Shown piece by piece: positions 1-64,000 of a stretch of 64,000 nucleotides of DNA. Within the stretch, counting starts at the first letter, position 1. Every line of letters begins with the position of its first letter. Below the pieces are notes generated by a model that saw only the letters and a list, made by a program, of their open reading frames with translations, was not told the DNA's origin and searched no databases. The DNA is from Arthrobacter sp. AZCC_0090 (lineage in GTDB: Bacteria > Actinomycetota > Actinomycetes > Actinomycetales > Micrococcaceae): NCBI RefSeq assembly GCF_014207375.1, contig NZ_JACHEE010000007.1, positions 62,001-126,000 of the forward strand, read 5' to 3'. The position numbers and the translations under genes are program-made.

Positions 1-1040
1 GGGATGACGACCGTCGCGTCCTCCGGTTGTAAGTTCTTAAGGAGGCGTGCCTGCTGAAGAACGTGCAGCTTGCCGAGCGCCCCGCCGAATTTCCTGACAG
101 CGTTCTTGGCGGGTCCGGCGACACCGGAAGCGAAAGAGAGGCCGGCTACGAGCAGGAAAATGCCGTAGGTCAGGATCGAGTACTGTTCAAAAGCCGAACT
201 CTGGAGGGGACCGAGCACCAGGATGGCCGATCCCACGGCAGCGCCCCACACCGAGGAGGTCCCACCCACAACGGCGGCGGCAAGGACCGCGATTGCCAGG
301 TTGAGGGTGAACGCCTCGGGCGAAATGAAACCCACGAGGTAGGCGTACAGCGTTCCCGCCGCCCCGGCCGGGAGACTGCCGATCAGGTAGGTGCGGATCC
401 GCATCTTGTAGGGTGAGAGGCCAACCGACTGGGTGAGCTGCCGGCTCTCGCGCAGGACGAGCAGGGCACGGCCATAACGGGAATCCACGAAGTTGCGCAT
501 CCCGAGCAGCCACAGGAGGGTAATCGCACCGGCCAGCAGGTAAAACCCCGTGAATTTCAGTGGAAACCCGAAAATGGTCGGATTGAAGATGCCCGAGAGG
601 CCCTGCCGCCCGCCGGTCAAGTCGGTGGCGAGCACCACGACCCGAGGGATGAGGAGGACGACAAACAGAGAGGTGATGGCCAGCGACCAGCTGCTCAGCC
701 GAAGACCGGGAGCACCTGAGATCAGGCCCACAACTGCGGCCGCGGCTGCCGAGCAGACCAGGGCGACGAGGATGTCGTCGACGCCGTTGTTGGCCAGGAT
801 CGCCGTCACGTACGCCCCGGTGGCGAACATGGCCACATGGCCGAGGGCCAGATCACCGGAAAAACCGAAGGTTAGGTTGAGTCCGGAGACGATCAGGGTA
901 TAGACCATGATCATGACGACCTGGCGCTGCTGATACTGGCCGAAGAAGGCCAGCGGAACGAGGATCGCCAGGAGCGCTATAACTATCGGCAGCACGCTTG
1001 GTGCACGGCTGATCCATCCGGCTATCCGCTGGAACCTCAT
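1..1040 (-). CDS. LIV-type ABC transporter permease (LivM-like), 3' end beyond window
   Basis: Reading leftward from an ATG at 1038-1040 the frame stays open to base 1, so the C-terminus is outside the window. The protein starts MRFQRIAGWISRAPSV and shows many hydrophobic helices, with the LivM-typical stretch FGFSGDLALGHVAMFATGAY and, later, GGTSSVWGAAVGS. About 346 codons are already visible, slightly more than a usual LivM, so a C-terminal tail or a fused ATPase domain is possible. It begins 19 bases after the stop of the LivH-like gene, consistent with a permease pair in the inner membrane. The partner substrate-binding gene is upstream; ATPase genes would be expected to the left of the window. 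Confidence 0.85.
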   Translation of the reverse strand, partial: MRFQRIAGWISRAPSVLPIVIALLAILVPLAFFGQYQQRQVVMIMVYTLIVSGLNLTFGFSGDLALGHVAMFATGAYVTAILANNGVDDILVALVCSAAAAAVVGLISGAPGLRLSSWSLAITSLFVVLLIPRVVVLATDLTGGRQGLSGIFNPTIFGFPLKFTGFYLLAGAITLLWLLGMRNFVDSRYGRALLVLRESRQLTQSVGLSPYKMRIRTYLIGSLPAGAAGTLYAYLVGFISPEAFTLNLAIAVLAAAVVGGTSSVWGAAVGSAILVLGPLQSSAFEQYSILTYGIFLLVAGLSFASGVAGPAKNAVRKFGGALGKLHVLQQARLLKNLQPEDATVVI

Positions 1041-1059
1041 GCTTGTGGGAAATGGTGCG

Positions 1060-1932
1060 CTAGACACTTCGAATTCTCCTGTCGCCGAGGATCCCCGTGG
1101 GTTTGATGAGCAGCACAGCCAGCAGCACGCCGTACACAACCAGGAGTTGGTATTCGCCGCCGAGGAAGAAAGCCGTGCCCATCTGCAGGGCTCCCAGGAA
1201 GAGACCGCCAAGGATGGCGCCGAGGTAGCTGCCGAAGCCGCCGAGCGCGAAGGCCACGAAACCAATCAGCACGAGTTCCGTGCCCAGGTGGTAACTGGCC
1301 TGAAGCTTTACGCCGATGAAGATGCCGCAGACTGTCAGGAGCCCCCCGGAAAGGGCGAAGGCGGTAACCGAAACCCGTCCCGAGTTCACGCCGCGCAGCA
1401 ACGCCGCTTCCTTGTCCGCGGTGACTGCCCTGCCGGACAGTCCCCAACGGGTGTACTTCGAGGCGAAGTGGAACCCCAGGGCCAACACGATCGCCAGGCT
1501 GATGAGGGTCACGTCCACTATCTGGATGCCTCCGCCGAGCCAGCTGAGGGTAGTAGATGCTCCTTCGAACGGAACGGGCAGGGCATCGCTGCCAAACAGG
1601 GCAAAGGCGACCCCTTCAATGACCACGGCCACGCCGATGGTGGTGACCAGGACGCCGTGCCTGTGCCCCCGTTTGAGCAGGGGACGGACCGCGAAGCGCT
1701 CCTCGAGGTAGCCGAGGACGGCCCCGCCGGTCCCCGCCCCGACGATCACGAGCGTCAACGTCAGCGCACTGGAATCTGCGGTGAAGACGGCGTAGCCCAG
1801 GAACGCGCCGATCATGATGAATTGGGGCGCAGCGAAGTTGAACAGGCCGTTGGAGGCCATCACGATGTTGAACCCCAGAGCCACGATGATGTAGACCGAG
1901 CCAAGTGCCAGGGCCGCCCAGACGAGAGTCAC
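1060..1932 (-). CDS. LIV-type ABC transporter permease (LivH-like)
   Basis: A 290-residue integral membrane protein with about eight hydrophobic segments. It has the family hallmarks ALGFNIVMASNGLFNFAAPQF near the N-terminus and FALGGFGSYLGAILGGLFLG near residue 230. This is the usual length for LivH (branched-chain amino acid family, BPD_transp_2). It sits between the binding-protein gene (stop at 2010) and the LivM-like gene (start 1040). Because the operon upstream encodes phenolic catabolism, the transported compound is more likely an aromatic acid than leucine; LIV-family systems commonly serve aromatic uptake. That substrate is inference. Confidence 0.88.
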   Translation of the reverse strand: MTLVWAALALGSVYIIVALGFNIVMASNGLFNFAAPQFIMIGAFLGYAVFTADSSALTLTLVIVGAGTGGAVLGYLEERFAVRPLLKRGHRHGVLVTTIGVAVVIEGVAFALFGSDALPVPFEGASTTLSWLGGGIQIVDVTLISLAIVLALGFHFASKYTRWGLSGRAVTADKEAALLRGVNSGRVSVTAFALSGGLLTVCGIFIGVKLQASYHLGTELVLIGFVAFALGGFGSYLGAILGGLFLGALQMGTAFFLGGEYQLLVVYGVLLAVLLIKPTGILGDRRIRSV

Positions 1933-2009
1933 TTTGCCACGCTCCTTAGGCGGAGGGGCGCCGACGATGCACGGCGCCCCTGACGGATGTTGTTGACGGT
2001 ACGCATTGG

Positions 2010-3233
2010 CTACTTGGCCGCTGCCTTGGTGAAGAGTCCTTCGGCGTTGCGGGCACCAGCGGGGAAGAAGACCATGTCATCGTCCGCGATCTGGATGGAG
2101 TGGTTCGCCGGGTTCAAGGCCAACTTCTCCGTCATAATCCACAACTCGGAATCCGTGGAGGAGATGCCTTCGAAGCTTTTGACGACGGCGTCCAGATCCT
2201 TGACCCCGCCGGTCTTGTCGATAGCGGCCTTGGCCAGGATGAGTGCGCTGTAGGGATAGACGTACACGTCCGGGCCCTGTTCATAGCTCGTTGTGACTCC
2301 GGTGAAGGCATCCCAGTACAGCTTGTAAGAGCCGGACTTCCTAGTCGCCTCGTCGGCCACGCCGTAGCGCATGGCGGCGAAGGTCACGTTCTGGAGTGCA
2401 GTCGGGGAGAGCCCGGCGTAGTTGTTGGTTGAGGCTGCGTCGTCCAGGTACCTGGGAACGTCCCAGCCGACCTTGTCGAAGGCACCCATGATGGCGGCAC
2501 CGGACGGCCCGAGGGCCGCGGCCACCAGCAGGGCCTCAACGCCGCTCCCCTTCAGTCTGGACAGTTCGGCCGTCGGATCCACCGAAGCCGGATCGACAAA
2601 TTCGCTCTTGATCTCGATGCCGGCCTTGGCCGTCAGCTCCTCGAGGGCCTTCAGCTTGTCCCGCCCCAGCACAGAGTCAGGGGCGATAACCCCGAGCTTC
2701 TTGACGCCGTGACCGGCGATCTTCTTGATCTGGGCCGACATGCTGTCCTTGGCCTGCACCGCGGTGTTGAATGCATAGGGGAACTTGGCACGATCGGTCG
2801 AAATCGTGCCGGCCGCTGTGCCCACGGAGAGGATCTTCTTCCGGGTCAGCAACGGCAGAAGCGCCACAGTTTCGGAGCTGACGACGCTCGGAACGACGAG
2901 GTCAGGCAAGGTGCCCTTACTCAGTTCAGACTGCAGCCGAGACACGGCCTCCGAGGGAGAGCTCGTGGTATCCACAAACGTTATTTCCACCTGCCGCCCG
3001 GCAATGCCCTTGTGGGCGTTGATGACTTCGACGGCCGCCTTGAGCGACGAAGTCACGCCGGCGCCTATCTTGGCCAACGGGCCGCTCGTAGGGACCATGG
3101 CGAGGATCGAGAACGGCTTACCGGAAGCATCATCAGTCTGACCTGCTGCATTGCCGCCGCAAGCGGTAGTTCCGAGTAGAAGGGCTGCGGCTACCGCGGT
3201 TGCCTTCACGAACTTGTTCTTGGGGTGCTTCAT
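2010..3233 (-). CDS. LIV-type ABC transporter substrate-binding lipoprotein
   Basis: A 407-residue exported lipoprotein. The N-terminus MKHPKNKFVKATAVAAALLLGTTACGG is a signal peptide with a lipobox (T-T-A-C). The mature part follows the Peripla_BP_6 pattern (ILAMVPTSGPLAKIGAGVTSSLKAAVEVIN, then LGVIAPDSVLGRDKLKAL). It would deliver substrate to the LivH/LivM-like permeases encoded directly downstream. The start is supported by a GGAGT motif just upstream. The 174-base gap to the NTF2-like gene may contain its own promoter. A TGCTAG-containing element at 3329-3343 resembles a half-site of the palindrome in front of hpaB. Confidence 0.88.
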   Translation of the reverse strand: MKHPKNKFVKATAVAAALLLGTTACGGNAAGQTDDASGKPFSILAMVPTSGPLAKIGAGVTSSLKAAVEVINAHKGIAGRQVEITFVDTTSSPSEAVSRLQSELSKGTLPDLVVPSVVSSETVALLPLLTRKKILSVGTAAGTISTDRAKFPYAFNTAVQAKDSMSAQIKKIAGHGVKKLGVIAPDSVLGRDKLKALEELTAKAGIEIKSEFVDPASVDPTAELSRLKGSGVEALLVAAALGPSGAAIMGAFDKVGWDVPRYLDDAASTNNYAGLSPTALQNVTFAAMRYGVADEATRKSGSYKLYWDAFTGVTTSYEQGPDVYVYPYSALILAKAAIDKTGGVKDLDAVVKSFEGISSTDSELWIMTEKLALNPANHSIQIADDDMVFFPAGARNAEGLFTKAAAK

Positions 3234-3328
3234 TGCGACTCCTGGAGTTATTCATCGTTGAATAGGGCCTGCGGCGCCTGGCTCGACGGGCCGATCGTGG
3301 ACCTGCCTGTATTGCTGGAATGCTGGAA

Positions 3329-3343
3329 TGCTAGACGTTTACT
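3329..3343. promoter_or_regulatory. possible regulator half-site upstream of the LIV transporter
   Basis: The 15 bases TGCTAGACGTTTACT resemble one arm of the 30-bp palindrome at 8694-8723 (TGCTAGTAGGTAAGT) and the element at 9556-9570. All three share TGCTAG followed by a similar G/T/A-rich tail. This one lies about 100 bases upstream of the binding-protein start. I propose a shared operator for the GntR regulator at 9634, but the match is to one arm only and the other arm is not evident here. Confidence 0.3.
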
Positions 3344-3407
3344 GAACGGTATCTGCTCGGCTGCGGAACTCAATAGCCGTAGCACTGTGATTATGGCGTG
3401 ACGCGGC

Positions 3408-3905
3408 TCACTCTAGGGACTGCGTCGTCCGTCCCGGCTGGGCAGCGAGCCCGGGTGAGAAGAAGACACGCTGGATGCGCCGGCGGCGGATGAGCCAGCC
3501 CTCGTCTCCGAGCGAGTATTCGTCTTCGTACTCCCCCACCATCTGGGGGGAAGTGCCGCTGAGGTCCGCCGTGTCGCTCCGGAACATCATCACGCTCAGG
3601 GTTCCACGCAGCGTGTTGTGGTCCCAGGAAAGCCGAAGGTTGGATTCAACATGGCGCGCGGTGCGGTTCGTCATCGTGACCCTGTTTCGGCCCCACTCGG
3701 CGATGTGGTCCCGCCCGAGCAGGTCCTTCGGCGGTAGGCCGATGAGTTCGCCGTCCTGCGTGTAGAGGCCAGCCAGCTCGTCCGCGCGCCCGTGGTCAAC
3801 AAGGTACGAATGTTCCGTCACGAGTTGCTGGATGGTGATCCAGATCGCCGCGTCCACGCCGCGCAATGAGCCGATTTTGAGTTCAGCGGATCCTTGGGTT
3901 CCCAC
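3408..3905 (-). CDS. NTF2-like / SnoaL-like family protein
   Basis: A 165-residue soluble protein. The pattern WITIQQLVTEHSYLVDHGRADELAGLYTQDGEL is characteristic of the NTF2-like superfamily, including SnoaL-type and ring-hydroxylating-dioxygenase small-subunit-like folds. It starts with GTG at 3905, directly abutting the TGA of the MhpD-like gene (3906-3908), so it is probably translationally coupled and belongs to the catabolic operon. No catalytic function can be assigned. In such operons these proteins may act as accessory isomerases, hydratases or small subunits; that is speculation. Confidence 0.7.
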   Translation of the reverse strand: MGTQGSAELKIGSLRGVDAAIWITIQQLVTEHSYLVDHGRADELAGLYTQDGELIGLPPKDLLGRDHIAEWGRNRVTMTNRTARHVESNLRLSWDHNTLRGTLSVMMFRSDTADLSGTSPQMVGEYEDEYSLGDEGWLIRRRRIQRVFFSPGLAAQPGRTTQSLE

Positions 3906-4700
3906 TCAAGCCTCCGACACGGTGACAGTCACGTTGCCCAGGCCGGGAATGTCCGAGCTGAACGTCGAGCCCGCTGGGAGCGGCACCATCCGACCCAGCG
4001 ACCCGGAGAGAATTACTTCGCCGGCCATCAGAGGCAGGTTCTGACGGAGTGCCGTTTCCGCCACCCACAGCAAGGCCGTCAGCGGATCCCCCATGCAGTC
4101 AGCCCCGGAGCCGGCGGTGACTTCGACCCCGTCGCGGCGGAGTATCATCGACGCTGCCGCAGGGGCGAAGTTCTCAAGGGGCAGGGCGCCGTTGCCCAGG
4201 ACGTAGTACGCACTGGAGGCGTTGTCGGCGATGGTGTCGACGATGTTGATGTCCCAGTTACGGATGCGGCTGTCCACAATTTCCAGGCAGGGCGTGGCGT
4301 AGTCGACCGCGTCCCATACGGCTTCCGGCGTGGCTTCCCGGATGTCCTTCTTGAGGACGAACGCGATCTCGGCCTCAATCCTCGGATCGATCATCGTCCC
4401 GAAGGGCACAAGCCCGTGGTTGGCGATCTCCATGTCATCCATCAGGACCCCGTAGTCCGGTTCGTCGACCCCGAACTGTGTCTGCACGACGACGTTTGTC
4501 AGGCCGATCTTCCGGCCGACCCGCCGCGCCCCGGCGCGCTCCCGGGCTTTGATGTTGATTTCCTGGACGGCATACGCGGCCTCCACGTCGATGGCTGGAA
4601 TCAATTCACGGACCGGCTCGACGGCGGTCAGCAGTTTCTGCGCTTCCGCCAGCAGCCCCGCCGCATGTTCGGTGGCGTTGGCAAGATTAGTTTCAGTCAT
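3906..4700 (-). CDS. mhpD: MhpD-like 2-hydroxypenta-2,4-dienoate hydratase
   Basis: A 264-residue protein of the 2-keto-4-pentenoate hydratase / fumarylacetoacetate-related family. It has KIGLTNVVVQTQFGVDEPDYGVLMDDM and the metal-binding acidic cluster DPRIEAEIAFVL. E. coli MhpD is about 269 residues. I start it at ATG 4698-4700 (MTETNLANATEH), which overlaps the TGA of the preceding hydrolase as ATGA; an in-frame upstream start would add an unlikely extension. It would hydrate the dienoate released by the neighbouring C-C hydrolase to a 4-hydroxy-2-oxo acid. No MhpE aldolase or MhpF dehydrogenase is visible in the window; they may lie to the left or elsewhere. Confidence 0.85.
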   Translation of the reverse strand: MTETNLANATEHAAGLLAEAQKLLTAVEPVRELIPAIDVEAAYAVQEINIKARERAGARRVGRKIGLTNVVVQTQFGVDEPDYGVLMDDMEIANHGLVPFGTMIDPRIEAEIAFVLKKDIREATPEAVWDAVDYATPCLEIVDSRIRNWDINIVDTIADNASSAYYVLGNGALPLENFAPAAASMILRRDGVEVTAGSGADCMGDPLTALLWVAETALRQNLPLMAGEVILSGSLGRMVPLPAGSTFSSDIPGLGNVTVTVSEA

Positions 4701-5554
4701 TTCGTCAAGAACTCCAGAGCGCTCGTGTTGTACAGCTCGGGCTGTTCCCACTGCGGCCAGTGGGCGGCATTTGGGATCATGAGGAACTCACCCTTGGGGA
4801 TCTTGGCCGCCATCCCCCGGCCGACGGCGTCCGGTCCTGACGGTTCTTCGGTGGTCCACACGACGAGGGCCTCGTTGGGGATGGCCGCGAACTCGGCGTC
4901 GGTAATCAGGTTGCGGCGCCGGATCTCCGGATCCTGCAGGCACAGGATGTGCCGCATCGATTCGGCGAATGCGGGCTGTGAGTAGATTGCCCTGCGGATG
5001 GCAACCAGCTCATCGGTCACGGAGGCTGGCGACGCCATCACAAGTTCCAGCCGCTCCCGGACGTTTTCTTCCGTCGGGTTGTCGACGGCGGCCTGGCTCA
5101 GCTGGCGGACCAGTGCCAGCCGAGCAGCGGGCAGCATGGTCCCCCCGGGTGCGTTCAGGATGACCTTCAGGACCCGGTCCGGGTGGGCGGCGGCGAATTT
5201 CGCGGCGATCCATCCGCCCAGAGACTCCCCGGCGATGTGGGCCTTGTCGATGCCGAAGGTATCGAGGAGCCCCAGCAGGTGCTCCGTGTAGTCGGCGATT
5301 TCCAAGTCCACCCCCGCGAGGCTTGTGTAGCCGTGTCCAGGGGAGTCGTAGGCGATCACCCGGAAATTCTTCGAGAGTGCCCTGAGGTTCCAGGCGTGGG
5401 CCTCAAGATGGCCGCTCGTTCCGGCGATGAGGACAACTGTTTCACTGCCCTGGCCTGCGGTAAGGACCCTCGTGGACCAGGGCCCGACCTGCACATACGA
5501 GATCTCATGTGGCAAGGCACCGAGTTCCTGCCAGACACTGCGTTGGGTGGTCAT
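4697..5554 (-). CDS. alpha/beta hydrolase, meta-cleavage product (C-C) hydrolase, MhpC-like
   Basis: An alpha/beta hydrolase with nucleophile motif HIAGESLGGWIA, oxyanion region LIAGTSGHLEAHAW and catalytic-His motif NAAHWPQWEQPE near the C-terminus. The likely acid is in WTTEEPSGPDA. From ATG 5554 (MTTQRSVWQELG) it is 285 residues, close to E. coli MhpC; AGGAG lies 12 bases upstream. An alternative ATG at 5581 would add nine residues but lacks a clear ribosome-binding site. Position between the extradiol dioxygenase and the hydratase implies hydrolysis of the ring-fission product. The 4-base ATGA overlap with the next gene indicates coupled translation. Confidence 0.85.
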   Translation of the reverse strand: MTTQRSVWQELGALPHEISYVQVGPWSTRVLTAGQGSETVVLIAGTSGHLEAHAWNLRALSKNFRVIAYDSPGHGYTSLAGVDLEIADYTEHLLGLLDTFGIDKAHIAGESLGGWIAAKFAAAHPDRVLKVILNAPGGTMLPAARLALVRQLSQAAVDNPTEENVRERLELVMASPASVTDELVAIRRAIYSQPAFAESMRHILCLQDPEIRRRNLITDAEFAAIPNEALVVWTTEEPSGPDAVGRGMAAKIPKGEFLMIPNAAHWPQWEQPELYNTSALEFLTK

Positions 5555-5591
5555 GGTCTTCTGAATCTCCTGAATTTGCATGGTGCGGCGC

Positions 5592-6530
5592 CTATTTCTT
5601 GCTCGCGGTGGTCAGGGAGAATCCTGTTCCCCACTCGACGATCGGCCAGTAGTGGGTGGAGGCAACGTCGTACCCGCCGGCGGCAGCCATCGCGCTGTAC
5701 GCCGCCACCCAGGTCCGGATTTCGTGTGAGGAATGGCCTCCGGCCTCCTCGAACCATTCGTTGGTCCAGGCGTCTACCTTGGTCAGTTCACCGTCTGCGA
5801 AGGTGCGGAGCACGATCGCATCGAAGTCTGGATTGATGGCCTGGGCGGTCGTGGCGCCGTCGGCGTAGGCCCGGCCGAATTCGACGATCCTTGCTTCGCG
5901 GGCCGCCCGCAACTCCGGGGAGAGATTGCGTCCGTCGATCAGTCGCTCGACGACCTCCGGGGATGCTTCCTCCAGCCGGGGAACGGGCGGATCGTGGGAA
6001 AGACCGCCGGAGCCGATGATGAGGACGCGTTTGCCCAGACCGGCGACGTGCCGACCCACCGATTCGCCGAGTTCACGGATTCGGCTCATGGGCCCCAGCG
6101 GCAGCCCGACGCAATTGATGAAGATCGGGACGATCGGGTTCGTGTAGCCCTTCCCGAAGAGGAACTCCAGCGGCTGTGAAATCCCGTGGTCCACGTGGAG
6201 TTCTTCGGACTGGGCAATGTCGATCCCGTCAGCCAGGACTGACTTCAAGAGGGACCGGGCTTCGGCACGATCGACCGGCAAGGAGCCGGCGTCGGTGCCC
6301 CAGTCCCCCACCGACGTCGCCTTCGACCCGATGCAGAACGGCGGCATCATGTCGTAGAATACGCCGTTGTAGTGGTCGGGGCCGAAAACGATGGTCAGTT
6401 GGGGGTCGAAATCCCGGATGAACGCGCGCATGCCGTCGAAGGCGGCATGGATGTCCGCGGTGGTTCCTTCGTCAGGATCCGTGATTCCAAACAGTGGTGC
6501 GTGGGACAGGGTGCACAGGGCAACAGTCAC
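5592..6530 (-). CDS. mhpB: class III extradiol ring-cleavage dioxygenase, 2,3-dihydroxyphenylpropionate 1,2-dioxygenase type
   Basis: A 312-residue LigB-superfamily protein closely following the MhpB pattern: ALCTLSHAPLFG at the N-terminus, IVFGPDHYNGVFYDMMPPFC, HVDHGISQPLEFLFG and LIIGSGGLSHDPPVP. The conserved histidines of HxPL-, DHxNG-, DHG- and GLSH-type motifs are all present, as expected for Fe(II) binding and acid-base catalysis. The reading frame extends upstream, but the start is best placed at GTG 6528-6530: a GGAAGA ribosome-binding site precedes it and the resulting length matches MhpB. It would cleave a 3-alkylcatechol-like acid next to the hydroxyls. Confidence 0.9.
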   Translation of the reverse strand: MTVALCTLSHAPLFGITDPDEGTTADIHAAFDGMRAFIRDFDPQLTIVFGPDHYNGVFYDMMPPFCIGSKATSVGDWGTDAGSLPVDRAEARSLLKSVLADGIDIAQSEELHVDHGISQPLEFLFGKGYTNPIVPIFINCVGLPLGPMSRIRELGESVGRHVAGLGKRVLIIGSGGLSHDPPVPRLEEASPEVVERLIDGRNLSPELRAAREARIVEFGRAYADGATTAQAINPDFDAIVLRTFADGELTKVDAWTNEWFEEAGGHSSHEIRTWVAAYSAMAAAGGYDVASTHYWPIVEWGTGFSLTTASKK

Positions 6531-6594
6531 GATCTTCTTCCTTTCAGAGTGCTCGGTGGCGGCCCGGCGACACTGCTGGGGCCGCCTGGCGCCG

Positions 6595-7161
6595 CTACCA
6601 GGGGGCAGAGCACAGCCATTCGTCGGGCAGGCTTGCCGGGCCGTCCGAGGGCTTGGCCTGAAGCATCTGGCCAAATTTCCCCTGCGCATAGAGCAGGGGA
6701 TCACCGTCATGAACCTCGGCACCGGCCACGGCGCCTATGACGATCAGATGGTCTCCGCCGTCGGCAATCGAGGACAGGTCACACTCGACATGACAGATCA
6801 CGCCGTCCAGACGGGGCATGCCGTGCAGCCCGGGCTGCCAGGAGACTTCGCTGAAACGGTTGGGTGCCCGGCCGGCGAAGTTGAGCGCCAGATCGGCCTG
6901 ATGGGCAGCGAGGATGTTGACCACGTAGCCGTTGCCCTCCTGGAGCCACTTGGCCATGCTCCGGTCCTTGCCAATGCAGACCAGGACGAGGGGCGGATCC
7001 AGGGACAGCGAACTGAATGCGCTCATGGTGCAGCCGGTGGGGTTACCCTCACCGTCCAGGGTCGTGATGACGGTGACCCCTGAGGCGAACTGGCCCATGG
7101 CCTGTCGCATGATCGAGGGATCTACCGGGGCGTCTACCGTGCCCACAGCCGTGGCGGTCAT
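6595..7161 (-). CDS. flavin reductase component of two-component monooxygenase (HpaC-like)
   Basis: A 188-residue flavin-reductase-like protein. It shows MRQAMGQFASGVTVITT and NPTGCTMSAFSSLSLDPPLVLVCI, the typical FMN/FAD-reductase domain start, and a later H-x-D-x-x-L region (EVHDGDPLLYAQGKFG). Start ATG at 7161 (MTATAVGTVD) lies seven bases after the hpaB-type stop. It should supply reduced flavin to the oxygenase encoded immediately upstream. Length and order (oxygenase then reductase) are standard for HpaBC systems. Confidence 0.88.
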   Translation of the reverse strand: MTATAVGTVDAPVDPSIMRQAMGQFASGVTVITTLDGEGNPTGCTMSAFSSLSLDPPLVLVCIGKDRSMAKWLQEGNGYVVNILAAHQADLALNFAGRAPNRFSEVSWQPGLHGMPRLDGVICHVECDLSSIADGGDHLIVIGAVAGAEVHDGDPLLYAQGKFGQMLQAKPSDGPASLPDEWLCSAPW

Positions 7162-7168
7162 GGCCGTC

Positions 7169-8671
7169 TCACACCCCGGCAGTCTCAAGCACGGTGCCGC
7201 GCTTGGCCGCAACGGCTTCAGCCGGAGTGCCGGAAAGCTCCAATGCGCGGTCTACGAGCCCGTAAGCGCGCGTCTTGTCGTACGCCATGTAGTTGGCGGC
7301 CAGTAAACGAACCGGGTCTCCGGCGTAGTAGCGCTCGTACTGCAGGGTGCGCTGGCCGAAGCCGTCTCCGCAGAGGTCCCACGCCAGCTTGTAGAGCCGG
7401 ACGCGTTCCTCGGCCGGGAGCCCGCCTGCGCCCTGAAGGTACTTCTCGATGTCACCGGAGATCGGGCTCAGAAAGTCCTCGGCAGACGGCATCATGAGAT
7501 AGCCGCCGGCACCCAGCGTCTGGAGGAGTTCGGCGATTTTCGGATATGACGCCGAGAGGTGCATGCGCAGGGTCTGCAATGCCCTAAGGTCCGGCCGAAC
7601 CACACCGTTCTCATCGATTTCGGGATTGCTTTCCGATGCCAGCACCAGGGCACGGCAGATCTCCGTGGCAGCGATGGCCTCGCCCAGCTTCTGCTGCACG
7701 TGCTGGAACTGGTCGATCTTCACGGTCTCGCTGAGCTTCATCGCGATGCCGGTGATGAATTCCATCTTCGTCAGGCCGCGGACCCCGGTCTGGTGGCCAG
7801 TGTGCTGGCGCAGATTGGAGTCGATGTACAGGGCGTTGGAGAGTTCGACGTTGTTGTGGACGAAGACCCGGTCCCAGGGAACGAGCACGTCATCGAACAC
7901 CAGGAGCGAATCGGCTTCTTCGAAGTTGGAGGACAACGGGTGGTCGAAGCTGTTCCGGGTGCCGTCGTCGAACGGTTCGCGGGTGATGAGACGCAGCCCG
8001 GGAGAATCAATCGGGATGGCGAAGACGGTGCAGTAGCGCTCATCGCCGGGCTTGAGGCCGGGCGCGTTGTAGACGAGCAGTTCATCGGCCACCGGGGCAA
8101 GCGTTGCCAGCATCCGTGCGCCCCGCATGATGAGACCTTCTTCGGTCTCGCGGACGACACCCATGTGCAGGAATTCCTCCTTCTGCTGGGAGCTCGGCCT
8201 GGTCCGGTCAGTTTGCGGAGCCAGCAGGGCGTGGGTAAGGAAGAGGTCGTTTTCGCGGATGTACTCGTAATAGCGCACGATGTTCTCGCCGTACTGCACG
8301 CCGCCGCGGGCAAAGACCTCCGGCGCCTGGGCCAGCGCCATAAGGGAGGTGTTCAGGAAGTCGGGTGAGCGGCCCATGAGGCCGAAGGTTGCGTCTGCAA
8401 CGATCTGGAAGGCTTCGCGGCGGGCCTCCAGGTCGGCCTGTGAACGCGGTGGGATGAACGACACCGGGGTACGAACGCCCTCGTGGTCGCGAGTGAGAAT
8501 GTCACGGGTAGCGGCCTCGTGCTGCATGTCGTAGATCTTCGCGATCTGGGCGATCGGCCCTTTCAACGCAGGGTGCTCGGTCACATCGTTAACGCGCACT
8601 CCCTTCAGCCAGACCTCGCGGGGCGTGTTCTTAAGATGTGCGATGTACTCTGCACCCGTCCGAATAGTCAT
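7169..8671 (-). CDS. hpaB: HpaB-family FADH2-dependent phenol ortho-hydroxylase (oxygenase component)
   Basis: A 500-residue member of the 4-hydroxyphenylacetate 3-hydroxylase family. Signature pieces are TGAEYIAHLKN, REVWLKGVRVNDVTEHPA, NDLFLTHALLAPQTDR, NSFDHPLSSNFEEADSLLVFDDVLVPWDRVFVH and the C-terminal GAGGYLMMPS. It would hydroxylate a phenolic substrate to the catechol using reduced flavin and O2. ATG 8671 is preceded by GAGGAGAATC, a strong ribosome-binding site, and is preferred over an ATG four codons upstream. The pairing with an MhpB-type dioxygenase, not HpaD, suggests the substrate is a phenylpropanoid-type or other hydroxyaryl acid, not 4-hydroxyphenylacetate. A 30-bp palindrome lies 22 bases upstream. 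Confidence 0.9.
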   Translation of the reverse strand: MTIRTGAEYIAHLKNTPREVWLKGVRVNDVTEHPALKGPIAQIAKIYDMQHEAATRDILTRDHEGVRTPVSFIPPRSQADLEARREAFQIVADATFGLMGRSPDFLNTSLMALAQAPEVFARGGVQYGENIVRYYEYIRENDLFLTHALLAPQTDRTRPSSQQKEEFLHMGVVRETEEGLIMRGARMLATLAPVADELLVYNAPGLKPGDERYCTVFAIPIDSPGLRLITREPFDDGTRNSFDHPLSSNFEEADSLLVFDDVLVPWDRVFVHNNVELSNALYIDSNLRQHTGHQTGVRGLTKMEFITGIAMKLSETVKIDQFQHVQQKLGEAIAATEICRALVLASESNPEIDENGVVRPDLRALQTLRMHLSASYPKIAELLQTLGAGGYLMMPSAEDFLSPISGDIEKYLQGAGGLPAEERVRLYKLAWDLCGDGFGQRTLQYERYYAGDPVRLLAANYMAYDKTRAYGLVDRALELSGTPAEAVAAKRGTVLETAGV

Positions 8672-8693
8672 GATTCTCCTCATTGAGTGGATA

Positions 8694-8723
8694 ACTTACC
8701 TACTAGCATGCTAGTAGGTAAGT
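8694..8723. promoter_or_regulatory. perfect 30-bp palindrome, probable operator of the hpaB operon
   Basis: The two 15-base arms, ACTTACCTACTAGCA and TGCTAGTAGGTAAGT, are exact reverse complements with no spacer. The site lies just upstream of the hpaB ribosome-binding site, where a dimeric regulator would occlude or flank the promoter. A GntR/FCD-type regulator is encoded about 0.9 kb upstream (9634-10329) and is the obvious candidate binder. A terminator role for the upstream SDR gene is less likely, because the SDR ends further upstream (8784) and no U-tract follows. Confidence 0.6.
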
Positions 8724-8783
8724 GGAGTCTAAAGAACTTCCTTCACGAGCACAAGAGTTTCTTCTGAGGAGTTACCGGAACTG

Positions 8784-9491
8784 CTACACGGACCGCGCCA
8801 TGCCGCCGTCGATCCGCCAGTTCTGGCCCGTCACATACCCTGCCTCGTCAGAGAGGAGGTACAGGGCCAGCTTGCTGACGTCCTCTACGGTGCCTGCTCT
8901 GCGCAACGGAACTTGGGTTAGCTTCTCGGGAGCCACCGGGAACGTGTCGATGAAGCCGGGCAGGATGTTGTTGATCCGCACGCCCTGTGGCCCATACTCG
9001 TCGGCATACAGCTTCGTGAAGACTGCCAGGCTCGCCCGGAAAGCGGCCGAGGTGGGATAGCCCGGATTCGGCTCGAAAGGCGAGCTCGTCGAGATGTTGA
9101 CCACCGCTCCGCCGCGCTCTGAGAAATGGGGAGTCACAAGCCTGCACATCCGGACCACGTTCAGGAAATAGGTTTCCAGGCCCGTGAGCCAATCGTCGTC
9201 GGACAACTCAAGGATGCTTCCCTTCGGGCCGTGGCCGGCACTGTTGACGAGGGCGTCGACCCGCCCATACCTATCGACCGTTTCCTCCACCAGGCGCTCG
9301 AGTTGGACGGGATCGCGGTTAGATCCGACGACTCCAAATCCACCTAGCTCCTCCGCAAGGGATTTCCCCTTTTCCGTCGAGGATAAAATCGCGACCCGGT
9401 ACCCGTTGACTGCCAGTTCCCGCGCAATCCCAGCCCCGATACCGCTGCCTGCTGCCGTCAGGACTGCCACTTTGCCCTCAATAGCTTCCAT
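8784..9491 (-). CDS. SDR-family protein with non-canonical active site
   Basis: A 235-residue Rossmann-fold short-chain dehydrogenase. The nucleotide-binding glycines (TAAGSGIGAGIA, residues 12-23), the NSAG motif (83-86) and the C-terminal G-x-x-W-R-I-D-GG are intact. Ungapped alignment of NIS...TK with a classical SDR puts Thr135, Ser148 and Arg152 where Ser, Tyr and Lys of the S-Y-xxx-K triad belong (PTSAAFRASL). It therefore belongs to a divergent SDR subgroup and may not be a classical alcohol dehydrogenase. The gene lies upstream of hpaB on the same strand and diverges from the GntR gene, so it is probably part of the same regulon. Confidence 0.82.
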   Translation of the reverse strand: MEAIEGKVAVLTAAGSGIGAGIARELAVNGYRVAILSSTEKGKSLAEELGGFGVVGSNRDPVQLERLVEETVDRYGRVDALVNSAGHGPKGSILELSDDDWLTGLETYFLNVVRMCRLVTPHFSERGGAVVNISTSSPFEPNPGYPTSAAFRASLAVFTKLYADEYGPQGVRINNILPGFIDTFPVAPEKLTQVPLRRAGTVEDVSKLALYLLSDEAGYVTGQNWRIDGGMARSV

Positions 9492-9555
9492 TTTCCCTAC
9501 TCCTCACAGATCCGGACCGGCCGCATTGGCAACGTCCATGCCCTGCACGCTACCC

Positions 9556-9570
9556 TGCTAGACGGTTAGA
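9556..9570. promoter_or_regulatory. possible regulator half-site between SDR and GntR genes
   Basis: TGCTAGACGGTTAGA matches one arm of the palindrome at 8694-8723 in its TGCTAG core and its G-T-A tail. It lies in the divergent SDR/GntR intergenic region, about 65 bases from the SDR start and 64 from the GntR start. It could serve autoregulation of the GntR gene. Only one arm is convincing. Confidence 0.3.
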
Positions 9571-9633
9571 CTGATAGGACTATTGCCCGAGGAAAATTCT
9601 CCCGTGGCCGTACTTGAATATTGGAGTTTCGTC

Positions 9634-10329
9634 ATGTCGCCTTACTCTGCAAAGTCGCGACTGACCCCGCCCAGAAGCGGGGCACGTCTGGCTACCCACG
9701 TTTATGATCAGCTGAAGCTCCAACTCCTGGATGGCGTCTACGCCCCAGGTGAGAAGCTTGTTGTCGATTCCCTGCGCAATGACTTCAACGTCAGCAAACA
9801 GCCCGTGATGGATGCCTTAAGAAATCTCGCTGCCGATGGATTGGTGGAAATCATCCCTCAGGTCGGTTGTGCGGTGAGGTCATATCCACGTTCGGAGATT
9901 GAAGATTTCTATCTCTTCGTAGCCTCAGCCGAGGAGATCATCACTCAGTTCGCTGCCGTCCGGCGGACGCCGGAGCTTCTGCGCGAGCTGAGGATTTCCG
10001 CCACCCGGATGAGTCAACTACCGGCGGAATCCGCGCCGGGCGAGCTCGCAGCCAAGTACCGTCAGGCCAACCGGGAATTCCATGGAATCATTCACCAGAT
10101 GGCCAACTCGGAAATAGTCACAGGATTGTCCAGGCGAGTTTGGGACCTCACAGACTTCTTTGTCCATGCGCTGGGAGCCGCCAATGCATTCGAAGACTCC
10201 TTCGAGGAAAGACACCACGACCACGAGGAGATTCTCATTGCCTTGGAAGAAGGCGACGCCGAGAAAGCCGGAAAGATCGCCCGGGAGCATATCCTCCACA
10301 CCGGAAGACTCATCCTCGAATCTTCATGA
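9634..10329 (+). CDS. GntR-family regulator, FCD (FadR-like) type
   Basis: A 231-residue regulator. The winged-helix part (ARLATHVYDQLKLQLLDGVYAPGEKLVVDSLRNDFNVSKQPVMDALRNLAADGLVEI) is a typical GntR HTH. It is followed by an all-helical FCD domain with FHGIIHQMANSEIV and HDHEEILIALEEGDAEKAGKIAREHI, which carries the usual metal/ligand histidines. Start ATG 9634 has GGAG seven bases upstream; a TTG at 9583 is less likely. Its position next to the divergent SDR and the hpa/mhp operon makes it the likely local regulator. The insertion sequence starts within a few bases of its stop codon, but the protein has normal length. Confidence 0.88.
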   Translation: MSPYSAKSRLTPPRSGARLATHVYDQLKLQLLDGVYAPGEKLVVDSLRNDFNVSKQPVMDALRNLAADGLVEIIPQVGCAVRSYPRSEIEDFYLFVASAEEIITQFAAVRRTPELLRELRISATRMSQLPAESAPGELAAKYRQANREFHGIIHQMANSEIVTGLSRRVWDLTDFFVHALGAANAFEDSFEERHHDHEEILIALEEGDAEKAGKIAREHILHTGRLILESS

Positions 10330-10332
10330 CCT

Positions 10333-11345
10333 AGGGCGTGTCTACTAAGAAAACGAAGGTGCCACAAGGCCGTTTTCTCCAGCCAACAACGCCGCGGAGC
10401 GGCTCCACAGCTCCTAAATCAGGGGCGTGCCGACTGGAATGCTTGAACGGTGTCGAGAACATCTGTCTTGAGTGACGATCAGTGGTCACGGATCGAGCCG
10501 CTCCTGCCGAGTTCGGACAGGCAGCGGGGCCGCCCATTCCGTGGCCACCGCCAGGTCGTTGAAGGGATTATTTACCGGTACCGCTGCGGCATTGCCTGGC
10601 GGGACCTGCCTGCTGAGTTCGGTCCGTGGCAGACGGTATGGAAGCGGCACCGCCGTTTCGCGTCCGACGGGACGTGGGATCGGATCCACGGAAAGCTGCT
10701 GGCAGAAGCAGATGCCGCCGGACAGATCGACTGGACAGTTTCGGTGGACTCGACCATCAACCGAGCCCACCAGCACGGGACGAACCTTCCCCGCACCACA
10801 GGGGGAACTCCCGAATTACAAGAAACTGTTTGCTGAGCCGCCCGACCACGCCATCGGCCGCTCCAGGGGCGGACTGGGCACCAAGATCCATCACGCCTGC
10901 GACGGTAAAGGCCGGCCACTGGCGATGATTCTTGGCCCCGGACAGGGCGGCGACTCGCCCATGTTCCCCGTCGTCATGGAGGCAGTGCGGGTGCCTCGTC
11001 TCGGCGGAGGCCGCGCCAGAACCCGGCCGGATGCCGTGATGGGCGATAAGGCGTACTCATCGCGGGCGAACCGGTCTCTGCTGCGCGGCCGGGGCATCAA
11101 AGCCGTCATCCCGGAACCCTCTGACCAGATCGGACACCGCAAACGCCGCGGCTCGCGCGGCGGGCGCCCGGTGAACTTCGACGCCGAGACCTACAAAGGC
11201 CGCAACACTGTGGAAAGGTCCTTCAGCCTCTTCAAACAATGGCGCGCCATCGCTACCCGCTACGACAAACTCGCACTGACCTACCGTGCTGGGGTCGTCC
11301 TCTACGCCGTCGTCATCTGGCTCCGCCAATAAGGAGACACGCCCT
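10333..11345 (+). mobile_element. IS5-family insertion sequence (IS427-like), complete
   Basis: Terminal inverted repeats are visible. The left end reads CTAGGGCGTGTCTACTAAG from 10331. The reverse complement of the right end reads CTAGGGCGTGTCTCCTTATT and ends at 11347. They share GGGCGTGTCT and more, with one internal mismatch. Both ends sit in CTAG, so the exact boundary and the TA or CTAG target duplication cannot be separated. The element is about 1.0 kb and encodes one transposase split over two frames. It sits between the GntR stop and the anti-sigma-factor stop and disrupts neither. Confidence 0.85.
10450..11332 (+). CDS. IS5-family transposase, two overlapping frames (probable programmed frameshift)
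   Basis: The first frame (10450-10836, 128 residues; LSDDQWSRIEPLLPSS, IIYRYRCGIAWRDLPAEFGPW, SVDSTINRAHQHG) carries the N-terminal DUF4096-like part and the first catalytic Asp (VDST). The second frame, +1 relative to the first and open to 11332, carries GDKAYSSRANR with the second Asp and YKGRNTVERSFSLFKQWRAIATRYDK with the catalytic Glu. Together they form the DDE transposase of IS5/IS427-type elements. The switch probably occurs near the CAGGGGGAACT run at about 10799-10809, where the frames give equivalent family sequence on either side. Whether it is programmed slippage or an inactivating mutation cannot be decided from one copy. Confidence 0.82.
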
Positions 11346-11360
11346 AGGTCCTGGGGACCC

Positions 11361-12071
11361 CTAGCTCCCCGGGACCGAAATCACCGCGACAGTCTTCTGG
11401 GCGTCATCGCGCAGTTCGACGCCCGAAATCCCGGCGAGCTGGACCGGCGTCGCGCCCGTGACCTTGATGTGGCCGCTGGACGTCGCCGTCCAACCGCAAG
11501 CCATTTCCTCCGTACCGTCGCGGCCCTTGACCCACAGGTACATCGTGCCTTGCGCCGGCATGCTGCGGCCTTCCAGTTGCAGCTCGGTCCCCCACGCCTT
11601 CCTGACGAGCCCCACAGTGAGCTGCATGCCGTTGTCCGTCTGCAGCGAGTAGCTGGCGTCAGGCTTGGGTGGCTGGTTCAACACCGGCCCCGCCAGTATG
11701 CCCAATCCAAGGCAAGCGGCGGCCACGGCACCCACCAGGGCCGCCCACCGGCGTCGGGAATTCCGCCGCCGTGCCGCCATCTTCAAGAGAATCGGCTGCG
11801 GTAGCGTTCCGGAAAAAGCCCCCAAAAGTGAGCGAGCGTCCGGCGGAACTGCGGCGGAGAGCTCGACGGCGGGCCGCCCGGCGGCGAGCGCGACGGCGTC
11901 GGGCACGGGGACTGCGTCGAGAAGGGCCGGGAGGCTTTCCAACTCGGCCAGCTCGCGCCGGCAATCAGCGCAGGTTTCCAAGTGCTCTTCAAAGGCCCGG
12001 GCCTCGGCAGGCTCCAGGCCGCCGAGCAGGTAGGCGCCCAGCAATTGGTGAAGTCCTGTTTCATTGTTCAT
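11361..12071 (-). CDS. anti-sigma factor, RskA-like
   Basis: A 236-residue protein. The N-terminal cytoplasmic anti-sigma domain has the zinc-associated motif H-x3-C-x2-C (FEEHLETCADCRREL, about residues 28-42). One membrane helix follows (WAALVGAVAAACLGLGILAG, about 108-128), then an extracytoplasmic RskA-type C-terminal domain (GTELQLEGRSMPAQGTMYLWV). Its ATG overlaps the TGA of the upstream sigma factor gene (ATGA), the usual sigma/anti-sigma coupling. It should hold the ECF sigma factor inactive at the membrane until an outside signal triggers proteolysis. Confidence 0.9.
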   Translation of the reverse strand: MNNETGLHQLLGAYLLGGLEPAEARAFEEHLETCADCRRELAELESLPALLDAVPVPDAVALAAGRPAVELSAAVPPDARSLLGAFSGTLPQPILLKMAARRRNSRRRWAALVGAVAAACLGLGILAGPVLNQPPKPDASYSLQTDNGMQLTVGLVRKAWGTELQLEGRSMPAQGTMYLWVKGRDGTEEMACGWTATSSGHIKVTGATPVQLAGISGVELRDDAQKTVAVISVPGS

Positions 12072-12568
12072 CGCTGCACCCCCATTTCGTCCAGAATCGT
12101 GCGGAGCGCCCTGACGGCGTAGAAGGCCCGGGATTTCACGGTCCCCCTGGGGATGTTGAGCCTCAGTGCGGCCTCGTTCACCGTGAAACGTTCGTAGTGC
12201 AGGGCTATCAGGACCTCCCGGTGCTCGGTGCTGAGACGCAAGAGCGCCTCCTCCATGAGGACCCGGTTGAGAAGTTCGTCAACGCGCTCGGTGGCCTCCT
12301 CAGGGTCGGCCATGTCGCGTTCGGCGGCCTCGGCCGGCCGCCGCTGAGCTTTCCGGTAATTGTCGATGATGACGTTGCGGGCCGTTCGGAACAAATAGCT
12401 GCGCAGGCTCCCGGTGATCTGCGGGGCGTGCTGCCACACCCGGAGGATGGTTTCCTGCACCACGTCCTCGGCCAAGTGCGCGTCCGGCGTGCAGCTCAGC
12501 ACGAAGCGGCGCAGGGCTGTGCCGTGGTCGCGGTAGATCGCGGCCACCACATCCTCGTCGAGCGGCAT
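12068..12568 (-). CDS. ECF RNA polymerase sigma factor (SigK/SigL-like)
   Basis: A 166-residue ECF sigma factor. Region 2 is AIYRDHGTALRRFVLSCTPDAHLAEDVVQETILRVWQH and FRTARNVIIDNYRK; region 4 is RLSTEHREVLIALHYERFTVNEAALRLNIPRGTVKSRAFYAVRALR. The start at ATG 12568 (MPLDEDVV) is chosen because AAGGAGG stands just upstream; the open frame extends 30 codons further but without support. It forms an operon with the RskA-like anti-sigma gene and diverges from a lipoprotein gene that is probably one of its targets. Confidence 0.92.
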   Translation of the reverse strand: MPLDEDVVAAIYRDHGTALRRFVLSCTPDAHLAEDVVQETILRVWQHAPQITGSLRSYLFRTARNVIIDNYRKAQRRPAEAAERDMADPEEATERVDELLNRVLMEEALLRLSTEHREVLIALHYERFTVNEAALRLNIPRGTVKSRAFYAVRALRTILDEMGVQR

Positions 12569-12722
12569 CGGCGCCTCCTTGGTGCTCGGCTTCCCCTTCT
12601 CCTGCGATACGACGTGCCCGCCACGAAAAAGGTTCACGCCCTGTGAACCATTCTTCACCCGGCGGCGTCGTACGGGTTAGGTTCCGGCACGTCCATGGCC
12701 GGTGCAAGCGAAGGAGCAAACC

Positions 12723-13277
12723 ATGAAGAAGCAACTCGGCACCGGCCTGGGCGTCCTTGCACTGGCCATTGCCCTCACTGCCTGCGGAGGAACCCCCGGC
12801 ACGTCCTCCACATCCTCGAGCGCCACCAGTCCCAGTTCCGCGGCGTCGGCAAGTTCAAGCGCTCCGGCGTCGAGTACTCCCGCTGGCGCGGCGGAACTGA
12901 AGACGGCGTCGTCGAGCGCCGGCGAGAGAGTGGTTGCGGCGAACGGCAAGAGCGTTTATGTCTTCACGAAGGACGTCAAGAATTCCGGCAAGAGCGCCTG
13001 CACCGGAGGATGTGCCGCTTCGTGGCCGGCCGTGACGACAACGTCGGCCACGCCGGCGGTTGACGGGGTGAGCGGAACGATCGGCACCATCCCCACAGCA
13101 GACGGCAAGATGCAGATCACTATCAACGGGATGCCCATCTACTTCTACTCCAAGGATGAAGACTCCAGTGACACCTACGGCCAAGGCGTGGGTGGCGTGT
13201 GGTTCCTGGTCAGCCCGTCCGGCTCCATGGTGACCCCGAGTAGCAGCACCCCGAGCGGGAGCAGCATGGGCTACTGA
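12723..13277 (+). CDS. secreted lipoprotein with Yx(FWY)xxD repeats (COG4315 type)
   Basis: Starts at ATG 12723 with AAGGAG at the correct spacing. The signal peptide ends in a lipobox (ALTACGG). A low-complexity Ser/Thr/Ala/Pro linker (about residues 25-65) precedes two copies of the Yx(FWY)xxD-type motif: VYVFTKD and IYFYSKD. The CTGGCAASWPA segment between them is typical of this predicted-lipoprotein family. A Ser-rich tail ends the protein. Family members are commonly encoded next to ECF sigma/anti-sigma pairs, as here, and are thought to work in envelope or redox stress. Function is not established. Confidence 0.82.
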   Translation: MKKQLGTGLGVLALAIALTACGGTPGTSSTSSSATSPSSAASASSSAPASSTPAGAAELKTASSSAGERVVAANGKSVYVFTKDVKNSGKSACTGGCAASWPAVTTTSATPAVDGVSGTIGTIPTADGKMQITINGMPIYFYSKDEDSSDTYGQGVGGVWFLVSPSGSMVTPSSSTPSGSSMGY

Positions 13278-13306
13278 AACCCTCGCTCACCTTTGCAGCC
13301 CAAAAC

Positions 13307-13362
13307 ACAAACGCTCGCTCAGATCTCTCCGAGCCGGCCGGCAGATCTGAGCGAGCGTTTGT
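13307..13362. terminator. 20-bp perfect stem-loop, probable bidirectional terminator built from a dispersed repeat
   Basis: The arm 13307-13326 (ACAAACGCTCGCTCAGATCT) is exactly reverse-complementary to 13343-13362 with a 16-base loop. It lies between two convergent genes (lipoprotein stop 13277, DMP19-like stop 13424). The core AACGCTCGCTCA recurs in both orientations nearby and again around 53.5 kb. Termination is inferred from position and stability; there is no clear U-tract. Confidence 0.6.
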
Positions 13363-13423
13363 CCTGGAAGCCTCAAAGGTGAGCGAGCGTTCGCCTTGGA
13401 AGGCCTAAAGGTGAGCGAGCGTT
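13310..13423. repeat. cluster of AACGCTCGCTCA repeats
   Basis: The 12-base unit AACGCTCGCTCA occurs at 13310-13321. Its reverse complement TGAGCGAGCGTT occurs at 13348-13359, 13380-13391 and 13412-13423, the last three spaced exactly 32 bases. A partial copy (CCTCGCTCACC) follows the lipoprotein stop. The same unit reappears twice at 53491-53502 and 53523-53534. This points to a small intergenic repeat family in this genome. Confidence 0.7.
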
Positions 13424-14254
13424 TTAGGCGTCCTCGAACTCGACGGCCGCGATGATTTCCTTCGTCTCCGGGTGGATCATGAAGGCTTCATCGTCCTCTT
13501 CGATCATGACGTAGTTGCCGTGGTCCGTGGCGAAGTGCCAGGCAAGGATCGTCTCGCCGTCGTGCTCGTAGTTGGGATCGCCCATAGTGATCTTCTCCAG
13601 CTCGTAGCCAGCAACGTCGCACAGTTCACGGATGATGAGCTCGAATTCGGGGGCATTCTCGAGTTCTGCTTCGGCGGCCTCGGCCTGACGCTCTTCGAGA
13701 TTCGGAATGAGGGCAACGCGCTCGGCGATGTGGGCCTTGAGCTGCTCCTCGTCCAGGTAGAGGACGCCTTCCTGGCTACGAAGCCAGGCCGCGTTGAGGG
13801 CGATGATGTCCTCGGTCTCCAGGAGGGATTCGAATTCGCCGTCGAGGGCTTCGAGCTCGGCCACGGCCTCCGGGGCCTCCTCCGACTCGTCAAGGTCGCC
13901 GTCCAGGTAGGCCTCGGCGTCGTCCTCTGAGAGTGAATCGAAGGCTGCGGCGGTGCGGTTGAACAGCTCAAGGTGGCCGGTGGCGCCCATGGCTTCGAGG
14001 CCTTCGCGGACAAACGTATCCACTTCTTCGCGCTCCGGGACCGTGAACACGTACTGGGCGAAACCGCCCGCGAGTGCCTGCGTCAGGTAGTAGTCCACAA
14101 AGTAGCTGCGCAGCGCGTTGGTAGCGATTTCCTCATGGTTGAGGAGCTCCTCGTACATCTCGTTGACCACGGTGACGTTCGCGTCCACAACGTCTGCGTT
14201 GGCGGCCTCGATGCTGTCCTTCGTCAGAATGACGGGGTTCTCATTGCTGGTCAT
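13424..14254 (-). CDS. strongly acidic protein, DMP19/DUF4375-like domain
   Basis: A 276-residue soluble protein very rich in Glu and Asp. Residues about 32-100 (YEELLNHEEIATNALRSY..., LTQALAGGFAQYVFT, EEVDTFVREGLEAMGATGHLELF) resemble the DMP19/DUF4375 helical domain, whose hallmark is N/G-G-F-x-Q-x-F. The middle is an acidic low-complexity stretch (SEDDAEAYLDGDLDESEEAPEAVAELEALDGEFE). The C-terminal third may form a separate alpha+beta domain (HDGETILAWHFATDHGNYVMIEEDDE). DMP19 of Neisseria is a DNA mimic; whether this homologue mimics DNA is unknown. It is monocistronic, with the family call at moderate confidence. Confidence 0.6.
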   Translation of the reverse strand: MTSNENPVILTKDSIEAANADVVDANVTVVNEMYEELLNHEEIATNALRSYFVDYYLTQALAGGFAQYVFTVPEREEVDTFVREGLEAMGATGHLELFNRTAAAFDSLSEDDAEAYLDGDLDESEEAPEAVAELEALDGEFESLLETEDIIALNAAWLRSQEGVLYLDEEQLKAHIAERVALIPNLEERQAEAAEAELENAPEFELIIRELCDVAGYELEKITMGDPNYEHDGETILAWHFATDHGNYVMIEEDDEAFMIHPETKEIIAAVEFEDA

Positions 14255-14373
14255 GGGATTTCCTCACTGCTAGGAAGCTTGTGCTGCTCCGGACCCTTTC
14301 AACGTACGCGGGGGCAGCAGTCGGGCAGGCTAGGCCGAGGTGAACGTCCGGCAAAGTTTCAGGGCTGCTCGGT

Positions 14374-14479
14374 GGGCCCACGCCGCCCTGGTTCCCTGGC
14401 TGAGCGGAGCGAAGTCAGGGAGGAGGCTTGGGCCCACGCCGCCCGGGTTCCCTGGCTGAGCGGAGCGAAGTCAGGGAGG
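14374..14479. repeat. 50-bp direct repeat, two copies, period 56
   Basis: 14374-14423 and 14430-14479 are nearly identical (GGGCCCACGCCGCCC, one T/G difference, then GGTTCCCTGGCTGAGCGG and so on to CAGGGAGG). Each copy contains an imperfect hairpin CCCTGgCTgag...aGTCAGGG. They lie in the 276-base gap between the DMP19-like gene and the helicase gene, upstream of the helicase start. No protein or RNA gene is evident in this gap. Confidence 0.75.
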
Positions 14480-14531
14480 TGGCGGGGACTAGGATTCATA
14501 GATAGCCTCCAGCCGAAAGTAGCCCCAAAGA

Positions 14532-17500
14532 ATGCCTTCCCGCTCAGACGACTCCTGGGAACTGGCGATTCAGACACCCGCCATTAACGACCGCTCCTTG
14601 GCGGCCGGTCTCGCCTATGCCATGGGGAGCAGGGTCAGCAGCATCACTTTCGACTCCGCCACGGGCTTGATGATGGGCAAGGTCCGGGGCAGTGGCCCAT
14701 CACCGTATTCGACGTCGGCCAAACTGGTCCGCAAGCCCGGCGGCTGGAGCTGCACGGTGGGGGTGTGCAGCTGCCCGGTCCGCAAGGACTGCAAACACGT
14801 GGCAGCCCTCCTCTTCGCTGCCGAGGACCATCCTGCCGTGCGGGCACAGCTGCTCAGCGCCCCCGCTTTCGGCCAAACTGCCCAGACCGGGGGAACGGTG
14901 CAGCGGCCGGCCTGGGAGCAGGCCCTCAGCAAGCTCATCGCCACTCCGGGAACCGCCCCGCAAGGCCAAGGCCTCCCCTTGGCGCTGGCATTCGAAGTGG
15001 AAGAGCCTGCCCCCCACTTCTCCTACACAGGCCGCCGCGATCCCCTGCGAAGCGTGCGCCAGCTCAAGGCCCGCCCGGTGATGATGGGCGCCAAGGGCAA
15101 GTGGATCCGCGGCGATGTCTCCTGGACCAACTTGAACTACCTCGGTTACAAGCGCGAATTCAACGAAGCCCACATCGACTGGATGCAGGGCTTCCTGGCC
15201 GCGCATTCCACCTCGGACTACCGGCAGCTCACATCCAGCATGTGGATGTTGCTCAATGAATTCGCCGGGAAGAACCTGTGGAACCTGCTGGCCGAAGCGG
15301 CGAAAGTCGGGGTCGCACTCATCCACTCCGGCGGGACCGAGCCTGTCCGCATTGCGGCGGAACCCGCCGTCGTCGGGCTTGACCTCAGCCGTTGGGGCGG
15401 GGACCTCTCAAGCGACCGGCCCGACGACGGGCTGCAGCTGGCGCCATCGGTAACCTTGGGCGGGGATGCCCTTGATCCGGCGACCTTGGCCTTGATCGGC
15501 CGCCCGGCGCATGGCTTGTTCTTCACGGGCCCCGGCGAGGGGCATTTGCCTGGCGTATCGGCACCCGAGAACCTCATCACCCTGGCCCCACTGGAGGGAG
15601 GCGAGTCGCAGGAACTCCTGGACTTCGTCATGGGCGCGTCCCGGCTCCAGATTCCGGCCAAGGACGAGGAACGATTCCTCACGGCGTTCTATCCGAAACT
15701 CAAGCAATCCACCCGGGTCACGGCGGTGGACCATTCCGTGGAGCTTCCAGTTCTCGCCGTGCCCACGCTGTCGCTGCTGGCAAACTACGGCGCTGACCAC
15801 CGGGTGCGGCTGCACTGGGAGTGGCACTACACGGCCGGCAAGCTCGTCACGGCCCAGCCCCTGTGGCGGCACCCGGACGATCACGGCTACCGCGACGACG
15901 CCGAGGAAGCCCGCATCCTGGAAACCTTGGGCCGGCCTTGGGATGTGGTTGGTGCGCTGGGCGAATCCTCGAGCGGCGGATGGGGAGCCCCGCGGCTGAC
16001 GGCCTCGGTTGAGCTCGATGGCCTGGACACGCTGGCCTTCACCGAGGAAGTCCTCCCCCGGCTGCGCGAGCTGCCCGACGTGGTCGTGGACACCTCCGGC
16101 GAGATCGCCGACTACCGCGAAGCCACCGAGGCTCCCGTCGTCTCCATTTCGACCAAGGCCACCGACAGCCGCGACTGGTTCGATCTCGGCATCGTCATCA
16201 CCCTCGAGGGCGAACCGGTGTCTTTTGCCGCGGTGTTTTCCGCCCTCGCGGCGGGCCAGAGCCGCATGTTGCTGCCCAGCGGCGCCTACTTCTCACTGGA
16301 CCTGCCCGAGCTGCACCAACTCCGAGCGCTCATCGACGAAGCCCGGTCCTTGCAAGACAACCCGGACCGGCACGGCACCCTGCAGATCAGCCGCTTCCAG
16401 GCCGGGCTCTGGGATGAGCTCGCGCACTTGGGGATCGTGGACGAACAAGCGGCCGCGTGGCGCGAGGCTGTGGGCGGATTGCTCGACGACGGCGTGACCG
16501 GGCTGCCGCTGCCCGGCTCGCTTAATGCCGAACTCCGTCCGTACCAGCTGGAGGGCTTCAACTGGCTGAGCTTCCTGTACCGGCACAGCTTGGGCGGGGT
16601 CCTGGCCGACGACATGGGGCTTGGCAAGACCGTGCAGGCGATTGCCTTGATGTGCGCGGCGAAGGAGCAGGCGGTTTCCGCCCCGGGCGACGGCGGCGAC
16701 GCTGATGACGGCGCCAGGAGCGGCGCCGCCCCCTTCTTAGTGGTGGCGCCCACCAGCGTCGTGGGCAACTGGGCCGCCGAGGTGCAACGCTTCGCTCCCG
16801 GGCTGGACGTGAAAACAATCGGGGAAACCTTCGCCAAGAACGGCGCGGATCCGCTCGAAGCCATGGCCGGAACCGACGTCGTCATCACTTCCTACGCGCT
16901 CTTCCGGATCGACTACGAGGCCTATGCCGCCAAGGCGTGGGCCGGGCTCATGCTGGACGAGGCCCAATTCGTGAAGAACCACCAATCCAAGGCCTACCAA
17001 TGCGCCCGCAAACTCCCGGCATCGTTCAAGCTGGCCATCACAGGAACGCCGCTCGAAAACAACCTCATGGAATTCTGGGCGCTGACCTCCATCGTGGCAC
17101 CAGGACTGTTCTCCAGCCCGCGCCGCTTCGCGGAGTACTACCAGAAGCCGGTCGAAAAGAACGGCGACAAAGCGCAGCTCGCCAAGCTCCGCCGTCGGGT
17201 CCGCCCCCTCATGATGCGCCGCACCAAAGAGCAGGTCATCAAGGACCTGCCGCCCAAGCAGGAACAGGTGCTGGAAGTAGTGCTGAACCCGCGGCACCAG
17301 AAGGTGTACCAGACACACTTGCAGCGTGAGCGGCAGAAGATCCTCGGGCTGATCGACGACGTCAACAAGAACCGCTTCACCATTTTCCAGTCGCTCACCC
17401 TGCTACGGCAGCTGAGCCTGGACGTCTCCCTCGTGGATGAGTCCCTGTCCGCAGTGCGCTCGTCCAAGCTCGATGTGCTTTTCGAGCAACTCGAGGACAT

Positions 17501-17966
17501 TGTTGCCGAGGGGCACAGGGCACTGATCTTCAGCCAGTTCACGGGATTCCTGGGCAAGGTCCGCCAGCGTCTTGAGGAAGAGGGTACGGAGTTCTGCTAC
17601 CTCGCCGGCAGCACCCGGAACCGGGCCGACGTCGTGAGCGAATTCAAGAACGGCGCAGCGCCCGTGTTCCTCATTTCCTTGAAAGCCGGGGGCTTCGGCC
17701 TGAACCTGACCGAGGCCGATTACGTGTTCCTGTTGGATCCATGGTGGAACCCGGCCTCTGAGGCACAAGCCGTGGACCGCACCCACAGGATCGGGCAGGC
17801 CAGGAACGTGATGGTCTACCGCCTGGTGGCAAAGGACACCATCGAGGAAAAGGTCATGGCGCTCAAGGCCAAGAAATCGCAGCTGTTCGCGGATGTGATG
17901 GAAGGCGATGCCTTGGCCGGCGGCGCTTTGACGGCGGAGGACCTGGCGGGCCTGTTCGCGGAGTGA
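14532..17966 (+). CDS. SWIM zinc-finger SNF2-family helicase
   Basis: An 1144-residue protein. An N-terminal SWIM zinc finger (GVCSCPVRKDCKHVAALL, about residues 76-94) is followed by a bacterial SNF2-associated region. The SNF2 ATPase lobe has Walker A VLADDMGLGKTVQAIALM (about 687-704), Walker B LMLDEAQFVKNH (about 805) and AITGTPLENNLMEFWAL. The C-terminal helicase lobe has ALIFSQFTGFLGKVR, LISLKAGGFGLNLTEADYV and QAVDRTHRIGQ (about 1079). It should be an ATP-dependent DNA translocase acting in repair, transcription recycling or nucleoid remodelling. Length is normal for actinobacterial SWIM-SNF2 proteins. The ribosome-binding site is weak. Confidence 0.93.
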   Translation: MPSRSDDSWELAIQTPAINDRSLAAGLAYAMGSRVSSITFDSATGLMMGKVRGSGPSPYSTSAKLVRKPGGWSCTVGVCSCPVRKDCKHVAALLFAAEDHPAVRAQLLSAPAFGQTAQTGGTVQRPAWEQALSKLIATPGTAPQGQGLPLALAFEVEEPAPHFSYTGRRDPLRSVRQLKARPVMMGAKGKWIRGDVSWTNLNYLGYKREFNEAHIDWMQGFLAAHSTSDYRQLTSSMWMLLNEFAGKNLWNLLAEAAKVGVALIHSGGTEPVRIAAEPAVVGLDLSRWGGDLSSDRPDDGLQLAPSVTLGGDALDPATLALIGRPAHGLFFTGPGEGHLPGVSAPENLITLAPLEGGESQELLDFVMGASRLQIPAKDEERFLTAFYPKLKQSTRVTAVDHSVELPVLAVPTLSLLANYGADHRVRLHWEWHYTAGKLVTAQPLWRHPDDHGYRDDAEEARILETLGRPWDVVGALGESSSGGWGAPRLTASVELDGLDTLAFTEEVLPRLRELPDVVVDTSGEIADYREATEAPVVSISTKATDSRDWFDLGIVITLEGEPVSFAAVFSALAAGQSRMLLPSGAYFSLDLPELHQLRALIDEARSLQDNPDRHGTLQISRFQAGLWDELAHLGIVDEQAAAWREAVGGLLDDGVTGLPLPGSLNAELRPYQLEGFNWLSFLYRHSLGGVLADDMGLGKTVQAIALMCAAKEQAVSAPGDGGDADDGARSGAAPFLVVAPTSVVGNWAAEVQRFAPGLDVKTIGETFAKNGADPLEAMAGTDVVITSYALFRIDYEAYAAKAWAGLMLDEAQFVKNHQSKAYQCARKLPASFKLAITGTPLENNLMEFWALTSIVAPGLFSSPRRFAEYYQKPVEKNGDKAQLAKLRRRVRPLMMRRTKEQVIKDLPPKQEQVLEVVLNPRHQKVYQTHLQRERQKILGLIDDVNKNRFTIFQSLTLLRQLSLDVSLVDESLSAVRSSKLDVLFEQLEDIVAEGHRALIFSQFTGFLGKVRQRLEEEGTEFCYLAGSTRNRADVVSEFKNGAAPVFLISLKAGGFGLNLTEADYVFLLDPWWNPASEAQAVDRTHRIGQARNVMVYRLVAKDTIEEKVMALKAKKSQLFADVMEGDALAGGALTAEDLAGLFAE

Positions 17967-18093
17967 GCCAGATTGGTCATATATTCAAATTCTGACGATC
18001 GTCATATCTCATCGATGTTAGGCCGTTGGGGCCACTCGGGGCAAAGACTTTTCCGAAGTTTACGAAGCGGCTCTCCCGACGTCGAAATTTCTT

Positions 18094-18107
18094 CTTGGTA
18101 TGCCAAG
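18094..18107. promoter_or_regulatory. GntR/FCD-type operator-like palindrome
   Basis: CTTGGTATGCCAAG is palindromic except at its central pair and fits the GGTATACC-like operators of FadR-subfamily GntR regulators. A second copy, CTTGGTATACC, lies at 18201-18211, centre to centre about 107 bases downstream. The GntR/FCD gene at 22944-23639, at the end of the same gene run, is the likely binder. Confidence 0.45.
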
Positions 18108-18200
18108 TGGCGTGATTCCGCCGCTCAGGCCCCATTCACCCTTTCTGTCATGGCTGAATTTGAAGGAAATCCCCTCGGACCCATTGACGCCAATTTTCAA

Positions 18201-18211
18201 CTTGGTATACC
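18201..18211. promoter_or_regulatory. second GntR-type operator-like site
   Basis: CTTGGTATACC, containing the palindrome GGTATACC, lies 59 bases upstream of the amidohydrolase start. It shares CTTGGTAT with the site at 18094-18107. Confidence 0.4.
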
Positions 18212-18269
18212 GTGAGCGCAATCGACGCCCCGCTTGACGGGGCGCCATGACGAGGAGGGAAGAGTCTCA

Positions 18270-19979
18270 ATGGTTGAGCTGGAATCACCTGCCACTCCCG
18301 AGGGTTTGGGCTGCGGCACCTGCGGCCATGGTGGCGTAGTTATGGAAGACGCGTTCACGGAAGACTCGGCGCTCTTCGGCCGGAAAGGGGGCGTATCCAA
18401 GGGACAGACCATAGCCCTCGCCGAGCGGGTGCAGCGCGAGTCGGCCCGCGCGCACCAACGAGGCCTCGGCACAGACGGACAGCGCGATCAGAACCGTCCC
18501 GTGGTGCTAGCGCCAAGTTGGGTCCTGGCTCATCAGCAGGGCGAGATGGTCCTTCTGCGCGATCACGAAGTAGTGGTTCGCGGCGACCGAATCGAGGCCG
18601 TCCGTCCTTGGTCCGGTACCACGGACGAACGCATCGACCTACAGGGCCAGCTTCTGGTTCCGGGGTTGATTTCCATGCACAGCCACGTCGCTGGCGGCGC
18701 TGCCACACGCGGGTATGTAGAAGGCAACCTCACGCCGATGAGCAAATGCGCCACACTGCGCCAGGGCAGGCAATTCCTCAACGCAATGGTCCTGTTGGAG
18801 GATCTTCCCGACGAGGACCTCGATACCATGACTGCCCTGAACCTGGCAGAAATTCTCCGAGGTGGCTGCACCACGCAAGTTGAAATGTCCAAAGGCTTGA
18901 GATCCATGCAGTCCTACGTTCGCGTCGCGCGGCAATTCGGAATCCGCGGCTATCCTTCCGGGGCCGTGCCGGGGATGAGGCGGATCCTGCCGATCTGGAA
19001 ACGCGGTGACGACGACAAGAAATTGTTCGATTCGGTGCCCGAGACACTGGCCGAAATCCAGGAAAACCTCGCCTACGCCCGGACCGTCGACGGCGTCGAC
19101 GACGGCCGCATCCTGCCGATGATGGCGCCGGCAACAAACGCAGTGCACACCCCGGAAACTTTTGCCGCCATGAAAGCTGCCGCCCAAGAACTCCACGGAC
19201 TCCACATCCACCTGCAGGCAGGTTACGGCCGGGCACCGCAACCTGACAAAGTGGCGATGAACCGGCTGTGGGGCCAGGACGAGATCCCCTGGCTGCACAG
19301 CCTTGGCCTCTTCGACGGCTCGGTAAGGGTCTTTGGAGCGCACCTCCTGGGAATCGACTTTGAGCGGGACCTTCCGCTGCTCGCCAACCCCAACTTCACC
19401 TTCGCCAACTGTCCCTCGGGCACTGGCGCAGGAGTCACACCCGCACAGTGGCCGTGGCCGGAAGTTCTCGGAGCAGGCGTGAACTCCGGCATCGGCCTGG
19501 ATACGCACTCGAACGACTACATCGAAAACCTCAAAATGGCCGTCATTTATGGCCGGATCAGGGCAGACTTCCTCGGCGATTCGACTCCGGTGCCCATGGT
19601 CCGCCCGTCCATCTGGACCGCCGTGGAATCAGCGACCCTTGGAGGTGCCCGGGGTCTGGGCCGCGAGGACCTTGGCCGCATAGCCGTCGGTGCAAAAGCT
19701 GACCTGACGAGCATCGATGTCAGCGGTCTGCTGGTTGGTGTGGGAACGGTTCCCCGCGAGCCGCTCAATCACTTGATGTACGCCAACGGCCTCTCCGTCA
19801 AAAACGTCATGACGGATGGCCATTGGCAAGTCCGCAACGGCGCGCTCGTAGTGGTTGACGAAGCGAGGCTGGTCCGCGAGGCCGGCAAGGTGGTAGAGCG
19901 CATCTGGGACCAGATGGCCGCCGACGGCGTGTTCGTCGAGGAACCCCGCAGCGACCTGATCCCGGCAGCCATTTCCTAG
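18270..19979 (+). CDS. metal-dependent amidohydrolase (ATZ/TRZ / chlorohydrolase-like) with N-terminal extension
   Basis: A 569-residue protein from ATG 18270 (GGAGGG upstream). The amidohydrolase core begins near residue 78 (VVLAPSWVLAH..., VVVRGDRIEAV). It carries the metal/active-site set H-x-H in LVPGLISMHSHVAGG, HIHLQAGYGR, VRVFGAHLLG and GLDTHSND, i.e. two His plus His, His and Asp as in ATZ/TRZ-like deaminases and hydrolases. About 75 residues precede the usual family start; they include C-G-T-C-G-H-G-G, a possible metal site. The adjacent polar-amino-acid ABC transporter suggests a small nitrogen-containing substrate such as a cyclic amidine, a cyclic amide or a deaminated amino compound. 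The substrate is unknown. Confidence 0.8.
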   Translation: MVELESPATPEGLGCGTCGHGGVVMEDAFTEDSALFGRKGGVSKGQTIALAERVQRESARAHQRGLGTDGQRDQNRPVVLAPSWVLAHQQGEMVLLRDHEVVVRGDRIEAVRPWSGTTDERIDLQGQLLVPGLISMHSHVAGGAATRGYVEGNLTPMSKCATLRQGRQFLNAMVLLEDLPDEDLDTMTALNLAEILRGGCTTQVEMSKGLRSMQSYVRVARQFGIRGYPSGAVPGMRRILPIWKRGDDDKKLFDSVPETLAEIQENLAYARTVDGVDDGRILPMMAPATNAVHTPETFAAMKAAAQELHGLHIHLQAGYGRAPQPDKVAMNRLWGQDEIPWLHSLGLFDGSVRVFGAHLLGIDFERDLPLLANPNFTFANCPSGTGAGVTPAQWPWPEVLGAGVNSGIGLDTHSNDYIENLKMAVIYGRIRADFLGDSTPVPMVRPSIWTAVESATLGGARGLGREDLGRIAVGAKADLTSIDVSGLLVGVGTVPREPLNHLMYANGLSVKNVMTDGHWQVRNGALVVVDEARLVREAGKVVERIWDQMAADGVFVEEPRSDLIPAAIS

Positions 19980-20021
19980 CGTCACCGGCACCCCTAAACG
20001 CGTCACCGGCACCTCTAAACG
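19980..20021. repeat. 21-bp tandem repeat, two copies
   Basis: CGTCACCGGCACCCCTAAACG and CGTCACCGGCACCTCTAAACG stand head to tail directly after the amidohydrolase stop. A truncated third copy (CGTC) follows. The function is not evident; it may be a transcript-end element between the amidohydrolase and the binding-protein gene. Confidence 0.6.
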
Positions 20022-20141
20022 CGTCCCGGCGCTGCCCGGACAGCCCGGTGCCCTCTGTCCGCTGTCCGCTGGCCGGACTGACCTTCCCGTTCATCTTTTT
20101 GCCCATGTTGTTCCCGTTCACCACAAGTAGGAGAAAAATCA

Positions 20142-21062
20142 ATGAAGAACTTTGCTCCCCGGGTACCAAGTCTCTGGAGAAAAGTCGCGATCGCCGCGGT
20201 TCTTGGCTCGACCCTCGCCGGCACTGCCGCCTGCGGAGGACCAGGCCAGGCCGCATCGCCAACTACGGACAGTGCCAACGCGGCCCTTGCGGCCTTGGTG
20301 CCCGCGGACATCAAGGCGAAGGGCACCATCTCGGTCGGGACCCAGCCCGATTTCGAGCCGGCCAACTTCACACCAATCGGCGAAAACGGCGTCAAGGGGT
20401 TCAACATCGACCTCATGGATGCCATGGCCGCCAAACTCGGCCTGAAGATCAGCTACCAGAAGGTGCCATTCGACCAGTTGTTGGTTGGCGTCCAGACCGG
20501 CAAATTCGATGCGTCGATTGCCGGAATGACGGACCGCAAGGGCCGCCAAGCAAATGTGGATTTCGTGGACTACCAGGTTGCGGGCACAGTCTTTATGGTG
20601 GCCAAGGGCAACCCGAAGAAGATTACGGGCGAGCCCGACGGCGGCTGCGGAATCAAGATCGGCGGTGTCAAAGGCAACGACGACGAGCGCTTGGTCGGGA
20701 TCATGGCCAAGGCCTGCACGGCTGCTGGAAAGCCGGCTCCAGAGCTGGTTACCTTCCCCACTGGCAGCGACAAAAACCTGGCGTTGACATCGGGTCGGGT
20801 GGACGCGATGTTCTGGCCGGACATGGCCGTATCCGTGATCAACCGGGAGACCCAGGGAAAGCTCGAATCAGTGCCGGTGAACTTCGAGCCCAAGGTCTTC
20901 CTCGGCATGATCTTCAGCAAGCAGAACCCCCAGTTGCGGGACGCCTTCCTGAAAGCAACGGAGGCCATGCATGCCGACGGCAGCTACGACGCGATTCTTA
21001 AGAAGTGGGATGTCACTGTCATTGATCTGCCGAAACCGGGCGTGAATCTCGCAACGTCCTAG
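20142..21062 (+). CDS. polar amino acid-type ABC transporter substrate-binding lipoprotein
   Basis: A 306-residue exported lipoprotein: signal peptide with lipobox (LAGTAACGG), then a SBP_bac_3 domain (GTISVGTQPDFEPANFTPIGENGVKGFNIDLMDAMAAKLGLKISYQKVPFDQLLVGVQTGKFD). The start has AGGAG nearby. It is followed by matching permease and ATPase genes. The family binds amino acids or related small polar molecules; here the ligand is probably the amidohydrolase substrate or product. Confidence 0.9.
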   Translation: MKNFAPRVPSLWRKVAIAAVLGSTLAGTAACGGPGQAASPTTDSANAALAALVPADIKAKGTISVGTQPDFEPANFTPIGENGVKGFNIDLMDAMAAKLGLKISYQKVPFDQLLVGVQTGKFDASIAGMTDRKGRQANVDFVDYQVAGTVFMVAKGNPKKITGEPDGGCGIKIGGVKGNDDERLVGIMAKACTAAGKPAPELVTFPTGSDKNLALTSGRVDAMFWPDMAVSVINRETQGKLESVPVNFEPKVFLGMIFSKQNPQLRDAFLKATEAMHADGSYDAILKKWDVTVIDLPKPGVNLATS

Positions 21063-21068
21063 TCATTG

Positions 21069-21104
21069 CCGGAGTGCGGTCTGCTACGACGGACCGCACT
21101 CCGG
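21069..21104 (+). terminator. 13-bp stem-loop between binding-protein and permease genes
   Basis: CCGGAGTGCGGTC (21069-21081) pairs perfectly with 21092-21104 across a 10-base loop. It begins seven bases after the binding-protein stop. Such hairpins after a binding-protein gene usually stabilise the upstream message or attenuate downstream transcription, giving excess binding protein over permease. There is no U-tract, so attenuation or mRNA stabilisation is more likely than full termination. Confidence 0.55.
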
Positions 21105-21232
21105 ATTCCAGTTCCGCAAGAAGGACAGCCACATGTTTACGAAAACCGTATGCCCGCCCTCGGGTGATCTGTGCCATGACCATTGACAGCCACCGCCGGG
21201 CCTCGGCGCAGGACAAAGCCGGGGAGCCTCCC

Positions 21233-22153
21233 ATGACAATTCTTGATCCAACACGCGCATCGCACGGGCACGCACCCGGAATTCAGGCCAAGCGCCGCAA
21301 ACCGTATGGGCAGATGGCAACCGGGACGCTTATTGTGGCGATTGCAGCGCTGTTCGTTTGGTCCCAGGCGGCAAATGAGAATCTGGACTGGTCCAGCGTC
21401 GGCGAGTTCATGTTCCACCCGGTCATCTTCAAGGGCATCGCCGTCACGCTTGAACTCTCGGTCTTCAGCATGTTGATCTCGGTGGTCCTGGCTTTCGGCG
21501 TCGCCCTCATGTGCCAGAGCAAAAACAGGCTGGCTGCCGTCGTCGGCCGGCTCTATGTGTGGTTCTTCCGTGGTGTGCCGCTCCTGGTCCAGATCCTCAT
21601 CTGGTTCAACCTGGCGGTGCTGTTCCCCAAGATCCTCGGAGCCGATACCAATCAGCTGATCTCGGGCTTCACAGCGGGTCTCTGTGCGCTGTCGCTGGCG
21701 GAGTCGGGCTACATGGCGGAAATTATTCGCGGCGGCATTCTGTCGGTCAGCAAGGGACAGACTGACGCCGGCCTCAGCATCGGCCTGACGCGCGGACAGG
21801 CTTTGCGGCGGATCGTGTTGCCGCAGACCATCAGGGTCATCATCCCACCGACGGGAAATCAGTTCATCGGCCTCCTCAAGGCCAGCTCCTTGGTCTCTGC
21901 GATCGGCGGAAGCGATCTGCTGACGCAGACCCAACTCATCTACGGCCAGAATTTCAAGATTGTGCCGCTGCTCATTGTGGCCACAGCCTGGTACCTCATC
22001 CTTGTCAGCGTTGCCAGCATCGGCCAGTACTTCCTGGAACAAAAGTTCAGCCCGGACGGCGCCGCGACCCGGCGGCCGTTCCGGGAACTCATCCGCCGGA
22101 ACGTGCTGTTGCGGAACCACCCCGATCTTCCCCGAAAGGCAGTCCAGCCATGA
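21233..22153 (+). CDS. polar amino acid-type ABC transporter permease
   Basis: A 306-residue membrane protein of the HisM/GlnP type. It has several hydrophobic helices, the family region [16 protein letters not shown]...[19 protein letters not shown], and the EAA-like loop [50 protein letters not shown] 21233 has GGGGAG at good spacing; upstream in-frame starts lack this. Its stop overlaps the ATPase start (ATGA). The N-terminal cytoplasmic segment of about 35 residues is longer than usual. Confidence 0.9.
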
Positions 22154-22947
22154 CCCTCGCTCCAACCCAGGGACAAGCTCGAACACAGGCGCCGCTGATG
22201 GTGATCGACGACGTCCACAAATGGCTCGGGAAGAACCACATCCTGCGTGGTGTGAACATGTCCGTGGCACCAGGAGAAATCGTTTGCGTCCTTGGCCCTT
22301 CCGGCTCCGGAAAGAGCACGCTGCTGCGCTGCATCAACGGTCTCGAGGCAGTTGAATCCGGGACCGTTGAAGTCGGCGGAGACCGTGTTGGCTACAAAAT
22401 GCACAAAGGACAGTTGTTCGAACACACCGAACGGGAATCGGCCAGAATGCGGCGGCGGATCGGCATGGTCTTCCAGCATTTCAACCTTTTCACGCACATG
22501 ACAGCACTGGAGAACGTCAGCTACGGCCCCCGGCGTGTGCTTGGGTTGTCCAAAGCCAAGGCCAAGGAGCAGGGACTGGACGCACTGGGCAAGGTGGGAC
22601 TGAAAGACAAGGCCGGGTCATATCCTGCGCAGCTTTCCGGCGGCCAACAACAGCGCGTTGCCATCGCGCGGTCGCTGGCCATGAAACCCCAAGTGATGCT
22701 CTTTGACGAACCCACCAGCGCCCTCGACCCCGAACTGGTAGGCGACGTCCTTCAGGTCATGAAGCGCGTTGCCGAGGAAGGCATGACAATGGTTGTGGTC
22801 ACCCACGAAATCGGGTTCGCCCGCGAAGTCGCTGACCGGGTGATATTCATGGATGAAGGCCGGGTCATCGAATCCGGACCGGCGGCCCAGGTCTTGGATA
22901 ATCCGTCCCACGAACGCACTGCCAATTTCCTGCGGCACGTCAGATGA
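22150..22947 (+). CDS. polar amino acid-type ABC transporter ATP-binding protein
   Basis: A 265-residue GlnQ-like ATPase: Walker [17 protein letters not shown] (about residues 53-68), Q-loop [14 protein letters not shown], signature [19 protein letters not shown], Walker [15 protein letters not shown] and the switch His in [10 protein letters not shown]. It overlaps the permease stop by four bases and the following GntR start by four bases (ATGA each time), so transporter and regulator are translated as one coupled unit. Confidence 0.95.
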
Positions 22948-23639
22948 GCCGAACAGCTTCTGCATACGCCGAAATACGGGACCGGATCATCAGCGGCGAA
23001 CTGACGCCGGGAACCTGGCTTCGGGAAAGGGATCTCTCGGCCGAATTGAATGTGTCACGGGTCCCTGTCCGGGAGGCGCTCCTGCAGCTTGAGGCAGATG
23101 GCTTCACGACGACGGGTCCGCGGCACGGAGCGGTCGTCCGGCAAATGACGATTCAAGATGTCGATGAGGTCTTCGATATCCGGCTCAGCATCGAGGTCTC
23201 GGCAGCGAGCATCGCTGCCCGCCAGGTTGCTGCCGGGGCCAGCCCCGAGCGCTTGCTTTCGGTCCTCGCCGACGCCGAAGCGCTCGTGGCTAGCGGCGAC
23301 GAGGACCTCAAGGCCAGCACCAATGTGGCCATTCACGACGAGATTTTCAGCCTGACCGGCAACGAACTCTTGACCACAGTGATCCGCCCGGTCGCAAACC
23401 GCATGAGGTGGCTCTTTGGAAACGTTGTCCAGCAGGATGCCAGGCAACTCTGCCGGGAACACCGCGCCCTGTGCGATGCGATCTGCGCCGGCCAGGCTGA
23501 GCTCGCGTCCGCGCTGGCTGTTGCCCACATCGAACATAGCCGCGGACCCGCCATTTCGCAGTTGGAGGGGAAGCTTCCCCTCCGCCGCCCTTCAGCCGCC
23601 GTAGCCGGCCGGATACCGGACAGCCGCCGGGAACGCTGA
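22944..23639 (+). CDS. GntR-family regulator, FCD type
   Basis: A 231-residue regulator: GntR winged helix ([48 protein letters not shown]) followed by an FCD ligand-binding domain ([24 protein letters not shown]..., [31 protein letters not shown]) with the usual D/H metal ligands. It is translationally coupled to the ATPase gene, so it probably senses the transported compound or a metabolite. Candidate operators with a GGTATACC-like core lie at 18094-18107, 18201-18211 and possibly 23682-23697. Confidence 0.9.
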
Positions 23640-23681
23640 GCCAACCCCCTTCGGCATATCGAGTTCCGAACGGCCGTCACT

Positions 23682-23697
23682 TGATGTATACAATTGA
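23682..23697. promoter_or_regulatory. operator-like palindrome TGTATACA before the thioesterase-paaX pair
   Basis: The 16 bases from TTGATG to CAATTG include the perfect palindrome TGTATACA (23685-23692). The site lies about 45 bases upstream of the GTG start of the thioesterase. The TATAC core is shared with the GntR-type site at 18201. The binder could be the GntR/FCD protein or the PaaX protein. Confidence 0.4.
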
Positions 23698-23736
23698 ACG
23701 CGGCCTGAGCAGTACAACGTCGCCGAAGGGGGAACC

Positions 23737-24189
23737 GTGGAGGGCACCGAACCGCCGTCAGGGATGCAGGCAAGCATCGACAGAACCGTGGAATGGGTGG
23801 ACACCGATGCGTCGGGCCATCAGCACAATTCGGCGATCATGCGCTGGGTGGAGGCCGCCGAGGCAGAGCTCTTCCGCAATCTGGTGCTTCCGGAGTACTT
23901 TCCGAGCGCTCCACGAGTGCAGCAAGTGGTCAATTACACGGCCAAGCTGTGGTTTGGCCAGCGGGTGACAGCAACCGTGCGGATCCAAAAAGTCGGCCGC
24001 ACGTCCATGACCCTTGCCTTTGAGGTCTACGGCCACGCACATCCACACTCGCCGGGCGGCCTGGCTGCCCATGGGACGCTGACCACTGCCCACGTGCCCG
24101 CGGGCTCAGCCTCAGCCCAGCCGTGGCCGGAACGGATCCGGCAGGCGGCCGCCGTGACAGTCCCGAAGATCGCGGGCTCTGAACAATGA
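23737..24189 (+). CDS. acyl-CoA thioesterase, 4-hydroxybenzoyl-CoA thioesterase (hot-dog) type
   Basis: A 150-residue hot-dog protein. The segment VEWVDTDASGHQHNSAIMRWVEAAEAELFRNL matches the 4HBT-family catalytic helix, including the Asp (VDTDASGH) that acts as nucleophile or base. The GTG start at 23737 has GGGGGA just upstream. The gene overlaps the PaaX gene by four bases (ATGA). It should hydrolyse a small, perhaps aromatic, acyl-CoA. PaaX regulators respond to aryl-CoA, which fits. Confidence 0.82.
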   Translation: MEGTEPPSGMQASIDRTVEWVDTDASGHQHNSAIMRWVEAAEAELFRNLVLPEYFPSAPRVQQVVNYTAKLWFGQRVTATVRIQKVGRTSMTLAFEVYGHAHPHSPGGLAAHGTLTTAHVPAGSASAQPWPERIRQAAAVTVPKIAGSEQ

Positions 24190-25070
24190 TGGACATGCCC
24201 GCTCCCCCGGTGCGCCACCAGCAGCTGATCGTCACCATCTATGGGCTCTACGGCCGCAGTTCAGGCGACGCCCTCCCCGTCTCGGTGCTGATCTCCATGC
24301 TGGGCGACCTTGGCTATGACGCGCCGGGAGTCCGTTCCTCAGTCTCGCGGCTGAAGGCCAAGGGTGTCCTCAAAAGTGTCCGCCAGGATGGCGTCGCCAA
24401 ATACGAACTGTCCGACACCGTTCTGGACGTTTTCCGGGAGGGCGACCGGAGAATCTTCGCCGCCGATCGCTCCGCCCACCTGGAATCCTGGGTACTCGCG
24501 GTATTCTCCGTCCCCGAATCAATGCGGAATCGCCGGCACCAACTGCGATCAGAACTGTCTGGGCTCGGTTTTGGGTCCGTGGCGTCGGGGGTATGGATTG
24601 CGCCGGCCCAGGTCCTCGAACAAGCCCGCGAGCGGCTTGCCTCCCGCGGGCTTATCCAGTTTGTGGACTTCTTCAGGGGCGACTACTTGTTTGAGGGCCC
24701 CCTGCGGCCAAAGGTGGCCGAATGGTGGGATTTGAAGGCCATTGACGAGCAATTCGCCGAATTCTTGGATCTCTATAAAGGAGCCGGAGATCTTTGGGCC
24801 GCACTGGTAGGAGATGATCCCGAGGCCGCCCTGGCCAACTCGACGGCCCAGCTGCGCCGGGATGCTTTCCGCTACTACATCCCCATGCTGACGCTGTGGC
24901 GCCGCTTCCCGTATCGGGACCCGAACCTGCCGTCGGAATACCTCCCGAAGGACTGGCGCGGTCCGGCGGTTCGCGAGACGTTCCAGGCGGTTCATCGTCT
25001 TGCCGCGCCCCTCGCGGCAGCACACGCACACGAACTCATCCACGGCAGCATCGACCTGGTAGCGCCCTAG
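24186..25070 (+). CDS. PaaX-family transcriptional regulator
   Basis: A 294-residue protein with an N-terminal winged helix (QQLIVTIYGLYGRSSGDALPVSVLISMLGDLGYDAPGVRSSVSRLKAKGVL) and the PaaX central and C-terminal domains (SWVLAVFSVPESMRNRRHQLRSELSGLGFGSVASGVWIAP..., FRYYIPMLTLWRRFPYRDPNLPSEYLPKDWRG). PaaX proteins repress aromatic catabolic genes and release DNA on binding phenylacetyl-CoA or a related thioester. No paa genes are present here, so this member likely controls the neighbouring thioesterase and possibly the amidohydrolase locus. Confidence 0.88.
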   Translation: MMDMPAPPVRHQQLIVTIYGLYGRSSGDALPVSVLISMLGDLGYDAPGVRSSVSRLKAKGVLKSVRQDGVAKYELSDTVLDVFREGDRRIFAADRSAHLESWVLAVFSVPESMRNRRHQLRSELSGLGFGSVASGVWIAPAQVLEQARERLASRGLIQFVDFFRGDYLFEGPLRPKVAEWWDLKAIDEQFAEFLDLYKGAGDLWAALVGDDPEAALANSTAQLRRDAFRYYIPMLTLWRRFPYRDPNLPSEYLPKDWRGPAVRETFQAVHRLAAPLAAAHAHELIHGSIDLVAP

Positions 25071-25096
25071 TGCGATCCGGCGAGGCAACACGGACG

Positions 25097-25125
25097 TTGA
25101 CATACCGCCGAGTCGACTGTTAAGT
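25097..25125 (+). promoter_or_regulatory. sigma-70-like promoter for the Lrp-type gene
   Basis: TTGACA (25097-25102) and TTAAGT (25120-25125) are separated by 17 bases and lie about 90 bases upstream of the GTG start at 25212. This is a reasonable housekeeping promoter by sequence alone. Confidence 0.4.
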
Positions 25126-25211
25126 TCGCGCACAGGTCTCGCGGCCAACGCCACACGGGGTCGTCTCGTCCCGCCTCATCAGGGAAACAACCTTCAAATA
25201 GTCGAGGAATT

Positions 25212-26237
25212 GTGCACGAATCGATCGCTCCGGACGAGCTCGACCTCGCGTTGCTGGAGTCGTTACAGCGCGCTCCCCGCGCGCCGTGGGCTCTCATCTC
25301 CCAGGTGCTGGACGTCGCGCCAATCACTTTGGCTCGCCGGTGGGACCGCTTGCGCGACGCCGGCCTCGCTTGGGTTAGCGCTACGCCGGGTCCGGCTTTT
25401 CAGACTGTTGGCGTCACCGCGTTCGTCTTGATGTGGTGTCGTCCACGGCTCCGGGAAAATTTGGCTGTAAGGCTGCAGAACGACCCTTCGGTGGCGACCT
25501 TGGAAATTACGGGGGGCGCGCCCGATCTCGCCATAACGGTGTTCTCGCGCAGCCTCTACTCGCTTCACGAGAGTGTATTGAGCCGGTTGGGTAGGTACCC
25601 CGGAGTTGACCGTGTCGAAGTATCAATCGTGACCACGCTGTACGGAGAGGGTAGCCGCTGGCGCCTCCGCGCACTGGACACCAGTCAGGTCGGCAGGCTC
25701 GCATCGGTAACCTCACGGGATGCGCTCGACCGCCGGGAGATGCCGCAGCTGGATTCAGTGGATCGGGATCTTCTGGACGCGTTGGTGATTGACGGGCGAA
25801 TGGCCTTCCAGGATTTGGGGGCACGGGCGGGAGTGACCCCCGCGACCGCCCGGCGTCGAGTGAGCCGGCTTGTTGACAGTGGGGTGGTGCGAGTCAGGTG
25901 CGATCTTGCCGCGCCAGTATTTGGCTGGCCCATCTCAGCAACAATCTGGGGCAAGGTTCCGGCGAACAGGCTTCAGGAGGTGTGTCGGAGCTTGGCGGGA
26001 TCCCCTCAGGTTCGCGTCGCAGCGGCAACCACAGGATCCAACAACCTCATGGCGACCTGTTGGCTCCACTCGCTAGGAGAGATCGAGGCGGTAGAGGCAA
26101 ACCTGCTTGAGCGGTTTCCCTTTGTGGTTGTGTCAAACCGGGTTATCGATCTGCGGTCCGTTAAGCGAATGGGCAGGATTCTGGGGGAAAATGGTCGAGC
26201 CGCGGACATCGTCCCGCTCCGCCCGTGGACCGACTGA
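25212..26237 (+). CDS. Lrp/AsnC-family regulator with duplicated domains
   Basis: A 341-residue protein made of two Lrp-like units. Each has an HTH (ELDLALLESLQRAPRAPWALISQVLDVAPITLARRWDRLRDAGLAWV near the N-terminus; VDRDLLDALVIDGRMAFQDLGARAGVTPATARRRVSRLVDSGVVRVR from about residue 178) followed by an AsnC-type ligand domain, the second being shorter. Such duplicated Lrp proteins occur in actinobacteria. It stands alone upstream of the Rbs-type transporter, deacylase and M20 genes on the same strand and is the likely local regulator. Start is GTG 25212. Confidence 0.85.
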   Translation: MHESIAPDELDLALLESLQRAPRAPWALISQVLDVAPITLARRWDRLRDAGLAWVSATPGPAFQTVGVTAFVLMWCRPRLRENLAVRLQNDPSVATLEITGGAPDLAITVFSRSLYSLHESVLSRLGRYPGVDRVEVSIVTTLYGEGSRWRLRALDTSQVGRLASVTSRDALDRREMPQLDSVDRDLLDALVIDGRMAFQDLGARAGVTPATARRRVSRLVDSGVVRVRCDLAAPVFGWPISATIWGKVPANRLQEVCRSLAGSPQVRVAAATTGSNNLMATCWLHSLGEIEAVEANLLERFPFVVVSNRVIDLRSVKRMGRILGENGRAADIVPLRPWTD

Positions 26238-26393
26238 GCCAAAATAACGGAACAGAGAATCGTTTTCCTACAACTTCCGCTGTGTTGTTGCCGAATTCAA
26301 ACAAATTTCCGCCTCTTATGATCGTTGACCTCAGACTCTTCTTAAAGCGCGACAACGCGCAAGCACTGACTGAGATCCATTAGGAGTGACGAA

Positions 26394-27485
26394 ATGGCGC
26401 GAACGCCTACCGGACAAGAACCTGCGGTCTTCACCGCGACGTCCCGCGGTGGCCCCGAGGTTACGGACGGACCATCCCGTCCCGCAAACACAGCTGACGG
26501 TCCTCTGGCCGAGCCGAAGTTGCGAGCTCACGATTGGATCGCTCTCATCGGTTCGCGCTTCGGGCTGATTATCACCTGGGCCTTGATGATCGTGGCCTTT
26601 AGCGTGCTGCTGCCCGGAGTTTTCCTCTCAGGCTCGAACTTGGGCTACCTCCTCAGTTCGCAGGCCACGGTCCTAATCGTGGCAATCGCCGTGACCATTC
26701 CGATGGCAGCCGGAGAGTTCGATCTGTCGTCAAGCGGTGTGGTTGTGATCACCGTAGTCACGATGGGTTATCTCAACGTCATCCAAAGGTGGCCGCTGAT
26801 TCCGACAGTGCTCGTGGCGCTGGCAATTGGGTTGGTGGTCGGATGCGTCAACGCCTTTTTCATCGTCCGTATCGGGATCAGTTCACTCATTGTGACGCTC
26901 GCGATGACCTCCGTGCTCATCGGCTTCGCTCTGGGGCTGAATAACCTCACCGTCACCGGTATCTCCGTGGACCTGGTTGATGCCGCCCGAAGCACCGTGG
27001 GAGGGATCCAGCTCGTCTTCTTCTACGCGCTGGCTGTGGTTGTGGTCGCGTGGTACGTCTTCCAGCACACGCCCATCGGCCGCAGCCTGTACTTCACCGG
27101 TGCCGGGCGAGAGGTGGCTCGCCTGTCCGGCGTTCGTGTGGACGCAATCCGAGCCGGGTCCCTTATCGTGTCCAGCCTTCTAGGCGCGGTGGCCGCAATT
27201 CTGCTCACCGGAGTGCTGGGCTCAGCTGACCCAAACGTTGGTACCAGCTACGCGCTCGCACCGTTCGCGGCAGCGATGCTCGGATCCACCAGCTTCGCTC
27301 CCGGCCGGTTCAACATCATAGGAACGGCGGTTGCGACGTACTTTCTCGCGACCGGCATCACCGGACTCCAGCTCCTGGGACTCGCTGGCTGGGTGACCCA
27401 GGTGTTCTACGGCATGGCTCTGATCCTGGGAGTCGCCCTCTCGACGTACTCGGGCCGCCGCAACCGCCGAAAAATTCGCGCATAA
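26394..27485 (+). CDS. Rbs-type ABC transporter permease (BPD_transp_2)
   Basis: A 363-residue membrane protein with about ten helices: FGLIITWALMIVAFSVLLPG, VLIVAIAVTIPMAAGEFDLSSSGVV, LVALAIGLVVGCVNAFFIVRIGISSLIVTLAMTS and so on. The GEFDLS motif corresponds to GxxDLS of RbsC-like permeases. An N-terminal hydrophilic tail of about 50 residues is unusual in length. GGAGTGACGAA stands at the start. Only one permease gene is present, so it probably acts as a homodimer with the double ATPase encoded downstream. The sugar-type family does not prove a sugar substrate. Confidence 0.9.
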   Translation: MARTPTGQEPAVFTATSRGGPEVTDGPSRPANTADGPLAEPKLRAHDWIALIGSRFGLIITWALMIVAFSVLLPGVFLSGSNLGYLLSSQATVLIVAIAVTIPMAAGEFDLSSSGVVVITVVTMGYLNVIQRWPLIPTVLVALAIGLVVGCVNAFFIVRIGISSLIVTLAMTSVLIGFALGLNNLTVTGISVDLVDAARSTVGGIQLVFFYALAVVVVAWYVFQHTPIGRSLYFTGAGREVARLSGVRVDAIRAGSLIVSSLLGAVAAILLTGVLGSADPNVGTSYALAPFAAAMLGSTSFAPGRFNIIGTAVATYFLATGITGLQLLGLAGWVTQVFYGMALILGVALSTYSGRRNRRKIRA

Positions 27486-27537
27486 GCATCCAAGAACAAT
27501 GTCGTTCTCGACCCAACAAGAATAGGTAATTCAAGTG

Positions 27538-28689
27538 ATGAGACAGAAACGCGCAGCCATCCTGCCCATCGTGATTTCCGTTGTGCTCCTGGGCATCACG
27601 GGCTGTCAGAGGGCAAGTGAGAGCACAAACGCCAGTGCAGGGACCTCGAACCCGGAAAGCGTAGCCGCCAAGGCACTAGCCCTCGACATCGCGCCCGTGA
27701 CCGATAGCCCCAAGATCCCGTCCGTCAAGAACGGGACTGCGTTGCGGGGCAAGAATATCCGGTTCATCGCAAGCGGCCTCAGTTTCCCGTTCAGCCAGGA
27801 CGTTCTCGCCGGCGTCAAGGAAGCCGCTGCGGCGGCGGGTGCCACCGTCACCATTTCGGATAGCGAAGGCGATCCTCCGAAGGCCGCCGCACTCGTGGAT
27901 CAGGCAGTCGCCCAATCCGTCGACATCATCCTGCTCCAGGGCACGCCCCCGAAGAGCGTCGCGTCAAGCATCACCGGAGCCAAAAACCGCGGAATCCCAG
28001 TCATCAGTGTCGGCAGTGACGCGCCAGGCAAGGTGTCCAAGGAACTCGCCGACATCGGAGTCTTCGCCTACGCGTCGGCGACGAACGATGTGGGTACACG
28101 GCAGGCAAACTTCGTCGCGGCGGACTCGTCTTGCAACGCCGGTGTGCTCTATCTGGGCTCTTCGACCTTCGGAACCTCGAGTTCCGATGTGGTCGACCAA
28201 TTCACGAAACAATTCGCCCAGCTGTGCCCTGATGCCAAGGTCGCCGTCCAGGACGCACCCCTGGAAGCCTGGTCATCTCTCCTTCAACCGCAGGTCAACG
28301 CGTTTCTGCAGCGCAACCTAGAGACCCGCTACGTCGTGAGCCTCGTGGACGATATGAACCTGGCGATTAAGCCGTCGATCACCAGCCTCGCCGGGCGAAA
28401 CATCCGTTTGGTGGGCTCGAACGCCATCGTCGGGGCCCTGAACGGGCTTCAGGACAAGGCGGACCCGGAGGCTGCGACAGTAGGTACCAACCTCTACCAA
28501 ATGGGGTGGGCGGCCGTTGACCAGGCGATGCGCGCGACCGCCGGCGAAGATGCGGTTGCGGATGAGCAGGTCCCGAACCGGACATTTACGCGGGCCAACA
28601 TCGACACGATCGACCTCGCGAAGAAGTCCGGCGACTGGTACGGCTCATTCGACTTCCGGTCTTACTACACCCAGCTCTGGCACGGGTGA
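27538..28689 (+). CDS. Rbs-type ABC transporter substrate-binding lipoprotein
   Basis: A 383-residue lipoprotein: basic N-terminus, hydrophobic core and lipobox (LLGITGCQR). It has a Peripla_BP_4-like domain (IRFIASGLSFPFSQDVLAGVKEAAAAAGATVTISDSEGDPPKAAALVDQAVAQSVDIILLQGTPP) and later DAKVAVQDAPLEAWSSLLQPQVNAFLQRN. I prefer ATG 27538 over the immediately preceding GTG. It lies between permease and ATPase genes; this order (permease, binding protein, ATPase) differs from the classical rbs order. Confidence 0.87.
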   Translation: MRQKRAAILPIVISVVLLGITGCQRASESTNASAGTSNPESVAAKALALDIAPVTDSPKIPSVKNGTALRGKNIRFIASGLSFPFSQDVLAGVKEAAAAAGATVTISDSEGDPPKAAALVDQAVAQSVDIILLQGTPPKSVASSITGAKNRGIPVISVGSDAPGKVSKELADIGVFAYASATNDVGTRQANFVAADSSCNAGVLYLGSSTFGTSSSDVVDQFTKQFAQLCPDAKVAVQDAPLEAWSSLLQPQVNAFLQRNLETRYVVSLVDDMNLAIKPSITSLAGRNIRLVGSNAIVGALNGLQDKADPEAATVGTNLYQMGWAAVDQAMRATAGEDAVADEQVPNRTFTRANIDTIDLAKKSGDWYGSFDFRSYYTQLWHG

Positions 28690-28697
28690 TCAGTACC

Positions 28698-30251
28698 ATG
28701 ATCTCGACAAACCGGGAGCTCCTGCTCCGGGCCGAACATCTCACCAAATCCTACGGGGCACGCCCCGTCCTCAAGGATGCTTCCCTTGAGATCGTGTCCG
28801 GTGAGATCCATGCCCTTCTGGGCGAGAACGGCTCAGGCAAGTCCACACTGATCAAACTCCTCGCCGGACAGATCGCACCGGACGGGGGCTACACACCAGA
28901 CAATGCGCCCCGCGTCACAGTGTCGGGCCAGTCGGAGAACCTCCCGATCGACCCTAAGACGGCAGAACGCCTGAAGCTTGGATTTGTGCACCAGGATCTC
29001 GGCCTCGTCCTTTCGTCCACCGTCATGGAGACGCTCGGGCTAGGCCGATACCGCACACGATGGGGAAGGATCAACTGGCGCGCCCAACGGTCCTATACCC
29101 AGGAGACCCTTCGACGTTACGGACTCGGGCTGTCTCCTGAGACGGTGGTCGGGTCCCTGTCCGCAGTAGAGCGGGCCATGCTGTCGATCATCAGGGGCAT
29201 CGAGTCCATAAGCGGCGAAGAAAGGGGCGTACTCGTCCTCGACGAGCCCACCGCATATCTCCCCGGAGACGCGGTGCACCAAGTATTCGAGGTCCTCCGC
29301 CGGATCAAGGCCACCGGTAGCTCGGTCGTGTTCGTGACGCACCGACTCGACGAGGTGAAGGATATTTGCGATCGGGCGACGATCCTGAGGTCAGGAGAAG
29401 TCGTGGCAACTATGGACGTCGCGTCAGCGACAACCGATGACCTCATAACGGCCATCCTTGGCACGGAACTCACGAACCTCTATCCGTCCGAACATACGGC
29501 CGTGGCTGAGCCCGTCCTGCGGGTGACAAACCTCGGTGGAACAGACACCCGGGACGTCTCATTCGTGGCGTCCCGGGGAGAGATCCTCGGGCTGACCGGT
29601 CTCGTGGGCGATGGTTTCGAGGAAATCATCGCCCTGTGCTTCGGCGCCAGCCGAGGAGAAGGGAAGGTCGAAGTCAAGGGCAAGGAAGTCGACCAGAACT
29701 GGCTTCGACCGCGCCGTGCCATGGGCATGGGGATGGCTTATATCCCCGCAGATCGAGCGACCTCCAGCGGACTCATGGCCGCTTCGGCTGCCGAGAACCT
29801 CACGATGGCCACCATGAGGCGTTATTGGCGTTCGGGCCGCATGGCCTACTCAGAGGAGCGCAAGGACGCGATCGAGGCGATGCGCCGTGTTGGGTTGCGG
29901 CCGCCGTCTCCCAATCTGCCTCTCGGGTCGTTCAGCGGCGGCAACCAGCAAAAGTTGATCCTTGCCAAATGGCTACTCACCCATCCCCATGTGCTCTTCC
30001 TCCACGAACCGACCAACGGCGTGGACGTCGGGGCCAAGAAGACTCTTTTTGATCTGATCAACCGCGCCGCCCAGGACGGCTGCTCCGTCGTGATCGCGAG
30101 CAGTGAATATGAGGATCTCGCCCATCTCTGTCATCGAGTCATCATTGTCAAGAACGGCGCCGTCTCCGGAGAGTTGACCGGAGATCAATTAACCACCGAA
30201 GCCATCACCCACCGCTGCCTCGCTTCCACCGCGGCGCCGGCCGCATCGTGA
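28698..30251 (+). CDS. Rbs-type ABC transporter ATP-binding protein (two ATPase domains)
   Basis: About 517 residues with tandem nucleotide-binding domains. The first has Walker A LLGENGSGKSTLIKLLAG, a divergent signature (GSLSAVERAMLSIIRG) and Walker B VLVLDEPTAYL. The second has a degenerate P-loop region (LTGLVGDGFEEII), signature FSGGNQQKLILAKWLL and VLFLHEPTNGVDVG. ATG 28698 has GGTGA at 8 bases; a GTG at 28686 that overlaps the preceding stop is an alternative start. This asymmetric architecture is normal for RbsA/MglA-like proteins. Confidence 0.92.
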   Translation: MISTNRELLLRAEHLTKSYGARPVLKDASLEIVSGEIHALLGENGSGKSTLIKLLAGQIAPDGGYTPDNAPRVTVSGQSENLPIDPKTAERLKLGFVHQDLGLVLSSTVMETLGLGRYRTRWGRINWRAQRSYTQETLRRYGLGLSPETVVGSLSAVERAMLSIIRGIESISGEERGVLVLDEPTAYLPGDAVHQVFEVLRRIKATGSSVVFVTHRLDEVKDICDRATILRSGEVVATMDVASATTDDLITAILGTELTNLYPSEHTAVAEPVLRVTNLGGTDTRDVSFVASRGEILGLTGLVGDGFEEIIALCFGASRGEGKVEVKGKEVDQNWLRPRRAMGMGMAYIPADRATSSGLMAASAAENLTMATMRRYWRSGRMAYSEERKDAIEAMRRVGLRPPSPNLPLGSFSGGNQQKLILAKWLLTHPHVLFLHEPTNGVDVGAKKTLFDLINRAAQDGCSVVIASSEYEDLAHLCHRVIIVKNGAVSGELTGDQLTTEAITHRCLASTAAPAAS

Positions 30252-30274
30252 ACCCAACACTAAGGAGACCGTCA

Positions 30275-31294
30275 ATGAGCGTATTCGAGGTCGGACCCTT
30301 CCGGATACCCGCCGGAGAGCTGCGACACGATCGCCTGACCGCAACCATGTCCGCTTCCGGGCAGATAGTCGGTGTGCCGGTGAGCATTATGCACGGCGCA
30401 GAACCGGGTCCTGTCCTTCTTGTCACTGGGGCCACCCACGGCACTGAAATCACGGGAACACGGACGCTACTCAAACTTATTGAGCGCATTGACCCGGCGA
30501 GGCTGCGCGGAACCTTGATCTCGGTCCCGGTGACGAATCCCCTTGCTTTCGACCGGGCGACGTATGCTTCCCCCGAGGATGGCATTCACATGGGCATGCC
30601 GTGCTACTGGCCCAGCGACCCGGCAGGATCGCCAACACTGAGGATCGGGGCGCAGATCCGCAAGCTCTTCGATGTCGCAACCCATTACATCGACCTGCAC
30701 AACAACGCCGAGCCGGCGGTGCCCATGTCGATGGAGTTCGCTGACGAGTGCTCCTCACCCGAGGTCCGCGAGGTCCAGCGCGCGATGGCGGAAGCTTTCG
30801 GCGTTACCCCCGTTCTGATGACCGATCCAAAGGACGGCACGGCGGAGCGCGTGGGGTCGGTCGAAGGCCAGCCCGCCGCCGCAGCCTCAGCGCACGGCAT
30901 TCCGGGGCTCATGGTCGAGTTGCTCGACGAGCATGGACACCAAGGATATGAGGCAGGCGTCCGCGGTGTCCTCAATGTTATGTCCAAACTGGGAATGTTG
31001 GCTGACCCTGTCGTGCCTCAGTTGATCGAAAGGCTTCATGGGAGTTTCACGTACCATGGGGTACTCACCTCTCTCGAGTCGGGGGTTCTGTTCCCGGTTT
31101 GCGAGCCGGGAACAGTTGTGGAGCAAGGCAGCGTCGTAGCACACATCGTGGGCATGGATGGGTCTGTCGTGGAAGAGGTCAAGATGCCCGTCACGGGATT
31201 CGTGTGGGCTTTCCTGACGACGGCGCCCGGGGGCGGGTCCTTTGCAGTGCCCGAGGGACATGCCATCGGATTCGTCGCGGCGGCCGGCGCATGA
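30275..31294 (+). CDS. succinylglutamate desuccinylase / aspartoacylase-family (M14-like) deacylase
   Basis: A 339-residue zinc hydrolase from ATG 30275 (AAGGAG upstream). The Zn motif H-x-x-E is in VTGATHGTEITG, the third ligand His in ATHYIDLHNNAEP and the catalytic Glu region in PGLMVELLDEHG. The C-terminus has the beta-barrel (YHGVLTSLESGVLFPVCEPGTVVEQGSVVAHIVGMDG) common in AstE/AspA-like proteins including ectoine-pathway DoeB. It is expected to remove an acyl group from an N-acyl amino acid-like compound. It overlaps the M20 gene by four bases (ATGA), indicating a joint pathway with it. Confidence 0.87.
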   Translation: MSVFEVGPFRIPAGELRHDRLTATMSASGQIVGVPVSIMHGAEPGPVLLVTGATHGTEITGTRTLLKLIERIDPARLRGTLISVPVTNPLAFDRATYASPEDGIHMGMPCYWPSDPAGSPTLRIGAQIRKLFDVATHYIDLHNNAEPAVPMSMEFADECSSPEVREVQRAMAEAFGVTPVLMTDPKDGTAERVGSVEGQPAAAASAHGIPGLMVELLDEHGHQGYEAGVRGVLNVMSKLGMLADPVVPQLIERLHGSFTYHGVLTSLESGVLFPVCEPGTVVEQGSVVAHIVGMDGSVVEEVKMPVTGFVWAFLTTAPGGGSFAVPEGHAIGFVAAAGA

Positions 31295-32487
31295 GTGCCA
31301 ACGCGGCCATCCCTGGAACCGTAAGGGAAGCAGCGGCCGGGGATCCCGAACTCCGAAAAACTATTAAGTCTGAGGTCCAGGCCGCGATAGAGGCGTTCCG
31401 AGACCAGGCGGTCGGCCTCAGCCATCGCATCCACGGCACACCGGAGCTCGGCTTCGAGGAGTTCTACTCGAGCCGGGAAGTCGCGAACGAGCTCCGCGCA
31501 GCCGGATTCACGGTGACTGAACGGGCTTTCGGGCTTGACACTGCGATCTCCGCAGTTGCGGGTGAGGGCTCCTTCAAGGCGGTCGTGGTAGCAGAATATG
31601 ACGCATTGCCTGAGCTCGGCCACGCCTGCGGTCACAACGTGATAGCGGCATGCGCGGTCGCCGCGGCGGTGGGACTGAAGCACGTCGCTGGGCAACTCGA
31701 TCTCACGGTGGAACTGTTGGGCACTCCGGCAGAGGAGACCGGCGGCGGCAAGATCCTCATGCTCGAACAGGGTGCATTCATCGGATCCGACATGGCCATG
31801 ATGATCCATCCTGCCCCATTCGAAGACGCCTCACCGAGCTTCCTCGCCAGCACCGGATTCTCCTTCACGTTCTCAGGTAGGAGCTCCCACGCTGCCGCCT
31901 CGCCATGGGAGGCAGCGAACGCCGCAGACGCATCGACCATCGCGCAGGTCGCTATCGGCCTGCTACGCCAGCAGCTCCCCAACGACACCCGAGTCCATGG
32001 TGTGGTCACGAATGCCGGTGCAGCCGCCAACGTGATCCCAGGAAAGTCCGGCGGTTTGTACGGGATCAGAGCCCAGACCCTGGCGGACCTCGAGGCCCTG
32101 ATCCCACGTGTCGAGGCGTGCTTCACGGGAGCAGCCCTCGCGGCCGGCTGCACAGTGGAGCTGGACTGGGAACAGACGTACCCGAATGTTGTGCAGTCGC
32201 CGCGGCTTGCGTCGTTGTATCAGCGCAATGCGGAGACGCTGGGCCGAAGCTTTCCGCAGGATGCCGAGGCCCGCGCATTCAGGGCCTCAACCGACTTCGG
32301 CGCCGTTTCCCAAGTCGTCCCCAGCCTTCACCCTCACATCAAGATCTGTGACTCACCCGTGTCCAACCATCAGTACGCCTTCACCGAAGCTGCATCCTCG
32401 GATCGGGCCGATCATGCACTCATAGAAGGCGCAATCGCCATGGCCTGGACGGTTGTGGACGCGGCCCTGACACGAATTCGCCCGTGA
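31291..32487 (+). CDS. M20-family amidohydrolase/aminoacylase
   Basis: A 398-residue metallohydrolase of the M20 (AbgB/aminoacylase-like) type. It has RIHGTPELGFEEFYSSREVANELRAAGF, VVVAEYDALPELGHACGHNVIA with the metal ligands, the TPAEETGGGK catalytic Glu motif and SGRSSHAAASPWEAANAADA of the dimerisation domain. ATG 31291 overlaps the TGA of the deacylase; the longer frame upstream has no support. It probably cleaves an amide bond of a compound imported by the adjacent Rbs-type transporter, acting before or after the deacylase. Confidence 0.88.
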   Translation: MSANAAIPGTVREAAAGDPELRKTIKSEVQAAIEAFRDQAVGLSHRIHGTPELGFEEFYSSREVANELRAAGFTVTERAFGLDTAISAVAGEGSFKAVVVAEYDALPELGHACGHNVIAACAVAAAVGLKHVAGQLDLTVELLGTPAEETGGGKILMLEQGAFIGSDMAMMIHPAPFEDASPSFLASTGFSFTFSGRSSHAAASPWEAANAADASTIAQVAIGLLRQQLPNDTRVHGVVTNAGAAANVIPGKSGGLYGIRAQTLADLEALIPRVEACFTGAALAAGCTVELDWEQTYPNVVQSPRLASLYQRNAETLGRSFPQDAEARAFRASTDFGAVSQVVPSLHPHIKICDSPVSNHQYAFTEAASSDRADHALIEGAIAMAWTVVDAALTRIRP

Positions 32488-32543
32488 CTCACTGGAGCTC
32501 TGCGGCAACACAGTTCTGAGGGGCAAGTCCAGGGAGCACGCCG

Positions 32544-32572
32544 GTGGGCCGGCCGCAATGCGGCCGGCCCAC
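32544..32572. terminator. bidirectional stem-loop terminator between convergent genes
   Basis: GTGGGCCGGCCGC (32544-32556) pairs perfectly with 32560-32572 across the loop AAT. It lies 57 bases after the M20 stop and 30 bases before the stop of the convergent permease gene. GC-only stem without U-tract, as is common for terminators in high-GC actinobacteria. Confidence 0.75.
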
Positions 32573-32601
32573 ACCACACGCTAGGAGTGCGCGCCCGTAG
32601 C

Positions 32602-34032
32602 CTAGGAGTGCGCCGCCCCCTCCAGGTTCCGGTCGACGTCGGACTCTGCAGTTCCCGGAGCGGAGCCTCGGCGGCCCTTCTTCAGGACGAAGTAGAGGAC
32701 GACGATACCGATGGCGAACGGGACCCCGAAGATCAGTGTCATCCGGAAGGCATCAACGAAGAGCGTGGTGACCATGATGGCAACCATGAGGATGGCTCCG
32801 GCCCAGGAGGCCACCGGGTAGAACCGCAGCTTGTACGACAGAGCCGTCCCGTCGCGCTTCGCTGCGCGTCGGAACGCCAGATGGGTCACGAAGATCATGA
32901 GCCACGTGGCCATGGCCCCGAACATGGACAACGCCATCATGAAGGTGAAGCCTGACTCCGGATTCAGGGCGTACACGCAGGCCGCCACCGCGATTCCACC
33001 TGTGCAGAGGATCAGTGCATTGACCGGGGAACCGTTCTTGTGAAGCCGCCCGAACACAGCGGGCGCCTGCCCGGCGCGGGACAAGCTAAACATCATGCGC
33101 GTGGAGATGTAGAGCTGCGAGTTCATGGCTGAAAGCGCAGCCACAATCACCACAACGTTGATGACGGAATCAGCGAACGGAATGCCAATGACCTGCATGA
33201 CGGTGACGAAGGGGCTGTTTCCGGCAAGAATCTGGCTGACAGGTGCAATGGCCAGGATCAGCGCCAGGGTCAGGATGTAGAAGAGGAAGAGACGGAATAC
33301 CGTGACCTTGAACGCCTTCTTAACCGCCGTTCCTGGATCCTTCGCTTCACCGGCCGCAATGGCGATCATCTCCACCGAGAGGTAGCTGAAGATCGCCACA
33401 ATCACGGCCACCCACATGCCGGACACGCCGTTGGGGAAGAACCCGCCCTCAGCAGTGTAGTTGTGGATTCCGTAGCCGGCCTCTCGCTTTCCAAAGACCA
33501 GGATGGCGGCGAGCAGGATGAATCCGAGGATGGCGAACACCTTGATGCTGGAGAACCAGTATTCCAGGGTGCCGAAGGCCTTGACGTTGAACATGTTGAC
33601 CGCGATGAGAACACCGGCAAACAACAGGATCCAGACCAGCGGGGGAACTCCCGGGAACCACAGCTTCATGTAGTCCCCGATCGCAAGCACTTCGGTGCCC
33701 ACGGCCAGCACAACGCAGGACCAGTACAGGTACTTCACAAGGAATCCGGCGAGGGGAGAAATGTAGTGCTCGGCGAAAGCCCCGAAGGACCCGGTGGTTG
33801 AATGGGCCACGGTCATCTCAGCCAGCGCGCCCATCAGCATCACGGCGATCAGGCCACCGATCGCATAGCTCAGCAGGACGCTGGGTCCGGCGAAAGATAT
33901 TGCGAACTTGCTTCCGAGGAAAAGCCCAGTGCCGATCGCGCCGCCCAGCGCGATCATGGTCAACTGTGGGCTGGTGAGTTCGCGCTTGAGTCCGCTCTCG
34001 CGGTTTTTAATCAGGTCGAAGCTGTGTGACAT
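32602..34032 (-). CDS. amino acid permease (APC superfamily, AroP/GABA-permease-like)
   Basis: A 476-residue, 12-helix permease starting SGLKRELTSPQLTMIALGGAIGTGLFLGS, the classical AAT-family N-terminus with the G-G-x-I-G-T-G-L-F substrate motif. Internal FSYLSVEMIAIAAGEAKDPGTAVKKAF is typical of AroP/PheP/CycA-type proteins. It lies 48 bases downstream of the RidA-family gene on the same strand and diverges from the aromatic-degradation genes, so it may import the aromatic amino acid-related growth substrate. The exact substrate is inference. Confidence 0.9.
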   Translation of the reverse strand: MSHSFDLIKNRESGLKRELTSPQLTMIALGGAIGTGLFLGSKFAISFAGPSVLLSYAIGGLIAVMLMGALAEMTVAHSTTGSFGAFAEHYISPLAGFLVKYLYWSCVVLAVGTEVLAIGDYMKLWFPGVPPLVWILLFAGVLIAVNMFNVKAFGTLEYWFSSIKVFAILGFILLAAILVFGKREAGYGIHNYTAEGGFFPNGVSGMWVAVIVAIFSYLSVEMIAIAAGEAKDPGTAVKKAFKVTVFRLFLFYILTLALILAIAPVSQILAGNSPFVTVMQVIGIPFADSVINVVVIVAALSAMNSQLYISTRMMFSLSRAGQAPAVFGRLHKNGSPVNALILCTGGIAVAACVYALNPESGFTFMMALSMFGAMATWLMIFVTHLAFRRAAKRDGTALSYKLRFYPVASWAGAILMVAIMVTTLFVDAFRMTLIFGVPFAIGIVVLYFVLKKGRRGSAPGTAESDVDRNLEGAAHS

Positions 34033-34080
34033 CGTTGTCTCCTTGCTCGGAACTTCTTGGGGGGGTTAGTGCCTCAGGGG

Positions 34081-34479
34081 CTAGCGCTCGGGAATGACCG
34101 CGATGCCTTGGATCTCAATGAGGGCTTCCTTCTGCCACAGCCGGGTGACACCGATTCCGGCCATCGAGGGATACTCGGAACCGGCCATTTCGCGCCAGAT
34201 CCGTCCAATTTCGCGGCCGTTGGCCATGTAGTCGTCCACGTCGGTGAGGTAGATGGTCACGCTGACCAGGTCCTCGGGTAGTCCGCCGGCTTCGCGCAGG
34301 GTGGTCAGCACATTGGAAAACGCCTGCGTGAACTGTTCCACGATCCCGCCGGGAACGATGTTCATGTCCTTGTCCAGGGCGGTCTGGCCACCCAGGAACA
34401 GAGTGTTTCCGGCGAGCATTCCGTGCGCAAAGCCTGACGGCTTCGGGAGCGACCCGGGATTGACGGTCTTGTGGCTCAT
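34081..34479 (-). CDS. RidA-family protein lacking the usual catalytic Arg
   Basis: A 132-residue YjgF/YER057c/UK114-fold protein: NTLFLGGQTALDKDMNIVPGGIVEQFTQAFSNVLTTLREAGGLPEDLVSVTIYLTDVDDY and YPSMAGIGVTRLWQKEALIEIQGIAV. In RidA proper the motif near the C-terminus is P-A-R, and its Arg (105 in E. coli) binds the imine carboxylate. Here the aligned residue is Met106 (Y-P-S-M). It therefore belongs to a Rid subgroup with a different role, plausibly hydrolysing an amino-dienoate ring-cleavage product in the neighbouring pathway. It forms an operon with the permease gene and diverges from the FAH-family gene. Confidence 0.88.
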   Translation of the reverse strand: MSHKTVNPGSLPKPSGFAHGMLAGNTLFLGGQTALDKDMNIVPGGIVEQFTQAFSNVLTTLREAGGLPEDLVSVTIYLTDVDDYMANGREIGRIWREMAGSEYPSMAGIGVTRLWQKEALIEIQGIAVIPER

Positions 34480-34562
34480 AGTGTTCCTCCTCTTGATGGC
34501 GGCTGCGACATGTTCGAAAAAACCACTGTGCAGATCATTCCCCGCCGTGCTACGTTGAGCAT

Positions 34563-34591
34563 ATGTGACGATCGTAAAAAAGTCGACACAT
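34563..34591. promoter_or_regulatory. inverted repeat in the divergent RidA / FAH-hydrolase promoter region
   Basis: ATGTGACGA (34563-34571) and TCGACACAT (34583-34591) are inverted with one mismatch and an 11-base spacer. They lie about 45 bases upstream of the FAH-family start and about 85 upstream of the RidA start. The internal TGACGATCGT (34566-34575) is also found at 17993-18002. No regulator gene is present in this cluster, so the binding protein must be encoded elsewhere. Confidence 0.4.
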
Positions 34592-34635
34592 CAGAATGAA
34601 TGTAGGAATCGGCAGGACACGAAGGGACAACACGC

Positions 34636-35493
34636 ATGAAGCTGGCCACCTTACGGACAGCCGACGGGGGCACGACGGCGGTACTCGCGACCGGCGGGAA
34701 CAGTTACGTTCCGCTGCCGGCCAACGACGTCGGGGCTCTTCTCGCCGTCCCGGACTGGCGCGCGATCGTGGCAGCCGCCTTCGCTGCAGCCTCCGGATCA
34801 GGTACGGTTTCCGCACCTGCCAGCGAGCTGGCGCCTCTGCTGCCGCGGGCCGGGAAGGTCATCTGCTGCGGGCTGAACTACGGCGACCACATCCAGGAGA
34901 TGGGGCGCAAGTTGCCCGAATACCCCACGCTTTTCGCGAAGTACGCGGACACCCTCACCGGCCCGGCCGACACCATTCATGTCCACGGCAGCGCGAAGGT
35001 CGACTGGGAAGCCGAACTGGCCGTCGTCGTCGGCTCCGAGCTGTTCCGCGCGGGCGAAGACGAAGCCCGGCAGGCAATCGCGGGGTACACGGTGGCCAAC
35101 GACATTTCCATGCGCGATTGGCAGAGCCGGACCCTGCAGTGGTTCCAGGGCAAGGCATTCGACAGAACCACCCCCGTGGGACCGCTCATGGTGACTGCGG
35201 ACGAGGTCGACGGCGACTTCGAGGTCCGCGGTTATGTCAACGGCGAGCTGGTGCAGTCGGGGAACACGGGCACCTTGGTGTTCGGCCCGGCGAAGCTCCT
35301 TTCCTACATTTCCCAGTTCACCATCCTGCGTCCAGGGGACCTGGTTCTCACCGGCACCCCCGGCGGAGTCGGCATGGGCATGACTCCCCCACGCTTCCTG
35401 AACGACGGCGATGTCCTCACCACCGAAATCGACGGAATCGGAAGGCTGGAAAACCATGTCCGAATCCACGCACCCGTCTCCGCGAACGCCTAG
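34636..35493 (+). CDS. fumarylacetoacetate hydrolase-family protein (fumaryl-/maleylpyruvate hydrolase-like)
   Basis: A 285-residue FAH-family protein: KVICCGLNYGDHIQEMGRKLPEYPTLFAKYADTLTGPADTIHVHG, the metal-binding Glu pair in DWEAELAVVVG, then GYTVANDISMRDWQSRTLQWFQGKAFD and LTGTPGGVGMGMTPPRFLNDGD. The start is ATG 34636 in the divergent region. In a gentisate-like or 5-hydroxyanthranilate-like route it would split the keto-acid formed after ring cleavage to pyruvate and a C4 dicarboxylate. It heads a five-gene catabolic run with cupin, thioesterase, ligase and hydroxylase genes. Confidence 0.88.
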   Translation: MKLATLRTADGGTTAVLATGGNSYVPLPANDVGALLAVPDWRAIVAAAFAAASGSGTVSAPASELAPLLPRAGKVICCGLNYGDHIQEMGRKLPEYPTLFAKYADTLTGPADTIHVHGSAKVDWEAELAVVVGSELFRAGEDEARQAIAGYTVANDISMRDWQSRTLQWFQGKAFDRTTPVGPLMVTADEVDGDFEVRGYVNGELVQSGNTGTLVFGPAKLLSYISQFTILRPGDLVLTGTPGGVGMGMTPPRFLNDGDVLTTEIDGIGRLENHVRIHAPVSANA

Positions 35494-35526
35494 ACCAATA
35501 CCAACCACTTCAAAGGAGTGAGCATC

Positions 35527-36009
35527 ATGAGCGAAACCGCCACCGAATACCGAACCGAAGGCGACAACTCCATCTACGCCCAGCCCGACGGCAAAGTGAT
35601 TCCGGTCGTCACGCGCGCCGGCGAAGAGGATACCAACACGGCCCAGTCCGGCGATTGCGTTCGCGTCTCGGGCGTCAGCATCCAGCACACGCCGGCCACC
35701 AAGATCTGGTTCGGGCAGGTCTCCAACGTTCCCGGCTATCGTTCCTTGCCGCACCACCATGGCGAAGCGGAAACCGGCGGCTACGTGCTCCGCGGCCACG
35801 GACGCATCTATTTCGGCGAGAACTACTCCGAATTCCTGGACATGAAGACCGGCGACTGGGTATTCGTCCCGCCGTTCATGCCACACGTCGAGGCCAACAT
35901 GTCCGTCACCGAAGAACTCGTGTGGCTGACCGCGCGCACCCCGGAGAACCTCGTGGTCAACCTCGAAGACGTTGCCGACGAGACCCTCGCAGACTTCCGC
36001 AGGGCCTGA
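35527..36009 (+). CDS. small cupin protein, candidate ring-cleavage dioxygenase
   Basis: A 160-residue single-domain cupin from ATG 35527 (AAGGAG upstream). Motif 1 (PGYRSLPHHHGEAETGGYVLRG) supplies H76/H78 and an acidic ligand. Motif 2 (GDWVFVPPFMPHVEAN) supplies H120. This is a complete 3-His/1-Glu-type metal site. Its size is like 3-hydroxyanthranilate 3,4-dioxygenase, not the longer gentisate dioxygenase. In the context of aryl-CoA ligase, CoA-dependent hydroxylase and thioesterase genes it is the only visible candidate for ring opening, e.g. of 5-hydroxyanthranilate. Its TGA overlaps the next ATG (TGATG region). Confidence 0.75.
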   Translation: MSETATEYRTEGDNSIYAQPDGKVIPVVTRAGEEDTNTAQSGDCVRVSGVSIQHTPATKIWFGQVSNVPGYRSLPHHHGEAETGGYVLRGHGRIYFGENYSEFLDMKTGDWVFVPPFMPHVEANMSVTEELVWLTARTPENLVVNLEDVADETLADFRRA

Positions 36010-36905
36010 TGGACATGTCCACTGGAATCCTGACCTCGGAGACGTTCCTCAAGGCCATCGAACTGACGGCCGTCCCCGCCCAGATCCACGACGAAGCCTA
36101 CGAAGCCACGTCGCAGTACGTTCCGTGGCCCAAGGCTTACGGCGGAGACATGGTGGCCCAGGCCGCCGCAGCGATGATGCGCTCGGTGGACGCCGACCGC
36201 TCGCTGCATTCCATGCACAGCTACTTCATGCGCCCAGTGGAGATCGGGGCAACGGTCCGCTACGAGGTTGAACGCCTCCGCGACGGCCGCGGATACTCGA
36301 CCCGAAGCGTGCGGGGCCACCAGAACGGCAAGACCGTGTACGCCGCGATGGGCTCCTTCCAAGTGCCCGAAGACGGCCCGGACTTCCAGCCGGAGGCGCC
36401 ATCCGCCGTCGAACCCGAATCCCTTCGCAGCGCCGCCGAGGTGCTGCAGGGCGTCGAGGGGCCCGCTGCCGATTACTGGTCCAGCGGGCGCAGCTTCGAC
36501 ATGCGACACATTCCCGGGCCGGTATATCTGCAGGTCGAAAGCGAATCCGTACCGCACCAGGCCATCTGGGTGAAAGCCTTCGAGCAACTGCCGGACGCCG
36601 GCGACGAACATGCCACCGCCGATCTGCACCGAGCCGCGCTGGCATACGTCTGCGACTACACCATCCTCGAGCCCCTGCTTCGGGTGAACGGACTCCACTG
36701 GTCCAGCCCCGGACTCGCCACGGCCAGCCTGGACCACTCCATGTGGTTCCACCGGGACGGCCGCGCGGATGACTGGGTCCTGTACGCCCAGGAGGCCGTG
36801 TCCGGGCAAAGCAACAGGGGGCTGGCCACGGGCCGCTTCTTTGACAGGCAAGGACGCCTGCTGGCAACGGTTGCCCAAGAAGGCATGATCCGCGCCGGTT
36901 CCTGA
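36009..36905 (+). CDS. tesB: acyl-CoA thioesterase II (TesB family)
   Basis: A 298-residue double hot-dog thioesterase. It shows YVPWPKAYGGDMVAQAAAAMMRSV, SMHSYFMRPVEIGATVRYEVERLRDGRGYSTRSVRGHQNGKTVYAAMGSFQ, the catalytic Asp in ASLDHSMWFHR, and YAQEAVSGQSNRGLATGRFF with QEGMIR near the end. The ATG at 36009 shares its A with the stop of the cupin gene. Within this operon it is probably specialised for an aryl-CoA (hydroxy-anthraniloyl- or gentisyl-CoA), freeing the ring for cleavage. General housekeeping acyl-CoA hydrolysis remains possible. Confidence 0.88.
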   Translation: MDMSTGILTSETFLKAIELTAVPAQIHDEAYEATSQYVPWPKAYGGDMVAQAAAAMMRSVDADRSLHSMHSYFMRPVEIGATVRYEVERLRDGRGYSTRSVRGHQNGKTVYAAMGSFQVPEDGPDFQPEAPSAVEPESLRSAAEVLQGVEGPAADYWSSGRSFDMRHIPGPVYLQVESESVPHQAIWVKAFEQLPDAGDEHATADLHRAALAYVCDYTILEPLLRVNGLHWSSPGLATASLDHSMWFHRDGRADDWVLYAQEAVSGQSNRGLATGRFFDRQGRLLATVAQEGMIRAGS

Positions 36906-36945
36906 ACACTTCGACTTATCCGCCGTATTACTGAAAGGAGTGGCC

Positions 36946-38604
36946 ATGACAATGTTGAGATCAGCCCACGTGGACACCTTCACCCGCGACCATTTGCCAC
37001 CGGCCGGCACGTGGCCGACCCTCGAATTCACCCTGCCGGAACTCCAGTACCCGGCGACGCTCAACGCAGCAGCAGCGCTCATTGACGACGCCGTCGCAAA
37101 CCATGGTGACGGACGCCCCGCTCTGCTTACCCCGGACGGCACGGTCTGGACGTACGGTGAACTGCAACAGCGCGCCAACCAAGTCGCCCAGGTCCTCACC
37201 GAGGACCTCGGCGTGGTGCCCGGCAACCGCGTCATGCTGCGAGGGCCGAATAATCCGTGGATTGTCGCGGCCTGGCTGGGCGTGCTCAAGGCCGGGGCCG
37301 TCGTTGTCACCACCATGCCGATGCTGCGTTCCAGCGAAGTCGGCACGCTCATCAGCCTCACGCGTCCGGCCGTAGCCATCTCCGACCACCGGTTCATGGA
37401 CGAACTGCTCGCGGCGGCAGGAGCGGACACCGTTGTCCTCTCCTACGGATCCGACGACGCCGGCGACCTCGCGTCCCGCTGTGCCGCCAAGAGCGGCGAG
37501 TTTACTGCCGTGCCGACCTCCGCCGACGACGTCGCACTGCTCGGCCCGACGTCGGGCACCACGGGCACGCCCAAGATCACCATGCATTTCCACCGGGACA
37601 TCCTCGCGAACGCCGACACTTTTGCCCGCCATATTCTGCAGCCAACCGCCGACGACGTATTTGCCGGTTCACCACCCCTCGCCTTCACGTTCGGCCTCGG
37701 TGGGCTGGTGGTCTTCCCCCTGCGCTTCGGCGCATCCTCGCTGCTGACAGAACGGGCCACCCCCGTGGAACTAGCCGAGAGTGCCGCCGCTGCCGGGGCC
37801 ACCATCCTGTTCACCGCACCCACTGCGTACCGGGCCATCCTCAAGGAAGGCCGCGGATCATTGCTCCGCGAGCTCCGGGTAGCGGTCTCGGCGGGCGAAC
37901 ATTTGCCCAAGGAAACGTGGGAGGCAGTTCAAGCAGCCACGGGGCTCCGGCTCGTCAACGGCATCGGAGCCACCGAACTGTTGCACGTGTTCATTTCCGC
38001 GTCCGGGGACGACATCCGGCCCGGCACCACCGGACGGGCCGTGCCCGGGTACAGGGCAGCCATCCTCGACGACGAGGGCCTGGAACTAGGACCCGGGCAG
38101 CTTGGCCGGCTCGCCGTCATCGGCCCCACCGGATGCCGCTACCTGGACGACCCACGGCAAACAAACTATGTGGTCAACGGCTGGAACGTCACCGGCGATA
38201 CGTTCACGAAAGACGAGGACGGGTACTTCACGTATCAGGCCCGGTCGGACAACATGATCGTTTCGTCCGGCTACAACATCGGTGCCCCCGAGGTGGAAAC
38301 CGCCATCGACCTGCACCCGGACGTGGTGGAGAACGCCGTCATCGGCCGGCCCGACGAGGCACGCGGGAGCGTTGTCTGCGCGTTCATCGTCCTACGCGAA
38401 GGCGTCAGGGGCGATGACGCGAAGCGCAAGGAAATCCAGGACTTCGTCAAACGGACGATCGCCCCCTACAAGTACCCGCGGGACATCCGGTTCGTCGATG
38501 AACTTCCCCGCAATCCCAGCGGCAAGCTGCAGCATTTCAAGCTGCGCGACCGCGTCAACAACGACCCCGAACAGCTTGCCGGCGCAGGCCTGGGCCAGGC
38601 CTGA
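36946..38604 (+). CDS. aryl-CoA ligase (benzoate/2-aminobenzoate-CoA ligase family)
   Basis: A 552-residue ANL-superfamily ligase. The P-loop is LLGPTSGTTGTPKITMHFHRD; the A5/A8-type motifs are NGIGATELLHVFIS, RSDNMIVSSGYNIGAPEVE and the catalytic Lys region RNPSGKLQHFKLRDRV. The N-terminus (HVDTFTRDHLPPAGTWPTLEF) is typical of the 2-aminobenzoate-CoA ligase/benzoate-CoA ligase group. AAAGGAG precedes ATG 36946. It should activate a benzoate-type acid with ATP and CoA. Together with the next gene the best guess is anthranilate or salicylate. Confidence 0.88.
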   Translation: MTMLRSAHVDTFTRDHLPPAGTWPTLEFTLPELQYPATLNAAAALIDDAVANHGDGRPALLTPDGTVWTYGELQQRANQVAQVLTEDLGVVPGNRVMLRGPNNPWIVAAWLGVLKAGAVVVTTMPMLRSSEVGTLISLTRPAVAISDHRFMDELLAAAGADTVVLSYGSDDAGDLASRCAAKSGEFTAVPTSADDVALLGPTSGTTGTPKITMHFHRDILANADTFARHILQPTADDVFAGSPPLAFTFGLGGLVVFPLRFGASSLLTERATPVELAESAAAAGATILFTAPTAYRAILKEGRGSLLRELRVAVSAGEHLPKETWEAVQAATGLRLVNGIGATELLHVFISASGDDIRPGTTGRAVPGYRAAILDDEGLELGPGQLGRLAVIGPTGCRYLDDPRQTNYVVNGWNVTGDTFTKDEDGYFTYQARSDNMIVSSGYNIGAPEVETAIDLHPDVVENAVIGRPDEARGSVVCAFIVLREGVRGDDAKRKEIQDFVKRTIAPYKYPRDIRFVDELPRNPSGKLQHFKLRDRVNNDPEQLAGAGLGQA

Positions 38605-38618
38605 GAAGGAGCAAAAGC

Positions 38619-41009
38619 ATGAAAATCGCAATCGTAGGAGGCGGCCCCGGCGGCCTGTACTTCGCGGCACTGATGAAGCAACTCGACCCGTCGCACAAGA
38701 TCACTCTCTGGGAACGCAACGCCGCCAGCGACACTTTCGGTTTCGGCGTCGTATTCTCCGATGAGACGCTCGGCGGCATTGGCAACGCCGACGCGGTGGT
38801 GGCCGAGTACATGAGCCGGCGCTTCGCCCGCTGGTCCGACATCGACATCCATTTCGGCGGGGAAACGGTGACGGTGGGCGGCCAGGGCTTTGCGGCCATG
38901 AGTCGCAAGGAACTGCTGGAACTGCTTCAGCGCCGGTGCGCCGAGCTCGGCGTCGACCTGCGTTTCCAGACCCTTGCGCCGCCGGTTGAGGAGCTTGAGG
39001 CCAACTATGACCTGGTCCTGGCAGCAGACGGCATCAACTCCCAGATCCGTGCCAAATACGCGGACTCCTTCACTCCAAGCCTGGACCTGCGGCCCAACAA
39101 GTTCATGTGGCTGGGCACGGACCAGGTGTTCGAGGCGTTCAAGTTCTTCGTCAAGGAAACCGAATGGGGGGTCATGCAGATCCATGGCTACCCGTACTCC
39201 GATGAAGGCTCCACGTTCATTGTCGAAATGCACGAGGACGTGTGGCGGGCTGCCGGCTTCGACGAGACCGCTTCCGACGTGTTCCCTCCCGGGGTCTCGG
39301 ATGAAAAGGCGATCGCCAAGATCCGCACGATCTTTGAGGAGGAACTCGACGGCTACGAAGTCCTGTCCAACAACTCCAAATGGATCAACTTCACCACTGT
39401 GCGTAACGAGAGCTGGCGCCACGGCAATGTCGTGCTGCTCGGCGATGCCGCTCACACCGCACACTTCTCCATCGGTTCCGGAACCAAACTGGCCATGGAA
39501 GACTCCCTGGCACTCGCCGCGTGCCTGCACGCGCACGCGGATGTGGAATCGGCGTTGTCTGCCTACGAAACGGAGCGGCGTCCGGTTGTCGCCTCCACCC
39601 AGCGCGCCGCCCAGGCTTCGCTTGAATGGTTCGAGCGGATCGCCCAATACAAGGAGCAGGATCCGACGCAGTTCGCCTTCAACCTCCTCACGCGGAGCCG
39701 CCGCATCACACAGGAAAACCTGCGCCTGCGCGACCCCGAGTTCGCCGACGCCGTGGACCGCAACTTCGCCGAGTCCCAAGGACTGACGGAGACTGCCCCG
39801 GCCATGTTCCAACCATTCCGGATCGGCGGACTGGAGCTCAAAAACCGCATTGTGGTCTCCCCCATGGACATGTACTCCGCGGTGGATGGCGTCCCGGGCG
39901 ACTTCCACAAAGTGCACCTCGGTTCCAAGGCACTCGGCGGCGCCGGATTGGTCATGACCGAAATGGTGTGTGTTTCCGAGAGCGGGCGGATCACGCCCGG
40001 TTGCACCGGCCTGTACACGGAGGCACAGCGAGACAGCTGGAAGGAAATCGTGGACTTCGTCCATGCTCGTTCGATGGCCAAGATCGGTGCGCAGCTGGGT
40101 CATTCCGGCCGCAAGGGCTCCACCAAGCTCATGTGGGAAGGCATCGACGAGCCTCTCGCGTCCGGCAACTGGCAGGCCGTTGGACCATCAGCCCTGCCTT
40201 ACGGCCCTGGCAACCAGACGCCTGTTGAACTCGACCGTGCAGGCATGGAAGCCATCAAGGCTGAGTTCGTGGCCGCGACCCTCCGTGCCGAAGAGTCAGG
40301 CTTCGACCTCCTTGAGGTCCATGCCGCCCACGGCTACTTGCTTTCCTCTTTCCTCTCGCCCGTTTCGAACCGCCGGACGGACGAGTTTGGTGGCAGCTTG
40401 GAGAACCGCCTGCGGTTCCCCTTGGAAGTGTTCGACGCCGTCCGTGCGGCGTGGCCTGCCAGCAAGCCCGTGACGGTACGCATCTCCGCGACAGACTGGA
40501 TCGACGGCGGCAACACCTCAGACGACTCGCTCAACATCGCGCGGGCATTCGTGGCCCACGGCGCCGCGGGCATCGACGTCTCCACCGGCCAGGTCGCCAA
40601 GGAAGAACAACCGGCTTTCGGCCGCAGCTACCAGACGCCGTTCGCCGACCGCATCCGCCAGGAGGTTGCCGCACCCGCGGGAGCAGCGGTCATCGCCGTC
40701 GGCGCCATCTCCAGCTATGACGACGTGAACTCCATCCTCCTCGCAGGACGGGCGGACCTCGTGGCGCTTGGCCGGACGCACCTGTTCGACCCCCAGTGGA
40801 CGCTCCATGCCGCAGCCGAGCAGGAATACCAGGGCCCCGGGGCGCAATGGGTGCCACAGTTCCGCGCGGGCCGACGCAAACCGCCGAGCTCCCGCACGGA
40901 TGCCGTAAGGCCCCGGCTGTCCCTCTTGAAAGAGCCCGAGTCCGACGCCGACAACACCCACTTGCGCTGGACCCCCAGAGCAGTCTCCGCGCCCGCGCTG
41001 GCCAACTAG
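38619..41009 (+). CDS. bifunctional aryl-CoA 5-hydroxylase: FAD monooxygenase fused to old-yellow-enzyme domain
   Basis: A 796-residue fusion. The N-terminal half is a class A flavoprotein monooxygenase: GGGPGGLYFAALMK (FAD dinucleotide fold, residues 8-21) and VVLLGDAAHTAHFSIGSGTKLAMEDSLALA (about 269-298). The C-terminal half, from about residue 393, is an NADH:flavin oxidoreductase (FRIGGLELKNRIVVSPMDMYSAVDGVPGDFHKVHLGSKALGGAGLVMTEM, AQLGHSGRKGS, EVHAAHGYLLSSFLSPVSNRRTD). This domain order is that of 2-aminobenzoyl-CoA monooxygenase/reductase and of salicylyl-CoA 5-hydroxylase fusions. It is expected to hydroxylate C5 of the CoA-activated ring using NAD(P)H and O2. It lies 14 bases after the ligase stop. 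Confidence 0.9.
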   Translation: MKIAIVGGGPGGLYFAALMKQLDPSHKITLWERNAASDTFGFGVVFSDETLGGIGNADAVVAEYMSRRFARWSDIDIHFGGETVTVGGQGFAAMSRKELLELLQRRCAELGVDLRFQTLAPPVEELEANYDLVLAADGINSQIRAKYADSFTPSLDLRPNKFMWLGTDQVFEAFKFFVKETEWGVMQIHGYPYSDEGSTFIVEMHEDVWRAAGFDETASDVFPPGVSDEKAIAKIRTIFEEELDGYEVLSNNSKWINFTTVRNESWRHGNVVLLGDAAHTAHFSIGSGTKLAMEDSLALAACLHAHADVESALSAYETERRPVVASTQRAAQASLEWFERIAQYKEQDPTQFAFNLLTRSRRITQENLRLRDPEFADAVDRNFAESQGLTETAPAMFQPFRIGGLELKNRIVVSPMDMYSAVDGVPGDFHKVHLGSKALGGAGLVMTEMVCVSESGRITPGCTGLYTEAQRDSWKEIVDFVHARSMAKIGAQLGHSGRKGSTKLMWEGIDEPLASGNWQAVGPSALPYGPGNQTPVELDRAGMEAIKAEFVAATLRAEESGFDLLEVHAAHGYLLSSFLSPVSNRRTDEFGGSLENRLRFPLEVFDAVRAAWPASKPVTVRISATDWIDGGNTSDDSLNIARAFVAHGAAGIDVSTGQVAKEEQPAFGRSYQTPFADRIRQEVAAPAGAAVIAVGAISSYDDVNSILLAGRADLVALGRTHLFDPQWTLHAAAEQEYQGPGAQWVPQFRAGRRKPPSSRTDAVRPRLSLLKEPESDADNTHLRWTPRAVSAPALAN

Positions 41010-41019
41010 GCTGGACGGC

Positions 41020-41655
41020 ATGGCTATCATCCATCGAGCAACCCTGAGTCCCAGCAAACTTGAGCTCATTGAAAAGTACCTGCCCGCCCAGACATGGTTC
41101 ATCAAAGATGGCTCCGCGCCGCCCGAGCTGCTCGGCGCGTACCGCTTCGATGATCCGGACGGCGAAGTGGGCCTCGAGACCCATCTGGTCTCCCACGGCG
41201 GCAAGGTCTATCAAGTTCCGTTGAGCTACCGGGGATCGGAATTGTCCGGCGCTGAGGGCTCACTGCTCGGCACCATGGAACATTCCGTGTTGGGCAAGCG
41301 GTGGGTGTACGACGCCTGCGCCGATCCCGTCTACGTCGCTGCCCTGGCCACCGCCATCCTCACGGGACAGCGGGAAGCCGAACAGTTCGTGGACGGGGAC
41401 GGCGCGTTGCAGCCACGCGCCAGCTCCGTCAAAGTCAAAGGCAGTGGAGCCCCCGGTAGCGAAGTCCCTTCGGTGACCCCGGCGGCCGCGGTCACCGAAG
41501 ACAGCATCACCCGCATCGACGCGGGTAAGCTCACGCTGCTGGTAAAGCGTGTCCTGGACCTGGGGACGCCGGGTCCGGAGGATTCGGATGCCCTGCGGGG
41601 TACGTGGGCCGGTCAGGAAGCGCCAGTGCTGCTGGCGTCCCTGTTGCGACCCTAG
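41020..41655 (+). CDS. stand-alone maltokinase N-terminal cap-like protein
   Basis: A 211-residue protein. LELIEKYLPAQTWFIKDG..., GLETHLVSHGGKVYQVPLSYRG and MEHSVLGKRWVYDACADPVYVAALATAILTG match the N-terminal cap domain of actinobacterial maltokinases (and related branching-enzyme-associated proteins). No kinase domain follows, so it cannot phosphorylate maltose by itself. It lies 10 bases after the monooxygenase stop but seems functionally unrelated to it, and it converges with hspR with a 4-base gap. A small separate role in carbohydrate regulation is possible. Confidence 0.72.
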   Translation: MAIIHRATLSPSKLELIEKYLPAQTWFIKDGSAPPELLGAYRFDDPDGEVGLETHLVSHGGKVYQVPLSYRGSELSGAEGSLLGTMEHSVLGKRWVYDACADPVYVAALATAILTGQREAEQFVDGDGALQPRASSVKVKGSGAPGSEVPSVTPAAAVTEDSITRIDAGKLTLLVKRVLDLGTPGPEDSDALRGTWAGQEAPVLLASLLRP

Positions 41656-41659
41656 AGAA

Positions 41660-42082
41660 TTACTCCCCCGGACGCGGCCGCCACACCACAACTGCCTGGG
41701 ACCGCGCCCGGGGGCGCTGCCCGCGGGCCAGGCTGACGACGTCGCCCGCTGCTCCTGCCGCAAAAACGCGGGCCTCCACCGGGCCCCGCCGGCGTTGCAG
41801 TTCCTCGCTCAGCTCGGCCACGCGGTACTGCAGTGCGGCCACTTGGTTTTCGAGATCAAGGATCCGTTTGATGCCCTCAAGGGACACGCCTTCGTGGGAG
41901 AGCCGCTGGACTTCACGCAAGCGGTCGATATCCCGCTGGGAGTAGCGTCGGGACTTACCCGGCGCTCGGCTCGGCGACACGATGCCGAGGCGATCGTACT
42001 GGCGCAGGGTCTGCGGGTGCATGTCAGCCAGTTCGGCCGCGACGGAGATGACGAAGATCGGCTGGTTGATGTCGATGCCCAT
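41660..42082 (-). CDS. hspR: HspR, MerR-family heat-shock repressor
   Basis: A 140-residue MerR-type protein: FVISVAAELADMHPQTLRQYDRLGIVSPSRAPGKSRRYSQRDIDRLREVQRLSHEGVSLEGIKRILDLENQV, i.e. winged HTH plus coiled coil. It is the last gene of the dnaK-grpE-dnaJ-hspR operon, the standard actinobacterial order. HspR binds HAIR elements and uses DnaK as co-repressor; two HAIR-like sites are present upstream of dnaK (46069-46089 and 46122-46142), completing the feedback loop. Confidence 0.93.
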   Translation of the reverse strand: MGIDINQPIFVISVAAELADMHPQTLRQYDRLGIVSPSRAPGKSRRYSQRDIDRLREVQRLSHEGVSLEGIKRILDLENQVAALQYRVAELSEELQRRRGPVEARVFAAGAAGDVVSLARGQRPRARSQAVVVWRPRPGE

Positions 42083-42111
42083 GACGACGTCCCTCCTGTG
42101 TGTTGCTGCCG

Positions 42112-43080
42112 CTACAAGCGGGCCTTGGCGGCCAGGTCGTGGCGGGGATCGGCGTCGGAAGTAGCCGCGGCGAATGCCTTGACGGCCTCCTCGGCCTCTT
42201 TGTTAAGGTTCTGCGGGACGGCGACGTCGATTGTCACCAGCAGATCGCCGGTGCCCTTCGTCGTCTTGACGCCACGGCCCTTGACCCGGAGGGTGCGCCC
42301 GGAAGGCGTGCCGGCCGGGACGCGGACGGTGACAGAGTCGCCGTCGAGCGTTGGCACGTGGATGTTGGCACCCAACGCGGCTTCAGCGAAAGTCACCGGC
42401 ACGTGGATGCGGATGTTGTCGCCGTCGCGGTTAAAGAAATCGTGTGGCTTGACGTTCACCGTGATGATGAGGTCCCCGTTGCCGGCTGCTCCGGGATTGC
42501 CTTTGCCGCGCTGACGGACCTTCTGGCCGTCCCTGATGCCCGCGGGAATCTTGACGTCGATGACGTTGCCGTTGCTTTCGCGCAGGCTCACCGTGGTGCC
42601 GTGGATGGATCCGGCGAAGGAAATGGAGGTAGACGCCGTGCGGTCGCTGCCCTTTTGCGGGGCGCGCTGGAAGCCGGTCTGTCCACCGCCGAAGCCGCCG
42701 CCGAACAGGTCGGCGAACTCGGGAGGGATACCGCCGGCACCGGCAGGCTGACGTGCTCCGCCGCCGAAAAGTCCGCCGAACAGGTCCTCGAAGCCACCAT
42801 TGGCCGGCCCGCCGCGTCCTGCTGCCCCCGGAGCGAATCGTGCCCCGCCCATGGCACGGATGGCATCGTACTGCTGACGCTCCTCGGCATCCGAAAGCAC
42901 TGAATAGGCCTCCGAGATGTCCTTGAACTTCTTCTCGGCAGCAGCACCCCCGGAATTGGTATCCGGATGATACTTCCGCGCAAGCTTGCGGTACGCCTTC
43001 TTAATGTCAGCGTCAGAGGCGTCCTTGGCGACACCAAGGATGGCGTAAAAATCCTTCTCAACCCAGTCCTGGCTGGCCAC
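42112..43080 (-). CDS. dnaJ: DnaJ-type co-chaperone without zinc fingers
   Basis: A 322-residue type-II Hsp40. The J-domain is at the N-terminus with the HPD triad at residues 38-40 ([13 protein letters not shown]). A Gly/Phe-rich linker ([39 protein letters not shown]) and C-terminal substrate-binding domains ([65 protein letters not shown]) follow. The CxxCxGxG zinc repeats of canonical DnaJ are absent. It starts with GTG at 43080, 342 bases downstream of grpE, an unusually large gap for this operon. Confidence 0.93.
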
Positions 43081-43422
43081 TCGGCTTCCTTCTCTCGTTT
43101 CTGGTCAAGTTTGCGCTCCGCTGGATAGGGGGCCGTGCCCGCTTCGCGATGCCCGCCACGCCGCGGCCCCCTATCCAGCTGCGCTGCGCTCATCTCACCT
43201 TAGGCGAGTCAAGCCTTAGGCGAGAGGACCGCTTGAGCCGTAGCGGGTGAGGGGGCCCGGGAGTGGCATCTAAGGATCTGGCCGAGGGCCCCGACACGAG
43301 CTTGCGAGTGTTGGGAAGGCCAATATCCGCTGCCGAAGCCGGGTGGCCAAGGATCGCAGATCCTAGGCCACCCGGCGAAGGGGCGGGGCCCCCTCATCCG
43401 CGAAGGCGCGGTGAGTGGATCC
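43081..43422. repeat. 342-base foldback region between grpE and dnaJ
   Basis: No gene is visible. Three strong inverted repeats fill it. (i) 43121-43135 (CTGGATAGGGGGCCG) pairs perfectly with 43164-43178. (ii) 43243-43258 pairs with 43386-43401 (GTGAGGGGGCCC type, 15 of 16). (iii) 43339-43355 (CCGGGTGGCCAAGGATC) pairs with 43359-43375, 16 of 17, with loop GCA. There is also a direct repeat CTTAGGCGAG at 43199-43208 and 43215-43224. Hairpin iii is nested inside ii. The region looks like an inserted repeat (MITE- or REP-like) or a structured RNA within the heat-shock transcript. Confidence 0.7.
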
Positions 43423-44106
43423 CTAAGCAGGCACTGCCACAATCACCTGTGCCGCACGCAGCACGCGGTCGCCGGAGCGGTAGCCGGAGCGCAGCACTTG
43501 GCTGACGGTGTCCACTTCGATGTCCTCGCCCGGCTGCTGGATGAGGGCTTCGTGGATCGTGGGGTCGAATTCGACGCCAGTCTCCGCGATGCGCTCCAGG
43601 CCGTACGTCTTCAGCGCAGTCTCCAGCTTGGCGGCGATCGCGGCGAACGGGCCGTCCACGAGGTCGCCGTGCTGGCGGGCGGCGTCGACGTCGTCGAGCA
43701 CCGGCAGGAGGGAGTTCAGGACGCCGATGACGGCCATTTCCCCTGCGACGGCGCGGTCACGTTCGACGCGCTTGCGGTAGTTGACGTACTCAGCTTGCAG
43801 GCGCAGGAGGTCGTTGCGGAGTTCCGCGGCCTCTGCTTGTGCTGCGGCACCAGGGGCTACCGACTCTTCAGCCGGAACCTCGACGCCGTTGAGGATTTCC
43901 TCAGCCTGGCACAGGGCGTCGCCCTCGGTGGCAGAGGCGTTGGAGTCAGCTGCCGATCCTTGGGTGTGGCGGGCGGCCCCGGTCTCCGGGTCGACCTTGC
44001 GGTTGTCGCGAATAATTGGCTTCTGCTGACCGGCTCCTTCACGCTCGTCGTGCTTGCCCTCGTTGCTCGAACGTGAGTGCTCTGCGTCGTTGCCGTGGTG
44101 AGGCAT
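43423..44106 (-). CDS. grpE: GrpE, nucleotide exchange factor for DnaK
   Basis: A 227-residue protein with a charged, disordered N-terminus followed by the long GrpE coiled coil (NDLLRLQAEYVNYRKRVERDRAVAGEMAVIGVLNSLLPVLDDVDAARQHG) and the beta-wing domain ending GYRSGDRVLRAAQVIVA. The ATG at 44106 is two bases after the dnaK stop, so it is tightly coupled to dnaK. Confidence 0.95.
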   Translation of the reverse strand: MPHHGNDAEHSRSSNEGKHDEREGAGQQKPIIRDNRKVDPETGAARHTQGSAADSNASATEGDALCQAEEILNGVEVPAEESVAPGAAAQAEAAELRNDLLRLQAEYVNYRKRVERDRAVAGEMAVIGVLNSLLPVLDDVDAARQHGDLVDGPFAAIAAKLETALKTYGLERIAETGVEFDPTIHEALIQQPGEDIEVDTVSQVLRSGYRSGDRVLRAAQVIVAVPA

Positions 44107-44108
44107 GC

Positions 44109-46016
<1,908 letters not shown>

Positions 46017-46068
46017 CTACCTCAACCCATCGAGGGTCCGGAGCCGGGGAGCACTCAACATTCGGCTA

Positions 46069-46089
46069 GTTGAGCGTTCTCCACTCAAC
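46069..46089. promoter_or_regulatory. HAIR-like HspR operator 1 upstream of dnaK
   Basis: GTTGAGC-N7-ACTCAAC fits the HAIR consensus CTTGAGT-N7-ACTCAAG (5 of 7 and 6 of 7 matches, exact 7-base spacer). It overlaps the predicted -10 region of the dnaK promoter. Confidence 0.65.
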
Positions 46090-46115
46090 TGTACTCAGGC
46101 CTCGCTCAAAGTCAA
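46088..46115 (-). promoter_or_regulatory. predicted dnaK promoter
   Basis: On the minus strand TTGACT (46115-46110) and TACAGT (46093-46088) are separated by 16 bases, a good sigma-70-type promoter. It sits between the two HAIR-like operators and overlaps operator 1, as expected for HspR repression. Confidence 0.55.
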
Positions 46116-46121
46116 TCCAAA

Positions 46122-46142
46122 GTTGAGTCGAGTAGGCTCAAC
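46122..46142. promoter_or_regulatory. HAIR-like HspR operator 2 upstream of dnaK
   Basis: GTTGAGT-N7-GCTCAAC fits the HAIR consensus with 6 of 7 and 5 of 7 matches and the exact spacer. It lies just upstream of the predicted -35. A third inverted pair (CTCAAC-N9-GTTGAG, 46053-46073) is in the opposite arrangement and less convincing. Confidence 0.6.
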
Positions 46143-46239
46143 CTGAGGGCCGACGTCGAACTCGCGGGAACAGTGCCGGTTCGCGTGAGCGCTCCGGCGA
46201 CTCCGCAGCGTTCCGGCGATGTCGACGGCGGGTGTTCCG

Positions 46240-47094
46240 TCAGGCGGAGGCTGGCGGTACCGGCTTGTAGACCCATGCCACCAGCACCACGGAGATGATC
46301 ATCAGGAGGAACCACGAGACAAGTTTGTCGGCGGACACCAAATGCCAGCCATCCAACTGGCTCGGATACAGCCACGCGTGCGACCATGTGGCGATGTTCT
46401 CGGCTATCCAAATAAAGAGCGCCACCAGCAGGAATGCCAGGATCAGCGGCATCCGGAACCGGCGCCGAAACACCCGGAAGTACATGACGCACCGGCCATA
46501 GATCACCACGACGCCGGCCAACAGGATCCAGCGGGCATCGACGATGTAGTGGTGCGAAAAGAAGTTCACGTAGACGGCGGCGGCCAGGATCGCGGTGATC
46601 CAGCGCCGCGGATATCTGGAGAAGCGCAGGTCGAAAACCCGGTAGACGCGCACCATGTACGAACCGACCGCGGCATACATGAAGCCGCTGAAGAGGGGAA
46701 CGGCGCCCACCCGAAGGACGCCCTCCGCCTCATATGACCATGAGCCAACGTCGGTCTTGAACAACTCCATGACCGTCCCCACAAGGTGGAAGAGCACGAT
46801 CACCCTGAGCTCGCGCAAAGTTTCCAGCCTCGTGGCGACCATCAGGACCTGGATCACGACGGCGGCAATCGTCAGGAAATCGTTCCGGGCCAGTCCGGCC
46901 CCGGCTGGATACCAAAGGTGCGCACCGAAAATGACGGCGAGGAGCGAAGCACCGAAGATGCACGCCCATGCTTGCTTGAGGCCGAATACCGTGAATTCAG
47001 TGAGCTTGGTTCGGAGGCCCCGGGCAGGAGCATGGTCCAGGAATCGGCTTGCACTCCCATCGATAAGTTCCTCTACGGCGGTGAGTTCACGCAT
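46240..47094 (-). CDS. DUF817-family integral membrane protein
   Basis: A 284-residue membrane protein from ATG 47094 with about seven or eight hydrophobic helices (FGLKQAWACIFGASLLAVIFGAHLWYP, FLTIAAVVIQVLMVATRLETLRELRVIVLFHLVGTVMELFKTDVGSWSYEAEGVLRVGAVPLFSGFMYAAVGSYMVRV, ENIATWSHAWLYPSQLDGWHLVSADKLVSWFLLMIISVVLVAWVY). The conserved pattern with F-x-T-x-V-G-S-W-x-Y and H-H-Y is typical of DUF817. Function is unknown. Its start overlaps the end of the MpaB-like gene by eight bases. Confidence 0.8.
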   Translation of the reverse strand: MRELTAVEELIDGSASRFLDHAPARGLRTKLTEFTVFGLKQAWACIFGASLLAVIFGAHLWYPAGAGLARNDFLTIAAVVIQVLMVATRLETLRELRVIVLFHLVGTVMELFKTDVGSWSYEAEGVLRVGAVPLFSGFMYAAVGSYMVRVYRVFDLRFSRYPRRWITAILAAAVYVNFFSHHYIVDARWILLAGVVVIYGRCVMYFRVFRRRFRMPLILAFLLVALFIWIAENIATWSHAWLYPSQLDGWHLVSADKLVSWFLLMIISVVLVAWVYKPVPPASA

Positions 47095-47872
47095 CGGTGC
47101 GGTGATGGCCGAGCTGGCCAAGATAGTAGTTCTTCGGCCAATGCCTGACCTTCTCCGGCAACCTCGGATAAGCAAGGGCCAAGAGGCGCATGGTGCCATC
47201 AAAACCGCGCCGATGCCGTGCATCCCATGGCAGCCCGAAACCCTCGCGAAGCTGTTCCGTCAGCAGGCCTGCCGTGAGCAGGCGGGCCAACGGCATGGTC
47301 AGGCGCAATATGAGCGGCCCGTTTGTCGGGTAAAGCAGGTCCCGGGCAACCCTCAGGGCGGCCGCATCCGGTTCCAGGTTCGCCAACGATTCGTTCCAAT
47401 AGCGCGCGAAGGCCGAGCGGTCGGCGGGCCAGAGCTCGGCGGGAAGCTGCAGGGCTGTGCCGATCCGCGCATACTCACGATAGATGCGATCGGCAGTGTC
47501 GTCGTCGAGCGCTCCATGGACTTTTTCGTAGACGGTGACAGCGGTGTCATAGAGGGTCGCCACCACCCACATTTGGGATTGCGCGTCAAAGGCGTCGTAC
47601 CCCTTCGACGCGCCATCGGCAGCCCGGCGAACAGGGGCGTGAGCGCGGTTCACGGCCCGGCGCACAGCGGCCAGCTGCTCTTCGGAACCGTAGATCACCG
47701 CATAGACGTACGTCATGGTGGCGCGCAGCCGGTCCAATGGCCGTTCGGCGAAATTGCTGTGCTCGGCGACGCCATGACCGACCGCCGGATTGGCGATCTG
47801 CATCAGGATGGCGCGGCCGGCTCCGGCGAGCAAAACGCCCTCCGCGCCGATGTCAGCCAGTCCTCGAGCCAT
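47087..47872 (-). CDS. MpaB/DUF2236-family oxygenase-like protein
   Basis: A 261-residue, mostly helical protein: GVLLAGAGRAILMQIANPAVGHGVAEHSNFAERPLDRLRATMTYVYAVIYGSEEQ, then MWVVATLYDTAVTVYEKVHGALDDDTADRIYREYARIGTALQLP. The A-x-P-x-V-G-x-G-V-x-x-H-S motif and the later W-V-x-A-T-x-x-D motif are typical of DUF2236, the family of rubber oxygenase Lcp and fungal MpaB. Some members bind b-type haem. The substrate is unknown. It overlaps the TetR gene end by 20 bases and the DUF817 start by 8 bases. Confidence 0.75.
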   Translation of the reverse strand: MARGLADIGAEGVLLAGAGRAILMQIANPAVGHGVAEHSNFAERPLDRLRATMTYVYAVIYGSEEQLAAVRRAVNRAHAPVRRAADGASKGYDAFDAQSQMWVVATLYDTAVTVYEKVHGALDDDTADRIYREYARIGTALQLPAELWPADRSAFARYWNESLANLEPDAAALRVARDLLYPTNGPLILRLTMPLARLLTAGLLTEQLREGFGLPWDARHRRGFDGTMRLLALAYPRLPEKVRHWPKNYYLGQLGHHRTDA

Positions 47873-48620
47873 CTAGATACTCTACCTTCGGCGCCTGCAA
47901 CCCCACGATCCCCAGCAGGACCTCGAGGTGGTGCTCAAACAACTCGTCCCGTGCGGCGAAGGTATCAGCCCCGTATTGGCCGAACACCTCGAAGCTGATT
48001 GCGCCGAAAACCGAGGTCCACACCAGCACGCCCCGCGCCAACGCAGGCTCCGGCACCGCCAGGCCCAGTTCCGCGCGGATGGACGCCAGGTCTATGGCAA
48101 GGGCAGGAGGAACGACGACGGCGGGCGCCACTTTCGCGGACAGGGCACCTGCGCGATGGGCGGCGTCGAAGATCCCCACCATCCGGTAGATCACTCGCGT
48201 TCCGGGTTCCGTGGTGCGCTCGGCTGGCGCTTGGTAGCCGGGGACCGGGCTGCCGAACAGGAGGGCATAGCTGGCGGGCTCGCGCAGGGCCCACTGCCGG
48301 ACGGCCCGTCCGAGCGCCAGGAACCTGCCGCGGTAATCGCCCTCGGGCAGGGCGTCGACGGCGGCAGCCACTTCGTCGCCCAGCTCGCCGTAAGCGTCAA
48401 TCAACAAGAGGGTCAGCAGTTCATCGCGACTCTCCACATAGCGGTAAACGGCGGAGGACACCACGCCAAGATCCCGAGCGACAGCCCGGAGGGACAAGCC
48501 CGCGGCACCATGCAGCGCAAGGTGCCGGCGGCCCAGCCGGATGATGTCCGCAACGGTCTGGGCCCGGGCTCGTTCGCGCGGAGTCGATTGTTTGGCCGCT
48601 GCGGCGGGAGGGAGGTCCAT
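47853..48620 (-). CDS. TetR-family regulator with TetR_C_33-like C-terminus
   Basis: A 255-residue regulator: HTH in RARAQTVADIIRLGRRHLALHGAAGLSLRAVARDLGVVSSAVYRYVESRDELLTLLLIDAYGELGDEV, then a helical ligand domain (YALLFGSPVPGYQAP). The start at ATG 48620 (MDLPPAAAAKQS) is preceded by a short untranslated region; a further upstream ATG would add a cysteine- and histidine-rich stretch that is not a TetR feature. It faces the NAD-epimerase-like gene across two palindromes (48662-48672, 48709-48723), its probable operators. Confidence 0.88.
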   Translation of the reverse strand: MDLPPAAAAKQSTPRERARAQTVADIIRLGRRHLALHGAAGLSLRAVARDLGVVSSAVYRYVESRDELLTLLLIDAYGELGDEVAAAVDALPEGDYRGRFLALGRAVRQWALREPASYALLFGSPVPGYQAPAERTTEPGTRVIYRMVGIFDAAHRAGALSAKVAPAVVVPPALAIDLASIRAELGLAVPEPALARGVLVWTSVFGAISFEVFGQYGADTFAARDELFEHHLEVLLGIVGLQAPKVEYLDGSRTG

Positions 48621-48661
48621 GTATCCAGCATGCCACAAATGAGAGCAGTGACAACAAATGT

Positions 48662-48672
48662 GAGCAGTGCTC
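48662..48672. promoter_or_regulatory. TetR operator-like palindrome 1
   Basis: GAGCAGTGCTC is a perfect 11-base palindrome around a central G. It lies just before a TTGACA -35 element (48673-48678). A partial copy GAGAGCAGTGAC is seen at about 48641. It recurs at 48709-48723 with the same core. Confidence 0.6.
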
Positions 48673-48701
48673 TTGACATGCGCCTCGAGAGGGCTCATCC
48701 T
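48673..48701 (+). promoter_or_regulatory. predicted promoter of the epimerase-like gene
   Basis: TTGACA at 48673-48678 is followed after 17 bases by CATCCT (48696-48701), a weak -10. It is flanked on both sides by GAGCAGTGCTC palindromes, a typical repressor arrangement. Confidence 0.45.
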
Positions 48702-48708
48702 GAATTCA

Positions 48709-48723
48709 GAGAGCAGTGCTCTC
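48709..48723. promoter_or_regulatory. TetR operator-like palindrome 2
   Basis: GAGAGCAGTGCTCTC is a perfect 15-base palindrome around a central G. It lies 49 bases from the first copy, centre to centre, and 36 bases upstream of the epimerase-like start. Confidence 0.62.
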
Positions 48724-48759
48724 GGTTACAAATTTCCCATCCAGAAAGTGAGAATCACC

Positions 48760-49701
48760 ATGTACGTCGTCACAGGAGCGGGCCCCGTCGGCTGGACCAT
48801 TGCCGAGCAACTCGCGGAGCGCGGAGAACAGGTGCGCGTCCTGACGCGCTCAGCCAGCGGCCCCGACCACCCGCTGGTCGAGAAGCTGCGCGTGGACGTC
48901 TCGGACCCAGCCAAGTTGGCGCAAGCTTTCGCCGGCGCCACGGCCGTCTTCCACTGCATCCACGGCTCCGCCTACCGGGCCAAAGCATGGGCGGCCGAGC
49001 TTCCTGGAGCAGAGCAAGTGGTGATGGACGCCGCTGCGGCGGCAGGCGCCGTCGTCGTCTTCCCGGAAAGTCTTTACTCCTACAGCGAACCGGACAAGAC
49101 CATCACTGAAAGCAGCCCGCGCGAAGCGGCTGGCGGCAAGCGCGGGATCCGTTCCGCCCTGCTGAAGGCGCGGGAAGCTCACCCGGCGAATACCGTCAGC
49201 GTCGTGTCTGGGGACTTCTTCGGGCCACGGGTTCGTTTGGCGCACGCCGGCGAGCGCATGGTCCCGCTGGTCCTCAAGGGGAAAACAGTTCAGGTCCTCG
49301 GAAGCGCCGATCAGCCCCATGCCTTCACCTACGTCCCGGATCTTGCCGCAGCCATGATCGCTGCCGCGGAGAAGCCCGAACTCTGGAACTCGGCGCTGCA
49401 CGCTCCCACGGGCCCGGCCTTGACCATGCGGGAAATCGCGGGAAACTTCGCACGCTCGGCCGGCGTTCCGGAACCGAAGCTGAGCGTGATTCCCGGTTGG
49501 TTACTCCGGACCCTCGGCCTGTTTTCGACGGACATGCGGGAGCTGGCCGAAATGCTGTACCAGTTCGAGCGGCCGTTCGTCATGGATTCCACGGCAAGCC
49601 AGGCCAAGCTCGGGCTGGCACCGACGCCGCTTCCGGAAGCGATGGCGGCAACCGTTGCCTGGTGGCGGGAGCAGGAAGCCGTGACTGCGGGAACCCGCTA
49701 G
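48760..49701 (+). CDS. NAD-dependent epimerase/dehydratase-family (extended SDR-like) protein
   Basis: A 313-residue Rossmann protein: MYVVTGAGPVGWTIAEQLAERGEQVRVLTRS (nucleotide fold), DVSDPAKLAQAFAGATAVFHCIHGS, VFPESLYSYSEPDKTITESSPREAAGGKRGIRSALLKAREA, DFFGPRVRLAHAGERM and HAFTYVPDLAAAMIAA. The Tyr-xxx-Lys of extended SDRs is not obvious (SLYSYSEPDK is near the expected place). The start at ATG 48760 has GAAAGTGAGAATC upstream. It diverges from and is probably repressed by the TetR protein. The substrate is unknown. Confidence 0.8.
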   Translation: MYVVTGAGPVGWTIAEQLAERGEQVRVLTRSASGPDHPLVEKLRVDVSDPAKLAQAFAGATAVFHCIHGSAYRAKAWAAELPGAEQVVMDAAAAAGAVVVFPESLYSYSEPDKTITESSPREAAGGKRGIRSALLKAREAHPANTVSVVSGDFFGPRVRLAHAGERMVPLVLKGKTVQVLGSADQPHAFTYVPDLAAAMIAAAEKPELWNSALHAPTGPALTMREIAGNFARSAGVPEPKLSVIPGWLLRTLGLFSTDMRELAEMLYQFERPFVMDSTASQAKLGLAPTPLPEAMAATVAWWREQEAVTAGTR

Positions 49702-49784
49702 GTCCAGCCGGGCGGCACTCCGAACATAGGATGATTCTCGGAGTAGGCGCACAAGCGACATACCGACTAAGCAGGGGGCCGTGA

Positions 49785-51335
49785 TTGGACAAGCTTGTGG
49801 AGATGGCCTTGTCGGACTGGTTTTCCTTCATACCTGGGATCATTGCGATCTGGGCCTTCGTTGTGGCATTGCGGGCCAGACCGGTCCCTTTGATGAAACG
49901 CAGCCGGATCAGCGCTATGAGGGATCTCGGAATCGTCCCGCAAGAAAGCAAACGCAGGGTTCAGAGCATTGCGGAAAACGGCCCGGCGACCGCTGCAGAC
50001 GAGCTGAATTGGCTGGCCACTGTCTACCGCGGCCTGGCACCTTCGGGAAACCAGGTCTGTGGAAAAGGCAATCCGATGCCCTTGACCTTCGCCACCTCCA
50101 GCGCCGCCTTGCTCGGGCTTTCCCAGGCTTACGCCAGGTACGCGGCAAAACTGCGAAGCGGCTCCTTCTTGGGCACGGCCACGGCACCCCTCATCGTCCA
50201 TGAAGCGCAGACAGCATTGGAGACGTCGACCGTTCTCGCCTCGGCAGCCTCTGGTGGCGGGGCGGAAACTCCATGCAGGTGCATGAACGTTCACTTGAAA
50301 CTCCCGGGCAACCGGACTTTCGACCTGTGGCAGCTCCCTGACGTCGAAGCAGGCACCCTTGCCTACGATCTCTTCGTCAGCTATCGCCGGCACAGAATTG
50401 CCCCGATCTTCCACGAGGCCGGGCCGGGAAACAGCCCCGTGGCCATCGAAGCGGACGGATTGGAAACTGAATGCCTTCCCGCGACGCCGGCGGAAGCGGA
50501 AATCCTTCGAAAGAAATTTCGCGACCCACGCGTCTTTGACAGCGTTCTGCCAAGTCTCGTTGACTGGCGGACTGAAAGAGACAACGGAAACGGGCGGCTG
50601 AGATTGCATCTCGCCATGGCCGAAACCACGTACTCCGCGGTTCTGACTGATAACTATCCGGAGACATTCAAGGATCTGAGGCCGAGTCCTGGCGTCTTGC
50701 CCAGAAGCGCGGATGGGAAGAATTCGAAGTTGTTGACCTTGTCCACTGTTCTGGTCACAGCAGACAGGAAGTTGCTCTTCGCAGGACGATCGAAAAACGC
50801 GGGGTCACACGCGGGACTCTTCGGGCCAGCGGTAAACGGCAACCTTGAACTTCGCCCCCGTGATGGCATCCTCTCCGATGCAGACATGCGAGGGATACCC
50901 GATCCGAGGCGCGCCCTTGCGCGTGAAGCGCAGGAGGAACTCGGGATAAACCTGGATCCCCAACAGATTCGGATTCTTGGCCTCGCCAAGTTCACCGTGG
51001 AAACCGAGCGCGGAACCCACCTGCTGATGTCATCCAGCCATTTGGCGCAAACAGCAGCCGAAGTGGCCGATTGCGTTCGCCTTGCCGATCCGTTGGAAGG
51101 GCGTTGGGAACTCGGTGGCGAAATTCTGGCGGTTCCACTTCCGACCGAAGCCTGCGAAGTTGACCCGCTGCTGTCTTGGCTACTCCATAACCCGCGCCTT
51201 ACCCCGCATGCTGCACTAACTGGCATCGCGACCGTCGCAAGTCAGCTCAGGGTCAAGCCGGATCAGCTACTTCGGCTTGCCTCCGGGGATGGCGATGGGA
51301 CTGTCCCTTTCGAGACCATCCCTTTGAAGTGGTAA
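49785..51335 (+). CDS. membrane-anchored protein with C-terminal Nudix-like domain, function unknown
   Basis: A 516-residue protein not recognised as a named family. Residues about 11-29 (DWFSFIPGIIAIWAFVVAL) form one membrane helix. A basic stretch and a middle region of about 280 residues without a recognised domain follow; it includes C-R-C-M-N at 164-168. From about residue 316 (KLLTLSTVLVTADRKLLFAGRSKNAG) a Nudix-like fold seems to start. It contains RALAREAQEELGINL (residues 376-390), which retains the REx2EExG core of the Nudix box, while the first Gly and Glu of the box are not in the usual places. Base composition looks somewhat less GC-rich than the neighbours. It could hydrolyse a nucleotide signal at the membrane. 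No operon partner is evident. Confidence 0.6.
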   Translation: MDKLVEMALSDWFSFIPGIIAIWAFVVALRARPVPLMKRSRISAMRDLGIVPQESKRRVQSIAENGPATAADELNWLATVYRGLAPSGNQVCGKGNPMPLTFATSSAALLGLSQAYARYAAKLRSGSFLGTATAPLIVHEAQTALETSTVLASAASGGGAETPCRCMNVHLKLPGNRTFDLWQLPDVEAGTLAYDLFVSYRRHRIAPIFHEAGPGNSPVAIEADGLETECLPATPAEAEILRKKFRDPRVFDSVLPSLVDWRTERDNGNGRLRLHLAMAETTYSAVLTDNYPETFKDLRPSPGVLPRSADGKNSKLLTLSTVLVTADRKLLFAGRSKNAGSHAGLFGPAVNGNLELRPRDGILSDADMRGIPDPRRALAREAQEELGINLDPQQIRILGLAKFTVETERGTHLLMSSSHLAQTAAEVADCVRLADPLEGRWELGGEILAVPLPTEACEVDPLLSWLLHNPRLTPHAALTGIATVASQLRVKPDQLLRLASGDGDGTVPFETIPLKW

Positions 51336-51435
51336 TTGGCCACCTCGTGCCAAGCCGAGAACCATCGAATGGAGTTACTACTGATGTCCCGATGACTCGC
51401 AGGCCAGTGCGGGAGTAACGTAGAGCACATCGGCT

Positions 51436-52131
51436 GTGCTGGACCACTTAGTGGACTGGGGTGTCACCGTGGGTGTTGTGCGATCATCGTTGACCGAGCT
51501 CCTCGGGATACTTTCCGACGCCGTTTCGCCCGAGCGTGTCCGCTTCGATGACGGCTCTGAACCACTCACCGGTCAATCCTCGGCTGCACCTGTCACCGTC
51601 CACGCCGTCGCCATGAACAGGGTGGGCCGCTCGAGGCGGGAAGGCCCTTTGTTGGACCTTGAGCTGAAGGTAGCCGTGGAATGCCACGGTCCCAGGCAAC
51701 TGGACAACATGGAGAAGCTGCTGCTGGCCGTCGAGCATCACAACCAGTACTCCGTTGTCTCTAGTGGCGAGTTCCAGCCGGACGAATACGATGCCGGGAT
51801 CCGCCAGGGCCTCGGCTTCCTCGTCCGCATTCCTGTGGGCATCCGCTTCGACGAGCTTTCCGGCCCTCCGGTCACTGAACCGCTCGTCGCTACTACCACG
51901 GTGGCCCGCCGGATCCACGGCCGGCTGGTCGATGTTCACAACAAGGGCATCCCAGATGCCTACATCCGCCCGCATTCGTCCGCCACCGCCGTCGTGAGCG
52001 ATCCCACCGGCCATTTCGAGGTACTTGCCTCGGCGGACGAGCTCCAGCACTTTGTCGTGGCAGTCCGCGGCACTGAACGTGAAGTCTCAGCCAATACGAG
52101 CAGCCTGCCGGTCATCATCCAGTGGGAGTGA
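51436..52131 (+). CDS. protein with Pvc16/DUF4255-like N-terminus and carboxypeptidase-regulatory-like C-terminus
   Basis: A 231-residue protein starting at GTG 51436. The first part (VRSSLTELLGILSDAVSPERVRFDD..., LELKVAVECHGPRQLDNMEKLLLAVEHHNQYSVVS) loosely resembles DUF4255/Pvc16-type proteins of contractile injection systems. The last 80 residues (TVARRIHGRLVDVHNKGIPDAYIRPHSSATAVVSDPTGHFEVLASADELQHFVVAVRGTEREVSANTSSLPVIIQWE) look like a carboxypeptidase-regulatory / CNA-B beta-sandwich. No tail-sheath, tube or baseplate genes are near, so a role in an injection system is not supported by context. Function unknown; the family call is tentative. Confidence 0.5.
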   Translation: MLDHLVDWGVTVGVVRSSLTELLGILSDAVSPERVRFDDGSEPLTGQSSAAPVTVHAVAMNRVGRSRREGPLLDLELKVAVECHGPRQLDNMEKLLLAVEHHNQYSVVSSGEFQPDEYDAGIRQGLGFLVRIPVGIRFDELSGPPVTEPLVATTTVARRIHGRLVDVHNKGIPDAYIRPHSSATAVVSDPTGHFEVLASADELQHFVVAVRGTEREVSANTSSLPVIIQWE

Positions 52132-52223
52132 AAGGGAGCACCATTCGGTGCCCTGCATGGATGCGAAACCCTGACACACACGTCATCACGGGCGGTCAAG
52201 CGCCGGACATGCAATGATCAACC

Positions 52224-53450
52224 ATGCGTCCGATGCAGCACTCCAGCAAACTCCAGAACGTCCGCTATGAACTCCGTGGGCCCATCCTCCAAGCGGCCAA
52301 GACCATGGAGGCCGAAGGGCACCGCATCCTCAAGATGAATCTCGGGGATACGGCGCCATTTGGCCTGGAAGCGCCGGAGTCCGTTGTGGTGGACATGATC
52401 CACCACCTCCGCGGCGCCCAGGGGTATAGCGATTCGAAAGGTATCTTTACGGCGCGGACCGCGATTTCGCAGTACTACCAGACCAAGAACCTGATGAACA
52501 TCGGCGTGGAGGATATCTTCATCGGTAACGGCGTCAGCGAACTGATCTCCATGACGCTGCAGGCTTTCCTGGAGAACGGCGACGAGGTCCTCATCCCCGC
52601 GCCGGACTATCCGCTGTGGACGGCCACAGTGACCCTCACGGGCGGCAAGCCGGTGCATTATCTCTGCGATGAGGGCCAGAATTGGTGGCCGGACATGTCC
52701 GACGTCGAAGCCAAGATCACCAAGCGCACCAAGGCAATCGTCATCATCAACCCGAACAACCCCACGGGTGCGGTATACCCCCGCCACATCCTGGAGCAGT
52801 TCGCGGCACTGGCACGCAAGCACGATCTTGTCCTGTTCTCGGACGAGATCTACGAGAAGATCCGCTACGAAGACGCCCAGCACATCCACACCGCGTCCAT
52901 CGCAGACGATATCTGCATCCTGACATTCAGCGGCCTCTCCAAGGCCTACCGGATGCCGGGCTACCGCGCAGGATGGGTCGCAGTGACCGGTCCGCACGCT
53001 GCCACCGCTGAATACCGTGAAGCATTGGAGCTCCTGGCGTCACTCCGGTTGTGTTCCAACGTGCCTGCGCAGCACGCCATCCAGACCTGCTTGGGCGGCT
53101 ACCAAAGCATCGAGGAACTCATCAAACCCGGCGGCCGGCTCCGGGAGCAACGGGACCTGGCCTTGAAGCTCCTCACTGCGATCCCCGGAGTGAGCTGCGT
53201 TCCAGCGGCCGGGGCCATGTACCTGTTCCCCCGCCTGGATCCTGAGATCTACCCGATAGAGAGCGACGAGAAATTCGTCTTGGACCTCCTGCAGGACCAG
53301 AAGATCCTGGTCTCCCACGGCTCGGCCTTCAACTGGCCCACCCCGGACCACTTCCGCTTTGTCATCCTGCCCTCCGTTCGGGAGATCGAGGAGGCCGTGC
53401 GCAGGATCGCGACATTCCTTGCCGCCTACCGGAACCGGCCTGAGGAATAG
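52224..53450 (+). CDS. alaA: class I aminotransferase, glutamate-pyruvate (AlaA-like)
   Basis: A 408-residue PLP enzyme: SSKLQNVRYELRGPILQAAKTMEAEGHRILKMNLGDTAPFGLEAPE, GNGVSELISMTLQAFLENGDEVLIPAPDYPLWTATVTLTGGKPVHY, INPNNPTGAVYP (Asn-Pro-x-x-Pro-Thr-Gly), LFSDEIYEKIRYE and the PLP-lysine motif TFSGLSKAYRMPGYRAGWVAVTG. This is the AlaA/YfbQ pattern. It makes alanine and 2-oxoglutarate from pyruvate and glutamate, or the reverse. It appears monocistronic. Confidence 0.9.
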   Translation: MRPMQHSSKLQNVRYELRGPILQAAKTMEAEGHRILKMNLGDTAPFGLEAPESVVVDMIHHLRGAQGYSDSKGIFTARTAISQYYQTKNLMNIGVEDIFIGNGVSELISMTLQAFLENGDEVLIPAPDYPLWTATVTLTGGKPVHYLCDEGQNWWPDMSDVEAKITKRTKAIVIINPNNPTGAVYPRHILEQFAALARKHDLVLFSDEIYEKIRYEDAQHIHTASIADDICILTFSGLSKAYRMPGYRAGWVAVTGPHAATAEYREALELLASLRLCSNVPAQHAIQTCLGGYQSIEELIKPGGRLREQRDLALKLLTAIPGVSCVPAAGAMYLFPRLDPEIYPIESDEKFVLDLLQDQKILVSHGSAFNWPTPDHFRFVILPSVREIEEAVRRIATFLAAYRNRPEE

Positions 53451-53490
53451 GGTCCTTCCCCGAGGACCCTACGCCGGCGCGCTCCCCCAC

Positions 53491-53548
53491 AACGCTCGCT
53501 CACTTATCGCCCGGTTTCCGACAACGCTCGCTCACTAGATGTGAGCGA
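53491..53548. repeat. second cluster of AACGCTCGCTCA repeats with hairpin
   Basis: AACGCTCGCTCAC occurs at 53491-53503 and 53523-53535, 32 bases apart, the same spacing as in the 13.3-kb cluster. The second copy forms an 8-bp hairpin, TCGCTCAC (53528-53535) with GTGAGCGA (53541-53548), loop TAGAT. It follows the aminotransferase stop and could act as transcription terminator. Confidence 0.65.
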
Positions 53549-53662
53549 ACGTCGGGATGATGGTCCGTCACCGCAGTCGTGTTGCGGGCCTGTAGCGACA
53601 ACAATTGCGAGCCAGTGGTGGAATTCCGCTCGCTTTCGACTCCACCGGGGTAGCGTTTCCCT

Positions 53663-54478
53663 ATGAACGAGCAGAAGCCTGAAGACGTTTACACACACGG
53701 CCACCACGAGTCCGTCGTACGCGCCCATGCCTCCCGCACAGCCGAGAACTCTGCCGCGTTTGTCATCCCGCATCTCACCGCCGGGACGTCAGTGCTCGAC
53801 GTCGGATGCGGACCTGGGAGCATCACCTGCGACTTCGCGGAGCTGGTGGCTCCCGCGAAAGTAGTCGGACTGGACCGTTCCGCCGAGATCGTGGCCCAGG
53901 CCGCCGCGCTCGCGTCCGAGCGCGGCGTGGAAAACGTGGAATTCGTGACCGGCAACATCTACGATCTGGACTTCGAGGACGAAACTTTCGACCTCGTCCA
54001 CGCGCACCAAGTCCTGCAGCACCTGACCGATCCCGTGGCCGCATTGCGGGAAATGCGGCGGGTCGCCAAGCCCGGTGCCATCGTGGCGGTGCGCGACGCC
54101 GATTTCCACGGCATGAGCTGGTACCCGGAAGTCCGCGAGCTCGACGATTGGATGGAGCTCTACCAGAAGATCGCCCGCCGGAACGGAGCAGAGCCCGATG
54201 CCGGGCGTCGGCTCGTGTCCTGGGCGCAACAGGCGGGCTTCACCGACGTCGCGCCCTCCAGCAGCAACTGGCTGTACGCTACCGCGCAGCAGCGCCGCTG
54301 GCAGTCCCGGGTGTGGAGCGAGCGCGTCCTGCACTCCGCTTTTGCCGAACAAGCGCTGGAATACGGCCTGGCCAACGAGGCAGACCTGGCCCGGATCGCC
54401 GCCGGTTGGCACCGCTGGGGCTCCACGGATGACGGCTTCTTCTTGATCCCGAACGGCGAAGTCATCGCACGGGCGTAG
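53663..54478 (+). CDS. SAM-dependent class I methyltransferase (UbiE-like)
   Basis: A 271-residue methyltransferase: motif I SVLDVGCGPGSITCDFAELV, motif II acidic VVGLDRSAEIVAQAAALA, motif post-I FVTGNIYDLDFEDETFDLVHAHQVLQHLTDPVAALREMRRVAKPGAIVAVRDAD. It resembles small-molecule methyltransferases of the Methyltransf_25/UbiE group. The substrate is unknown. It lies alone upstream of the DGPF/ECF42 pair. Confidence 0.85.
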   Translation: MNEQKPEDVYTHGHHESVVRAHASRTAENSAAFVIPHLTAGTSVLDVGCGPGSITCDFAELVAPAKVVGLDRSAEIVAQAAALASERGVENVEFVTGNIYDLDFEDETFDLVHAHQVLQHLTDPVAALREMRRVAKPGAIVAVRDADFHGMSWYPEVRELDDWMELYQKIARRNGAEPDAGRRLVSWAQQAGFTDVAPSSSNWLYATAQQRRWQSRVWSERVLHSAFAEQALEYGLANEADLARIAAGWHRWGSTDDGFFLIPNGEVIARA

Positions 54479-54516
54479 GGGCCCGCCAAGAGTTTTTGGG
54501 AAATTCCATCGACCCA

Positions 54517-54544
54517 TGTCGAAAACCAACCTGCAGTTCCGACC
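54517..54544 (+). promoter_or_regulatory. predicted ECF42-type promoter of the DGPF/sigma operon
   Basis: TGTCGA at 54517-54522 and CGACC at 54540-54544 are separated by 17 bases and lie about 50 bases upstream of the DGPF gene. TGTCGA/CGA(T/C) is the promoter type known for ECF42 sigma factors, so the sigma factor encoded downstream probably drives its own operon. Confidence 0.65.
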
Positions 54545-54592
54545 CATGAATGAAAGCGCCCCAAACGGAGCGCCCCTCACAAGGAGTTCGAG

Positions 54593-54952
54593 ATGAAATA
54601 CATGATCATGATGTTTGGTTCTGCCGAGGGCATGATGGAAACCGCCGATCCCGAATGGATCAAGGAAATGATCGGGTTCATGATCCAGATCGACAAGGAC
54701 CTCACGGATTCCGGCGAGATGGTTTTCAACGCCGGATTGGCCGATGCCAGCACCGCCAAACTGGTCAAGCAAACGGACAACGGGGTCATCACCACCGACG
54801 GGCCTTTCGCCGAAGCCAAGGAATCCCTGATCGGCTACTGGGTGGTGGACGTGGCCAGCGAGGAACGGGCCGTGGAGATCTGCTCCAGCATCGTGAAGTA
54901 CGCGCCCGTCGTGGAGCTTCGCCGTGTCCAGGACGAGCCGCCGGAGGTGTAG
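54593..54952 (+). CDS. YCII-related DGPF-domain protein
   Basis: A 119-residue protein of the YCII/DGPF family: KYMIMMFGS at the start, and VITTDGPFAEAKESLIGYWVVDVASEERAVEICSS with the name-giving D-G-P-F motif. AAGGAG precedes ATG 54593. It is encoded three bases before the ECF42-type sigma factor, the usual partner. Its biochemical role is unknown; it may be the regulatory partner or the main target of the sigma factor. Confidence 0.9.
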   Translation: MKYMIMMFGSAEGMMETADPEWIKEMIGFMIQIDKDLTDSGEMVFNAGLADASTAKLVKQTDNGVITTDGPFAEAKESLIGYWVVDVASEERAVEICSSIVKYAPVVELRRVQDEPPEV

Positions 54953-54955
54953 CGT

Positions 54956-56209
54956 TTGGCCGAGCCTTCCGGAGGATCCACGTTCGAGGACCTGCTGCGC
55001 ACGCTCGCGCCGCAGGTCCTTGGCGTGCTCGTGCGCAGGCATGGCCAATTCGCCGAGTGCGAGGACGCTGTCCAGGAAGCACTGCTGGAGGCGTCATTGC
55101 AATGGCCCACGTCCGGCGTCCCGGACAGTCCCAGGGCGTGGCTGGTCACGGTAGCCGCCCGTCGCTTGGTGGACCACTGGCGCAGCGAGAGTTCCCGGCA
55201 GGCTCGCGAGGAACGTGCCGCGGCCCTGGAACCGCCGCCCAGCGAGGACGCCTCCCAAGGCAGTGACATGGACGGGTTTGCAGAAGATACCCTCACCCTC
55301 CTTTTCCTCTGTTGCCACCCCGCTCTCTCAGCACCCTCGCAGCTGGCACTGACATTGAGGGCAGTTGGGGGGCTCACGACGGCGGAAATCGCCAGCGCGT
55401 TCCTCGTCCCGGAAGCCACTATGGGGCAGCGGATCAGCAGGGCGAAGCAGAGCATCAAGAAGGCGGGGGCCCATTTCGAGCTCCCTGTAGCCGCGGAGCG
55501 CAAGGCGCGGCTCGGCGTCGTACTCCATGTCCTGTACATGATCTTCAACGAAGGCTACGCGGCGAGTTCCGGGCCATCCATGCAGCGCGAAGAACTCACC
55601 GCGGAGGCCATCCGCCTTGGGCGGCTTCTGTGGGGGCTGCTCCCGAACGAGCTCGAGGTGGCCGGACTGCTGGCCCTCATGCTCCTCACCGATGCACGAC
55701 GCCGGGCGAGGTCGCTGCCGGACGGGATGCTCGTACCTCTCGCCGAGCAGGACCGCGGGTTGTGGGACGCGACGCAGATCGCCGAGGGCCTTGAACTCTT
55801 GTCATCGGTTCTGGGAGTTGGGCGTCCGGAGCCTTACCAATTGCAGGCCGCCATCGCTGCGGTCCATGCAGAGGCGGCTTCAGCGGACCAGACCGATTGG
55901 CCGCAAATCCTGGCTCTATACACGGTTCTCGATGCCATGTCCCCAAGCCCCGTCGTGACGCTCAACCGGGCGGTTGCGGTGGCAATGGTGGAAGGGCCAC
56001 GGACGGCCCTTGGGGTACTGGATGGGCTTGAGGAGGGGCTGAAAGACTGGCACAGGCTCGACGCCGTCCGCGGGCACTTGCTCGAAATGTCCGGGGATCT
56101 TGTGGGGGCGCGGGAGCACTTTCTTGCCGCAGCGAAGAAGACGGGGAGCCTGCCGGAGCGGCAGTACCTCCTCGTGAAGGCGGCCAAACTGGGGCAGTTG
56201 TCCACATAG
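54956..56209 (+). CDS. ECF42-type RNA polymerase sigma factor with long C-terminal extension
   Basis: A 417-residue protein, far longer than an ordinary ECF sigma. The N-terminal 180 residues hold region 2 (LLRTLAPQVLGVLVRRHGQFAECEDAVQEALLEASLQWP, PRAWLVTVAARRLVDHWRSE) and region 4 (LTLRAVGGLTTAEIASAFLVPEATMGQRISRAKQSIKKAG). The extension contains the conserved VLYMIFNEGYAASSGP and a TPR-like segment ending ERQYLLVKAAKLGQL. This architecture with a DGPF gene directly upstream defines group ECF42. No anti-sigma factor gene is present, as usual; the C-terminal extension is thought to control activity. Start is TTG at 54956. Confidence 0.92.
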   Translation: MAEPSGGSTFEDLLRTLAPQVLGVLVRRHGQFAECEDAVQEALLEASLQWPTSGVPDSPRAWLVTVAARRLVDHWRSESSRQAREERAAALEPPPSEDASQGSDMDGFAEDTLTLLFLCCHPALSAPSQLALTLRAVGGLTTAEIASAFLVPEATMGQRISRAKQSIKKAGAHFELPVAAERKARLGVVLHVLYMIFNEGYAASSGPSMQREELTAEAIRLGRLLWGLLPNELEVAGLLALMLLTDARRRARSLPDGMLVPLAEQDRGLWDATQIAEGLELLSSVLGVGRPEPYQLQAAIAAVHAEAASADQTDWPQILALYTVLDAMSPSPVVTLNRAVAVAMVEGPRTALGVLDGLEEGLKDWHRLDAVRGHLLEMSGDLVGAREHFLAAAKKTGSLPERQYLLVKAAKLGQLST

Positions 56210-56257
56210 GCATAGTGACCCCTGTCCCAGTTTCACGGCCGCGAATAGCCTCGAAAC

Positions 56258-56719
56258 ATGATTATTCAAGCAGGCTTTGACCTCGAGCTCCTCGCCCGTC
56301 CGCTCATTGTTCAAGAAGGAAAACTGTTCCCAAGGCTCGTGGTGATCGGCCTTGACGCCGAGCTTCAGCTGGAGAGCATCAGAGTCGTCACGGAGTCCTT
56401 CAGCGGTAGCCTGGGGACGTTCCAGGAAGCCATCTTGGAACACCTGGATCTAGAGGGCACCAAGTACTTCGCCATTGCCCACGCCGGAATCTGGGCAGAG
56501 GACGACTACTTCGATGAACAGCCAATCCTCGCGGAAGCGAAGGTTCTGTCAGAGGCAGCCGCAAGGCGGGGACTTCTCATGATCGGCCATTTTGGGATCG
56601 ACGAAACCGGGTACATGTCCGCGGGCCCCCACTCCTACTTTGACCAATATGCATCGGGAGACGATCTCCCGGACACGATGACTCACTGGGTACATTCGAA
56701 GTTTGGCCATTGTGAGTAG
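56258..56719 (+). CDS. hypothetical protein
   Basis: A 153-residue soluble protein that I do not recognise (MIIQAGFDLELLARPLIVQEGKLFPRLVVIGLDAELQLESIRVV...). It alternates short beta-like and helical segments (YFAIAHAGIWAED..., GLLMIGHFGIDETGYMSAGPHSYFDQYASG), which is a little like JAB/RadC-type folds, but no H-x-H...D metal motif is clear. Its stop overlaps the GTG of a 38-codon ORF that precedes a PIN toxin, so it could be cotranscribed with that module. Function unknown. Confidence 0.5.
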   Translation: MIIQAGFDLELLARPLIVQEGKLFPRLVVIGLDAELQLESIRVVTESFSGSLGTFQEAILEHLDLEGTKYFAIAHAGIWAEDDYFDEQPILAEAKVLSEAAARRGLLMIGHFGIDETGYMSAGPHSYFDQYASGDDLPDTMTHWVHSKFGHCE

Positions 56720-56828
56720 GCGTCGGAGCGAAACAGCCAGAAGCGTCCACCGCTTTCTGGGTCAGATCGATCTTCCTGACAACTTGTTCAACCCTCTGAC
56801 GGAGCAAGAACTGGCGGAGTGGGAATGA
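56712..56828 (+). CDS. 38-residue antitoxin-like ORF preceding a PIN toxin
   Basis: GTG 56712 to TGA 56828. The translation VSRRRSETARSVHRFLGQ then IDLPDNLFNPLTEQELAEWE resembles the C-terminal toxin-binding tail of Phd/VapB-type antitoxins (G-K-I-x-I-P-x-D-F-x-x-P-L-P-x-E-x-L-x-x-F-E). The N-terminal DNA-binding half is missing; in-frame sequence upstream reaches a stop at 56679-56681. Its TGA overlaps the ATG of the PIN gene (ATGA), and its start overlaps the previous gene. It is either a minimal antitoxin or a remnant. Confidence 0.55.
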   Translation: MSRRRSETARSVHRFLGQIDLPDNLFNPLTEQELAEWE

Positions 56829-57217
56829 CCGCGTTTCTCTTGGATTCCAAGGCGTTGGTGCTCGCCATGACCAGGCCAGACCAATTGTCCGGAACAGCCC
56901 GGTCGATCATCGAGGATCTCGAAAATCGAACTTTCGCCTCAGCCGCCTCCGCCTATGAACTGGCTTACAAGTACTCACGCGGCCGCCTCGCCGCGTTGGA
57001 TCCGATCATGACGGGTTACCGTCGGCACGTGAAGCGTGTGGTCACCGAGGAACTGAGCCTGACCGCAGAGCATGCCCTCGCTGCGGCGTCGTTTGATTGG
57101 CAGCACAGGGACCCTTTCGACCGGATGATTGCTGCGCAGGCCGCCGTCGAAGGCTTGACGCTAGTGACGTCCGATCGAGCGCTCCAGGAATTCAAGCTCG
57201 TAACCACAATCTGGTAG
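56825..57217 (+). CDS. PIN-domain toxin (VapC-like)
   Basis: A 130-residue PIN protein. Acidic residues expected for the Mg site are present: Asp7 (AFLLDSKALV), Glu45 (SAYELAYKYSRG), Asp96/Asp99 (HRDPFDRMIAAQA) and Asp117 (TLVTSDRAL). The S-A-x-A-Y-E-x-x-x-K and H-R-D-P-F-D-R-M-I-A-A-Q-A motifs match the type II toxin subgroup paired with Phd/YefM-like antitoxins. ATG 56825 overlaps the stop of the antitoxin-like ORF. It should be an endoribonuclease. Confidence 0.85.
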   Translation: MTAFLLDSKALVLAMTRPDQLSGTARSIIEDLENRTFASAASAYELAYKYSRGRLAALDPIMTGYRRHVKRVVTEELSLTAEHALAAASFDWQHRDPFDRMIAAQAAVEGLTLVTSDRALQEFKLVTTIW

Positions 57218-57324
57218 CCGCGCCTCAGGATCACGCCTCGTCGATTTGGTCGCGCAATAGGGCCGCTCCTCCTCGATTTGGCCGCCCGTCCGGACACCGT
57301 ATCCTGCGGGCATAAGCTGGATCG

Positions 57325-57948
57325 GTGCAGATTTCGCTTTGGCTGGCCCTAGTAGGCGCTGGCACCCTGATAAGTTTCACTCCCGGCGCGGGCGCCATCT
57401 CCACCATGAGCAATTCGCTCAACTCCGGATTCCGCCGCTCCATCTGGGGAGTACTAGGCCAACAGGCGGCGCTGATCATCCACATCCTGATCGTCGCGCT
57501 CGGGGTAGGTGTTCTGGTCTCCAGCTCGCCGGTGGTCTTCAACGTCATCCGCTACACGGGGGCTGCCTACCTGGTGTACATGGGCATTCGGCAGTTCCTG
57601 CACCGGCCGGACCTGGACAAGGAAAAGGTGGAGGCCCGGCGGAACGAGCCGGCCTGGTCCATGTTTCAGCGGGGCGTCTGGGTCAACCTGCTCAACCCCA
57701 AGGCGATCGTCTTCTTCCTCGCCTTCATGCCGCAGTTCATCCGCCCCGAACAGCCACTGATTCCGCAGTATCTGATCCTCAGCACCACGATCGTCTTCAT
57801 CGACATCTGCGTCATGTGGTTCTTCTTCGCTTTGGCAGCCCGTTCATTCCAACGGTTCACCCACAACGAGCATGGGCAGAAGGTCCTCAACCGCACTTTC
57901 GGCGTGCTGTTCATGTCGGTGGGCGTGCTGCTGGCCGTCATCCACTAA
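57325..57948 (+). CDS. LysE/RhtB-family amino acid exporter
   Basis: A 207-residue membrane protein with about six helices: ISLWLALVGAGTLISFTPGAGAISTMSNSLNSGFRRSIWGVLGQQAALIIHILIVALGVG at the N-terminus with the family's P-G-x-x-x-x-x motif, then AWSMFQRGVWVNLLNPKAIVFFLAFMPQFI. It exports amino acids or related metabolites. GTG start at 57325; probably monocistronic. Confidence 0.9.
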   Translation: MQISLWLALVGAGTLISFTPGAGAISTMSNSLNSGFRRSIWGVLGQQAALIIHILIVALGVGVLVSSSPVVFNVIRYTGAAYLVYMGIRQFLHRPDLDKEKVEARRNEPAWSMFQRGVWVNLLNPKAIVFFLAFMPQFIRPEQPLIPQYLILSTTIVFIDICVMWFFFALAARSFQRFTHNEHGQKVLNRTFGVLFMSVGVLLAVIH

Positions 57949-57976
57949 CGCCACCACTGCCGAAAAACCACCTGGC

Positions 57977-59014
57977 CTACGCGGTAGAACCCCGCACCAC
58001 CAACGAACTCTCCAGCGTTAGCTGCGGCTGTTCCAGCTCACGGCCTTCCATCAGTCCCCGGAGCTGTTCGCCGGCCTTGAGTCCCAGGGGCGTGGCTGGC
58101 AAATGCACACTGGTCAGGCTCGGGTTGCTTGTCGCCGAATACGGCAAATCGTCGAAGCCGGCAACCGCAAGTTCCTCCGGAATCCGGACACCAGCCACGC
58201 GGGCTTCCTGCAGCACACCGTAGGCATGCGTGTCCGTTCCGCAGACGACGGCGGTGACCCCGGCGCGCTGCCAGTCCGGCCATGCAGCAGCAAAGGCAGC
58301 CGCGGCAGCGCCGACGTCGATAGTGGTACTGATGATGTGCGCGTCCGCAACGGAAATACCGCAGGAATTTGCCTCATCCAAGAACGCGGCCCGGCGCACT
58401 TCGAACGTTGCCGTTCCAGTCACGCTGTCCACGTAGGCCACGCGTTTATGTCCGGAGGCAGCCAGGTGTGCGGCCAATTCACGGGCGCCATGGGCAACAT
58501 CGAGGTTCACGGACGGAGCGTAGGTCTCAAGGCCCGGGGCATCGAGAAGGACCAGCGGCCCGGCAACGGACAGCTCCTCCAGGAAGGCCGCGTTGGGCGC
58601 ATCTACCAGGAGGCCCGCCGGGCGAAGGGCAAGGAGCTTCCGGACGTCGTCCGCGCGGGGAAACTCACCAGCGTCGGTCACGGAGAGCAGAAGCTGGTAT
58701 TCGGAGCCGAGCGATTCCCGCACCCCTGCGATGACCTTGGCGAAAAAGGGGTTGGAAATATCTGGCGCCACAAGGATCACAATCGAGCTGACGCCCTTGG
58801 CCAAGGAACTGCCGATGCCATCCACCACGTAGCCAAGTTCGGCGATGGCCTGGCGGACGCGCGAAATGTTGTCCTCGGACACCCTGCCCTGGGTTTTTCC
58901 GTTGGCAACCAGGGACACCGTCGCGGTGGAAACCCCGGCCAGCGAGGCCACCATCGCCGCGGTCACGCGCTGCGTACGGCCTGGTGCTTGTTGCACTCGT
59001 TCCGGCGATTCCAT
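57977..59014 (-). CDS. LacI-family regulator of the nucleoside-catabolism operon
   Basis: A 345-residue regulator: LacI HTH (RVTAAMVASLAGVSTATVSLVANGKTQGRVSEDNISRVRQAIAELGYVVDGIGSSLAKG) and a periplasmic-binding-like ligand domain (ILVAPDISNPFFAKVIAGVRESLGSEYQLLLSVTDAG..., VVCGTDTHAYGVLQEARVAGVRIPEELAVAGFDDLPYSATSNPSLTSVHLPATPLG). It diverges from the nucleoside hydrolase operon; two AAGCGCTT palindromes lie between them. Confidence 0.92.
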   Translation of the reverse strand: MESPERVQQAPGRTQRVTAAMVASLAGVSTATVSLVANGKTQGRVSEDNISRVRQAIAELGYVVDGIGSSLAKGVSSIVILVAPDISNPFFAKVIAGVRESLGSEYQLLLSVTDAGEFPRADDVRKLLALRPAGLLVDAPNAAFLEELSVAGPLVLLDAPGLETYAPSVNLDVAHGARELAAHLAASGHKRVAYVDSVTGTATFEVRRAAFLDEANSCGISVADAHIISTTIDVGAAAAAFAAAWPDWQRAGVTAVVCGTDTHAYGVLQEARVAGVRIPEELAVAGFDDLPYSATSNPSLTSVHLPATPLGLKAGEQLRGLMEGRELEQPQLTLESSLVVRGSTA

Positions 59015-59060
59015 ACATCGATCGTAGCCGGGAACCGGTCAATTCCCACGCCGCAAGGCA

Positions 59061-59072
59061 TCAAGCGCTTGA
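59061..59072. promoter_or_regulatory. LacI operator-like palindrome 1
   Basis: TCAAGCGCTTGA is a perfect 12-base palindrome with the central CG step typical of LacI-family operators. It lies 47 bases upstream of the lacI-type start. A second copy is 23 bases away. Confidence 0.65.
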
Positions 59073-59083
59073 CCTGATCGGCG

Positions 59084-59095
59084 TTAAGCGCTTGA
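59084..59095. promoter_or_regulatory. LacI operator-like palindrome 2
   Basis: TTAAGCGCTTGA shares 11 of 12 bases with the site at 59061. It lies about 83 bases upstream of the nucleoside hydrolase start. Confidence 0.62.
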
Positions 59096-59177
59096 CGCGA
59101 CCCGCGGGCCAGTGCCAGAATTCCCCTGAATGCTTTAGCGTCCTGCCTCGGCAGGCCCCAATGACGTGGAGATGAAC

Positions 59178-60230
59178 ATGGACCCCAACACCATGACCCG
59201 TGAACGCAAGAAGATCATCCTGGACTGCGACCCCGGGCATGACGACGCCGTGGCCCTGCTCCTGGCCCACGGCAACCCGGACATCGAACTGCTCGCCGTC
59301 ACCACAGTGGTCGGCAACCAGACCCTCGAAAAAGTCACCCGCAATGCCCTGTCCGTGGGCACCATCGCAGGCATCACAGGCGTTCCCTTTGCCGCCGGCT
59401 GCGACCGCCCACTCGTCCGCTCCATCGAAACCGCGCCGGACATCCACGGCGAAACCGGCATGGACGGCCCCGAACAGCCCCAGTCCACCATCGAGCTGGA
59501 CCCCCGCCACGCCGTCGACCTCATCATTGAAACCATCATGGCGCACGAGCCGGGCACCGTGACCCTGGTCCCCACTGCGGGACTCACCAACATCGCCATG
59601 GCCGCCCGCAAGGAGCCGCGCATCGTTGAACGAGTCAAGGAAGTTGTCCTCATGGGCGGCGGCTACCACATAGGTAACTGGAGCGCCGTGGCCGAATTCA
59701 ACATCATTATCGACCCCGAGGCCGCACACATCGTCTTCAACGAAAAGTGGCCCGTAGTGATGGTCGGTTTGGACCTCACGCACCAGGCCTTGGCCACTCC
59801 GGAGGTTGTCGAGAAGATCGCGGCCGTCGGCACCAAGCCGGCGAAGTTCGTCATGGAACTGATGGAGTTCTTCACCAAGACCTACAAAGACGCCCAGGGC
59901 TTTGACTATCCTCCGGTGCACGATCCCTGCGCCGTGGCCTACGTCATCGACCCCACCGTGATGACTACCCGCAAGGTCCCCGTCGACATTGAACTGCAGG
60001 GCAAGCTCACCCTCGGCATGACCGTGGCCGATTTCCGTGCCCCCGCACCCGCTGACTGCAACACCTCCGTCGCCGTCGACCTCGATCACGAGAAGTTCTG
60101 GAATCTCGTCACCGACGCGATCGTCCGCATCGGAGAGCCCGACGCCGCCCAGCCCACCGCCGTCGTCGAACCCACCGCCGTCGAACCCACCGTCGCCGCT
60201 GCCGGCAGCATCGTAGGAGAGGCCAAGTAG
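59178..60230 (+). CDS. nucleoside hydrolase (IunH/RihA-like)
   Basis: A 350-residue N-ribohydrolase. The Ca-binding N-terminal motif is KIILDCDPGHDDAVALLLAHGNPDIELLAVTTVVGN, with MGGGYHIGNWSAVAEFNIIIDPEAAHIVF in the centre and the catalytic/ligand motif VHDPCAVAYVI. It splits a nucleoside to base and ribose. ATG 59178 has GGAG six bases upstream. A Pro-Thr-Ala-Val repeat tail (TAVVEPTAVEPTVAAAG) at the C-terminus is unusual. The next gene starts one base after its stop. Confidence 0.92.
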   Translation: MDPNTMTRERKKIILDCDPGHDDAVALLLAHGNPDIELLAVTTVVGNQTLEKVTRNALSVGTIAGITGVPFAAGCDRPLVRSIETAPDIHGETGMDGPEQPQSTIELDPRHAVDLIIETIMAHEPGTVTLVPTAGLTNIAMAARKEPRIVERVKEVVLMGGGYHIGNWSAVAEFNIIIDPEAAHIVFNEKWPVVMVGLDLTHQALATPEVVEKIAAVGTKPAKFVMELMEFFTKTYKDAQGFDYPPVHDPCAVAYVIDPTVMTTRKVPVDIELQGKLTLGMTVADFRAPAPADCNTSVAVDLDHEKFWNLVTDAIVRIGEPDAAQPTAVVEPTAVEPTVAAAGSIVGEAK

Positions 60231-61658
60231 ATGACCACCCTGATCAACGAAACCAAGACCACCCGCGGCAACGTCACAGCCCTCATGGTCGCCCTGCTGG
60301 CTGCCTGCGTGGCCTTCCAGCTCAACGCGTCAATGCTCAGCCCGGCCCTGGTCACCATGGGCAATGAGCTCCACACGGACCAGGCGGTCATCGGCCTCTC
60401 CCAGACCTGGTTCTTCACGGCCGCAGCCCTGTTCTCGCTCTTCCTGCCGCGCCTGAGCGACATCGTCGGCCGCAAGAAGATCCTCCTCGGCATGATGCTT
60501 CTGATGGCCGTCGGCTCGGTCATCGCGGCGATGGCCCCGGACGTCACGTGGCTCTTCGTGGGCCGCATCATCCAGGGCGTCAGCGGCCCCACCGTGCCGT
60601 TGTGCCTCATCATGCTGCGCTCCGCGGTCAACAACCCACGCAAGTACGGAGCCCTCATGGGCCTCATCACGGCAGTCAACGGCGGCGTTGCCGGCGTCGA
60701 CTCCTTCGTGGGCGGCTACTTCGCCGAGCACTTCGGATTCCGCAGCATCTTCTGGCTCATGGTCGGCCTCGCAATCGTGGCCACGGCCCTGATCGCCCTC
60801 CTGGCTGGCGAGAGCAAGCCTGCCGCTGGCACCATCATGGACTGGCTCGGGGTATTCTTCATCGTGATCGCCGTGGGCGCACTCCTGACGGCTCTCAACG
60901 AGGGTTCCAAGCTGGTCGGCGCCTTCTCCTCCGGCACGCTGATGCTGGCCATCGGGCTGATTGTCATCGCGGCAGCCGCGTTCGCCGCCTTCTGGACAGT
61001 GGAGAAACGCTCGAAGGCGCCGATGGTCGAAACCATCCACCTTCGCCAGCGCTCAACCTGGGCACCGCTGCTGACCACCACCCTCGCCATGACCGGCATC
61101 TTCGCAGTCATCAACGGCATCGTCCCCGCTTACGTCCAGGCCGCAGCACCGGGATTCGGCGTTGGCCCCACCGAGATGTCGCTCGTGATCCTCACTCCGT
61201 ACGCCCTTCTCGGCTGGGTATTCGGACCCATCAGCGGCCGGCTCGCGCCGGTGCTCGGCTACACCAAAGTCCTGCGCATCGGAATGCTGGGCAGCATCGC
61301 GGCTCTGGCCATCATCGCGTTCTTCGGACTCAGCAGCCTGCCCCTCATGATCGTGGGAACGGCCTTGCTCGGCATCATGTACGCCGGTACCGTCAACATC
61401 ATGCTCAACGGACTCGGAGTTGTCCTCTCCCCCGCCGGAAACCCCGGCTTCCTGCCCGGCATGAACGCCGGCGCGTTCAACCTCGGCGCCGGCCTGAGCT
61501 TCCTGGTCCTGCCGGCGGTGCTCGTGGCAACGTCAGCCCTCGGTGGCGCCAAGGCCTCGTACTTGACGGTCGTCGTCGTCGGCCTGGCCATCACGGTTGC
61601 CGCTTTCGCGGCGTCGCTGCTGATTCCCAAGCCCCTCGAAGCCGAGGTGGAAAAGTGA
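60231..61658 (+). CDS. MFS transporter (DHA2-like), probably nucleoside uptake
   Basis: A 475-residue transporter with about 14 predicted helices: VTALMVALLAACVAFQLNASMLSPALVTMGNELHTDQAVIGLSQTWFFTAAALFSLFLPRLSDIVGRKKILLG (motif A loop between helices 2 and 3), VGRIIQGVSGPTVPLCLIML, and later FLPGMNAGAFNLGAGLSFLVLPAVLV. It sits between nucleoside hydrolase and ribokinase genes, so nucleosides or ribose are the likely cargo. The start is the base after the hydrolase stop; the stop overlaps the ribokinase GTG. Confidence 0.88.
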   Translation: MTTLINETKTTRGNVTALMVALLAACVAFQLNASMLSPALVTMGNELHTDQAVIGLSQTWFFTAAALFSLFLPRLSDIVGRKKILLGMMLLMAVGSVIAAMAPDVTWLFVGRIIQGVSGPTVPLCLIMLRSAVNNPRKYGALMGLITAVNGGVAGVDSFVGGYFAEHFGFRSIFWLMVGLAIVATALIALLAGESKPAAGTIMDWLGVFFIVIAVGALLTALNEGSKLVGAFSSGTLMLAIGLIVIAAAAFAAFWTVEKRSKAPMVETIHLRQRSTWAPLLTTTLAMTGIFAVINGIVPAYVQAAAPGFGVGPTEMSLVILTPYALLGWVFGPISGRLAPVLGYTKVLRIGMLGSIAALAIIAFFGLSSLPLMIVGTALLGIMYAGTVNIMLNGLGVVLSPAGNPGFLPGMNAGAFNLGAGLSFLVLPAVLVATSALGGAKASYLTVVVVGLAITVAAFAASLLIPKPLEAEVEK

Positions 61659-62599
61659 CCAGCAGGATCGTCGTCGTCGGGTCCTTGAACGCTGACCTGA
61701 CCATCTATTGCGAGCGGCTCCCGCTCCCGGGCGAAACCGTGCACGGCAACGGTTTCGCGGTCAATCCCGGCGGCAAGAGCGCCAACCAGGCCGTCGCGGC
61801 GAGCAAGCTGGGCGGCACGGTGAGCCTGATCGGCGCGGTCGGAAACGACTCCAACGGTGACATGCTCCTCGCCTCCACGGAAGGGGCCGGGGTGGACGTG
61901 TCGCGCGTCCGCCGTTCCGCGGATGCTGCCACCGGGGTCGCGGTCATCGCGGTGGACGCGAAGGGCGAGAACAACATCATCATTTCGACCGGTGCCAACG
62001 GTACGCTCGCCCCGGCGGACGTGTCGGCGGACGCCTTCGACGACGCCGCGGTGCTCTGTCTCTGCCTGGAGGTCAGCCTCGAGACTGTCGAGGCTGCCGC
62101 CAAAACAGCGCACGACGCCGGAGCAACCGTTCTGCTGAACCTCTCGCCCTACGCCGAGATTCCGCAAAGCCTTGCCGCCTTGAGCGATGTGCTGTTGGTC
62201 AACGCCCACGAAGCCTCCATGTTCCTGGGCGACGCCGAGATGCCCCATCCGGGCGCGCACGCAAGCGCCTGGGAGCCTGTCCGAAGCCAGTTCGCCGAGC
62301 GGGGATTGCAACGGGTATTGGTTACGCTCGGCTCCCATGGCTCGGTGGTGTTGGATTCGCTCGCCGCATCCGGGGAACAGATCTCCCGGATCGCGCCTAC
62401 CAAGGTCAATGCCGTGGACACCACCGGCGCAGGAGACGCCTTCACCGGCGCCGTGGCTGCCCGCCTCGCCGCGGGTGAAACCCTGGCGGAAGCCGCGGCG
62501 TTCGCATCGGTCGCCGCGGCGCTCGCCACCACGAAGAAGGGCACCCAAGCCGCCTACCCGGCCGCCGAGGAGGTCCTGGAGCACTTGCGGATTTCCTGA
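61655..62599 (+). CDS. rbsK: ribokinase (PfkB family)
   Basis: A 314-residue kinase: IVVVGSLNADLTIYCERLPLPGETVHGNGFAVNPGGKSANQAVAASKLGG (substrate-binding N-terminus with NPGGKxANQA), VLVTLGSHGSVVLD, and DTTGAGDAFTGAVAARLAAG with the catalytic Asp and anion hole. GTG 61655 overlaps the preceding stop (GTGA). It would phosphorylate ribose released by the nucleoside hydrolase, completing a nucleoside salvage/catabolism operon. Confidence 0.92.
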   Translation: MTSRIVVVGSLNADLTIYCERLPLPGETVHGNGFAVNPGGKSANQAVAASKLGGTVSLIGAVGNDSNGDMLLASTEGAGVDVSRVRRSADAATGVAVIAVDAKGENNIIISTGANGTLAPADVSADAFDDAAVLCLCLEVSLETVEAAAKTAHDAGATVLLNLSPYAEIPQSLAALSDVLLVNAHEASMFLGDAEMPHPGAHASAWEPVRSQFAERGLQRVLVTLGSHGSVVLDSLAASGEQISRIAPTKVNAVDTTGAGDAFTGAVAARLAAGETLAEAAAFASVAAALATTKKGTQAAYPAAEEVLEHLRIS

Positions 62600-62714
62600 C
62601 CCGCAAGACGCCCGCAGGCGCCCGAGAGATCCCGGCAGGGAGCCCTCAGGCAGGTGCAGCAGACCACTTCCGTTGCACCTGTCCGCGCTGTCATCGCGGG
62701 AGTAAGCTCACTCC

Positions 62715-63674
62715 ATGACCGCCGCCGTCAGCATTTCGGGGCTCGTGAAATCGTTCGGGCGGTTCAGGGCCCTGGACGGACTGGATCTCGAGGTCCGCGA
62801 AGGCGAGGTCCATGGCTTTCTAGGGCCGAACGGCGCAGGCAAGTCGACAACGCTTCGTATTCTCCTCGGACTCCTCAGGGCCGACTCAGGCGCCGTAGAG
62901 GTTCTTGGCGCGGACCCGTGGCGGGACGTCGTCGCACTGCATCGGCGCATTGCCTATGTGCCCGGGGACGTCAGCATCTGGCCCACCCTCACGGGCGGCG
63001 AAGCCATCGATCTTCTCGGCAGGCTGCGCGGCGGTTTGGATGAAAAGCGCCGCAAGGATCTCCTGGAAGCCCTCGATCTGGATCCTTCCAAACGCGGGCA
63101 CACCTATTCGAAGGGCAACCGGCAAAAAGTGGCCATCGTGGCGGCCTTGTCGTCCAACGCCGAGCTTTTGATCCTTGATGAACCCACTGCCGGCTTGGAT
63201 CCCCTGATGGAGGCTACTTTCCGGGAGGAAATCCACCGGGAACGCACCTTGGGACGTACAGTGCTTCTCTCCAGCCATATCCTCGCCGAGGTGGAGGCCC
63301 TGGCCGACCGTATCAGCATCATCCGCAAAGGCAAGGTCGTAGAGACGAACAGCCTTGAGGAGATGCGCCGCCTGACCCGTACCAACGTCTCGGCGACGCT
63401 CAGCGACGGCGCCGGCGTGCTAACTGCGCTGCCCGGAGTGACGGACCTCAGGGTCGAGGGAAACCGCGTGCATTTCAGCGTGGACGCAGAAACCCTTGGC
63501 GACGCCATGAGTGTGCTTGTCCGCCACGGAATGTCCGCACTGGCGGTCACACCTCCGAGCCTGGAGGACCTGTTCCTTCAGCACTACGGCGATCAACATG
63601 ACCCCGTGGCCGATGACGCGGACCGGCTGAACACATCGTTCTTCGGCAGGGGCGGCCGCAGGCGCGCGCAATGA
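62715..63674 (+). CDS. ABC exporter ATP-binding protein
   Basis: A 319-residue ATPase: Walker A FLGPNGAGKSTTLRILLGLL, signature YSKGNRQKVAIVAAL (SKGN variant of the LSGGQ motif, common in this exporter group), Walker B LLILDEPTAGLDPLMEATF and switch His LLSSHILAEVEALADRI. The C-terminal part (SVLVRHGMSALAVTPPSLEDLFLQHYGD) is typical of drug- or lipid-exporter ATPases of the CcmA/DrrA type. Its stop overlaps the start of a permease gene. Confidence 0.92.
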   Translation: MTAAVSISGLVKSFGRFRALDGLDLEVREGEVHGFLGPNGAGKSTTLRILLGLLRADSGAVEVLGADPWRDVVALHRRIAYVPGDVSIWPTLTGGEAIDLLGRLRGGLDEKRRKDLLEALDLDPSKRGHTYSKGNRQKVAIVAALSSNAELLILDEPTAGLDPLMEATFREEIHRERTLGRTVLLSSHILAEVEALADRISIIRKGKVVETNSLEEMRRLTRTNVSATLSDGAGVLTALPGVTDLRVEGNRVHFSVDAETLGDAMSVLVRHGMSALAVTPPSLEDLFLQHYGDQHDPVADDADRLNTSFFGRGGRRRAQ

Positions 63675-64000
63675 ACAGCGCATTCACGGGGACGTTACCC
63701 CTCCTGCGACACGCGATCCGTTTGGACCATTGGAAGCTGTTGCCTTGGTTTCTGGTCTTCGGGATCCTTCCGGTGCTTGTCTATTCGTTGTACGGCTCCC
63801 TTTTCCCTTCACCAATCGACGCCTTGGCGCTCCAGTCGAGCCTTTCCACCAACCCGGCTTTCTCCTTGCTCTTGGGTCCCGCAACGGATCTCAGCACCGC
63901 GATCGGCTTCACCACATGGCGGCTCCAGATGTTCGGCATGTTCTTCGCGGCCCTGATGGCGGTTCTCACCGTGACGCGGCATACCCGGGCAGCCGAAGAC
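63671..64000 (+). CDS. ABC exporter permease, N-terminal part, 3' end beyond window
   Basis: ATG 63671 overlaps the ATPase stop (ATGA). The translation starts MNSAFTGTLPLLRHAIRLDHWK and continues with a hydrophobic segment (LLPWFLVFGILPVLVYSLYGSLFP) and a second one (MFGMFFAALMAVLTVT). The frame is open to the right edge, so only 110 residues are visible. It resembles ABC-2-type permease subunits of exporter pairs. Confidence 0.78.
   Translation, partial: MNSAFTGTLPLLRHAIRLDHWKLLPWFLVFGILPVLVYSLYGSLFPSPIDALALQSSLSTNPAFSLLLGPATDLSTAIGFTTWRLQMFGMFFAALMAVLTVTRHTRAAED

Follow-up and report, generated by a model that had tools for sequence, protein, structure and literature searches.

The locus raises the question of whether a compact gene cluster of Arthrobacter sp. 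AZCC_0090 encodes a complete route for the degradation of anthranilate and, if so, at which stage the nitrogen is removed and in which form the ring is opened. The cluster lies in the window, that is, the whole stretch of 64,000 nt that was analysed (Table 1). The initial annotation had assigned it to a pathway via CoA thioesters and free 5-hydroxyanthranilate. Profile matches bear out all the genes that were named there (Rid, FAH, cupin, TesB, ligase, FMO-OYE fusion and permease), and the cluster genes are real and conserved, so that the observation itself is confirmed, whereas its interpretation is partly supported. A long open reading frame at 34596-36905 (769 aa) was rejected as a single protein: it consists of TesB with a spurious N-terminal extension, in which the FAH and cupin genes are read out of frame. 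Published work was drawn on in the form of excerpts of PMC3534580, PMC4539516, PMC9613470, PMC10306065 and PMC7118221.

Table 1. Features of the anthranilate-type cluster and associated genes (positions within the window).
Feature	Position	Strand	Evidence or remark
Rid-family enamine/imine hydrolase	34081-34479	-	PF01042, E 3e-20; transcribed divergently from FAH
FAH-family hydrolase, proposed acylpyruvate (succinylpyruvate) hydrolase	34636-35493	+	PF01557, E 5e-67
Monocupin, proposed ring-opening Fe(II) dioxygenase	35527-36009	+	Cupin_2, E 6e-8; 160 aa
TesB-type acyl-CoA thioesterase	36009-36905	+	PF02551, E 6e-31; TIGR00189, 199.6 bits, below cut-off of 293
Aryl-CoA ligase, probably anthranilate-CoA ligase	36946-38604	+	TIGR02262 family, 333.6 bits, below cut-off of 375
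FAD monooxygenase-OYE fusion, 2-aminobenzoyl-CoA monooxygenase/reductase type	38619-41009	+	NF006101, 1225.6 bits, above cut-off of 1078
Amino acid permease, accessory	32602-34032	-	AA_permease, E 2e-97
4HBT-fold thioesterase, likely cluster member	23737-24189	+	PF13279/PF03061
PaaX-type transcriptional regulator, likely cluster regulator	24186-25070	+	three PaaX Pfam domains
Divergent intergenic region, likely promoter/operator (predicted)	34480-34635	.	gap between Rid (-) and FAH (+)
Amidohydrolase, other family than L210 nitrilase	18234-19979		in window
M20 amidohydrolase, other family than L210 nitrilase	31291-32487		in window

The arrangement is not due to chance, because 73 of 78 related loci contain all six core genes (Rid, FAH, monocupin, TesB, ligase and FMO-OYE), 67 of them with identical order and orientation; the co-occurrence counts given here and below are not independent, and most loci were picked via the monocupin or via a ligase search. 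Individually, a TesB match was found in all 78 loci and Rid in 77. Homologues of the 4HBT thioesterase are present in the flanks of 55 of the 78 loci and homologues of the PaaX-type regulator in 73, and both genes are likely to belong to the cluster even though they lie outside 34081-41009; the operon is probably regulated by PaaX. The permease is accessory, with a homologue (at least 50% identity) in six of the 78 loci, three of which have it on the opposite side of the cluster. The amidohydrolase and the M20 amidohydrolase of the window accompany the cluster (at least 50% identity) in just one and two of the 78 loci, respectively.

Anthranilate is very probably the substrate of the window cluster, because the ligase is 81% identical to that of the cluster on plasmid pAL1 of Arthrobacter sp. 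Rue61a, a published anthranilate-CoA ligase, and because the genome encodes a tryptophan dioxygenase and a kynureninase-like protein (score 244.3, slightly below the model cut-off of 246.4). According to excerpts of PMC3534580, anthranilate-CoA ligase activity was published for two ligases of Rue61a. The published primer for ARUE_113p00220 matches exactly the start of the ligase gene in the six-gene cluster of pAL1. That for the other ligase assayed corresponds to the start of this cluster's ligase in two strains of P. nitroguajacolicus and one of P. nicotinovorans. By orthology, the window protein would thus be an anthranilate-CoA ligase of the aerobic 2-aminobenzoyl-CoA pathway, and the formation of 2-aminobenzoyl-CoA from anthranilate, as originally proposed, gains support. 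Anthranilate would be supplied at least partly from tryptophan through kynurenine. In some other records, the neighbouring genes include those for kynureninase and tryptophan dioxygenase, as well as quinaldine meqE and aqdR; only one of the 78 named loci (L108, 30% identity) has a match to kynureninase or tryptophan dioxygenase near the cluster.

The likeness to Rue61a extends to the whole cluster. The six genes on pAL1 (pARUE113) are identical in order, with a cupin 88% and an FMO-OYE protein 83% identical to those of the window, and together with a chromosomal paralogue they represent the lower anthranilate pathway of that strain. In contrast to the plasmid copy, the window copy is located on a 241-kb contig and adjoins the permease gene. 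The excerpts of PMC3534580 treat the ligase and the monooxygenase/reductase, and the main text of that paper nowhere uses the term "cupin".

The FMO-OYE protein scores above the cut-off of NF006101, in agreement with the hydroxylation that had been attributed to it. The model is, however, named salicylyl-CoA 5-hydroxylase/oxidoreductase, and, following the NCBI product name, the cluster could be read as degrading salicylate via salicylyl-CoA and gentisate, which the initial annotation had considered the main alternative. Such sdg-type loci resemble the window in having an FAH-family hydrolase, a cupin dioxygenase and an FMO related to the N-terminal domain of the fusion. They differ in having a bicupin gentisate dioxygenase (GDO), a mycothiol-dependent maleylpyruvate isomerase family protein and an FMO without OYE, whereas the window FMO is fused, and Rid was not found in them. 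In a class search, for which 60 regions of the 123 places listed were examined after being picked by FMO-domain identity with their context still unseen, the FMO-only relatives with at least 45% identity carried a bicupin in 6/8 and the isomerase in 5/8 cases, whereas the fused relatives carried Rid in 33/41 (one weak) and the isomerase in 0/41. The 11 FMO-only matches below 45% identity, which were tabulated but excluded from the Fisher tests, had a bicupin in two cases and the isomerase in none. A separate gentisate-type operon lies elsewhere in the genome, and no homologue of its GDO-like protein or of its isomerase was found in the window. Moreover, the tested orthologue of the ligase uses anthranilate, and Rue61a grew neither on salicylate nor on gentisate (PMC3534580, excerpts). 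A role in salicylate degradation is, hence, very improbable.

The state of the OYE domain divides the relatives that were fetched into two kinds, 128 loci with an intact and 20 with a degenerate active site; this final count omits L262 (which repeats the L214 locus) and the unfused L276, as well as L038, L044, L047 and L048. The degenerate form has two origins on the tree. The window locus is of the intact kind: its fusion retains both domains together with H568 (conserved in all 89 loci compared), H571 (in 87) and Y573 (in all 89), whose roles we take from YqjM-type enzymes. Rid (at least 35% identity) is present in 120 of the 128 intact loci and in none of the 20 degenerate ones, whereas the bicupin (0/128 versus 19/20), the nitrilase (0/128 versus 19/20) and the EutA-like gene (0/128 versus 20/20) show the opposite distribution. 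One of the eight intact loci in which Rid was not found has a Rid gene about 11 kb away. In addition, of the 38 loci from the class search whose OYE site is intact, 8 lack a monocupin, bicupin and ECH at 45% identity.

By its PF01042 match and its arginine R113, presumably the catalytic one and conserved in 79 of 86 loci, the Rid protein of the window belongs to the Rid (RidA/YjgF) family of enamine-imine hydrolases. Deamination by Rid had been placed after ring cleavage. However, Rid tracks the intact OYE domain even where the stretch contains no cupin: in 19 of the 41 fused class-search loci it accompanies ACAD and ECH, and no cupin was found in these 19. Because of this occurrence, Rid probably acts ahead of ring opening.

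These patterns also bear on the order of steps originally proposed, in which TesB frees 5-hydroxyanthranilate, the cupin opens the aromatic ring, FAH yields a C4 product and pyruvate, and the nitrogen is lost last. The TesB, cupin and FAH genes do adjoin, excerpts of PMC3534580 report a hydroxyanthraniloyl-CoA-like ester in Rue61a and the cometabolic conversion of 5-hydroxyanthranilate by this strain, and loci seemingly built for such chemistry exist, with a degenerate-OYE fusion, bicupin, FAH, nitrilase and EutA-like protein. These L210-type loci (genus g58, family f51) share with the window a related ligase (62%, L210) and an FMO-OYE fusion, and they carry amidase- and isomerase-like genes, a gene set that would fit the 5-hydroxyanthranilate route. 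Unlike the window, however, they have changed OYE active-site residues, no monocupin and no Rid of at least 35% identity (L212 has a 29% match). The structure of 5-hydroxyanthranilate implies that cleavage between C1 and C2 would convert the C2 amino group to an amide, the hydrolysis of which by Rid is not expected. The proposed step order is therefore doubtful, and the route would need an amidase and a maleate/maleylpyruvate isomerase. Homologues of the L210 nitrilase and EutA-like protein were found neither in the window nor in the 78 loci, a search that covers homologues of the L210 proteins, so that amidases and isomerases of other families may occur there or elsewhere in the genome. For this route as first drawn up, the statement that every step is encoded therefore goes too far. 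Furthermore, Rue61a did not grow on 5-hydroxyanthranilate in spite of converting it cometabolically (PMC3534580, excerpts). Taken together, free 5-hydroxyanthranilate is disfavoured as the ring-cleavage substrate, and we regard this order of events as quite unlikely.

We instead favour, with confidence slightly better than even, an operon for aerobic CoA-dependent anthranilate degradation via reductive hydroxylation, deamination by Rid, cupin-mediated cleavage to succinylpyruvate and splitting by FAH. In this route, the ligase would convert anthranilate, CoA and ATP to 2-aminobenzoyl-CoA. The FMO domain would then hydroxylate C5 and the intact OYE domain reduce the ring, yielding the non-aromatic 2-amino-5-oxocyclohex-1-ene-1-carboxyl-CoA, an enamine that Rid would hydrolyse to ammonium and 2,5-dioxocyclohexane-1-carboxyl-CoA. 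With Fe(II) and O2, the monocupin would cut the C1-C2 bond of the enol form to give succinylpyruvate (2,4-dioxoheptanedioate), acting on either the free acid or the thioester, with CoA being removed before or after this step by TesB or the 4HBT protein. Finally, the FAH-family enzyme would split succinylpyruvate to succinate and pyruvate, so that the C4 acid and pyruvate named in the initial annotation are plausible end products. An amidase and an isomerase would be unnecessary because the ring double bond has already been reduced. The first step is based on a close orthologue with assayed activity, and the second and third on protein families, active-site residues and co-occurrence; the cupin and FAH steps we infer.

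In Rue61a, the CoA esters of two acids, C7H7NO3 and C7H8O4, were confined to cells grown on anthranilate (PMC3534580, excerpts). The C7H8O4 acid fits the Rid product, although its ester could also form by deamination without Rid. Running against the reductive route, the C7H7NO3 ester in these excerpts fits hydroxyanthraniloyl-CoA, the failure of Rue61a to grow on 5-hydroxyanthranilate and gentisate could stem from uptake, and a free beta-keto acid may decarboxylate spontaneously.

The cupin has no close characterised relative, and its reaction is a guess. Each metal-binding residue of the HxH...E...H site is retained in nearly all of the 91 loci compared (H76 in 90; H78, E82 and H120 in 91), as in Fe(II) cupin dioxygenases, so that the protein is a putative member of this group. 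At E 0.001, the genome gives no second match. With its 160 aa, the protein does not conform to gentisate 1,2-dioxygenase, a bicupin of about 340-400 aa; TIGR02272 matches two other places in the genome (the second one weakly, with 40.8 bits, on contig C7) but not the window cupin, and an hhalign comparison with the GDO-like protein of this genome gave a probability of 1.3%. The best profile match was oxalate decarboxylase (E 1e-4), 3-hydroxyanthranilate 3,4-dioxygenase reached E 0.15 or worse, and none of the five PDB matches at E 1 is a ring-cleaving dioxygenase by name. The alignment had little depth, with 43 sequences that, the query itself aside, were 79-96% identical to it, the structural model was poor (mean pLDDT 59), and Foldseek found no match to it at E 0.001 or better; the structure was discarded as proof of function. 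Of the distant homologues on plasmids, the three that were inspected (34-36% identical) sit beside sulfonate-uptake-type or unrelated genes. Among the open-licence literature matches listed, we recognised no description of a cupin in anthranilate degradation, a weak negative given that scope. According to excerpts of PMC10306065, the ring-cleaving 5-nitrosalicylate 1,2-dioxygenase consists of one cupin domain, in which histidines coordinate Fe(II), and was reported to be inactive on 5-hydroxyanthranilate and gentisate; it resembles the window protein in being a monocupin.

With the reductive upper route retained, the cupin might, alternatively, be a non-oxygenase or act on another intermediate, for instance hydrolytically or as an isomerase on the 2,5-dioxo thioester, with FAH using a different keto acid. 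Besides the lack of a close characterised relative, this is consistent with cupin relatives that adjoin SDR or free-standing OYE genes without an FMO, with the loci in which ACAD and ECH replace the cupin and ring opening apparently proceeds independently of it, and with cupin loci that have no FAH gene in the stretch (3/78 named loci and 3/9 class-search cupin loci). We nevertheless consider it unlikely, given the conserved metal motif and the presence of an FAH-family gene in 75 of the 78 loci, both in keeping with an oxygenase whose product is an acylpyruvate. The window FAH, by its PF01557 match and the residues H85, E88 and E125 (each in 86/86 loci) and E127 and K173 (each in 87/87), which we take to be the lid His-Glu pair and metal ligands, groups with the acylpyruvate hydrolases of this family, with a putative substrate; the closest NCBIfam model is 2,4-diketo-acid hydrolase (187 bits, below the cut-off of 500).

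The aerobic 2-aminobenzoyl-CoA route is placed in Azoarcus evansii in the excerpts (PMC3534580 among the sources), with later degradation described as proceeding via beta-oxidation enzymes; abm genes in Alcaligenes, named in the initial annotation, were not confirmed among the open-licence literature matches listed. Compared with this published description, the window has a monocupin, FAH and TesB in place of CoA-bound beta-oxidation of the Azoarcus type. Measured against the L184/L220 proteins, no acyl-CoA dehydrogenase (35% identity) or crotonase (30% identity) was detected in the 78 loci, nor any in the window at 45%. Other loci of the window class do carry genes for an acyl-CoA dehydrogenase and a crotonase, and these resemble Azoarcus evansii.

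If the reductive route is correct, it would represent a further way to finish the 2-aminobenzoyl-CoA route and would assign jobs to the Rid, cupin, TesB and FAH genes beside "2-aminobenzoyl-CoA monooxygenase/reductase" in many actinobacteria, completing the catabolism of anthranilate (from tryptophan, quinaldine and alkylquinolones) in these organisms. More specifically, the monocupin may be a new dioxygenase that, after Rid, cuts the non-aromatic 2,5-dioxocyclohexanecarboxylate (dihydrogentisate), and the decay of OYE, evolved twice, may mark a switch to a route through aromatic 5-hydroxyanthranilate that employs a bicupin, an amidase and an isomerase, a combined proposal that we hold tentatively, at somewhat less than even confidence. 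It would provide a case of a cupin opening an already dearomatised ring, and it predicts that the state of the OYE domain reveals which of the two downstream chemistries a genome employs. The proposal also suggests that many proteins now called salicylyl-CoA 5-hydroxylase are misnamed.

The locus is a real, conserved anthranilate cluster of mostly known kind, and every gene named for it in the initial annotation was located in the window.

Genes in the window (contig C7, 62001–126000, of the 4.92 Mb AZCC_0090 genome) and related genes on contigs C1 and C2
Feature	Location	Strand	Remarks
Amidohydrolase; amino-acid-type ABC transporter (binding protein, permease, ATPase); GntR-type regulator	18234–23639		immediately precedes the 4HBT/PaaX pair
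4HBT thioesterase and PaaX-type regulator pair	23737–25070		9–11 kb upstream of the cluster
Lrp/AsnC-family regulator	25212–26237		
ABC transporter (permease, binding protein, ATPase); AstE/AspA-like protein; M20 amidohydrolase	26394–32487		directly upstream of the permease; amidohydrolase above TIGR01891 cut-off
Amino acid permease	32602–34032	-	
Rid	34081–34479	-	
FAH family	34636–35493	+	
Cupin	35527–36009	+	
TesB	36009–36905	+	
Ligase	36946–38604	+	
FMO-OYE fusion	38619–41009	+	NF006101, 1225.6 bits (cut-off 1078)
CG0192-related/maltokinase N-cap protein; MerR-type regulator; then GrpE and Hsp70	41020–46013		downstream of the cluster
Tryptophan 2,3-dioxygenase	C1		above cut-off
Kynureninase-like protein	C1		244.3 bits (cut-off 246.4)
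PaaX-type regulator	C1		together with the two preceding genes
Bicupin like gentisate dioxygenase	C2 operon		272 bits (cut-off 442)
FAH	C2 gentisate-type operon		
Mycothiol-dependent maleylpyruvate isomerase family protein	C2 operon		above domain cut-off
3-Hydroxybenzoate 6-hydroxylase-like protein	C2 operon		below cut-off

In a cupin scan of named genomes, the best 80 of 434 relatives represented 78 distinct loci; the best matches were from Arthrobacter and Paenarthrobacter species, in a scan that may omit very near genomes. All five partner genes of the cupin were present in 73 of the 78 loci, and the gene order of the window in 67. Each of the five incomplete loci was without one match (FAH in three, ligase in one, Rid in one). 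The permease, at 50% identity or more, was found in only six loci, in three of them on the opposite side of the cluster. As to the flanks, the 4HBT thioesterase occurred in 55 and the PaaX-type regulator in 73 of the 78 loci; in the window, transport and hydrolase genes stand between this pair and the core cluster.

The block directly upstream of the permease, which may serve the uptake and splitting of a conjugate, is conserved in only two of the 78 loci (L052, L053), and the block preceding the 4HBT/PaaX pair is near-identical in L056 and partial in L055. Nothing about the genes downstream of the cluster suggested a connection with the pathway. AsnC-type genes also adjoin kynureninase on two Arthrobacter sp. 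ERGS1:01 plasmids (L037, L046), where very similar copies of the cluster lie beside that kynureninase; the L046 copy seems partly decayed, with a cupin annotated shorter and FAH and TesB lacking annotation in an incomplete gene table. Three further loci (L038, L044, L047) carry cupin relatives (65–81% identical) without FMO near FAH-family genes, in L038 and L047 with a free-standing OYE-type reductase as well; they may represent this ring-opening module put to use on a different substrate. Alphaproteobacterial plasmid clusters (L040, L045, L139) combine FMO-OYE, Rid, cupin, FAH, small thioesterases and SDRs; L045 additionally has an indole/styrene monooxygenase-type gene, and L139 has, at the FMO-OYE position, a gene annotated as NADPH dehydrogenase.

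All six genes recur in identical order on plasmid pAL1 of Arthrobacter sp. Rue61a, and the published primer for ARUE_113p00220 exactly matches the start of the pAL1 cluster ligase gene. The Rue61a study expressed this gene in E. coli and showed the product to be an anthranilate-CoA ligase (PMC3534580). The window ligase shares 81% identity with its pAL1 counterpart, making anthranilate the very probable substrate, and the tryptophan dioxygenase and kynureninase-like genes on C1 agree. The primer for a second tested ligase, ARUE_c41730, matches the cluster ligase start in three Paenarthrobacter strains, two of P. nitroguajacolicus and one of P. nicotinovorans (L063, L070, L064), with five more exact matches in short loci. 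Beside the cluster, some plasmid records have quinaldine degradation genes, kynureninase, tryptophan dioxygenase with a kynureninase-like protein, or the alkylquinolone regulator aqdR, all pointing in the same direction as the ligase. Near the cluster in the 78 named loci, there was one weak kynureninase match and no tryptophan dioxygenase.

Salicylate degradation via gentisate, initially named as the main alternative, was rejected as unlikely for this cluster: the gentisate-type operon of the genome lies separately on C2, and the window cupin has no detectable similarity to its bicupin (hhalign probability 1.3%). Of the 92 sequences examined, only L126 contained a homologue of the C2 isomerase, at a distance of about 9 kb from the L126 cupin; a homologue of the C2 bicupin was found in none of them. 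The window FAH is 50% identical to that of the gentisate operon, so that belonging to this family is not enough to define its substrate; among NCBIfam models it scores best with that of a 2,4-diketo-acid hydrolase, though far under the cut-off.

The upper part of the pathway is already known from Rue61a and Azoarcus, and in the literature searched no description was recognised of a lower part that combines Rid, monocupin, TesB and FAH. The initial annotation placed deamination by Rid after cleavage of 5-hydroxyanthranilate. This order is doubtful because C1–C2 cleavage would turn C2 into a carboxamide, whereas enamines and imines are the substrates of Rid proteins. Breaking down such a product would call for an amidase as well as a maleate isomerase. 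Instead, following the ligase, hydroxylation by FMO and reduction by OYE would precede deamination by Rid to 2,5-dioxocyclohexane-1-carboxyl-CoA. The cupin would cut the C1–C2 enol bond to yield succinylpyruvate, with the thioesterase acting before or after, and FAH would split succinylpyruvate into succinate and pyruvate (C7H8O4 + O2 = C7H8O6; with water, C4H6O4 + C3H4O3). The cupin retains its metal motif, but none of the analysis tools used indicated a reaction for it. For anthranilate-grown Rue61a, the published study reports the CoA esters of two acids, C7H7NO3 and C7H8O4, suggested to be hydroxyanthraniloyl-CoA and possibly also cyclohexanedione-carboxyl-CoA, as well as no growth on 5-hydroxyanthranilate or gentisate and cometabolic conversion of 5-hydroxyanthranilate (PMC3534580).

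An FMO-domain search of 345 genomes of the class gave matches in 94, and 60 of the 123 listed places were fetched with flanks, comprising 41 FMO-OYE fusions and 19 FMO-only regions. Only these 60 class-level regions were picked independently of cupin and ligase; the 78 named and the plasmid loci were picked via the monocupin and the last set via ligase similarity. Rid accompanied 33 of the 41 fusions (one weak, 29%), bicupin two and the isomerase none. The eight FMO-only loci of at least 45% identity had no Rid, six bicupins and five isomerases (Fisher p about 3e-5 to 5e-5 against the fusions, relatedness ignored), and the 11 below 45% had no Rid, two bicupins and no isomerase. One of the FMO-only loci (L180, 38% identity) has a EutA-like gene 54% identical to that of L210 and, of the other searched genes, only distant ligase homologues.

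The OYE active-site residues are altered in the two fused loci with a bicupin (L210, L214) and in L212. L210 encodes nitrilase-family and EutA-like proteins, both under their models' cut-offs; genes of these kinds would be required for an amide route. Homologues of the two are also present in L214, and L212 has a EutA-like gene, a weak Rid-family match (29% identity, below the 35% threshold) and, in a longer stretch of its contig, bicupin, nitrilase and FAH, the first two just beyond its own stretch (seen in L261). Searching the genus to which L210 belongs with the ligase, and adding 20 further regions, extended the set; the final count over fetched loci omits L262, a repeat of another locus. 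Among 128 loci with an intact OYE triad (H568, H571, Y573), 120 have Rid, 97 the monocupin and 23 ACAD plus ECH, and none has bicupin, nitrilase or EutA-like genes. The 20 loci with a degenerate triad have bicupin (19), nitrilase (19) and EutA-like genes (20), with neither Rid (at 35% identity) nor monocupin in any. In an FMO-domain tree of 91 rows with the OYE columns excluded, the degenerate class requires two changes, and the starred branches force two (a quick method, with some long branches).

Within the class search, the 38 intact-OYE loci include 32 with Rid, nine with the monocupin and 21 with ACAD plus ECH; eight have neither monocupin, bicupin nor ECH at 45%, and no FAH was found in three of the nine cupin loci. 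Rid occurs with acyl-CoA dehydrogenase and crotonase, without a cupin in the stretch, in 19 of the 41 fused loci and is thus independent of the cupin. Its step therefore most likely precedes ring opening, with the product of an intact OYE domain as substrate. The pattern of partner genes by OYE state provides a testable account of the lower pathway.
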